In this document: piece after piece, positions 1 through 34,432 of the stretch | Layout: each line of letters opens with the position of its first letter | Position numbering within the stretch: position 1 is the first letter of the stretch | NCBI RefSeq assembly: GCF_015207505.1 | Contig: NZ_JADEWT010000067.1 | Coordinates: forward strand, 1 to 34,432 | DNA length: 34,432 bases | Direction of reading: 5' to 3' | Source: Tychonema sp. LEGE 06208 | GTDB taxonomy: Bacteria > Cyanobacteriota > Cyanobacteriia > Cyanobacteriales > Microcoleaceae | Made by a program: the position numbers and the translations under genes | The notes under the pieces: model-generated | What the model saw: the letters and a program-made list of their open reading frames with translations, nothing else | What the model was told of the DNA's origin: nothing | Database searches by the model: none

Positions 1-127
1 AATTAGAAAATCATATTGCTGCCATTTGGCGCTTTGTGCATCATTACAATGCTAATTTACAGCTCTAAACGCCTACTTTCTTTGAATTCAGTTTAATTCT
101 CTTGATCCTTTCCTTCAGGGTACTACC
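1..127 (+). mobile_element. Right end of an IS1-family insertion sequence
   Basis: This is the terminal part of an IS1-like element whose body lies left of the window. It holds the transposase C-terminus (stop at 66-68) and a probable terminal inverted repeat ending at about 127. Read inward on the minus strand, that end starts GGTAGT, then has AAGGAAAG and AGAATT. The IS1-like remnant at 33811 starts the same way, although the two are not identical and spacing differs. DUF1772 coding sequence resumes directly after base 127, so the insertion appears to have split that gene. The boundary is inferred from the resemblance of the two ends and from where homology resumes; no target duplication can be tested because the other end is outside. 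Confidence 0.55.
3..68 (+). pseudogene. IS1-family transposase, C-terminal 21 residues (cut by window edge)
   Basis: An open frame enters from the left edge and ends at TAA 66-68. It reads LENHIAAIWRFVHHYNANLQ plus L. This closely matches the C-terminus of the IS1-like transposase remnant at the other end of the window (LAAIWYFIHEYNASLCIN), and is the usual end of cyanobacterial IS1-type InsB proteins (catalytic DDE domain, cut-and-paste or replicative transposition). Whether the upstream part is intact cannot be seen. Confidence 0.65.
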
Positions 128-425
128 GCTTTTTGGAACGGCTGCGGCTTGCATTTTTCTAGCTTTCTCCTCATTCCAGTGGCATCAACTAGGTGCTATC
201 TATTTGCTGATTGGTAGCTTGTTGTATCTCGTCGGTACGGTGGGAGTGACGATCGCCTGTAATGTACCGCTGAACGATGCGCTGGCAAAAGTCGATCCAG
301 GCAGCGCTGAGGGTGCGAGGCTGTGGGCGAGCTACCTTGTTAACTGGACAATCTGGAATCACATTCGATCGGCAGCAGCGCTAGCGGCATCAGCAGTCTT
401 GGCGATCGCCCTCCGTTACCCTTGA
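126..425 (+). pseudogene. DUF1772 (anthrone-oxygenase-like) membrane protein, 5' truncated
   Basis: About 99 codons of a DUF1772-family integral membrane protein. The recognisable family core is present: PLFGTAAAC, then a hydrophobic segment, GSLLYLVGT, NVPLNDALA, SAEGARLW and WTIWNHIRS, with a final hydrophobic helix. Family members usually have about 150-160 residues; the first about 50, including the first membrane helix, are missing. The frame remains open upstream to a TTG at 102, but those eight codons lie in the insertion sequence end, so a start there would be fortuitous. The gene is therefore probably dead, truncated by the IS1-like element. The family's role in cyanobacteria is not established. 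Confidence 0.7.
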
Positions 426-756
426 AAAAGCGACAGTCAGCCCGTTGCAGGTTGCATACCTTTCGTCCTTTCTGTTCAGAGTCGATCGCCAATCAATCAA
501 TCCTAAACGCCTTACGTTGCCTCGGTGTCAAGGGGTGAAGGAAAAAAAAATTTGCCCGATCGGCCGCAATGGCGATTTTTCCGCAGTGCGATCGCTTTTG
601 TGGCAGACTCCCCCGCCGACTCAACAGCAACAAACACCCGCCCAACTAAGCTGGCAAAGCTGTAATCCGCTACAATCGGTGTTTGGTAAAGAATTTTTAC
701 GAATTCGCTGCCCTTTACAGCCATTTCGGCTTGTACTAACCAACCTGCGTGAAAAT
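426..756. other. Intergenic leader upstream of ndhB
   Basis: This 331-base stretch precedes ndhB. It contains a GCGATCGC HIP1 site near 588-595 and a TACAAT hexamer at about 671-676 that could be a -10 box, leaving a leader of about 80 bases. The ndhB frame stays open through it back to 445, but the translation (cysteine-, proline- and glutamine-rich) does not resemble NdhB. No other gene is seen. Confidence 0.4.
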
Positions 757-2328
757 ATGGATTTTGCTACTCTTGCCGCCCAGCTAAATGCTGGAACTAT
801 CTTGCCGGAGGGAATTATCATCGTCACCCTCCTGGTGGTTCTCGTAGGCGATTTAATCGTAGGCCGCAGTTCCTCTACTTGGACTCCCTACGTGGCCGTT
901 GCGGGTTTGCTAGCCGCCGTTGCTGCTTTGTGTTTGCAGTGGGACAACGTTAATACGATCTCGTTTTTGGGCGGTTTTAACAGCGATGCCTTGAGTTTGG
1001 TATTTCGCGGAATTATCGCTTTGACGACGGCTGTCACTATTTTGATATCCGTCCGCTACGTACTGCAAACGGGTACTGCTTTAGCGGAATTTATCTGCAT
1101 TTTGCTCAGCGCTACTTTGGGGGGAATGTTCCTTTCCGGCGCTAATGAATTGGTGATGATTTTTATTTCGTTGGAAACTCTGAGTATCTCGTCTTATTTG
1201 CTGACGGGTTACACAAAACGCGACCCGCGTTCCAATGAAGCTGCTTTGAAATATTTGTTAATTGGTGCATCTTCTTCGGCGGTGTTTCTCTACGGTATTT
1301 CGCTGCTGTACGGGTTGTCTGGTGGCCAAACTACGCTAAATGCGATCGCGGCCAACCTTTCTACTGTTAATGACGGTCAATCTCTCGGTTTGGTAATTGC
1401 TTTGGTTTTTGCGATCGCCGGCATCGCCTTCAAAATCTCCGCAGTTCCCTTTCACCAATGGACACCGGACGTTTATGAAGGTTCGCCCACACCAGTTGTC
1501 GCCTTCCTTTCTGTCGGTTCCAAAGCCGCCGGTTTTGCCCTAGCAATCCGCTTGTTAACAACAGCTTTCCCCGCACTTACGCCGCAGTGGCAATTCATAT
1601 TCACAGCCTTAGCCATACTCAGCATGGTGTTGGGCAATGTAGTTGCCCTCGCCCAGACTAGCATGAAGCGGCTTTTGGCTTATTCGTCGATCGCCCAAGC
1701 CGGTTTTGTAATGATTGGTTTGATTGCAGGAACCGAAGCCGGTTACTCCAGCATGATATTTTATCTGTTGATCTACCTGTTTATGAACCTAGGCGCATTC
1801 GCCTGCATCATCCTCTTCTCCCTGCGGACAGGAACCGACCAAATCAGCGAATACTCGGGCTTGTATCAAAAAGACCCGCTGCTAACTTTAGCATTAAGTA
1901 TTTGCCTGCTTTCTCTCGGCGGAATTCCCCCCCTAGCAGGATTCTTCGGCAAAATCTATCTGTTCTGGGCAGGCTGGCAAGCTGGACTTTACGGCTTAGT
2001 TATCCTGGGATTAATTACCAGCGTAATTTCGATTTACTACTACATCCGCGTCGTCAAAATGATGGTAGTAAAAGAACCTCAAGAGATGTCGGATGCGGTG
2101 AAGAATTATCCCGAAGTTCGCTGGAACCTTCAGGGAATGCGGCCTTTGCAAGTCAGCGTCGTACTAACTTTAGTCGCGACAACATTGGCTGGGATTTTGT
2201 CTAATCCTTTGTTTAACTTAGCAAACGATTCTGTCACCAAAACTCCCATGTTGCAATCGGCAATTAGTCAGGTTGTACCGACTTATGCTGTGAAAGTTGA
2301 ATCAAATCTCTTGTCTCGCAACGATTGA
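757..2328 (+). CDS. ndhB: NAD(P)H-quinone oxidoreductase subunit 2 (NdhB)
   Basis: Encodes a 523-residue antiporter-like membrane subunit of the cyanobacterial NDH-1 complex, which oxidises ferredoxin, reduces plastoquinone and pumps protons in the thylakoid membrane; it serves respiration, cyclic electron flow and CO2 uptake. The protein begins [13 protein letters not shown] and consists almost wholly of hydrophobic helices. It carries conserved proton-antiporter-M motifs, e.g. [20 protein letters not shown] with the key charged residues, [31 protein letters not shown] and [12 protein letters not shown]. The start at 757 is chosen because it gives the family length (about 520); the open frame runs 104 codons further upstream without similarity. 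A strong terminator follows 25 bases after the stop, so the gene is probably monocistronic. Confidence 0.96.
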
Positions 2329-2352
2329 TTTTAGTGGGATTTGAAAGAGTGG

Positions 2353-2387
2353 AAAGCGCCTAATTGTCAAAGATTAGGCGCTTTTTT
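2353..2387 (+). terminator. Rho-independent terminator of ndhB
   Basis: A perfect stem AAGCGCCTAAT / ATTAGGCGCTT with an 8-base loop is followed directly by a T run. It lies 25 bases after the ndhB stop codon and is the clearest intrinsic terminator in the window. Confidence 0.9.
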
Positions 2388-2505
2388 ATATCTTCAACCT
2401 GCGGAGGCAGGTGAGAGTTTGTATAGACGCGGTTTCAACCGCCCGGTCTTCTGTAATCAAATTCAAATCGCCGATGATTGTGATATACTATTAGTCATGA
2501 TTTTT

Positions 2506-2548
2506 AACCGCAGATTGAAGCAGATTAACACAGATTAACGCGGATAAA
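2506..2548. repeat. Dispersed AACCGCAGATT-type repeat
   Basis: AACCGCAGATTGAAGCAGAT followed by variants of AACACAGATTAACGCGGAT. Short GCAGAT/ACAGAT units recur here. A related inverted pair is at 19216-19292, between other genes. It is a common intergenic repeat type in filamentous cyanobacteria and codes for nothing recognisable. Confidence 0.5.
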
Positions 2549-2567
2549 ATATAGTGGAGGTGTAAAA

Positions 2568-3185
2568 ATGTTAGTAAAAACCAAGTCAAAGTTTTATACT
2601 CCCGATGAGTACCGGCAGTTAGAAGAAACTACTGAGTTTAGAAATGAATATCGCGATGGAGAAATTTTAGAGATGGCCGGTGGCACAATTAATCACAGCC
2701 GGATTATCCGAAATTTGAGTAGAGTTTTGGGAAACTTGCTTGAGGGGCAACCTTTTGAGCTTTTTCACAACGATTTGCGGCTGTGGATTCCTCGATACCG
2801 GCGGGGAACTTACCCGGATATTATGGTGATTGAAGGAGAACCAGTTTTTACGGAAGGACATACCGACGAGATACTCAATCCAATCATGATTGTGGAAGTC
2901 CTTTCTAAGTCTACCAAGGATTTCGATAGAGAGGATAAATTTCGGTTTTATCGCTCGATTCCTGAATTCCGCGAGTATATATTAGTCAATCAATCCGATT
3001 TTTTAGTCGCACAGTATATTAAAAATGAATCGAATCAATGGTTGTTTCAGGAATATGAGGGAGAATCGGCAATAGTTGCTTTCGCTACGCTGGGAGTGCA
3101 AATGTTGATGAGCGAGATTTACAACAAAGTAGTATTTGAAACGGAGGAAACGGAGGAAACGGAGGAAGCAGAAGTACAGGAATGA
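2568..3185 (+). CDS. Uma2-family (DUF820) restriction-endonuclease-like protein
   Basis: A 205-residue protein with the PD-(D/E)XK fold of the Uma2/DUF820 family, which is strongly expanded in cyanobacteria and whose biological role is largely unknown. Catalytic-type residues are visible in order: the Asp in TYPDIMVIE, the Glu in PIMIVEVLSKST and the Lys in DREDKFRFYRSI. The start has a good ribosome site (GGAGGT, 7 bases upstream). The C-terminus carries an acidic low-complexity tail, ETEETEETEEAE, encoded by a GAAACGGAG-type 9-base tandem repeat; this is a likely site of copy-number variation. A second family member is at 12905-13525 on the other strand. Confidence 0.88.
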   Translation: MLVKTKSKFYTPDEYRQLEETTEFRNEYRDGEILEMAGGTINHSRIIRNLSRVLGNLLEGQPFELFHNDLRLWIPRYRRGTYPDIMVIEGEPVFTEGHTDEILNPIMIVEVLSKSTKDFDREDKFRFYRSIPEFREYILVNQSDFLVAQYIKNESNQWLFQEYEGESAIVAFATLGVQMLMSEIYNKVVFETEETEETEEAEVQE

Positions 3186-3290
3186 AATTCATGCTATTGG
3201 GTGATGCAATATCCAGCTTGGTAACACTAAAACAATAATAATTTGGTTGGTGGTGAGGAATTTAGTCCTCTGATTTTTCTGAGGTAAAAA

Positions 3291-3707
3291 ATGGATAACT
3301 ACCGCATAGTCGAGACTTTGACGGAAAGTCAGGTTTCTGACTTGATGGATTTGTACAAAAACGAGTTTTGGTGCGACAAGCGGAGGCGGGAGGATGTGGT
3401 GAAAATGCTTGCGGCTACTGATGTTACCATTGGTTTGGTCGATGAGGGCGATAGGCTAATTGGCATCACCCGCGTCCTCACCGATTTTGTCTACAGGGCG
3501 ATGGTTTTTGATGTGATTGTCAAGCCGACACACAGAAAAATGGGACTGGGCGCGGTATTGATGGATGCAGTTTTCAATCATCCCGAATTGCAAGCCGTGG
3601 AGAGTTTTTCTCTTAATTGTTTGCCGAAAATGATACCATTTTACGAGCGCTGGGGTTTCACGGACGATTTGGGAGAAATTAAGTCTATGCGGCGCAAAAA
3701 CAGCTAA
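3291..3707 (+). CDS. GNAT-family N-acetyltransferase
   Basis: A 138-residue single-domain acetyltransferase. The acetyl-CoA binding motif A is clear at residues 74-93 (FDVIVKPTHRKMGLGAVLMD), containing the R-x-x-G-x-G pyrophosphate loop at 82-87. A C-terminal FYERWGF segment is typical of the family, with a likely active-site tyrosine. The substrate cannot be read from sequence; small molecules, antibiotics or protein N-termini are all possible in this superfamily. The gene ends 11 bases before the convergent ArsC-like gene. Confidence 0.88.
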   Translation: MDNYRIVETLTESQVSDLMDLYKNEFWCDKRRREDVVKMLAATDVTIGLVDEGDRLIGITRVLTDFVYRAMVFDVIVKPTHRKMGLGAVLMDAVFNHPELQAVESFSLNCLPKMIPFYERWGFTDDLGEIKSMRRKNS

Positions 3708-3718
3708 ATTAAGCTCAT

Positions 3719-4069
3719 TTAATGCCCAAGTTTTTCTCGAATTGCATCTTCTTTAAAACCTACTAAAACAGCAGTTCCATCTTTCACAAACAGCGGACGT
3801 TTCAGCAGCATCGCATCCTTAGCAAAGGCTTCCACCCATTCTTCACCAGTCCAGTCTTTCTTGTCGTCGCCCAAAGTACGATAAGATTGACCGGAGGTAT
3901 TTCGCATTGGTTTAAAGCCTAAAGTTTTCACCCAGTTTTCAATTGTTTCGCGAGTTGGTGGCTGTTCTTTTGTGTTAATGAACTCGTAAGTGATGCTGTT
4001 ATCTTTGAGCCACTGCAAAGCTTTTTTGCAGGTTCCGCAGTTGGGGATTCCGTAAACTTGAATTGACAT
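3719..4069 (-). CDS. ArsC/Spx/YffB-family thioredoxin-fold protein
   Basis: A 116-residue thioredoxin-like protein that begins MSIQVYGIPNCGTCKKALQW, with a CxxC pair (Cys at residues 11 and 14) in the usual active-site position. Further family features are the PPTRETIENW segment and LLKRPLFVKDG near the end, which match the ArsC-like branch (arsenate reductase, Spx, YffB). Without a clear arsenate-binding triad or an ars operon, arsenate reduction is not supported; a glutathione- or redox-linked function like YffB or MgsR is equally possible. It faces the acetyltransferase gene and is followed upstream by repeats. Confidence 0.85.
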   Translation of the reverse strand: MSIQVYGIPNCGTCKKALQWLKDNSITYEFINTKEQPPTRETIENWVKTLGFKPMRNTSGQSYRTLGDDKKDWTGEEWVEAFAKDAMLLKRPLFVKDGTAVLVGFKEDAIREKLGH

Positions 4070-4090
4070 AATATTTGGGAATTGGGAATG

Positions 4091-4129
4091 GGGAATTGGG
4101 CTCTAGCGTTGCGGAGGGATTGGGAATTG
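4091..4129. repeat. 39-base repeat, inverted copy at 13752-13790
   Basis: The 39 bases here are the exact reverse complement of 13752-13790, as read by eye. The core is CTCTAGCGTTGCGGAGGGAT between GGGAATTGGG-type flanks. It belongs to the GGGAATTGGG repeat class scattered between genes in this genome. Confidence 0.75.
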
Positions 4130-4150
4130 GGAATAACTAACGACAGTTGG

Positions 4151-4204
4151 CTGTTGACTGTTGACTGTTGACTGTTGACTGTTAACTGTTAACTGTTGAC
4201 TAAG
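4151..4204. repeat. Heptamer tandem array (CTGTTGA)n
   Basis: About seven tandem copies of CTGTTGA, two with the variant CTGTTAA. This is a short tandemly repeated repetitive sequence of the kind widespread between genes in filamentous cyanobacteria. Confidence 0.85.
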
Positions 4205-4236
4205 AGGGCGGGCACGCACCATCCACCGCCCCTACC

Positions 4237-4296
4237 AACTAATGACTAACAACTAATGACTAATGACTAATGACTAATGACTAATGACTCTTGACT
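4237..4296. repeat. Heptamer tandem array (ACTAATG)n overlapping a gene end
   Basis: About seven copies of ACTAATG (one variant ACTAACA). The array runs into the DUF4332 gene: its final codons and stop (..KSH stop at 4281) are within the degenerate end of the array, so the repeat has supplied or trimmed the C-terminus. Confidence 0.8.
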
Positions 4297-4724
4297 AATT
4301 TAGCTTGTTGAATCCATTGTTGCACGCGATCGACCGAAGGAGTCAAATCATTGCGCTGCATTGTCGCTACGTGCAGTCTCAGGATTTGTTGGTGCAACCT
4401 CTCCACGGGCATTTGAGCTAATTGAGCGGCAGAAGCAACGCCGGCGTGCAGCAACAGCCCGCAATACTGACAGCCGACACTGGGAATCCGAGCCAGCTCT
4501 GCCATCGCTACCCATTTATTAACTGATAGAATGTTAATGTGTAATTGATTTGCTAATAATGCTTTCGCAGCCGGTGTTTTCGTCATGCGAATTAATTGCG
4601 CGGTTGTGGTGATGCCGCATTGTTCTAGTTGAGACTGGTTTTCATTGCTCAATCCCGGCAAGTGTTCGATCGGCCAATCCCGTATTTGTACGGAATTTTT
4701 AGGAGCTTTGTGAGGAATTTTCAT
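4281..4724 (-). CDS. DUF4332 helix-hairpin-helix protein
   Basis: A 147-residue protein of the DUF4332 type, common in cyanobacteria. Two helix-hairpin-helix-like units are visible: HLPGLSNENQSQLEQCGITT at about residues 21-40 and RIPSVGCQYCGLLLHAGVAS at about 79-98, each followed by a short helix (TAQLIRM, AAQLAQM). Such pairs resemble the non-specific DNA-binding elements of polymerases and nucleases, but no activity is known for the family. The stop codon lies in a heptamer repeat array. It is divergent from the aminopeptidase gene across a 399-base gap. Confidence 0.8.
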   Translation of the reverse strand: MKIPHKAPKNSVQIRDWPIEHLPGLSNENQSQLEQCGITTTAQLIRMTKTPAAKALLANQLHINILSVNKWVAMAELARIPSVGCQYCGLLLHAGVASAAQLAQMPVERLHQQILRLHVATMQRNDLTPSVDRVQQWIQQAKLVKSH

Positions 4725-5123
4725 CTTATTTTCAGGGAATTTACTTATACTTTAAAGTCGAAAATATCAAGCCGTCAATAGATGCGATCGCTCTTGTTAC
4801 AACATCTACAAAAACCCGATCGACTACTTTGGTCGATCGCCCCTGTTGCTACAGGGAATGTTAATTACTTGCCGCGCAACACTTTCAGCCTTTGTTGCCT
4901 TGCTGTCTGGCAAGATTTGTGCTGAACAAATTCCTGTCGGCGGCGATCGCAAATGCGATCGAAAACGCTACGCACAAGATGATAGCAAGAAATAATATAA
5001 AGATTAGACTTTTTTCCAAATGACTGCTAAGTTTGAAGTCAAGACTTTATTTATTTTAAGACTGAGAATTAAAGGACTGAAGTCCTTACTACAAACAAAA
5101 TTCAAAATAATCTGCTGTTAGCC
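4725..5123. other. Divergent intergenic region (DUF4332 / aminopeptidase P)
   Basis: Holds promoters for both flanking genes, though none can be pinned down. Visible structure: an 8-base perfect stem CGATCGAC/GTCGATCG at 4817-4839 with no T run, several GCGATCGC-type sites (about 4785 and 4943), and the palindrome at 5072-5087. No open frame or RNA gene is recognised. Confidence 0.5.
5072..5087. repeat. REP-like palindrome AAGGACTGAAGTCCTT
   Basis: A 7-base stem with a 2-base loop followed by ACTACAAAC. A related unit (GAGGC..GACTGAAA..GCCTC followed by ACTACGAACC) sits at 30602-30630. This is a dispersed intergenic repeat type. Confidence 0.55.
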
Positions 5124-6512
5124 ATGACCATTACTAAGACTGATGATATGTTAAAAGATATTTTACACCAACGGCGGCAAAAACTTGCCAATTTAATTGA
5201 TTTTCCGGTAATTCTTTGGTCTGGGCGCAGCATTCCTCGCAATTATCCGGCGCTGACTTTTCCTTTTCGCGCCAGCAGTCACTTTCTATATTTTGCAGGT
5301 TTGCAGTTAGAAAATGCTGCGATTCGCTTAGAATCGGGTAAATTAGAATTGTTCTTAGATGATGCAGATTCTAGCAGCACTCTTTGGCATGGAGAAATGC
5401 CGAAACGTGCAGAAATTGCTGAATTAATTGGGGCTGATGCTGCTTTCCCCATGACTGAATTAAAAGCGCGCTCCACAAATGCCGCCACGATCGCCCTTCA
5501 GGATAGCTTGACTCTGTTGCAACAGTCACAAATTCTCGATCGCCCCCTTGCACCGTCCAAAGCGCCAACCGGCATCGATCTAGAATTAACTCAGGCGATC
5601 GTATCGCTGCGCCTGAGCCACGATGCAGCCAGTTTGGTCGAATTGCGTCAAGCTGCCGCTGTCACCGTAGCAGCGCACAAAGCGGGCATGGCGGCCACAG
5701 GAAATGCTCGCATCGAAGCAGGGATTCGCGCTGCAATGGAAAGTGTCATCATCTCGGAAAACATGACCTATGCCTATCCGAGTATTGTTACGGTACAGGG
5801 CGAAGTTCTGCACAGCGAACACTATCACAATCCGCTACAAACAGGAGATTTGCTGCTAGCAGATGTCGGGGCAGAAACATCAATGGGATGGGCGGCAGAT
5901 GTGACTCGCACTTGGCCGGTTTCGGGCAAATTTTCGCCAACTCAAAGAGCAATTTATGATGTGGTTTTGGCAGCGCACGATGCTTGTATTGAGAAAATTA
6001 GTCCGGGGGTGGAATATCAAGATATTCACCTGTTAGCTGCTCGAATTATGGCGGCAGGATTGGTAGATTTGGGTATTTTGCAGGGGAATGTTGAAGATTT
6101 GGTAGAAATGGATGCTCACGCGCTGTTTTTTGTGCACGGCATCGGGCATTTAATCGGTTTGGATGTTCACGATATGGAAGATTTGGGCGATTTGGCTGGC
6201 TATGCAGCCGGAAGAACGAGAAGCAGTCGGTTTGGGTTGGGTTTTTTGCGGCTGAATCGAGTTTTGCGTCCGGGAATGCTGGTATCGATCGAACCTGGTT
6301 TTTATCAAGTGCCGGCAATTTTGAATAACTCTGAAAATCGCGCCAAATATAAAGAATTTGTAAAGTGGGACGAGTTGGAAAAATTCGCGGACGTCCGGGG
6401 CATACGCATTGAAGATGATATACTTGTTACCGAAGAGGGTAGAGAAGTATTAACAGGGAAATTGCCAGCGAAAGCTCAGGAAATTGAGGAGTTAGTTGCG
6501 GTAAGTATGTAG
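5124..6512 (+). CDS. Aminopeptidase P family protein (M24B, Xaa-Pro aminopeptidase)
   Basis: A 462-residue dinuclear metallopeptidase predicted to remove an N-terminal residue preceding proline. The N-terminal creatinase-like domain spans about residues 14-165 (aminopeptidase P N-terminal domain, SHFLYFAGL). The pita-bread catalytic domain occupies about 170-445. All five metal ligands are visible: Asp247 (LLLADVGAE), Asp259 (AADVTRTWP), His342 (HGIGHLIGLDVHD), Glu390 (SIEPGFY) and Glu430 (GIRIEDDILVT), with His338 and His349 of the same motif. No signal peptide, so it is cytoplasmic. The length matches the PepP branch. An in-frame ATG at 5148 is an alternative start. It is not in an obvious operon; the cyclase gene begins 63 bases downstream. 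Confidence 0.93.
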   Translation: MTITKTDDMLKDILHQRRQKLANLIDFPVILWSGRSIPRNYPALTFPFRASSHFLYFAGLQLENAAIRLESGKLELFLDDADSSSTLWHGEMPKRAEIAELIGADAAFPMTELKARSTNAATIALQDSLTLLQQSQILDRPLAPSKAPTGIDLELTQAIVSLRLSHDAASLVELRQAAAVTVAAHKAGMAATGNARIEAGIRAAMESVIISENMTYAYPSIVTVQGEVLHSEHYHNPLQTGDLLLADVGAETSMGWAADVTRTWPVSGKFSPTQRAIYDVVLAAHDACIEKISPGVEYQDIHLLAARIMAAGLVDLGILQGNVEDLVEMDAHALFFVHGIGHLIGLDVHDMEDLGDLAGYAAGRTRSSRFGLGFLRLNRVLRPGMLVSIEPGFYQVPAILNNSENRAKYKEFVKWDELEKFADVRGIRIEDDILVTEEGREVLTGKLPAKAQEIEELVAVSM

Positions 6513-6575
6513 GGATAGATCGCAAAGCGGGCGATCGTCCACAGTTCTAACAGGCGAGAAAAAAGATAAATAAAG

Positions 6576-8264
6576 ATGAACAAAGCTTGGCAAACAGGTA
6601 TTTTGATGTTAGTTGAAAAACTAGCAGCGCAAGTCCAAAAATTTGCAGCGCGGAGACTTGGACGGATTTTTCGCAACCGTATATCCTCGCCGCCGCCGAT
6701 GCAAGTTGCACCTTTCCCCAGCAACGAAGAAGAGAGACTAAAAGCACTTCACCGCTACCAGATTCTCGATACAGATGCCGACGAAGCTTTTGATGACCTA
6801 ACAGCTTTAGCATCCTATATTTGCGGCACTCCTATTGCTTTAGTCAGCTTAATAGACGCTAACCGACAGTGGTTTAAATCAAAAGTCGGTTTGGACGCCT
6901 CAGAAACTCCTAGAGAGTTAGCATTTTGCGCTCACGCTATTTTAAATCCCAATGAATTGTTAGTTATACCCAATGCTCTAGAAGACGATCGCTTTGCGGG
7001 GAATCCGTTAGTAACTGCCAATCCCAATATTCGGTTTTATGCTGGAGCGCCGCTAGTAACTTCTGATGGTTTCCCGATCGGCACTTTGTGCGCGATAGAT
7101 ACAATTCCGCGCCACCTCACTCCAGAACAATTAGAAGCGCTGCGGACGTTAGGAAGGCAAATTATTAACCAAATGGAGTTGCGAATTAATTATGCTAAAT
7201 TAAAGCGCGCCCAGAGCCGGGAAAAACAAGTTGAAGCAAAACTTCGGTCTACTGACGAGCAAATTGTCAATTTTTTAGAAGGAATGAGCGATGCTTTTTT
7301 TGCTCTCGACCTCCAGTGGCGATTTACTTACGTCAATTACAAAGCCTCGCAATTTTTGCAGCGCGTACCGGAAGAACTTTTTGGTAAAACTTTTTGGGAA
7401 GAGTTTCCCGATTTAATAAGTTCGGTATTTTATGAAGAGTGTCATCAAGCTGTAGCCAAACAAGTGGGAGTGAATTTTGAGAAATATTATCGTCCCTTAA
7501 AACTGTGGTTGGAAGTCCGGGCTTTTCCCAGTCATGACGGCATTTCTGTATTTTTTCACGACATCACTAAGCGTAAGCAGATGCAATCGGCACTCAGGAA
7601 ACAACAGAAAAAAACTGAGGATTTACTGCTAAATATTTTGCCCGAACCGATCGCCAACAGGTTGAGGCACGAACCGGGGCTAATTGCAGACAAGTTTGAA
7701 AAAGCCACTATTCTTTTTGCTGATTTGGTGAATTTTACCCAAATTTCTACCACGATGCCCGCCACTCAATTAGTATATTTACTGAATGAAATTTTTTCAA
7801 TTTTCGACAAGCTCAGCGACAAGCATGGATTAGAGAAAATCAAAACGATCGGGGATGCTTATATGGTAGCGGGCGGTATTCCGATTGAACGCCCAGATCA
7901 CGCTGAGGCGATCGCCGAAATGGCACTGGATATGCTAGTAGCAATTCAGGAATTAAATGTGAAGCTAGAGGCGAATTTTGCGATCCGCATCGGGATTAAT
8001 AGCGGCCCGGTGGTGGCGGGGGTAATCGGCACTAAAAAATTCATTTACGATTTGTGGGGAAATGCGGTAAATACAGCCAGCCGCATGGAATCTCACGGCA
8101 TACCGGGCCGCATTCAAGTCAGCCACTATACTTATAACTTGCTGCACGATAAATATGAATTTGAAGACCGGGGTGAGATCGAGATTAAAGGTAAAGGAAG
8201 AATGCAGACTTATTTCCTGACGGGCCCGAAAACAGCAAGGGAGATGGAAATAGTCGGAGATTAA
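6576..8264 (+). CDS. GAF-PAS adenylate cyclase (class III)
   Basis: A 562-residue signalling enzyme predicted to make cAMP. Domains in order: GAF (about 55-205, with the [13 protein letters not shown] and [19 protein letters not shown] signatures), PAS (about 228-332), short coiled linker with the [11 protein letters not shown] motif (about 335-365), and class III cyclase (about 372-548). Catalytic residues are intact: metal Asp382 (FADLVNFT) and Asp427 (GDAYM), adenine-selecting Lys423 and Asp492 ([10 protein letters not shown]), and Asn499/Arg503 in NTASRM. The Lys/Asp pair argues for ATP rather than GTP. It has no membrane segment, so the input is a cytosolic small molecule or chromophore; no phytochrome-type cysteine is evident. 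ATG at 6576 is used; ATG at 6699 would start just before the GAF domain and is possible. Confidence 0.92.
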
Positions 8265-8632
8265 ATTTAGAACAGGAAAGTTCGGTAACGGATTTTTTAA
8301 CGGATGTAACGGATAGTGAAGTAGGGTGCGTCAGAAGTGTAAAATTTGTGCGACAAATTCACAATCTCATTGTGACGTACCAACTAATGAATAAATGGTG
8401 TGTCAGTTCTAAAATTTTCGGTGAGAATTGAGAATTATCTTGCCTGACGCACCCTACGGCTAAGATTTGAAAGTACCTGAAACATTAGGCCCGATCGCCT
8501 GCCAAGCAAAACAACAGCAACAGTTGTCAACAAATCAGATTATGCTATACACACGCAGAGAGATCCAAGCAATCCCAAGCGCGGTACTCGACGTTATAAA
8601 AATATTAAGTTGAAGTCCTCGGAGCCTTTAAT
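8265..8632. other. Intergenic region between cyclase and plmA
   Basis: A 368-base gap. Its left half carries the inverted-repeat element at 8321-8457; the rest is AT-rich sequence preceding plmA. No gene is recognised. Confidence 0.5.
8321..8457. repeat. GTAGGGTGCGTCAG-bounded inverted-repeat element, copy 1
   Basis: 137 bases bounded by perfect 14-base inverted repeats GTAGGGTGCGTCAG / CTGACGCACCCTAC. A second element with the same ends and similar length but a different interior is at 24578-24708. No target duplication is visible. It looks like a small non-autonomous or REP-like element. Confidence 0.7.
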
Positions 8633-9616
8633 ATGGTTCAATTTCATATTCAAACAGATAGCGAGATCCCTGCATCCACTCAACTATTCAATCAAATCAG
8701 GTTTGCGATCGCCTCCCGCCAGTTTCCGCCCGGACACCGCTTGCCGAGTACCAGACAACTAGCCATGCAGACTGGTTTGCACCGCAACACCATCAGCAAA
8801 GTTTACCGACAGCTCGAAAATACCGGACTTGTAGAGGCCCAAGCCGGATCGGGGATTTACGTCCGCGCTCAAGGCCACGAGGGCGGCAGTAAACTCAAAT
8901 CCCCGATCCTCAATGAATACCCGCTTGCTAACCGAATAGTGCAAGAAAGTATGGATCAACTGCTGGGACAGGGCTGTACGCTCAACCAAGCCAGGGAATT
9001 ATTTTTGGCCGAAATTGACTGGCGGCTCAGGTGCAGCGCCCGAGTCGTCGTCACAGCCCCCGCAGAAGACATCGGCGTGGGCGAGCTGATGGCGAAAGAA
9101 CTCGAACAAGCTTTGCGGATTCCTATACAGTTGGTGGCGATGGAAGAGTTGGCTACTTTTCTCGATCAAATCTCTTCGGGAACTGTAATCACGAGTCGCT
9201 ATTTTATCGGACAAGCAGAATTCATCGCAGCACCCCGTTCGGTGCGAGTCATTCCCGTAGACATCTACGACTACGGTCAGGAAATCCAGCTTGTGACGGG
9301 TTTACCGAAAGACAGTTATTTGGGTTTAGTCAGTTTGAGCCCGGGAATGTTGCGATCGACTGAAGTGATCATCCACAGCATCCGGGGCGAGGATTTGCTG
9401 GTGATGACGGCTTTGCTCTCGGATGCCTACAAGATTAACTCGATCGTGCGATCGGCGAGAACAATTTTCTGCGACCAACCGAGCTTTGCTACAGTAAAAG
9501 CTGCCATTAACGCTGCCCGAGAGGATATTATTCGTCCCCCGCAACTGATATGCTCTGAAAATTACATCGGCTCTAAGTCGATTAATTTGCTCAAGCGCGA
9601 GTTGGGCTTGGGGTAA
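8633..9616 (+). CDS. plmA: GntR-family regulator, PlmA type
   Basis: A 327-residue transcription regulator. The N-terminal winged helix (about residues 14-78) is a clear GntR domain: STQLFNQIRFAIASRQFPPG, LPSTRQLAMQTGLHRNTISK, LVEAQAGSGIYV. The remainder (about 95-325) is the cyanobacterium-specific C-terminal region of PlmA, which in Synechococcus elongatus was found through plasmid maintenance and forms a complex with PII and PipX, linking it to nitrogen/carbon balance. Identification as PlmA rests on the length, the near-invariant N-terminus and the absence of an aminotransferase or UTRA domain; it is recognition, not alignment. Only a weak ribosome site is seen. The gene stands alone, and a long repeat block follows its stop. 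Confidence 0.82.
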   Translation: MVQFHIQTDSEIPASTQLFNQIRFAIASRQFPPGHRLPSTRQLAMQTGLHRNTISKVYRQLENTGLVEAQAGSGIYVRAQGHEGGSKLKSPILNEYPLANRIVQESMDQLLGQGCTLNQARELFLAEIDWRLRCSARVVVTAPAEDIGVGELMAKELEQALRIPIQLVAMEELATFLDQISSGTVITSRYFIGQAEFIAAPRSVRVIPVDIYDYGQEIQLVTGLPKDSYLGLVSLSPGMLRSTEVIIHSIRGEDLLVMTALLSDAYKINSIVRSARTIFCDQPSFATVKAAINAAREDIIRPPQLICSENYIGSKSINLLKRELGLG

Positions 9617-10075
9617 GTCAGTTGGTAGTTGGTAGTTGGTAGTTGGTAGTTGGTAGTTGGCAGTTGGTAGTTGGTAGTTGTTAGTTGTTAGTTGTTATTT
9701 GTTATTTGTTTGTTGTTTGTTAGTTGTTATTTGTTAGTTGTTATTTGTTAATTAATTGTTAATTGTTGTTAATTGTTAGCCAACAGTCAACAGCCAACAG
9801 CCAACAGTCAACAGTCAACAGTCAACAGTCAACAGCCAACAGTCAACAGTCAACAGTCAACAGTCAACAGCCAACAGCCAACAGCCAACAGTCATTAGTT
9901 AATTCCCATTTCCAATGACTACTAACAACCAACAACTAACAACCAACAACTAACAACTAACAACCAACAACTAACAACCAACAACTAACAACCAACAACT
10001 AACAACCAACAACTGACAACCAACAACTGACAACCAACAACTGACTAATTACCAATTACCAATTACCAATAACCC
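9617..10075. repeat. 459-base heptamer-derived repeat block with strand switch
   Basis: The whole gap between plmA and the nitroreductase gene is low-complexity repeat. Bases about 9618-9777 are G/T-rich on the top strand (AGTTGGT, then TAGTTGT and TTATTTG units). From about 9778 to 10066 the top strand is A/C-rich (CAACAGT/CAACAGC, then CAACTAACAAC units). The two halves are roughly complementary, so transcripts could fold into a long imperfect hairpin. It leaves the nitroreductase gene without any unique upstream sequence. Confidence 0.9.
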
Positions 10076-10750
10076 ATGCCAATTGAAATCCAACCCTCAA
10101 TTAATGTTAAAACTGCGATCGAAAGCCGACGGGCCGCGCGCAGTTTCAAGCCCGATCGAATTCCCTCAGCTATATTGGCAGAAATTTTGCGCTTGGGAGT
10201 GCGATCGCCCTCCGGTTACAACTTGCAGCCTTGGCGGTTTATCGTACTTGAAGACGAAGCCAGCAAAGAAAAATTAAAAACTTGCGCCTTCGACCAGCGC
10301 CAAGTGGTAGAAGCCCCAATCGTGTTAATCTGTTGTGGCGATCGGCGCGCCGCCGAGCCCGAAAACACTGAAGCCGTCATCGAATTGGGCAAAGCCGCAG
10401 GCGCAATGAATGACAATTTAGCCGGTTATATACGCCAAGCAATCCCGCAATTATTCGAGAACCGTCCCTGTTTCGACTCTGTAGAAACTTGGACAAACAG
10501 ACATACAATGCTCGCAGTAGCTCACTTAATGATTGCAGCTAAAAGCTTTGGAGTAGACAGTTGTCCGATGGAAGGTTTTGTCAGCGCTAAGGTGAAAGAA
10601 GCCTTTGAAATTCCTGAACAAGTAGATGTTTGCTGTTTGCTACCGCTTGGTTATGCAGCAGAACCTTTCAAACAATACGGTGGGCGTTTTGATGTGACTC
10701 AAGTTTATTACAGCGAAACCTATGGAAAAGAGTTGCAAATTGAGACTTAA
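10076..10750 (+). CDS. Nitroreductase-family FMN oxidoreductase
   Basis: A 224-residue flavoenzyme. The FMN-phosphate motif ESRRAARSF is at residues 16-24, and RSPSGYNLQPWRFIVLED at 43-60 is the classic second FMN contact. A mid-protein helix (HTMLAVAHLMIAAKSFGVDSCPMEGF, about 143-168) includes the family's glycine-containing third contact. Members reduce nitroaromatics, quinones or flavins with NAD(P)H; the physiological substrate is unknown. There is no Shine-Dalgarno motif, because the leader is entirely repeat sequence up to the ATG, so expression may be unusual. Confidence 0.92.
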   Translation: MPIEIQPSINVKTAIESRRAARSFKPDRIPSAILAEILRLGVRSPSGYNLQPWRFIVLEDEASKEKLKTCAFDQRQVVEAPIVLICCGDRRAAEPENTEAVIELGKAAGAMNDNLAGYIRQAIPQLFENRPCFDSVETWTNRHTMLAVAHLMIAAKSFGVDSCPMEGFVSAKVKEAFEIPEQVDVCCLLPLGYAAEPFKQYGGRFDVTQVYYSETYGKELQIET

Positions 10751-10782
10751 GAGTTAAGAGTTGAGAGTTGAGAGTTGAGATT
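10748..10782. repeat. Heptamer array (GAGAGTT)n after nitroreductase
   Basis: Four to five copies of an AGAGTTG/AGAGTTA heptamer beginning at the stop codon. A second array, of AATCTAA units, lies at about 10854-10876 in the same gap. Confidence 0.7.
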
Positions 10783-10910
10783 TGAAGGAGTCGGTACAAG
10801 TTCAAACAAATCGGAACTACGGACAATTTCGCAATTTCGCAATCCGAAATCGCAATCTAAAATCTAAAATCTAAAATCGCAAGTGGTGAGAGCAGAAAGA
10901 GGAACAAAGT

Positions 10911-12800
10911 ATGACAGTAGCAGCACGACAAAGCAAGGCACAAATTCTAGAAGTCAAGTTGCAGAAGCACTTACAAGCAGCCGGATTAAAAAAATTACCG
11001 CTTTATATCAGTTGCGATTTTAGAGATGACTCTTTAACGGTTGTCGGAGAACACCCGCGAAGTGTAGTTATCAAAGCAAAACCGACTTTTACGGTGCTAG
11101 AAGCGGCTATTCTCGAAATAGAACCAGAATCTATTGAACAGATTGGACTTTGCCTAAAAATTACCGGACAAAAACAGCCCTATGCTTTCCATTCTTTTAC
11201 CATGCACAACCCTGTTTTGTCAAGACCCAGAACAGTGGAAGTGCGAAAGAAAGTCGAGGAAATACCCGCAGTAGAAACGGGGATTGTGCTAGCAATAAAT
11301 GCGGCAGAGACGGCGGATGGAGCGGAGGAAATGCTGTTAGAAACAGATATTAAAGAGCAGGGAGATGATGAAGATTTTCCTGATTTATCTGAGAGTTCCA
11401 ACAATTCCGAGCCGATCGCCTTTAAGGTAGCTACAATTCCGGGAGATTTTGCAGAAAATCCCTTCAATTCCCTAGATATGGAAGCGGTAACAGTTTCTCA
11501 AACACCAAAGTATTCACCGTGGGCTGTGCTGGCGGCGACAGGAATCGTCAGCTTGGCGGCGATAATTCTGGCAGGGGGTTATTACCTGTTGAGTCGCCCC
11601 TGTGTCATCGGAGAATGCCCTGCACTAGCTAATGCTAAACAGTTGAGCGACAATTCGATCCGAACGCTGAAAACTTCAAAGGTTGCTAACAGCCCCGAAG
11701 AAGCGCAGGAACAGTTAAAAGGGGCGATCGCCCTTTTGGAACCGATTCCTGCTTGGTCAATTCATCGCGGCGAAGCTCAAACCGCCCTGGAAAAATACCG
11801 CCAGCAAAGTCAGAATGTAAACTCTGCGATCGATGGCGCGCGCCTCGCGGAGTCAGCAGCCAGGAAAACCGGAAATCCTCCTTATTCTGCCGAGAATTGG
11901 CAGGAAGCGCAAGCTCTGTGGCAAAGCGCGATCGCCCAACTCGGAGAAATCCCCCAAGACAGCCCTGTTTATCCCTACGCTCAGAAAAAAGCCAAGGAAT
12001 ATCGGAAGAATTTAGCCACAGGAAACAAGGAATTAGGAACAGAAAAACAAGCCCAAAAAACCTTGATCGAAGCCAAAAATACGGCCCAAATAGCAGAAGC
12101 TCGCGAAGCAGTAGCTCAGACAGCCGAAAGTTGGATTCAAGTGCAAGCTGGTTGGGAAAAAGCCCTGGATATAATATCAGAAATTCCCAGCAATACGCAA
12201 TCTTACCAACAAGGTAAATTGCTAGTTCCGAGATACGAAACGAAGCTTTCCCAAGCTCGCGAGCGCAAAAATGTTGAAGGAATTTCGGAAAACGGCTACA
12301 CTCAAGCAGTGAGTTTAGCAGCGGAAGCGATGATTTTTGAGGGGAAAAATGAATGGTTTAAGGCATCGGAATACTGGCGGAGAGCTTTGAGTTATGCCGA
12401 GCAAGTTCCGGCGGCCACTGCTTATTCCCAGAAAGCCAAACCACTGATTGATTCCTACACAAAATCCTTGGAGCAAGCAGAAGTAAAGTTGAAGGAAGAA
12501 AGGAATCTGCAAAAAGCGCGGGCGGATTTAGATAAAACTTGCAAAGGTAAGCCGAAGATTTGCGACTATACTGTTAGCAAAGATTTGATTGCGGTGCAGA
12601 TGACTTCCGATTACGTACAGAAACTGCAACAAACTTTCATCCAAGCGGAAAACAAGAAGGCTCTGAAGACTCGTCAAGCTGTGGAAAAGCACGTTGAAAC
12701 GTTGCAAAAAGCTTTGGAGGCGATCGCCGAAAACGCCAAAATTCCGATGCAGGTGTACAATGGCGAAGGCAAGCGGATTGCGAGCCACGAACCGAAGTAG
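10911..12800 (+). CDS. Single-pass membrane protein with four W-x-A helical repeats, unknown function
   Basis: A 629-residue protein I do not recognise by name; it resembles hypothetical proteins annotated only in cyanobacteria. Residues 1-105 form a compact mixed domain, followed by an acidic linker (about 135-165, EEMLLETDIKEQGDDEDFPD), one membrane helix (204-227, WAVLAATGIVSLAAIILAGG), and a long, mostly helical domain. This domain contains four related units at about 262-296, 329-366, 407-446 and 481-519, each with W..A...W..A+, then I(P/V)P, then Y, spaced about 70-78 residues (EIPQDSPVYPYA, EIPSNTQSYQQG, QVPAATAYSQKA). This TPR-like arrangement suggests a protein-binding scaffold outside the cytoplasm. 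Start 10911 follows AGAGG. There are two cysteine pairs (CVIGEC after the helix, CKGKPKIC near 540). Confidence 0.75.
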   Translation: MTVAARQSKAQILEVKLQKHLQAAGLKKLPLYISCDFRDDSLTVVGEHPRSVVIKAKPTFTVLEAAILEIEPESIEQIGLCLKITGQKQPYAFHSFTMHNPVLSRPRTVEVRKKVEEIPAVETGIVLAINAAETADGAEEMLLETDIKEQGDDEDFPDLSESSNNSEPIAFKVATIPGDFAENPFNSLDMEAVTVSQTPKYSPWAVLAATGIVSLAAIILAGGYYLLSRPCVIGECPALANAKQLSDNSIRTLKTSKVANSPEEAQEQLKGAIALLEPIPAWSIHRGEAQTALEKYRQQSQNVNSAIDGARLAESAARKTGNPPYSAENWQEAQALWQSAIAQLGEIPQDSPVYPYAQKKAKEYRKNLATGNKELGTEKQAQKTLIEAKNTAQIAEAREAVAQTAESWIQVQAGWEKALDIISEIPSNTQSYQQGKLLVPRYETKLSQARERKNVEGISENGYTQAVSLAAEAMIFEGKNEWFKASEYWRRALSYAEQVPAATAYSQKAKPLIDSYTKSLEQAEVKLKEERNLQKARADLDKTCKGKPKICDYTVSKDLIAVQMTSDYVQKLQQTFIQAENKKALKTRQAVEKHVETLQKALEAIAENAKIPMQVYNGEGKRIASHEPK

Positions 12801-12854
12801 CCCGGATTTGAACATATTGTAGGGTTATATCAATTCCGGTTGCACTCAGGGGGA

Positions 12855-12886
12855 ATTGTTGACTGTTGACTGTTAACTGTTGACTC
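12855..12886. repeat. Heptamer array (TGTTGAC)n
   Basis: Four copies of the CTGTTGA-type heptamer in the gap between the two convergent genes (membrane repeat protein and Uma2). Confidence 0.75.
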
Positions 12887-12904
12887 GATTTGATTATTCC
12901 TGAG

Positions 12905-13525
12905 TTACTCCGCAATCAATCCAGCTTGAAAAACTTGTTGCGCCGTCAAATTCAACTCTGGAAAAGTTGGCGACTCAATCCGATCGTTTCCCCGAAACAA
13001 ACTAACCTCATATTCGCCGTCAACCAACCGATAAACCGATATCGTTGGTTGTTTGGGATTGCCAATAAACCTGCGGCCGCCCAAACCGAGATAATCCACA
13101 ATCCAGTATTCAGGAATCCCGATTAGTTCGTATTCGCCTACTTTTTTGATGTAGTCATCTTGCCAGTTGTTACTAACTACTTCTATAACCAGCGGAATTG
13201 AGGCTCCTTGAGTCACAGTTGAAAACTTTTGCCACAGAGGTTCTGATGCTAAATTTGGGCGATTTAAGATCGGAATGTCCGGCGAATAAGCTGATTGGTT
13301 TTCCAGTGGTTTAACTAATGCTTGTTTGGGGATGAAGTACGGCAGGTTTAGGCGATCGAATTCCACGGTCAATTTTCTTGCTAAAAAACCGATAACTTCT
13401 TCATGTTCTCCTAATGGCTGTGACATTTCAACAATCTCTCCATTGTGCAGTTCGTAGCGTCCGTTGTCTGGCTTCCATTCCGCAAATTCTTCAAAAGTTA
13501 GCGTTTTAGTTGCTATTTGAATCAT
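12905..13525 (-). CDS. Uma2-family (DUF820) restriction-endonuclease-like protein
   Basis: A 206-residue PD-(D/E)XK-fold protein of the Uma2 family. Catalytic-type residues: Asp in AYSPDIPIL, Glu in IPLVIEVVSNNW and Lys in DDYIKKVGEYE; then the family's EYWIVDYLGLG segment. The start at 13525 is chosen because AGGAG lies 8 bases upstream; a 16-codon upstream extension exists but is glycine/proline-rich and unlike the family. It is only distantly similar to the other Uma2 gene here. Function is not known; the family is amplified in cyanobacteria, with suggested links to mobile DNA. Confidence 0.87.
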   Translation of the reverse strand: MIQIATKTLTFEEFAEWKPDNGRYELHNGEIVEMSQPLGEHEEVIGFLARKLTVEFDRLNLPYFIPKQALVKPLENQSAYSPDIPILNRPNLASEPLWQKFSTVTQGASIPLVIEVVSNNWQDDYIKKVGEYELIGIPEYWIVDYLGLGGRRFIGNPKQPTISVYRLVDGEYEVSLFRGNDRIESPTFPELNLTAQQVFQAGLIAE

Positions 13526-13663
13526 GGCTATTTCTCCTGAATGATGGCCGGGCGGGCTAGAACCCCACCCCACAAAAAACTAAACTCTTGTGGAAAATGC
13601 CGGAGAGCCTGTTCAATAAAACAAGGCTAAATGCAAGTTCCTACATACATAATATTACCAGTT

Positions 13664-13790
13664 CCAATCCCTCCGCTTCGCTCCGCCCAATCCCTCCGCT
13701 TCGCTCCGCCCAATCCCTCCGCTTCGCGCTCGCCCAATGCCCTGCGCGGGCCAATTCCCAATCCCTCCGCAACGCTAGAGCCCAATTCCC
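13664..13790. repeat. 23-base tandem repeats plus 39-base dispersed repeat
   Basis: Three near-identical tandem units of 23 bases (CCAATCCCTCCGCTTCGCTC plus CGC) start at 13664, 13687 and 13710; the third diverges at its end. They are followed at 13752-13790 by the inverted partner of 4091-4129. Units abut without unique spacers, so this is not a CRISPR array. It sits downstream of fetB. Confidence 0.8.
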
Positions 13791-13795
13791 AATTA

Positions 13796-14572
13796 TCATT
13801 TTATCAACTGTGCATCTTGATTAAAAAAACTGCGGCACAATCCCTCAGTCAACAACAGAGTTGCGATTAAAGTTGCCAGCGCTAACACAAACATAATTAA
13901 GATTTGGTAAGATGCTGCATCGAGAGGACTGACACCGCTGAGCATTTGACCTGTCATCATTCCTGGCAATGTCACAATTCCTACGACGGTCATTGTATTT
14001 AATGTCGGGATTAATCCAGCTTTGATCGCATCTTTGCGGTACTGTTTTACTGCTTGCTGCGGTGTGGAACCTAAACTTAAATGGGTTTCTATTTCTAACT
14101 GGCTGCTGTTAACTGTACTGACAAGTCTTTCACCGGCGATCGCCCCAGAGTTCATCGCATTGCCCAAAATCATCCCCGCTAGGGGAATCAAATACTGCGG
14201 TTCGTACCAGGGGTCAGGTTGCAAAATTAGCAAGTTTGTATAGCCCAAAGTCAAGGCCGTGCTAATCAAAATCGAACCCGAAACTAACGGTAGTAAGTGC
14301 TTGATTTTTTTGCTGATGCGGTTGCTAGCTACCATGCTAGCTGTTGTCAGCATGATTGCTAAAACTGCTAAAACCACCCAAGGATTTTTTCCCTCCGGGG
14401 CAAATACGACGGCCAGCACGTAGCCGACTAGGATTAGCTGGATCAGGGTGCGGCCCGCCGCGATCGCGATCGCCCCCTCCAATCCCAATCCCTGCCACGC
14501 CGAAAGCCCGATCGCGATCGCCACCATCCCCAAAGCCCAACCCAAATCAGTAAACTCTAGCTGAATTAACAT
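13796..14572 (-). CDS. fetB: UPF0014/FetB-family ABC transporter permease
   Basis: A 258-residue multi-helix membrane protein. It has about seven hydrophobic segments and the family signatures AAGRTLIQLILVGYVLAVVF, PLAGMILGNAMN and GIVTLPGMMTGQMLSG, typical of FetB (YbbM) iron-export permeases paired with the ATPase FetA. In E. coli FetAB relieves iron-linked oxidative stress. No fetA ATPase gene is adjacent; the neighbour on the other side is a divergent aminotransferase. The ATPase would have to be encoded elsewhere. The final residues (NQDAQLIK) abut the dispersed-repeat region. Confidence 0.85.
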   Translation of the reverse strand: MLIQLEFTDLGWALGMVAIAIGLSAWQGLGLEGAIAIAAGRTLIQLILVGYVLAVVFAPEGKNPWVVLAVLAIMLTTASMVASNRISKKIKHLLPLVSGSILISTALTLGYTNLLILQPDPWYEPQYLIPLAGMILGNAMNSGAIAGERLVSTVNSSQLEIETHLSLGSTPQQAVKQYRKDAIKAGLIPTLNTMTVVGIVTLPGMMTGQMLSGVSPLDAASYQILIMFVLALATLIATLLLTEGLCRSFFNQDAQLIK

Positions 14573-14627
14573 CGGCGCTCTCTTTCGATCGAGTGATTGT
14601 TTGCCCCTCCAACTATAAAATATTTGA

Positions 14628-14639
14628 AGAAACGTTTCT
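14628..14639. promoter_or_regulatory. 12-base palindrome AGAAACGTTTCT in divergent promoter region
   Basis: A perfect 12-base palindrome lies in the 127-base space between fetB (minus) and the aminotransferase gene (plus), the usual place for an operator. It could bind a dimeric repressor controlling either gene. No known regulator site is claimed. Confidence 0.3.
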
Positions 14640-14699
14640 CAAAAACAGTTTTGCTGCAAGAATTTGCTGTGATAATGGTTGAAATTTTTGGTGTGAAGA

Positions 14700-15848
14700 G
14701 TGAATAAAGTTCCCCCCCTCGACTTAAGCCAGCAGTACGCCCAGATCGGCGAGGAAATAACCGCTGCGGTGCAAAAAGTGCTCGCCTCTGGCGGCTACAT
14801 AGGCGGCCCCGCCGTGAAAAGTTTTGAACGAGAATTCGCCGACTACACCGGCGTTTCCGACTGCGTTGGCTGCAACTCGGGCACGGATGCGCTGATTTTG
14901 GCCTTGCGAGCTCTCAAAATTGGCCCCGGCGATGAAGTGATTACCACTCCTTTTACTTTTTTTGCTTCGGCTGAGACAATTAGCGCCGTCGGTGCAACTC
15001 CGGTATTTGTCGATATTGACAGCGAGACTTTTAATTTGGATGTCGAACTCCTCGAAGCGGCAATTACCCAAAAAACCAAGGCAATTATGCCCGTGCATAT
15101 CTTCGGTCAACCCACAGACATGACTCGGTTGATGGAAATTGCCACCAAGCATAACTTAGCCGTAATTGAAGATTGCGCCCAGTCTGTCGGGGCCCTGTGG
15201 CAGTCTCAAAAAGTCGGCAGCATCGGCCATGTCGGCTGTTTCAGCTTTTATCCCACCAAAAACTTAGGCGCTTGCGGTGACGGCGGCGCGGTGACAACAA
15301 ACGATGCAGCCCTCGCAGCTTCCATGAGAATGCTCAAAGAACACGGACAGTCTTCTAGGTATTTCTACGAGGAAATCGGCTACAACAGCCGTTTAGATGC
15401 CCTGCAAGCGGTGATTCTCAGCATTAAATTGCGGTATCTCGACAGTTGGAACGCCCAGCGGCGCGAAAAAGCAGCCGTTTATAACGAATTTCTCTCCCGC
15501 GTGCCCGGAGTTGCTGTCCCCAAGGAATTGCCAGCAGCTAAGGGAGTTTGGAATCAATACACAATTCGGCTGATAAGTCAAGAAGACCGGCCAAACTCCT
15601 CTGGCAATTTCCGGGACTCGGTGCGGGAGCGGTTGCAGGAATCCGGCATCGGTTCGATGGTTTACTATCCGTTACCCTTGCACCTGCAACCTGTTTACAA
15701 ATCTTTGGGCTATCACGTCGGTGATTTACCTGTGGCAGAGCAAGTTTGTCGCGAAGTCTTGTCTTTGCCGATGTTTCCCGAACTTTCGAGGGATCAACAA
15801 GAGCGGGCGATTTATGGACTCAAAGATTGTTTGGCACATAGCCGGTAG
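14700..15848 (+). CDS. DegT/DnrJ/EryC1/StrS-family PLP aminotransferase
   Basis: A 382-residue aminotransferase of the sugar-modifying class: it transfers an amino group (usually from glutamate) to a keto-sugar nucleotide. The PLP lysine is Lys187 in FSFYPTKNLGACGDGGAV; the Asp contact is in EDCAQSVGA (residue 158), and GCNSGTDALILAL near residue 58 forms the phosphate/cofactor pocket. The start is a GTG at 14700, the only suitable in-frame start nearby; the N-terminus VPPLDLSQQYAQI is that of the complete family. Its product might be an amino sugar used by the glycosyltransferase locus from 19 kb, but the two are 3.5 kb apart, with the ABC1 kinase between them, so this is an inference. Confidence 0.93.
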   Translation: MNKVPPLDLSQQYAQIGEEITAAVQKVLASGGYIGGPAVKSFEREFADYTGVSDCVGCNSGTDALILALRALKIGPGDEVITTPFTFFASAETISAVGATPVFVDIDSETFNLDVELLEAAITQKTKAIMPVHIFGQPTDMTRLMEIATKHNLAVIEDCAQSVGALWQSQKVGSIGHVGCFSFYPTKNLGACGDGGAVTTNDAALAASMRMLKEHGQSSRYFYEEIGYNSRLDALQAVILSIKLRYLDSWNAQRREKAAVYNEFLSRVPGVAVPKELPAAKGVWNQYTIRLISQEDRPNSSGNFRDSVRERLQESGIGSMVYYPLPLHLQPVYKSLGYHVGDLPVAEQVCREVLSLPMFPELSRDQQERAIYGLKDCLAHSR

Positions 15849-15994
15849 CATCCGGTAGCTTTGGCCCGATCGCCCGATCGACAGAAACGCCCCAAAATAT
15901 AGAAATTGCAGGGTTGCAGTGCCGTACTGGTGCAGCGGTCAGAGAAATATATTAAGTATTTTGACCGATCGCTTGTACTTTTATCAAAATTAAT

Positions 15995-16297
15995 GGGTTT
16001 AAAACCCCGTCCTTGTAGGACGGCTTTGTGCTAGAATGTATATACCGAGAGCAAACAACGGATATCTTGAGAGTAAAATTCAGGCCGGGGCCGGGGCCTC
16101 CAAACGATATAAACTGGTTTGTATTTGTACCGATGGATGGTCGGGAAAGGAAACTGTCTGGGCAATCAGAGCGTCGGGGATATGTGGGTAACTACAGATC
16201 CAGATAGTGGGTGAAAAACCGCAAGGAAACAACCAGAAAATCTAAATCGTGAGGTTTAGAAGCTTTGCCCTTTTAGGGCGGAGTAATGTCACGTACT
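15995..16297 (+). mobile_element. Probable IS200/IS605 (TnpB-type) non-coding remnant
   Basis: The left part has a stem CCGTCCT/AGGACGG at 16007-16023 followed by GCTTTGTGCTAGAATGTATA. The right part ends with GCTTTGCCCTTTTAGGGCGG and AGTAATGTCAC (stem 16267-16279). I associate both with the ends of cyanobacterial IS1341/IS605-type elements, where the right-end hairpin sequence forms part of the guide (omega) RNA. The roughly 240 bases between them hold no complete tnpB; all three frames are broken. It is therefore either a decayed element or a short non-autonomous derivative. Identification is from memory of such ends and is moderate. Confidence 0.42.
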
Positions 16298-16396
16298 ATC
16301 ATTAATTAATGATAAAGAAACAAATTTAGGCTGGCAATCCGCCTAGAACGGGTGCATCTTCCGATCGCCTAAAATTGGCGATGCGATCGGTCAGTA

Positions 16397-16422
16397 GATT
16401 TTAGATTTTAGATTTTAGATTT
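16397..16422. repeat. Heptamer array (AGATTTT)n
   Basis: Three to four tandem copies of AGATTTT. Confidence 0.75.
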
Positions 16423-16501
16423 ACTTGCAACTCGGTAAATCACCGAAGCAGCAACTAAAGTCTCAAATTTTGGAATCGACTTTTTAGGGCGAGTCAACAA
16501 T

Positions 16502-16625
16502 GGGAGCATCTCATTTTCGCACAAACGATGTTTTTTTACAGTGCGATCGTCCCCGCTGGCGTGCTTGACAAAGATCGCGAGCGGGGACGATCGCACTACT
16601 ACAAATGCAAAAATGAGATGCTCCC
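16502..16625. mobile_element. 124-base MITE-like element with 9-base target duplication
   Basis: Perfect 16-base terminal inverted repeats, GGGAGCATCTCATTTT (16502-16517) and its complement (16610-16625), enclose an inner perfect 18-base inverted repeat, AGTGCGATCGTCCCCGCT (16540-16557 and 16580-16597). GTCAACAAT occurs directly on both sides (16493-16501 and 16626-16634), exactly abutting the ends. This is the hallmark of transposase-mediated insertion of a non-autonomous element. The parent transposon is not in the window. Confidence 0.85.
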
Positions 16626-16803
16626 GTCAACAATAGACAAGGAAGAAGAAACAAGGAAAAGGGAAAAAGGAAGAAGTCAAACGCAAACAAAATTTTAATT
16701 TTATAACTTTTAACTTCCCATCCCCGATGCCCGACGCCCGATGCCCGATTTCAAATTTTCAATTTAACCTGCCATTTTCATAAAATAAGAGGAAAATAAA
16801 CGA

Positions 16804-18480
16804 GTGCCTCAGTATCAATTCACTCAGGCTAGACGCTACGATCCACAAGAGATCGCTAAGTATTACCGCAAACGTCCTTGGAAAGCAATTTGGCGAGCAA
16901 TTACCGTTATTTGGTCTTTTGCAGGCTTCGTGCTGGGGATGCTGTGGGACAGTTGGCAGCACGAAGCCGCAGCACACCAGCCGGAACGCGCCACCCATCT
17001 ACGACAAATACTCACTCGCTTGGGCCCCACTTTCATTAAAGTCGGCCAAGCCCTTTCTACCAGACCGGATTTAATTCGCAAAGACTTTCTCGAAGAACTG
17101 ATCAAACTTCAAGATCAATTGCCACCCTTTGATTCGGCGCGAGCATTTGAGATTATTGAAGCAGAACTCGATCGCCCCATTAGCGAAACCTACAGCGAAA
17201 TCTCCCCCCAACCAGTCGCCGCCGCCAGTCTCGGTCAAGTATACAAAGCCCGTCTCATGACCGGAGAAGCAGTCGCCGTCAAAGTTCAGCGACCCAACTT
17301 GCTACCAATCTTGAGCCTCGACCTTTACTTAATGCGCTGGGCGGCTGGATGGTTAGCCCCTTTGCTGCCGCTCAATCTCGGCCACGACCTCTCTTTAATA
17401 GTCGATGAATTCGGCATTAAACTATTCGAGGAAATTGACTATATCAACGAAGGTCGCAACGCCGAAAAATTTGCCACAAATTTTGCCGACGACCCCACAG
17501 TAAAAGTTCCGAGTATCTACTGGCGCTATACTTCAAAATCCGTTCTCACACTCGAATGGATTGACGGCATCAAACTGACAGACATCGCAAGCGTGAAAGC
17601 AGCAGGCTTGGACACCGATAGCTTAATAGAAGTCGGAGTCCGCAGCGGTTTGCGGCAGTTGCTAGAACACGGATTTTTTCACGCTGACCCCCATCCGGGA
17701 AATTTGTTTGCCTTAGCGGACGGCCGCATGGCTTACATCGATTTTGGGATGATGGATCAGATGGAAGAAACAACCAAAGAAAGCTTGGTTGATTCTGTCG
17801 TTCATTTAATCAACAAAGATTACTTACAGTTAGCCCAGGATTTTGTCAAACTCGGCTTTTTGACACCAGACACAGACATTATGCCGATCGTCCCGGCCCT
17901 AGAATCTGTACTCGGCGATATAGTCGGCGAAAAGGTGTCAGATTTTAACTTCAAGACGATTACAGACCAGTTTTCGGAATTGATGTACGATTATCCATTC
18001 CGAGTGCCCGCGAAATTTGCCTTAATCATTCGCTCTCTCGTGACAGAAGAAGGTTTAGCCCTGACGCTGAATCCCGATTTCAAGATAGTCGAGGTGGCCT
18101 ATCCTTACGTAGCGCGCCGATTGTTAAACGGAGAATCTCCAGCATTGCGCCGTCGCCTGATTGAGGTATTATTCAAAGATGGCAAATTCCAGTGGAACAG
18201 ATTAGAGGACATGATCGCGATCGCCAGATCCGATCGCAGTTTCGACCTGCTACCCACCGCCCAACTAGGCATACAATTCTTGCTGTCAGAAGAAGGATCG
18301 TTTTTGCGTCGCCAATTGATATTAGCTTTGATTGAAGACGATCGCCTCCACACAGCAGAAGTTAGCAGCCTTTGGAACCTAGTCAAAGAAGACTTGCAAC
18401 CAAGCCGCCTGTTCAACGTTGCTCTAGACGCTTTAACAGAGCTTTCCACAGCAGGAACAGCCGCACTGACTCGACTTTAA
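16804..18480 (+). CDS. ABC1/AarF/UbiB-family atypical kinase
   Basis: A 558-residue protein-kinase-like (ABC1K) protein. Family marks: KVGQ motif at residues 79-82, the alanine-rich nucleotide loop AAAS at 139-142 in place of the usual glycine-rich loop, catalytic Lys160 (VAVKVQRP), HADPHPGN at 293-300 with Asp295, and the DFG-type Asp313 in YIDFGMM. Members act in ubiquinone or plastoquinone/tocopherol metabolism and chloroplast/cyanobacterial redox homeostasis; the exact substrate is not known. A hydrophobic stretch near residues 30-48 could touch membrane. The start is a GTG at 16804, after AGAGGAAAAT-type purine-rich sequence. Heptamer repeats follow the stop. Confidence 0.93.
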   Translation: MPQYQFTQARRYDPQEIAKYYRKRPWKAIWRAITVIWSFAGFVLGMLWDSWQHEAAAHQPERATHLRQILTRLGPTFIKVGQALSTRPDLIRKDFLEELIKLQDQLPPFDSARAFEIIEAELDRPISETYSEISPQPVAAASLGQVYKARLMTGEAVAVKVQRPNLLPILSLDLYLMRWAAGWLAPLLPLNLGHDLSLIVDEFGIKLFEEIDYINEGRNAEKFATNFADDPTVKVPSIYWRYTSKSVLTLEWIDGIKLTDIASVKAAGLDTDSLIEVGVRSGLRQLLEHGFFHADPHPGNLFALADGRMAYIDFGMMDQMEETTKESLVDSVVHLINKDYLQLAQDFVKLGFLTPDTDIMPIVPALESVLGDIVGEKVSDFNFKTITDQFSELMYDYPFRVPAKFALIIRSLVTEEGLALTLNPDFKIVEVAYPYVARRLLNGESPALRRRLIEVLFKDGKFQWNRLEDMIAIARSDRSFDLLPTAQLGIQFLLSEEGSFLRRQLILALIEDDRLHTAEVSSLWNLVKEDLQPSRLFNVALDALTELSTAGTAALTRL

Positions 18481-18832
18481 TTTTAGTCAGCAGTCAGTAG
18501 TCAGTAGTCATTAGTCATTAGTCAGTAGTCATTAGTCATTAGTCATTAGTCATTAGTCATTAGTCATTAGTCATTAGTCATGAGCGACTTGTGCTGAGCT
18601 AAGCCGAAGCAAGTCGGAGGGTGGTCATTAGTTATAAATCAAAAGACAACTACTAATGACCAATTAACTTTTTTGACCACAAAAAAGTCCCGAATACACA
18701 AATTTTAAAATGCAGAAAACAGAGGCAAAAATAATTTCCTTCTTACTGCTAAATGCTAAATGCTAACTAATGACTACTGACTACTGACTGCTGACTTCCC
18801 AATTTTCCATTACCCAAACTAAGGAATTATTC
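18481..18832. repeat. 352-base intergenic region with heptamer arrays
   Basis: Bases 18485-18582 contain about 13-14 tandem copies of TCATTAG/TCAGTAG. They are followed by an imperfect hairpin repeat (CGACTTGTGCT...AGCAAGTCG, 18585-18616) and a shorter ACTAATG/ACTACTG array at about 18765-18797. No gene is seen. Confidence 0.85.
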
Positions 18833-19207
18833 GTGTATTATTTTCCCGAACCTCCATATTTTTTAATGAGCGCTGGATTGCTAGCAGGTATGGCATCAGG
18901 CTTAGCTTTTGAAGCAACACTCAAACAAGCAGTGCAGCAGTGGTCAAAAAATCGCTCTACTCGTACTCTAGCTAACCTGCCAAGGTTGCAATTATCCATA
19001 CCTTTCATCGGAATGGCCGGGGGAATTTGCGTATTTTTAGCTTCGGGAGTGGAGATTTTTGGCTTCCCAAAATTACTTTCTTATGCTCTAGCTTTACCTC
19101 TCACACTACTCACCGCGTGGTTGGTTTGGACTCAGCTAAACAAACTTTTAATCGAACTCGAACGCGGAGGTTCCCAAGCGCTCGATTTAGATTCATTTGA
19201 ACAATAA
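18833..19207 (+). CDS. Small conserved cyanobacterial membrane protein, unknown function
   Basis: A 124-residue protein with a GTG start preceded by AAGGAAT. Hydrophobic segments span about residues 9-25 (FLMSAGLLAGMASGLAF), 55-76 (LSIPFIGMAGGICVFLASGVEI) and 80-100 (LLSYALALPLTLLTAWLVW), with a charged loop between (QWSKNRSTRTLANL) and an acidic C-terminus. I recognise no named family. It lies alone, convergent with the glycosyltransferase cluster; nothing in context defines its role. Confidence 0.7.
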   Translation: MYYFPEPPYFLMSAGLLAGMASGLAFEATLKQAVQQWSKNRSTRTLANLPRLQLSIPFIGMAGGICVFLASGVEIFGFPKLLSYALALPLTLLTAWLVWTQLNKLLIELERGGSQALDLDSFEQ

Positions 19208-19215
19208 ACTTCTTA

Positions 19216-19292
19216 AACCGCAGACAAACGCGAATCACACAGATAAAAACCCATCAGCGTTTCTCAGTGTTAATCTGCCAACATCTGCGGTT
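19216..19292. repeat. Inverted-repeat pair AACCGCAGA / TCTGCGGTT
   Basis: 9-base perfect inverted repeats separated by about 60 bases lie between two convergent genes. They match the AACCGCAGATT repeat at 2506. There is no T run, so terminator function is uncertain. Confidence 0.5.
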
Positions 19293-19309
19293 CAAAAAAA
19301 ACAATCAAA

Positions 19310-20338
19310 CTAATCACCATCAATCCCAAAACTTCGCAACTTAAACATAATATTATTAATTTTTTTAACTACCCAACTTTTGAAATTTCTACCCAAACGA
19401 ACCAACAAATTGGGCGGCGCGAGATTTGGGAGTTTTTCCGGCGAATTCAAATAGCGGTAGTGCAGAAACACCTCTCGGTAGGGAATCCCAACATCTTCCC
19501 CAGCACACAATCGAGTAAACTTGGCAGCCGAAATGCTCATGTAGTGCAAGTAAGTCAGCCGCTGTCCTTTGTCGTATAAAACATAATCTATCACATCAAA
19601 TTTAGAAGACCAATGATTGCCCGTTACCCCAGCAGGTTGATGATACGCAAAGTTATAAAAAGAGATTTTGCTGCGGGCTACTAAATAGTTCAATAAAGAT
19701 TGGTCAGATGCACTCAAACACATAATTTCCGCTTCTCCTGATGTTAAGTTGTCTAACAGTTGGACAGAATTTTCTCTATTAAATATTTCTTTTTTTGAAG
19801 CAAATAAACCTGTACAAAAAGTATGAGATGGCAGTTGGTCTATATTGAAAATATGTGGCAATTTATCTGATGATAAATCAAACACATAATTGAGGTCGGA
19901 TTTGTACTGAAAATCGTTTGCTACCCAATCAAATTCATCAAGTTTGTGATAAATGTAATCCAGAGAACCCATTAACAGAGTGTCAGCGTCAAAATATACA
20001 AATTTGTCAAAAGGCCCGTCAAAACAGCATAATTTCCGATGCCTGGTCAAACAGTGAACTGGTTTCAAACCTTTAGCTTGCCAAACTTTTTGAGCTTTGG
20101 CGTGAGATGTCCAAGCTTGAGTTGCAAAGTCTTCCCAGAAATAAATTGAATCGGTGTTGTCAAAGAGGGTGACATTAGAACGAATTGCAATTTCTACTCG
20201 CACTTTTTTCAGCCTATCATCATAGGGAATAATACAAACGGGAATATCTTTTGCCCCATTGACTTCGAGACTGTTTAACAAAGCAACTAAGTGGTCGAAA
20301 ACAACATCGTTTGCTAGAATATAAATGCCATCAGTCAT
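19310..20338 (-). CDS. Npun_R2821-like glycosyltransferase, paralog A
   Basis: A 342-residue GT-A-fold glycosyltransferase of the cyanobacterial Npun_R2821/R2823 type, distantly GT8-like. It starts DGIYILANDVVFDHLVALLNS, has PYDD at 38-41, and carries the metal/sugar-nucleotide DXD motif as Asp-Ala-Asp at 117-119 (VYFDADTLLMG). The C-terminal family motifs are YVLYDKGQRLTYLHY and HYRYL. Donor and acceptor are unknown. It is the last gene of the minus-strand locus, and similar to the next two genes upstream, indicating tandem duplication and divergence. Confidence 0.85.
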   Translation of the reverse strand: MTDGIYILANDVVFDHLVALLNSLEVNGAKDIPVCIIPYDDRLKKVRVEIAIRSNVTLFDNTDSIYFWEDFATQAWTSHAKAQKVWQAKGLKPVHCLTRHRKLCCFDGPFDKFVYFDADTLLMGSLDYIYHKLDEFDWVANDFQYKSDLNYVFDLSSDKLPHIFNIDQLPSHTFCTGLFASKKEIFNRENSVQLLDNLTSGEAEIMCLSASDQSLLNYLVARSKISFYNFAYHQPAGVTGNHWSSKFDVIDYVLYDKGQRLTYLHYMSISAAKFTRLCAGEDVGIPYREVFLHYRYLNSPEKLPNLAPPNLLVRLGRNFKSWVVKKINNIMFKLRSFGIDGD

Positions 20339-20389
20339 AGTTTTTTAATTAATAAGTAACCCAGCGCATATATATTTCTTTTTAGGTGC

Positions 20390-20454
20390 GGGCAAGATGC
20401 CCACACTACAAGAAATAAAATTTATAGATTGTGGAACAGGCAAGATGCCTGTTC
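20390..20454. repeat. REP-like palindromes around GCAAGATGC
   Basis: GGGCAAGATGCCC (20390-20402) and the longer GAACAGGCAAGATGCCTGTTC-type palindrome (20434-20454) share the core GCAAGATGC. They occupy the 157-base gap between glycosyltransferase paralogs A and B and could form hairpins in the mRNA. Confidence 0.7.
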
Positions 20455-20495
20455 TTCAAACCTTGTTGATAATGATACAACATATGATTGTCTCC

Positions 20496-21404
20496 TCACC
20501 TAGTGAAAACACGAAATAATTTTTGCACTAAATTTGGTTTTTCCTCTTCCTCATGAAGGTAACGATAATGTTTCCACAATTCCCAATAAGGACTACCCGA
20601 TTTAATTGGTATCCCAGCCCAGTGCAGATATTTTAACTTTTTGCCTTTGTCATAAAGCACATAATCTATTTCCTGAAAATGTGTAGAACCAGCCCAGCTT
20701 CCTGGTTCTGCGGCTGAAGCTTTAACAAAGTTGCAGCGCTTGGGAATTAACTTAAGAATCATGTAATTTAGTATAGGTTGGTCTGTGACATTTTGAGTAA
20801 AGTCAAAATATTCTCGATGCTGCGCGCATTCTCGCAAAATATTGTACATTTGCGATTCGGTAATAGTGCCTTTTCTGGAAGCCCAAAAACCGCTGTTAAA
20901 GACATCTTGAAGCTGTGAGTCGGTAAATATATTCTGTTCTTTTATGACAGGTGAAAATACATTTCGCAGTTTTTCGCTGAGGTGGTGATAGTCGCAGCAA
21001 AAAAAGTCTACTTCTGAGAGTTTGTTGAGGTTGGCTGCGATGTCTTCAAAAACGATGATATCGGTATCGATGTACAGAAATTCGTCTAGGGGGCCAAACC
21101 AGGCGCAGAGTTTCCGCATTTTGCTGGGAAGGGCTAGAAAAGTGCGATCGAACATTTGGCCAATTTCTCTGGTAAACTGTTCCACAAACTCCAGATTTGG
21201 GAACAAATGCACCCCGTAGAGGCTGCTGAGGGCGGCCGCGACTTGCTGATAATTGTCGTCAAACGGGATCAGAAAAACTGGTACTTGACAATTGTACAGA
21301 CGTATGCTTGCCATAAGGGCGATCGCGCTTTCCATCACCCTATCATTAGCAACAATATAAATACCGCGACTCACATCAAATCCATTAACATCAGAATAAC
21401 TCAT
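20496..21404 (-). CDS. Npun_R2821-like glycosyltransferase, paralog B
   Basis: A 302-residue member of the same family. It has an extra N-terminal segment (MSYSDVNGFDVSR) before GIYIVANDRVMESAIALMAS. The DXD motif is Asp-Thr-Asp at 113-115 (LYIDTDIIVFED). It keeps PFDD at 47-50, YVLYDKGKKLKYLHW and HYRYLHEE, but its middle part is clearly divergent from A and C, suggesting a different acceptor or donor. Confidence 0.83.
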   Translation of the reverse strand: MSYSDVNGFDVSRGIYIVANDRVMESAIALMASIRLYNCQVPVFLIPFDDNYQQVAAALSSLYGVHLFPNLEFVEQFTREIGQMFDRTFLALPSKMRKLCAWFGPLDEFLYIDTDIIVFEDIAANLNKLSEVDFFCCDYHHLSEKLRNVFSPVIKEQNIFTDSQLQDVFNSGFWASRKGTITESQMYNILRECAQHREYFDFTQNVTDQPILNYMILKLIPKRCNFVKASAAEPGSWAGSTHFQEIDYVLYDKGKKLKYLHWAGIPIKSGSPYWELWKHYRYLHEEEEKPNLVQKLFRVFTR

Positions 21405-21449
21405 CTCTCTTCTCTCTCAGCGTTCTCTGCGTCCTCTGCGGTTTAAAAA

Positions 21450-22424
21450 TCAAACATTGATCCTCAACCTTCTCAATACCCTGGTTAACAAATTCGACCG
21501 AGAAACCTCAGTATAAGACTTAGGCGCTTGGGTAAAAACCGGACGCTTTTCCGGCTCCCGGAGATAGCGGTAATGCAGAAACAAATCGCCATAGGGAAAC
21601 TCAATATTTTCCCCCGCACAAACCCTCCGAATTAAATCCGGCGGCACGCCAATATAATGAAGATAAGTCAGCCGATTTCCCTTATCATACAAAATATTAT
21701 CGCGTTCTTCAAAATGTTGGGAAGTCACGCTGCACCCAGTTTTCTCAACCTCCGGGAGGCTATAAGCAAAATTATAGCTCTTCAGGTTCGTTTTCATCAC
21801 CATATAATTGAGCAACGGCTGTTCTCCCGCACCTGCATAGAGAATTTCCGCCTCGCCCGATTGCAGTTGAGCTAACAGCCATTCCCTAGTATTTTGCTCA
21901 AACAATCCTTGCTTGCTAGCATAAAATCCAGAACAAAATATTTCCGAATCAATCCGATTTTGCTCAAAAACTTCGAGCAGTTTTGGCGACTGAATATTGT
22001 ATACTTTAGTTGGGGATAGAAATTGAAAATCATAAACCACAAAATCCGATTCCTCTAACTTCTGAAAAACCGCATCAAAAGAATTCATCACCAAAGTATC
22101 AGCATCCATATAGATAAACTTTTCAAACGGGCTATCGAAAGCGCAAAAGCGCCGATGTGCGCCGTAAAGCCGGAATTTTTTGCGGTTCAAACGCTCTGGT
22201 GCGGCTGCTTGCATGAATTTATCCCATCGCTGAATAGATGCGCTATCTTCATAAATAAAGACGTTGGGACGGTTGACAATTTCAGCTTGGATTTGCTCTA
22301 TTTGGTCGTCGAAAGGATAAATACAGACCGGAGTATTTGAGCCTAAGATAACTTCAATACTGTTGAGTAAGGCAATTAGTTGGTCGTAAACTGTATCGTT
22401 GGCTAGCGTGCAAATTCCATTCAT
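21450..22424 (-). CDS. Npun_R2821-like glycosyltransferase, paralog C
   Basis: A 324-residue family member: NGICTLANDTVYDQLIALLNS at the N-terminus, PFDD at 37-40, DXD as Asp-Ala-Asp at 107-109 (IYMDADTLVMNS), NILYDKGNRLTYLHY and HYRYLREPEKRP. It is closest to paralog A (shared RLTYLHY, CAGE and LFLHYRYL blocks), so A and C probably arose from a more recent duplication than B. It follows the SUMF1-fold gene by 66 bases on the same strand. Confidence 0.85.
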   Translation of the reverse strand: MNGICTLANDTVYDQLIALLNSIEVILGSNTPVCIYPFDDQIEQIQAEIVNRPNVFIYEDSASIQRWDKFMQAAAPERLNRKKFRLYGAHRRFCAFDSPFEKFIYMDADTLVMNSFDAVFQKLEESDFVVYDFQFLSPTKVYNIQSPKLLEVFEQNRIDSEIFCSGFYASKQGLFEQNTREWLLAQLQSGEAEILYAGAGEQPLLNYMVMKTNLKSYNFAYSLPEVEKTGCSVTSQHFEERDNILYDKGNRLTYLHYIGVPPDLIRRVCAGENIEFPYGDLFLHYRYLREPEKRPVFTQAPKSYTEVSRSNLLTRVLRRLRINV

Positions 22425-22490
22425 ATTTAGTCAGGAAAAAGTGCAGATGGCTCAAGGGTAAAAGGATAGACAAGAGTCTTCGCGGAAAAA

Positions 22491-23603
22491 CTAAGCCGAG
22501 GGAGAAACCGAGGCTACCGCTACGCGAAAACCATTGAGCTTCCACTTATAATCCGCCGAGTTCGCGTAGCGAGTGGCACTACGACACCCGTCCGAAAGGT
22601 AGTACCAACAACCGCCACGCTGCACCCGGTTATTATCTGTACCAGTTTCCCAGGAACTTCCGTCAGTTGGTGCGCCGTTATAGTTCGAGTGAACCCTATC
22701 GCTGCACCACTCCGAAACATTCCCGTGCATATCGTACAGTCCAAAGGCATTGGGAGGAAAACTCCCGACATCTGTTGTTTCTCGACGCGGAAGTCCTTGA
22801 GGGGCGTTTGCGTACGACAACCTTCCGTCACAGTTGACTAATTCTTGGGTAATGGTTTCCCCAAAATGAAATGGGGTTGTTGTACCCGCACGACAGGCGT
22901 ATTCCCATTCTGCTTCACTCAGGAGGCGATATTTTTTCCCGGTTTTTTGTGAGAGTTTGCCACAGAATTCGACGGCATCATCCCACGATACAGTTTCTAC
23001 AGGACGTTTTTTACCTTTGAAACCCGATGGGTTATTTCCCATCACTGCTTGACACTGTGCTTGGGTGATGGGATATTTTCCTGCATAAAAAGCGGGTACT
23101 ATTACTTGATGCTGCGGACTTTCAGTATCGTATCTACCTTCCTCTGTTGCTGGCGAGCCCATCATAAAAGTGCCGCCGGAAATATAAACCATTTCCAGTA
23201 CAACTCCGTTACCTAAGTTTTCGAGGCACAAGTCAGCATAATGACGGCGGCGACTGTTTTCTTTCCCTTCAGCATCAACCGTTATCACATCAAATTCAAA
23301 AATAGGCAAATATTTGTCTAACTGCTCTTTTATATTTAGTTCATCTCTATCCTTCAGCAGCGAATAGGCTACAAACTTCACCAACATTGATTCATCTTGC
23401 AGTGCCCCAACTATCAAATCTAAACCTGCATCTCGATATTTCAGCGCTTCATACAGTGCAGCAATTTTCACCTCGACAATCGGTGAAGCTAAACGACTCT
23501 TAACACCGGGAATCCCGCCTAAGACAGCAGCACCGAGGGGGGGTGGATTTTGACCGCCGAGTACGGCATCGTATTCTCTTGGTTGATTTTGATTTTCTGT
23601 CAT
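22491..23603 (-). CDS. SUMF1/FGE-fold protein with cyanobacterial N-terminal domain; candidate DGR target
   Basis: A 370-residue two-part protein. Residues 1-100 hold the cyanobacterial YDAVLGG...GAAVLGG...GVKSRLAS segment followed by HEAT-like helices (VKIAALYEALKYRDAGLDLI). The rest (about 130-365) is a formylglycine-generating-enzyme/sulfatase-modifying-factor fold (C-type-lectin-like): GGTFMMGSPATEEGRY, PVETVSWDDAVEFCGKLS, YRLLSEAEWEYACRAG, FGLYDMHGNVSEWCSD, and a C-terminus ending NGFRVA. The FGE cysteine pair is not in its normal place, so sulfatase activation is doubtful; ligand binding is more likely. The final 35 residues resemble a diversity-generating-retroelement variable region (see findings). 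Start 23603 gives MTENQNQ; a 12-codon upstream extension is less likely. The gene lies within the glycosyltransferase operon, 11 bases after GT10. Confidence 0.85.
   Translation of the reverse strand: MTENQNQPREYDAVLGGQNPPPLGAAVLGGIPGVKSRLASPIVEVKIAALYEALKYRDAGLDLIVGALQDESMLVKFVAYSLLKDRDELNIKEQLDKYLPIFEFDVITVDAEGKENSRRRHYADLCLENLGNGVVLEMVYISGGTFMMGSPATEEGRYDTESPQHQVIVPAFYAGKYPITQAQCQAVMGNNPSGFKGKKRPVETVSWDDAVEFCGKLSQKTGKKYRLLSEAEWEYACRAGTTTPFHFGETITQELVNCDGRLSYANAPQGLPRRETTDVGSFPPNAFGLYDMHGNVSEWCSDRVHSNYNGAPTDGSSWETGTDNNRVQRGGCWYYLSDGCRSATRYANSADYKWKLNGFRVAVASVSPSA
22518..22625 (-). other. Putative DGR variable region (VR)
   Basis: The segment encodes RVQRGGCWYY to NGFRVA. Fixed positions match the DGR/FGE consensus RGG-W, CRSA, R, D and NGFRVA. 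The residues between them are Q, C, Y, Y, L, S, D, G, T, Y, A, N, S, Y, K, W, K and L. Almost all have codons (TAC, TAC, CTT, TCG, GAC, GGG, ACT, TAC, GCG, AAC, TCG, TAT, AAG, TGG, AAG, CTC) that could come from AAN codons by changing adenines only. The template and reverse transcriptase are not visible. Confidence 0.45.
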
Positions 23604-23614
23604 TGTACTATTTC

Positions 23615-24565
23615 TTAAGATACAAAATTGGACAGCCAATTGAGCAAGTTTAATTCATGGAGAATGATTTGCCTCGCTTCCGCAATTTTCTCCCTCGCTT
23701 CATGCCAATAATCCGCATTAGCCACAACCTCTTGAATAAATTGTACCCCTTTTTCATCCAAACTCGGCAGCCGCAGAAAACTCCCCGCCGGCAACAATTT
23801 ATCCGCCGCCGAACCACCGTAATAAATTGGCAAACACCAACCTAACAAAGCATCCCAAAGCTTCTCGCTGACATACAAATCGTTTTCTGCATAATTTTCA
23901 ATAGCTAAGTTGTAATAGTATGGTGCGACGGCGTGCCATTTATTGTTTACAGTACCGTTTCCCTGTGCCCAAGTTGGCAAGTTTCGCCCGTAAAGGTCAA
24001 AGTCTAATTTTTGTTGTTGCAGCAATTTGATAAAATATAATCGCTGTCGGTGGTTGGCGGTGCGGCTAACACCTGAAGTAATCCAAGAACAGGATTTAGT
24101 TTTCGGCGGCGCAGGCATTTCATCGAGTTCTCGAAACGAGTTAGAGTGATACCAAATCGCGGGCATATAATCGGGTTTTGGTGCGAAGTCGTCGGGCCCG
24201 GAAATGTAGCCGCAATAAAGTTTTGCTTGTTCGTAGTTGGTTTTAGTAATCTCAATAACTTCTGGTAAGGGTGGCTCGCGGATCAGGTAAATTATGCGTT
24301 CCTTGGGGACACCGCGCAATTTGTCTCGAATGTCATTTTCTGGATTTTGAGGGCTTGGACGGCGGATTTTGTCGAGCCAGGATTGCTGTTTTGGCGATCG
24401 GGGAAAGTCGAATTGATACATCAGTAAAAAATCAGGTTTGGGGTGATTTGCTAGCATTTGAATGTTGCCCCATTTGCCGAAGTTTTGGGGGGTTTGTTGC
24501 CACAGCCAGTCGCTTTGGTTGATGCCTGGATAGGTGGTGATTGTGCCGAGAATTTGTGGGTTCAT
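23615..24565 (-). CDS. Glycosyltransferase family 10 (fucosyltransferase-like)
   Basis: A 316-residue GT10-type enzyme; family members transfer fucose from GDP-fucose in alpha-1,3/4 linkage. The C-terminal donor-binding signature is clear: YNLAIENYAENDLYVSEKLW followed by DALLGWCLPIYYGG. The middle has SWITSGVSRTANHRQRLYFI and DLYGRNLP. The start at 24565 (MNPQILGTITTYPG) is preferred over an in-frame ATG at 24610, whose 15 extra codons lie inside a repeat element. No fucose-synthesis gene is visible, so the donor is unproven. It is followed 11 bases later by the SUMF1-fold gene. Confidence 0.87.
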   Translation of the reverse strand: MNPQILGTITTYPGINQSDWLWQQTPQNFGKWGNIQMLANHPKPDFLLMYQFDFPRSPKQQSWLDKIRRPSPQNPENDIRDKLRGVPKERIIYLIREPPLPEVIEITKTNYEQAKLYCGYISGPDDFAPKPDYMPAIWYHSNSFRELDEMPAPPKTKSCSWITSGVSRTANHRQRLYFIKLLQQQKLDFDLYGRNLPTWAQGNGTVNNKWHAVAPYYYNLAIENYAENDLYVSEKLWDALLGWCLPIYYGGSAADKLLPAGSFLRLPSLDEKGVQFIQEVVANADYWHEAREKIAEARQIILHELNLLNWLSNFVS

Positions 24566-24577
24566 AATTAGTAGTAT

Positions 24578-24708
24578 GTAGGGTGCGTCAGCTTGGGTGA
24601 TTTTCGCCATAATTGATAATTTAAAAGCTGACGCACCGCACAGTTAATGGTGCGTCTGTTTTGATAATTTTATCAATTGTCTGTCGCCTGCGGACTGACG
24701 CACCCTAC
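24578..24708. repeat. GTAGGGTGCGTCAG-bounded inverted-repeat element, copy 2
   Basis: 131 bases with the same perfect 14-base ends as 8321-8457, plus internal copies of GCTGACGCACC and GGTGCGTC. It occupies the gap between the GT4 and GT10 genes. It supplies the last 11 or so codons and stop of GT4 (VGCVSPQATDN) and lies just upstream of the GT10 start. Confidence 0.75.
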
Positions 24709-25884
24709 CAATGACTCATCCACATAACTCAAAATCCTCTCAATCCGATTTTCCCATGAAAATTGCTTGACAAAATTTAATGTTTCTGCATAACCTTCGA
24801 TTTTCCTCGGATACTTGGTTAAACAATCTCGAATGCTTTGTGCAAACTGCTGCGGGTTATCCGGTTCGCACCAAGTTGCTGCTATATTTCCCGATTTAAA
24901 TTCCCTTAAAGATGCAATCTCCGTCGCCACAATTGGAGTTCCCGACGCCATATAATCAAAGAACTTCAAAGGAGACGTGAACGTCGCGGCCTCTGTCAAA
25001 CAGTGAGGGTGAGTCAAAACATCCGCAGCTTGCAGCAAGCTAGCCAGTTGATTTTGAGGCAGGTATCCGAGAAAATTAATGTTGTTAACTTGCTTCTCTT
25101 TAGCTAATTTCCGGTATGCTGTAACTTGGGATGAATCCCCACCTGCGATCGCAAATTGAACTTCCGGCAATTCCTCCGCTACATCCACCAGCATATCGAC
25201 ACCTTTAAACGGGTAAAGTCCCCCCGCATAAACTGCTAAATGCTGCCTGTCACCTGCTAATAATTGCTGTCGCCAATTCTCGGCTGCTGCTGCTTGTCTC
25301 GCGAGAAACAAATGGTTAAAACCATTGTGCAGCGTAACTACTTTTTCTGGCGGCATCCCATTCTCAATCATACTCTCTCGAACAGTATCTGCAACAGTTA
25401 CAGCAATTTGAAATAGAGGATTACTCACAATTTCTGGTGCAAATTTCTTGTCTTCATGGTGGTGCTGTTCGTAGATAGCGGGAATTCCGTTTTTAATAGC
25501 AGCTTTGACAAAGTTCCAGTCGCGGCTGTGGACGATTTTAGTTGATTTTAGCAGGTGAATTGGTAAATAATATTTACAAACTATGGTACTCGCATTCGTC
25601 CACTTGTTGTCCCAAAAATCGAGGTGAGGCACTGGCAAATCTGCTACTTTTAATTTTTCCTCAAGATTGTAGATTTTGGCAAGTTTGTCAGCGGGTTTTC
25701 TCGGTTGAAAAGGAAAAAGTAAATCAACCGGATTTAAAGCACTCCAGCCTTTGCGAAGGTATACCAAAACTGCTGGATAACCGAGATTTGCTGCGGCATT
25801 TGCAGAGTGTGCAACTTGAACTAAGCTCGCTACATTGGGTTGCGGCAAGACATTTCTGGTAAAAAATACATAATATTTAGACAT
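24673..25884 (-). CDS. Glycosyltransferase family 4
   Basis: A 403-residue GT-B retaining glycosyltransferase. The N-terminal acceptor domain starts MSKYYVFFTRNVLPQPN. The C-terminal donor domain is typical: VYAGGLYPFKGVDMLVDVAEEL, FLGYLPQNQLASLLQAADVL, and the sugar-nucleotide motif EAATFTSPLKFFDYMASGTPIVAT. ATG 25884 is chosen; the longer frame from 25965 adds codons translated from a heptamer repeat (VNSQQSTINSQQST). The C-terminal VGCVSPQATDN is encoded by the inverted-repeat element at 24578-24708, so the natural end has been replaced or extended. Confidence 0.88.
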   Translation of the reverse strand: MSKYYVFFTRNVLPQPNVASLVQVAHSANAAANLGYPAVLVYLRKGWSALNPVDLLFPFQPRKPADKLAKIYNLEEKLKVADLPVPHLDFWDNKWTNASTIVCKYYLPIHLLKSTKIVHSRDWNFVKAAIKNGIPAIYEQHHHEDKKFAPEIVSNPLFQIAVTVADTVRESMIENGMPPEKVVTLHNGFNHLFLARQAAAAENWRQQLLAGDRQHLAVYAGGLYPFKGVDMLVDVAEELPEVQFAIAGGDSSQVTAYRKLAKEKQVNNINFLGYLPQNQLASLLQAADVLTHPHCLTEAATFTSPLKFFDYMASGTPIVATEIASLREFKSGNIAATWCEPDNPQQFAQSIRDCLTKYPRKIEGYAETLNFVKQFSWENRIERILSYVDESLVGCVSPQATDN

Positions 25885-25889
25885 AGGAA

Positions 25890-25937
25890 TTGTTGATTGT
25901 TGACTGTTGATTGTTGACTGTTGACTGTTGACTATTA
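25890..25937. repeat. Heptamer array (TTGACTG)n upstream of GT4
   Basis: About six copies of TTGACTG/TTGATTG, lying within 6 bases of the GT4 start codon and replacing a normal leader. Confidence 0.8.
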
Positions 25938-26003
25938 AGGATCGAAAACTTAATAACTTAAACACCTCCTACAGTTCTTTCTCTTGTAAGTTGCAAGATC
26001 GAA

Positions 26004-26047
26004 GGAGGCAGAGCCTCCGGATCTGCATTACCAGGCTCTGCCTGGTA
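26004..26047. repeat. REP-like palindromes around GGCAGAGCC
   Basis: GGAGGCAGAGCCTCC (26004-26018) and TACCAGGCTCTGCCTGGTA (26029-26047) are two perfect or near-perfect palindromes with complementary cores, a dispersed intergenic repeat. Confidence 0.7.
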
Positions 26048-26050
26048 ACG

Positions 26051-26136
26051 AGCAACTAACAACTAACAACTAACAACTAATAACTAATAACTAATAACCA
26101 ATAACCAATAACCAATAACCAATAACCAATAACAAC
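26051..26136. repeat. Heptamer array (AACTAAC / ATAACCA)n
   Basis: About twelve heptamer units: first AACTAAC, then AACTAAT, then ATAACCA. The change of unit along the array suggests stepwise mutation and expansion. It ends just before the ABC exporter stop codon. Confidence 0.85.
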
Positions 26137-26139
26137 TAC

Positions 26140-28143
26140 CTACTTTTTAACAGTCTGACGTTTGATAGTATTTTCTATAAATTCTAAGGTTTTAAAAATA
26201 TTAGCAGCCGAGTGAAATGATTCTCTAATTAACTCGTCTTTTTCTTCGGGAGAATCTACCATTTCATCTACTAGCAATTTGAGGTAAGCTATCATGGGAG
26301 TCAGGCGAGTGCGAATTTCGTAAGAACCTCTAATTAGTGCTTCGTCACGAGCGGTTTCTTCGGCAAATTGCACTGAATACAAGCGAGTGTAGTAACCTCC
26401 TTTTGCTAGCAATTCTTCGTGGGAACCTATTTCTACTACTTGTCCGCGATCGATTACGGCGATTTTGTGGGCTTTTTGGACTGTGGAGAGGCGGTGGGCG
26501 ATTACTAAGGTTGTGCGATCGCAACTCAATTTCTCGATCGCCGATTGCACATATCTTTCGGAAACCGTATCCAGGGAACTCGTAGCCTCGTCTAAAATTA
26601 AAATTTCCGGGTTTTGCAGCAAAGCTCTAGCAATGGAAATTCTCTGACGCTGCCCTCCCGATAATATTACACCCCGATCGCCAATTTGAGTATTCAACCC
26701 CTCCGGCAACAGTTCGATAAACTCATAAGCATTCGCTCCCCGCGCCGCTTCGACAATTTCTGCCTCACTCGCTTGGGGCCTAGCGTAAGCAATGTTGTCG
26801 CGCACCGAAGCATTAAACAAAAACGTATCTTGGCTAACAATACCCATCGCTTTTCTGAGACTTTTTAGCTCAAATTCCCGCAAATCCGTCCCATCTATCG
26901 AAATATTACCTTCAGTAGGATCGTAAAATCGCGGCAGTAAATCTGCCAAAGTTGACTTACCAGAACCCGAAGTTCCTACCAAAGCCAAAGTAGTGCCGTG
27001 AGGGAGAAATAAATCAATTTTTTGAAGAACTAAATTCTTGTGATTCGGATAACTAAAAGATACTTTATTAAAACTAATTCCCGATCGCAAATGAGTGTAC
27101 GGCACAGAACCGTTCAGCATAAACGGCTTGTCATCGCAGCTCAAAAAATCATTAACCACCTCTACACTAGCCGACGTATTCGCAAATTGGCTGCGCCCGC
27201 TATTCAACTGAGAAATCAAAGGAATTAACCGAAAAAGTACCAATAAATAGGTCAATAAAACCGTTGAAATCGACTCTATTTCATTTGCAAATATTGTGCG
27301 ACCTATAAATACAATCAAAAGAATAACTATTAAATTAACAACTTCGTTAATTGGGGCGATCGCCGCATAATTTACCTGAGCTTGAAAATCTGCGTGTTCT
27401 CGCCTTTGAATTAAATGCTTGATCCGCTGATACTCCCTTTCCTCGTTCCCCGTTGACTTGACCAGCCGAATCCCAGTTATAGTTTCCAACACCCTAACCG
27501 AATAATCCTTCGACATTTCAGAAAGCACCATGCCAAAATGCTTAGAACGGTGAATAATATATTGATTTGTCCAAGCAACTAACGCCAGCAAAACTGTAGC
27601 TGTCACCGTCAGTTTCCACGAGATAGAAAGCAGCAAACCCACAAACACCAAAACAGTAATTGAAGTAGTAAACATTCCGATCGCCGTACCAACTGCACTA
27701 GCCGTCCTGCCAATCTCTCCGCCCAATCTATTAATTAAATCCCCGACTTTAGTTTTGGAGTAAAAATCCAAATCTACTTCTAACAACAACCGCAAACCTG
27801 CTTCTCGCAAATCAAAAGTCAGAGAGCGCGTCAGAGAAGTAGCCACTAAAGTATTGATATAACTCGCAATATTTTTCAAAAAGATTGCCACAAAAATCGC
27901 CGCTGTCATCAACATTAAACGCTGATTTTCGGGCATTCCTTCAAAGGGATACATCAAAGTTTTAATGAGAGTTGGAGCGCCGCGCAGCTCCACCGCTTCA
28001 TCCAAAAAATTTAAAAGCACCGGTACAATCAGAGTAGTGCTGATACCGCTGAATAAAGCCCCAGAAAAGCCCAGGATCACAGTTAATAAAATCCTGCCGG
28101 GATATCGTCTGGCAAATTTTAGGAGTAGCTTATTCGCAGACAT
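26140..28143 (-). CDS. ABC exporter (MsbA/HepA-like) with HisKA-like C-terminal extension
   Basis: A 667-residue half-transporter, predicted homodimer, exporting a lipid-linked glycan or lipid. Six membrane helices span about residues 15-310. The ATPase domain is complete: Walker A GTSGSGKST (390-398), Q-loop Gln438, signature LSGGQ (494-498), Walker B ILILDE (514-519) with catalytic Glu519, and H-loop His550. Unusually, residues about 597-660 add a helical tail reading GSYEIRTRLTPMIAYLKLLV then LIRESFHSAANIFKTLEFIE, which resembles the dimerisation/phosphoacceptor (HisKA) helices of histidine kinases, but with Tyr where the phosphorylated His should be and Arg for the following Pro. It is the central gene of the glycan locus, comparable to HepA in heterocyst envelope formation, but not demonstrably the same. 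Confidence 0.9.
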   Translation of the reverse strand: MSANKLLLKFARRYPGRILLTVILGFSGALFSGISTTLIVPVLLNFLDEAVELRGAPTLIKTLMYPFEGMPENQRLMLMTAAIFVAIFLKNIASYINTLVATSLTRSLTFDLREAGLRLLLEVDLDFYSKTKVGDLINRLGGEIGRTASAVGTAIGMFTTSITVLVFVGLLLSISWKLTVTATVLLALVAWTNQYIIHRSKHFGMVLSEMSKDYSVRVLETITGIRLVKSTGNEEREYQRIKHLIQRREHADFQAQVNYAAIAPINEVVNLIVILLIVFIGRTIFANEIESISTVLLTYLLVLFRLIPLISQLNSGRSQFANTSASVEVVNDFLSCDDKPFMLNGSVPYTHLRSGISFNKVSFSYPNHKNLVLQKIDLFLPHGTTLALVGTSGSGKSTLADLLPRFYDPTEGNISIDGTDLREFELKSLRKAMGIVSQDTFLFNASVRDNIAYARPQASEAEIVEAARGANAYEFIELLPEGLNTQIGDRGVILSGGQRQRISIARALLQNPEILILDEATSSLDTVSERYVQSAIEKLSCDRTTLVIAHRLSTVQKAHKIAVIDRGQVVEIGSHEELLAKGGYYTRLYSVQFAEETARDEALIRGSYEIRTRLTPMIAYLKLLVDEMVDSPEEKDELIRESFHSAANIFKTLEFIENTIKRQTVKK

Positions 28144-28222
28144 GAAGCGTTCCCAGCTAAACAGTATGGCATTTCAAAATATTCTTTAATTGCACCCAGT
28201 TATTCTTCCTCCATTCAGTCGC

Positions 28223-29386
28223 TTAAATATCACCGACACTACCTAAAATTATTTCTGAAAGTATCAGTGCCATTGCTTGAATGCTATATTTTTTTACGCA
28301 TCTTTCCCGAGCTTTCATTCCTTGCAAATTCGCGACGGTCAAATTTTGAAATATCCATTGAATTTTTTGGGAAATTTGAGCGGGAGAACTTGGCTCGACT
28401 AAATAACCAGTTCCTCCTAAAATTGCCGGAATATCCCCCACCCGTGTAGACAAAACAGGCTTAGCCATTGCCATTCCATCTGTCAGCTTGAGCGGAAACT
28501 GAGCCACCGCTGTCAGAGTCTCTCGCTGAGGAACAACGACAACGTGAGCCGCCGCCACAACTTCAGGCATCGTCTCGACTGGAAATCTTGGCAGTTTAAC
28601 AATCCAACGTCCCCATTGTTGCATAAGTCTATCATCATAATCGTCATAAGGACTTCCGCCGACGATCGCTAATTTTAAATCCGGCTCGTTTAACTGTTCG
28701 AGGGCCATCAAAACATCCTCAACACCTTTGTGAGGTCGAGGCGCACCCGGAAACATTAATATTCTATACCCAGACAAGCCATAACGCTCTCTGCTCAATT
28801 CAGGATTGTATTTAGCAGGATCGAAAATTTTAGTATCCTTACCGTTCGGCAAATATACACCACCAAAACGCTGTTGTAAAAATTTAGTATGAACGGTGAC
28901 TGCATTAGCACGGTGGATTAAACTTTCCATCCACTTGATATATAGCGGGTGATCGGGTTTTCTCAATTGACCGTTTTGTTTTAAAATATCTCGATAAAGT
29001 TGTTTAAAAGAAGGACGATATTTCCATTCATCTGGATCGCACCAGCTTAGTTCCCAGTCATCAATATCTAAAATCACAGGGCGCAGAGTCTCCAGTTTTT
29101 TTAGCAGCGATAAACCAAAGCTTGTGGGTTTAGGTTTGACTGCATAAATAATATCTCCATCTATTTTTTTCAAAATTTTTTGAGCATCCATCAAAAACGT
29201 GGGATAGTTTGTCCCTGGTATCGCACAGACTGGGATGTTTGCAGGAGGAATCGCGTACAATTCTTGACCAAACTTAAATCCAACAACTTCTACCTCGTAG
29301 TTAAGCTCGATCAGGACTTGAGCTAAGAGAAAGGCACGAATTGCGCTTGCTCCCGATAAATCGCTCACCACTAATGAAACTTTCAC
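28223..29386 (-). CDS. Glycosyltransferase family 4
   Basis: A 387-residue GT-B enzyme. The N-terminal domain begins VSLVVSDLSGASAIRAFLLAQ; the C-terminal domain has FPGAPRPHKGVEDVLMALEQL, AIVGGSPYDD, and the donor-site region FPLKLTDGMAMAKPVLSTRVGDIP. The start is GTG at 29386, the first residue before the conserved beta-strand. In the N-terminal half it carries an unusual DIDDWELSW stretch (residues about 107-115), seen in some cell-surface glycosyltransferases. Sugar specificity is unknown. It lies 79 bases before the ABC exporter. Confidence 0.88.
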   Translation of the reverse strand: MKVSLVVSDLSGASAIRAFLLAQVLIELNYEVEVVGFKFGQELYAIPPANIPVCAIPGTNYPTFLMDAQKILKKIDGDIIYAVKPKPTSFGLSLLKKLETLRPVILDIDDWELSWCDPDEWKYRPSFKQLYRDILKQNGQLRKPDHPLYIKWMESLIHRANAVTVHTKFLQQRFGGVYLPNGKDTKIFDPAKYNPELSRERYGLSGYRILMFPGAPRPHKGVEDVLMALEQLNEPDLKLAIVGGSPYDDYDDRLMQQWGRWIVKLPRFPVETMPEVVAAAHVVVVPQRETLTAVAQFPLKLTDGMAMAKPVLSTRVGDIPAILGGTGYLVEPSSPAQISQKIQWIFQNLTVANLQGMKARERCVKKYSIQAMALILSEIILGSVGDI

Positions 29387-29726
29387 TGAGCATTTTTTTT
29401 AACATTTACTTAATTTTCCTGCTTAACTGACCTTTTGTCAAGGCGATCGAAACTTGGGTTTTCAGACAAAAGAAATGGAGTTTTTAACCGAGGGAAAGCT
29501 CACTTGCTAAGTAAGTCATTGGTCCTTGGCCATCAGTCATCAGTCATCAGTCATTAGTAGGGGGGAATTTAGCTAATGATCTATGATACAAATGACTGAA
29601 AAATGGGCTCAACCCGCCCTCTTGCTCTTGCTTGTTCTAGGTAAATTCTCGGATGTATTGACGCTATTGTTTAAATTTATTGCCAGAATTTTGTTACTTT
29701 TGATGCTGTTTCGCAGCCAATTTCAA
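29387..29726. other. 340-base intergenic region in the glycan locus
   Basis: Contains a short (CATCAGT)n heptamer array at 29531-29556 and one GGCGATCG site near 29441, otherwise AT-rich sequence. No gene is seen. It is the longest gap in the glycan locus and could hold a promoter for the genes downstream on the minus strand. Confidence 0.5.
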
Positions 29727-30554
29727 TTATTTTAAACGCCAGGGATTGTTGAGTTGATTTGGTAAAAATATTTTAGCAGTGCGATCGACTATTCGAGTCA
29801 AGAGCGATCGCGTGACGTTCTTTGCGTACTGCGGGCGGTAGGGATAGGTGCAGTGCATAACTTTAATCGGTTTGTCGATCGCATAAGCATCTTTCCACTT
29901 ATCCAAGTAGTTGTAAACAGGCGACAATGTTGTCATTTTCGGTTGGACAAATTCCACAGCCGCCGCAAAAGCACCTTGGTCTTTCAATAATAGCACATTT
30001 TGGTTGACCACTACTATCTCGAAATATTTCTTAAAACTTTGGAAAACTTCGCAATTTTTACTGCTTTTCGTAAAAGCGATAAACCCGCCGTTGTATTGAA
30101 TGCTATTTTCATTTAGTGGCAATCCGACCGATTGCAAAGTTGACAGGATGTCCTGCTTAATTCTTAATAAATTTGCAGCTTTAGCAATTGCTGGCTGCAC
30201 ATCTTCTGTCACCAACAAATCCACTTCGTCAAGATAGTCGAAAACTTCATCTATTGGCGACAACAAACAAATATCGCAGTCCATATAAATAGTTTTGTCA
30301 AACGAAGATTCTCGGTACAAAGCCAGTTTAGCTTGGCGCGAGGCTAAAACAGGATTTTCGTGAGATGGTGCAGGTTTCAATATGACTTTTCCAAATACCT
30401 GAAGTAAAGGATATAAAATTTGAGGCACTCTATCTATTAAAATAATAATTGGTTCCTGGTGAAATTTCCTGATTGAAGCCAAAAAATGAATGCAATCTTG
30501 GAATGAGTAAAGACCTGTTAAAATAGTGATAAATCCCTTGGTTTCTACTGTCAT
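29727..30554 (-). CDS. GT8-like glycosyltransferase
   Basis: A 275-residue GT-A-fold transferase. It starts GFITILTGLYSFQDCIHFLAS and has IDRV at 40-43. The metal-binding DXD is Asp-Cys-Asp at 92-94 (IYMDCDICLLSPIDEVF). SIQYNGGFIAF (about 151-161) and KDQGAFAAAVEF (about 196-207) match the acceptor/donor contact segments of GT8-like enzymes; MHCTYPYRPQ closes the fold. The start ATG at 30554 leaves 83 bases to the GT14-like gene. Confidence 0.82.
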   Translation of the reverse strand: MTVETKGFITILTGLYSFQDCIHFLASIRKFHQEPIIILIDRVPQILYPLLQVFGKVILKPAPSHENPVLASRQAKLALYRESSFDKTIYMDCDICLLSPIDEVFDYLDEVDLLVTEDVQPAIAKAANLLRIKQDILSTLQSVGLPLNENSIQYNGGFIAFTKSSKNCEVFQSFKKYFEIVVVNQNVLLLKDQGAFAAAVEFVQPKMTTLSPVYNYLDKWKDAYAIDKPIKVMHCTYPYRPQYAKNVTRSLLTRIVDRTAKIFLPNQLNNPWRLK

Positions 30555-30601
30555 TAAAAAATTAACTACTTTAGTTTTGTGGACTTTGGCGTTCAGGTTT
30601 T

Positions 30602-30630
30602 GAGGCGGACTGAAAGCCTCACTACGAACC
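30602..30630. repeat. GAGGC..GACTGAAA..GCCTC repeat
   Basis: A short stem GAGGC/GCCTC followed by ACTACGAACC, related to the unit at 5072-5087. Confidence 0.5.
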
Positions 30631-30637
30631 GAGTTTT

Positions 30638-31570
30638 TTAAGTGAAAATTAAGGAATCTAATTTGTCAATAATTTCCGCATCTTGTTTGATGTCAAACTT
30701 GCGCGCAAAGTGAAAGTTGCCGTTAGTAATTGTCGCATAATCTTGCACTGTCAGCGTTCTTGGCGAACCTGCTATCGCATTGGTATAATCAATATAGCGT
30801 TTGTCGTCATTCACGAGATTTAAGTTTTTATTGTTGACTAAGATAGTCTGGATGAAAGACTCTTCTGGGACTACTGTTTTTTGATAATAGTCCACAAAAT
30901 CCGGGCGAGTATTAACAAAATCTTTGATGTATTCAACGCACTTTCTAGAGAGAGTGTACCACGCCCAGCCGCCGTAGCAGATAAACCGATCGCTAAATAA
31001 GGTCGATCGGCGCGGTATCCCCACCAGCGGGCCGTAACTCAGGTAAAATTGCAGCGGAGTCAATTTTTGCACCGCCGACAACTGCTGAAATTCTTTCAAA
31101 AAATTGTAACTCCAGCGGCCGGGAATTCGCCAGTAACGGCAATAATACCGCTTGAATCCTTTCTGTTTGTCCCAAGGTATTCCCTCAGCCAAAACATCCC
31201 AATACCGAATAAAACCATCCGAGTCTGTTTTCGCGAGAAACTCCTCAGTTTTTGACAGCGGTTGAGTGGGATAATCTTGGCCGGTTAAATTAATCAGCCA
31301 GTCAAAATCAGAATTATTGGCAAATAACCAATCAATTGCATTTAAATAGGGTTGAACTTGACAAGAAAAATCAGCGCGGATCAAATATTCTTGATTGGTC
31401 AACAAATGAATATCTGACAATTCTTGCAGCGGAGTCAAGTCTAAATCGCATCTATTAAAGTTGTGATTGATGAGGATTTGAGCGTGAGGAGTCGATTTTT
31501 TTATAGCGCGAACCAGGCGATAAATTTGTTGGGGATTTTGATGGGTTTGGATAAAATAGCAAATTTTCAC
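30638..31570 (-). CDS. GT14-like (core-2/I-branching) beta-1,6-glycosyltransferase
   Basis: A 310-residue protein resembling family GT14 N-acetylglucosaminyltransferases, including bacterial forms in capsule and exopolysaccharide clusters. Signatures: KICYFIQTHQNPQQIYRLVR at the N-terminus, DWLINLTGQDYPTQPL (about 88-103), CYGGWAWYTLSRKCVEYI (about 207-224), and VVPEESFIQTIL (about 242-253) with the catalytic-type Glu; FARKFD near the end. It has no DXD motif, as expected in GT14. The stop lies 83 bases from the next gene, while its start is 2 bases after the stop of the GT1-like gene, so those two are tightly coupled. Confidence 0.87.
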   Translation of the reverse strand: MKICYFIQTHQNPQQIYRLVRAIKKSTPHAQILINHNFNRCDLDLTPLQELSDIHLLTNQEYLIRADFSCQVQPYLNAIDWLFANNSDFDWLINLTGQDYPTQPLSKTEEFLAKTDSDGFIRYWDVLAEGIPWDKQKGFKRYYCRYWRIPGRWSYNFLKEFQQLSAVQKLTPLQFYLSYGPLVGIPRRSTLFSDRFICYGGWAWYTLSRKCVEYIKDFVNTRPDFVDYYQKTVVPEESFIQTILVNNKNLNLVNDDKRYIDYTNAIAGSPRTLTVQDYATITNGNFHFARKFDIKQDAEIIDKLDSLIFT

Positions 31571-31572
31571 GG

Positions 31573-32631
31573 CTATTTCTTAGAGATAAATTGATTGAGG
31601 CGGCTTTGGAGGCGGTTTGCTTTCATAATTAGATGGCGGCGGGTTAAAAATATTTGCTGCTGCCAAATAGATGCGGTACACCAACGATAATAAGCAGGAA
31701 CGGCTACGTTTGTCAAAAAATTGCGCCACTGCGAAATAATCTGGGAATTTGCCGTTTCCTGCGCTCTGATTCTACCATTTTCGATCGTTGCCGCGCGCAA
31801 ATTACGATCGCCCCGCAGCATTTCAACAGCAGCAATCGCTTCCTCCGGCGAAGCTACTTCTATGTAATCAAGTTCGCTTTTGCGTTCCCTGCGGTATGCA
31901 GATTCGCGTCCCAGAACCGCCGGAATGCCCGCGTGCCAAGCGTTAATCAATTTCGAGGGAGGTTTCGAGTCAAAAGTGAGTTCGCCCTCAAAACTGCGAA
32001 CAGCCACAATCACATCAACTTTACTGTAATCGTGCCAGCGATCGCACCCCACGACTTGCCAATCCAAACCCAAAACGCCGAGTTTTTCGCCCCAGGATGG
32101 TGCTTGCAATTCCGGTGCTAGACTGTCTAAAACGCCGAAGAAGGCTGCATTTTTAAAGATTTCGCCCCGGCCCGCATCGCGGGGAATCAACCCTGGTTGC
32201 AGCCAAAATTTGAGCGGATGACACTGCCATAAAAATGGCGATCGACTAAATAGCGGATCGCGATCGTTCTGCACCACTTGTAACTGAGCGTAAGGGTGAG
32301 GTTCTCTATCCACTTTAATACAAACAACCAGCAACTTTGGCAGCGGTTGTAAATTATCGGATAAAAAATCTCGATGGGACAGCACGATGCCTTCATCCGG
32401 CATAAAATCTATTAATTGACATGGCAACCCGTCCGCTTTCAAATAAAGATAAGTTTGCAGAGTCCAATCATACTTGCCCCGGCCGTACCTGCTACCCCAA
32501 GAACTCATCCACTGCCAGTATTCTTGAGGAATTTCTGGCATTTTTCCTGCAGGCCACTGGCTTTTAGGAATGTAAAAATAAATCGGCGGCCAACTTTCAT
32601 TCATTTCTTTATCCAGCCTGCTATTTGTCAA
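31573..32631 (-). CDS. Glycosyltransferase (GT1-like, exostosin-like C-terminus)
   Basis: A 352-residue protein with a GT-B-type C-terminal half: VDVIVAVRSFEGELTFDSKP followed by PSKLINAWHAGIPAVLGRES, which resembles the nucleotide-sugar site of family 1/4 enzymes, then YIEVASPEEAIAAVEML. The N-terminus is less typical (PPIYFYIPKSQWP). An alternative start is the ATG at 32604 (MNESWPP). It is the first gene of the minus-strand glycan locus, after a 409-base divergent region, so the promoter for the locus should lie upstream. Exact family and specificity are uncertain. Confidence 0.75.
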   Translation of the reverse strand: MTNSRLDKEMNESWPPIYFYIPKSQWPAGKMPEIPQEYWQWMSSWGSRYGRGKYDWTLQTYLYLKADGLPCQLIDFMPDEGIVLSHRDFLSDNLQPLPKLLVVCIKVDREPHPYAQLQVVQNDRDPLFSRSPFLWQCHPLKFWLQPGLIPRDAGRGEIFKNAAFFGVLDSLAPELQAPSWGEKLGVLGLDWQVVGCDRWHDYSKVDVIVAVRSFEGELTFDSKPPSKLINAWHAGIPAVLGRESAYRRERKSELDYIEVASPEEAIAAVEMLRGDRNLRAATIENGRIRAQETANSQIISQWRNFLTNVAVPAYYRWCTASIWQQQIFLTRRHLIMKANRLQSRLNQFISKK

Positions 32632-33040
32632 GTATCGATCGGCTCATTTTCTATTTTAATACGCTTGGGTTAAAACTGCTTATCCCTTCCAAAAATTCCT
32701 CCGATACGCCCTACTATCTCGATGGCTTGGGGACTAGGGGGTATGGGATGAAATCTCCAACTATAACAACTTTTAAGTAAACCGTCTTAGGCAAAAATGC
32801 AGTTTTTTGGTGTAGACTATTTAGATGAATCAAATTATCTTCAAAAAACATCGCACTGTTACCAAAGAAACTGACTTGTTCAGCGAATCTTGCGTGAAGA
32901 CGCATCTTGTTGTTAAAAAATTCGGTTTTTGACTGCCCGCTAAGACGGTTGAAAAATATCGCACATTCCACGCTATAGTAAAATATAACTATCCCCAAAT
33001 CGCTACCACGGCGTACTCTCACCCCAAAACCGATCGAACA
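32632..33040. other. Divergent intergenic region (glycan locus / DUF2786)
   Basis: Probable promoter region for both sides. A loose sigma-70-type pair, TTGAAA (32949-32954) and TATAGT (32974-32979) with a long 19-base spacer, lies about 60 bases before the DUF2786 start. An open frame of 102 codons on the minus strand (32714-33022) is judged spurious: no ribosome site, no family features. Nothing else is recognised. Confidence 0.45.
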
Positions 33041-33760
33041 ATGGCAGATACAAGTATTGTTGAAAAAATTAAAAAGCTGTTAGCCCTCGCTACCTCATCC
33101 AATGAAAATGAATCGACGGCGGCGGCCGAAAAAGCTTCGGTTTTACTGGCGCAGTATAATCTCAGCCTCGCTGATTTAGGCCCGAATCACCAAGAAGAAA
33201 TGGGCGAAAGCGGAGTTGAAACCACCTCCAAATTTGTGACTTGGAAAATGATGCTGCTGTCGGGAATTGCTGAAGCTAACGGTTGTACTGGTATGCGGAA
33301 CACTTATACTGGTAATATGTTTTTGGTGGGAAGCTCTACAAATCTGATTGTTTGCAAGCACCTTTACGAGTATTTGAGTTCTGCGATCGAGAAACGGGCG
33401 AAATACCGCAAGGGAAGCGGCCGGGGATTGGCGTATCTGAATGCTTTTCGGGTGGGATGCGCCACAAGGCTGAGACAGCGATTGCTGGAACAAAAGCGGG
33501 AGATGGAGGAGTCTGGGATTCCGGGTACGGCTGATACGGTGGCGACTCCTGCGATTGTAGTGCGATCGATGTTTGAGAAGAATCAACAGGCGATCGCCGA
33601 TTATTTAAAAGGCCGAGGTGTTAAAGTTAAAACGAGAACAGATTCTCAAGTCAGCAGCGAGGCTGGCTTTAATTCTGGCTATGAAGTGGGCGACAAAATT
33701 AGTTTGCAAAAGCAAGTCCAGCCGCCAGAGGATATGAAACAACTTAATGAGTGTGTTTGA
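33041..33760 (+). CDS. DUF2786-domain protein
   Basis: A 239-residue soluble protein. Residues 6-46 (IVEKIKKLLALATSSNENES to AQYNLSLADL) are a clear DUF2786 domain, and the remainder (KFVTWKMMLLSGIAEANGC, LVGSSTNLIVCKHLYEYLSS, GLAYLNAFRVGCATRLRQRL) is the associated DUF7168-type segment, which in related proteins resembles a zinc-peptidase-like or phage-borne module. Family members are often found in phages and plasmids; function is not known. It lies between the glycan locus and transposase fragments, alone on its strand. A loose promoter and no strong ribosome site are seen. Confidence 0.85.
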   Translation: MADTSIVEKIKKLLALATSSNENESTAAAEKASVLLAQYNLSLADLGPNHQEEMGESGVETTSKFVTWKMMLLSGIAEANGCTGMRNTYTGNMFLVGSSTNLIVCKHLYEYLSSAIEKRAKYRKGSGRGLAYLNAFRVGCATRLRQRLLEQKREMEESGIPGTADTVATPAIVVRSMFEKNQQAIADYLKGRGVKVKTRTDSQVSSEAGFNSGYEVGDKISLQKQVQPPEDMKQLNECV

Positions 33761-33810
33761 GTTCGGGATTGTTGTTTTACAAAGGAAAGTGCCATGTCAG
33801 ACCTAGAAAT

Positions 33811-34313
33811 GGTAGTCCTGCATAGTAAGGAAAGTTAAGAATTTTAATTGATACATAAACTGGCGTTATACTCATGAATAAAATACCAAATAGCTGCCAA
33901 TATGATGGAGAGTTTTTTAGAGAATAAAATAGTTTTTCTCACCAATCGAGATATTTTTTGTCTCAGCGTATTATTAAATATTTCTACATAGTTTGTCAGA
34001 TTAGTCTCCTTTCCTACTGTCTTGTATCTTTTTTGAGGAAAAACTGTTCTATAGGTACTCCAAAAGTCTGTATAACTTACGGCACATTGACTATAAGCTC
34101 GTGGCAAATAATCCCATAATCCTTGAGCGCCAGCTTGATCTCTTTTGCCAATATATACTCCTACAATTTCTTTGGTAGATACATCAATTGCCAGCAAAAT
34201 CCACTGCTTATTACCTACAAATCACCACATTTCATCACATTGAATTGTTAGCTTCCCCCTTTTTTTTAACTTCACTTCTACTTATCTTTTGACAGCTCCT
34301 AATTTGTAATTGC
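33811..34313 (-). mobile_element. IS1-family element remnant
   Basis: The end at 33811 begins GGTAGTCCTGCATAGTAAGG, similar to the terminus at the left edge of the window, and sits 33 bases beyond the transposase stop. The element has lost its 5' portion (InsA and the left end), and abuts the tail of another transposase at about 34297-34313, so it is a truncated remnant. Confidence 0.6.
33844..34296 (-). pseudogene. IS1-family transposase (InsB-like), frameshifted and with internal stop
   Basis: The 3' 118 codons read well as an IS1-type DDE transposase (LAIDVSTKEIVGVYIGKRDQ, CAVSYTDFWSTYRTVFP, KKRYKTVGKETNLTNYVE region). Read further upstream, homology continues through an in-frame TGA at 34222-34224 (LTIQCDEMW, stop, FVGNKQW) where a Ser codon is expected. 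It then requires a frame change at an A8G5 run (34255-34267), before which ISRSEVKKK continues in the other frame. At least one nonsense and one frameshift mutation therefore inactivate it. The short open reading frame with a TTG start at 34197 is only its tail. Confidence 0.75.
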
Positions 34314-34432
34314 TCAACTAGGGGAAAAAAGGGAGCCATCAATAGAGAGAGCTTGTTGAATAGATTGATAAGCCGTCAAGCCCTGACGCTTGCCAGTATT
34401 AACCACTGAACGAACGGCAGCAAACAAATCTC
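34314..34432 (-). pseudogene. C-terminal tail of another transposase (IS66-like?), cut by window edge
   Basis: A 38-residue tail reads DLFAAVRSVVNTGKRQGLTA and ends LSIDGSLFSPS, stop at 34314-34316. It resembles the C-terminal helix of IS66-like transposases, with a basic R..T.++QG segment, but the family assignment is weak. It enters from the right edge; whether the full gene is intact cannot be seen. Confidence 0.4.

Follow-up and report, generated by a model that had tools for sequence, protein, structure and literature searches.

A probable orphaned variable protein of a diversity-generating retroelement encoded in a glycan operon of the cyanobacterium Tychonema sp. LEGE 06208

Results and Discussion

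An FGE-fold gene with a hypervariable C-terminus

The window, by which we mean the whole stretch of 34,432 nucleotides analyzed here (contig NZ_JADEWT010000067.1), carries on its minus strand an open reading frame (ORF) of 370 codons at 22491..23603. An earlier note on this DNA, made from the sequence alone, had assigned the product to the formylglycine-generating enzyme (FGE) fold, and Pfam agreed: residues 137-362 (22518..23195, minus strand) matched the FGE-sulfatase domain (PF03781; E = 1.9e-51), which is the only Pfam domain of the protein. Residues 1-100 (23304..23603, minus strand) belong to no Pfam family and are helical in part in the structure model. Their YDAV.GG start is common to the subfamily of the window protein, which comprises stand-alone proteins that have the N-terminus in common and are 70-72% identical to the window protein. 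In sequence searches, the window protein matched PvdO (5hha) at E = 1.1e-35 and a variable protein of Treponema denticola (2y3c) at E = 1.8e-21, the latter best over residues 222-362, and the fold search with the model of the window protein (mean pLDDT of 62, used for the fold only) returned two PvdO chains on top and 2y3c in the third row. Catalytic FGEs bear a conserved pair of active-site cysteines separated by five residues, and we take C336S/C341S in PDB titles to denote this pair. Among the invariant cysteine columns of the 40 aligned relatives of the window protein (214, 237, 300, and 340), no two are five residues apart, and thus no FGE-type pair was found there.

The protein ends in the tail RVQRGGCWYYLSDGCRSATRYANSADYKWKLNGFRVAVASVSPSA. 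The segment at 22519..22629 (minus strand) is homologous to the template repeat (TR) of a diversity-generating retroelement (DGR) in a congeneric genome, G014, with 72 of 111 bases identical, and residues 334-357 (22533..22604, minus strand) constitute a hypervariable core that we regard as a probable orphaned variable region (VR). In the homolog alignment, 18 of these 24 residues had entropies of 2.0-3.8 bits, while the flanking RGG, CR, and GFRV had 0-0.3. The layout recalling a DGR variable region, as described in the earlier note, is therefore real, with hypervariable blocks set between nearly invariant flanks. The window protein combines the C-type-lectin/FGE fold with a C-terminal VR, as a protein descended from a DGR variable protein would.

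Two arguments that the note had drawn from single codons failed. That the variable codons are derivable from AAN by changing adenines alone holds for any codon at all: with N unconstrained in the third position, each XYZ can be reached from AAZ through adenine changes, and the property is uninformative. The Cys codon TGT had been placed one adenine away from AGT, and it is not one step from that codon. This residue, C332, is Ser in at least 90% of the 40 aligned relatives, and TGT was made by non-adenine changes because the aligned template and relatives have TCG, TCC, or TCT at this position.

The gene occupies a variable site in a glycan operon

We compared the genome of the window (G000; a draft of 6.55 Mb in 232 contigs, completeness given as 100%) with its relatives in a set of 29 Microcoleus genomes including G000, one genome per species. 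Around the FGE gene, ten other ORFs on the same strand were counted in 19310-32631, one fewer than the eleven glycan genes of the earlier note. A GT10-type, two GT4-type, and one Branch-type gene as well as one ABC transporter gene scored above the Pfam cut-off; the other five are a GT8-type gene just below it, two ORFs of no family, and two paralogs that are GT8-like but belong to no Pfam family. The genes at 19310-20338, 20496-21404, and 21450-22424 are all GT8-like and resemble one another at about 30-45% identity; two of the three have no Pfam match.

The FGE gene is bordered by the GT10-type glycosyltransferase gene (23615..24610, minus strand), which was found in all 29 genomes, and by the GT8-type glycosyltransferase gene with the Pfam score just below the cut-off (21450..22424, minus strand). 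The order GT10-FGE-GT8 was observed in 8 of the 29 genomes (G000, G001, G002, G011, G012, G018, G020, and G027), and G024, in which the FGE gene lies at this site across a contig break, brings the count to nine. In another nine (G003, G004, G007, G009, G013, G016, G021, G025, and G028), GT10 and GT8 adjoin without an FGE gene, and G015 has a different frame of 350 residues between them. Of the remaining genomes, G023 reaches a contig end here, and nine show no GT8 within the next 1.5 kb. Judging from these gene orders, we regard the GT10-GT8 junction (window 22425-23614) as a site of variable cargo within the glycan operon.

The FGE genes at this site differ mainly in their tails. Seven positional orthologs (G020 is not among them) had only 10-29% of the 21 variable tail columns in common with the window protein, against 72-82% outside the tail, while those of G018 and G027 had 86% of the tail in common with each other. 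Most proteins of the neighboring genes were 85-94% identical, with lower values for the gene at 19310 (77-82%) and the GT8 of G018 (73%). Outside the tail, the FGE gene had p1 and p2 of 0.08-0.15 and p3 of 0.16-0.26, and the ABC transporter gene had p2 of about 0.02 and p3 of 0.15-0.21. The whole FGE gene is thus fast at the protein level, as would be anticipated if no DGR had been involved and a normal FGE-fold protein were under ordinary diversifying selection at its binding surface; the comparison with real templates given below bears on this explanation.

DGRs in the genus

Using the RT of BPP-1 and then that of G014 as the queries, we detected DGR-type reverse transcriptases (RTs) in 5 of the 29 genomes, namely G014, G025, G026, G028, and G008, the last being partial at a contig edge. 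The four complete ones have the motif LPIGN..SQ in common. Among 30 loci retrieved with the G014 RT, to which the motif check applies (11 further rows of G011, without a locus, stand outside it), four bore LPIGN..SQ, 23 were of the QG type seen in group II RTs, and three had neither motif (L124, the cut RT of G008; L134 in G009; L143 in G019). No DGR-type RT was found in the nine genomes with the FGE gene at the GT10/GT8 site: G000, G002, and G012 gave no match to the G014 RT, and the checked matches of G001, G011, G018, G020, G024, and G027 were of the QG type. We considered a link between the operon FGE gene and the absence of the RT (a DGR-type RT was found in none of these nine genomes against 5 of the 20 others), but the genomes are too few to claim it.

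Of the 17 mismatches in the 160 bases of the G014 TR/VR pair, 15 are at template adenines. G001 has kept a template repeat close to fmt, the gene for methionyl-tRNA formyltransferase, although no DGR-type RT was found in that genome. This orphan TR and its own target (L260; contig C155, 14881-15040 and 15417-15576) differed at 16 sites, 13 of them template adenines, and neither an RT nor an accessory gene was found between the template and DUF4160/DUF2442/fmt. Separately, G014, which has a DGR, bears five FGE-type stretches in tandem at L099 (contig C343, 6242-11734); they are related to the subfamily of the window protein and differ in their tails.

No complete DGR was found in the genome of the window

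G000 has five RVT_1 matches, four group II-like (HNH-like ends read by eye; two were run against NCBIfam and both confirmed) and one retron-like, and the DGR motif was found in none of them. The DGR RT of the same genus as the query gave no match in G000 at 1e-10, and three DNA queries for a template repeat retrieved only FGE genes and chance-level matches. None of the three PF05635 genes was similar to the Avd of G014 at 1e-3, and no Avd gene was found beside a target or an RT in G000 except for a broken avd-start stub on contig C27. Of a complete DGR cassette, we thus detected in G000 neither the RT, nor the template repeat, nor Avd; the draft assembly of G000 is broken into 232 contigs, and an RT could sit in a gap, although completeness is given as 100%. 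The earlier note had held that the absence of the RT and the template repeat would speak against its proposal, and because these searches gave neither, the objection holds for current activity. As for the retron-like RT (L005; contig C177, 73563-74201), it lies in a frame of 615 amino acids whose N-terminus looks TPR-like by eye and whose C-terminus matches the slr1353 family, all of its matches being below the NCBIfam cut-offs.

The locus on C27 (L101; about 7464-8842) consists of an FGE target followed by the avd stub, which contains a stop. The FGE gene differed from the G001 template at 9 of 23 adenine sites and 3 of 55 others. The spacer and broken avd start aligned with the FGE-avd spacer of G008 (188 columns, 73%, 8e-11), and DUF2442 and fmt come next, at the same site as the orphan-TR locus of G001. 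Neither an RT nor a TR was found at C27. We read this locus as the putative scar of a lost DGR. Its variable core recurs without change in G027, a single change following directly behind; the surrounding 8.9 kb are 95% identical. An FGE-type paralog on C159 (L100), cut by the contig end, differs from P0087 at 6 of 232 residues, none of them in the tail; over these 232 residues, the paralog is 99% identical to P0116 and 97% to P0087, and it has the same tail as both.

The tail of the window gene against templates

Compared with the G014 template, the window had mismatches at 17 of 27 template adenines and 22 of 84 other bases (Fisher p = 9e-4), and compared with the TR of G025, the best of three real templates, at 15 of 24 and 18 of 54, respectively (p = 0.016). 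We also inferred a template from 13 genes outside the subfamily of the window protein; at codon positions 1 and 2, the window departed from it at 16 of 28 adenine sites against 5 of 20 others (p = 0.027). Taken alone, this adenine signal of the window gene is modest. Tails with indels (e.g., L085, L096, L106, L284, and L291) are outside the fixed-length tests, and L293 was dropped from the test at codon positions 1 and 2, the third-base test, and the leave-one-out comparison.

At the variable codons, 8 of 11 third bases of the window were those of the inferred template (3.5 expected, P = 0.0019), and seven subfamily members of the tail class of the window together matched at 64 of 77; among 11 control tails from 10 hand-picked loci, one reached P < 0.05 (L240, 0.022). 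We treat this conservation as support only, because, at a synonymous divergence of about 0.2 among orthologs, selection on recent homologs could suffice, and the test at positions 1 and 2 against a real template replaced it. Moreover, third bases in this class had p3 of 0.40, against about 0.2 at neighboring silent sites, an excess that a DGR alone would not cause and that favors ordinary diversifying selection.

In the leave-one-out comparison, 11 of 46 constant template sites were changed in the window, which is the highest rate among the 20 in its class, while L179 of G005 and L274 of G027 had 0 of 43. No template repeat of this tail class (AVASV) was seen across the 29 genomes. We interpret the window tail as DGR-made and then subject to ordinary drift, because its adenine trace is weaker and it has the most changes at constant sites.

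Subfamily members bear the trace of adenine-directed change

A clearer signal came from the AVALAV tail class, for which the G001 template is a real counterpart. Its nine targets, five belonging to the subfamily of the window protein and one being the own target of G001 beside the template, were changed at 116 of 207 adenine sites but only 17 of 225 non-adenine sites, counting codon positions 1 and 2 alone and thus ignoring silent sites. Among the five subfamily members, changes were found at 14 (L026), 12 (L027), 16 (L030), and 16 (L108) of 23 adenine sites against 1, 1, 2, and 2 of 25 others, respectively (p < 2e-4 each), and at 12 of 23 against 6 of 25 in L033 (p = 0.043). These p-values are too small, because related sequences are counted as independent and inherited changes repeatedly (the tails of L026 and L027 are mostly alike). 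In the genomes carrying these five (G027, G007, G023, G016, and G002), the search with the G014 RT retrieved either nothing or RTs of the QG type.

The fold does not account for this pattern. Codons 9 and 20 had entropies of 1.2 and 1.4 bits in the AVALAV class but 3.6 bits each in 80 other FGE tails, and structure alone does not fix their constancy in this class, because they vary freely in those 80. In AGG codons, the first base varies and most sequences retain the second, and selection has no reason to respect the letters of a template. The concentration of change at the template adenines, together with the AGG codons, argues against ordinary diversifying selection without a DGR, which we consider very improbable in spite of the fast evolution of the whole gene and the elevated p3. 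That changes fall mostly at template adenines is, on this comparison, largely borne out for the subfamily members against a real TR, and the DGR ancestry of the window gene thereby appears well supported. Of the proposal of the earlier note that the protein is a DGR-diversified binding module, the adenine-directed change in the subfamily sustains the ancestry; as regards a present-day target, for which no RT or TR was found in G000, the proposal is not supported.

Tempo and origin of tail change

We examined the tempo of tail change with 96 proteins (4560 pairs; of 121 proteins, 16 without a recognisable tail and nine long ones were left out). Mean tail identity was 0.90 for the six pairs at least 95% identical in the rest of the protein (0.88 for five of them, the sixth pairing the window protein with a shorter record of itself), 0.81 for 12 pairs at 90-95%, 0.38 for 58 pairs at 85-90% (range 0-0.94), and 0.15-0.20 below 85%. 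Tails thus seem to be retained between close proteins and replaced between more distant ones, a result that is only indicative because the database, clustered at 90%, hides close pairs with different tails.

The window tail could still be an active target in trans, the RT having been missed by the assembly or being acquired intermittently from relatives. The patchy occurrence of DGR RTs (5 of 29 genomes), the divergent tails of pairs 85-90% identical elsewhere, and the unaltered constant sites of L179 and L274, in whose genomes no DGR-type RT was found, are consistent with such activity. Against it stand the searches of G000, which found neither RT nor TR, the window tail having the most non-template changes in its class, the sister tails in G000 (C27 core and C159) unchanged in relatives, and the high tail identity of the closest pairs. 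We consider an active target improbable: current diversification of the window tail is not supported by the sequences compared, and activity inferred from the other genes would be low.

Tails might otherwise be swapped by recombination among paralogs, and the window tail would in that case have been pieced together from older VRs instead of having drifted. Swapping would be permitted by the numerous paralogs within a genome (8 matches in G000), the tandem array of G014, and blocks common to some tails. However, no fixed-length tail agreed with the window tail at 61 or more of the 72 core bases, near-identical tails of known position (C27-type and glycan site) occupy the same site in different genomes, and the adenine pattern still requires a DGR to have made the tails. 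We therefore give swapping little chance of being the right account.

A probable orphaned DGR target and its relation to known systems

Altogether, we consider it likely that the window gene encodes a DGR-shaped variable protein that is now orphaned, its tail having been rewritten by a DGR in an ancestor and then frozen and drifted. In that ancestor, a DGR would have set the C-terminal binding residues of an FGE-fold protein, most likely in trans. Upon the loss of the RT, the variable region would have frozen and subsequently accumulated ordinary substitutions in a retained ORF, leaving a putative binder of fixed specificity encoded in a glycan-synthesis operon. Its ligand may be a surface glycan, which is a guess from the operon, or another ligand. 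A broader proposal, which is possible but rather doubtful, is a hit-and-run cycle in which DGR machinery is intermittent in Microcoleus and serves a standing, genus-wide set of trans targets; the RT and template would come and go, each passage rewriting scattered binding genes, and the tails, including that in the glycan operon, would be left frozen and inherited.

The window gene resembles the remote targets that PMC7517822 describes among 58 cyanobacterial DGRs, with a C-terminal CLec fold, a VR near the 3' end, and dispersed paralogs far from the RT. In contrast to the genomes of that work, which carry complete DGRs, no RT or TR was found in G000, and its orphan has drifted and lies at a glycan-operon position shared with relatives. 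That work also reports all3226 of Nostoc PCC 7120 as a remnant of TR-VR homology with no RT nearby and suggests that the machinery is removed once a good variant has been selected; its main text does not contain the word 'Microcoleus'. TvpA of T. denticola (2y3c), the DGR variable protein matched by the window protein in both the sequence and fold searches, belongs to a DGR system according to PMC7159879, whereas the searches made for the window protein gave neither an RT nor a TR. The DGR-linked FGS-domain sensors of conflict systems portrayed in PMC7159879 and PMC10907252 are similar in the FGE/FGS fold, the C-terminal diversified module, and the occurrence in multicellular cyanobacteria. 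Unlike those sensors, the window protein and the scanned operon genes showed no vWA, MoxR, or peptidase domain in Pfam scans, and the neighbors are glycan genes. PMC8144416 states that its method misses remote targets, and PMC8867640 notes a phage target that stays conserved in the absence of DGRs. No report of a DGR target in a glycan operon was seen in the literature searched, and the one paper in it that combines Microcoleus with DGRs appears to mention the genus in unrelated contexts.

DGR surveys that start from the RT miss the targets whose RT is gone. Such orphans can be found by contrasting adenine with non-adenine sites of a relative's template at codon positions 1 and 2, and, as the present case suggests, genomes with no DGR retain orphaned binding proteins of DGR shape. 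The fate of a diversified gene after the loss of its machine, including that of a target shared at a glycan-operon site, becomes testable across one genus.
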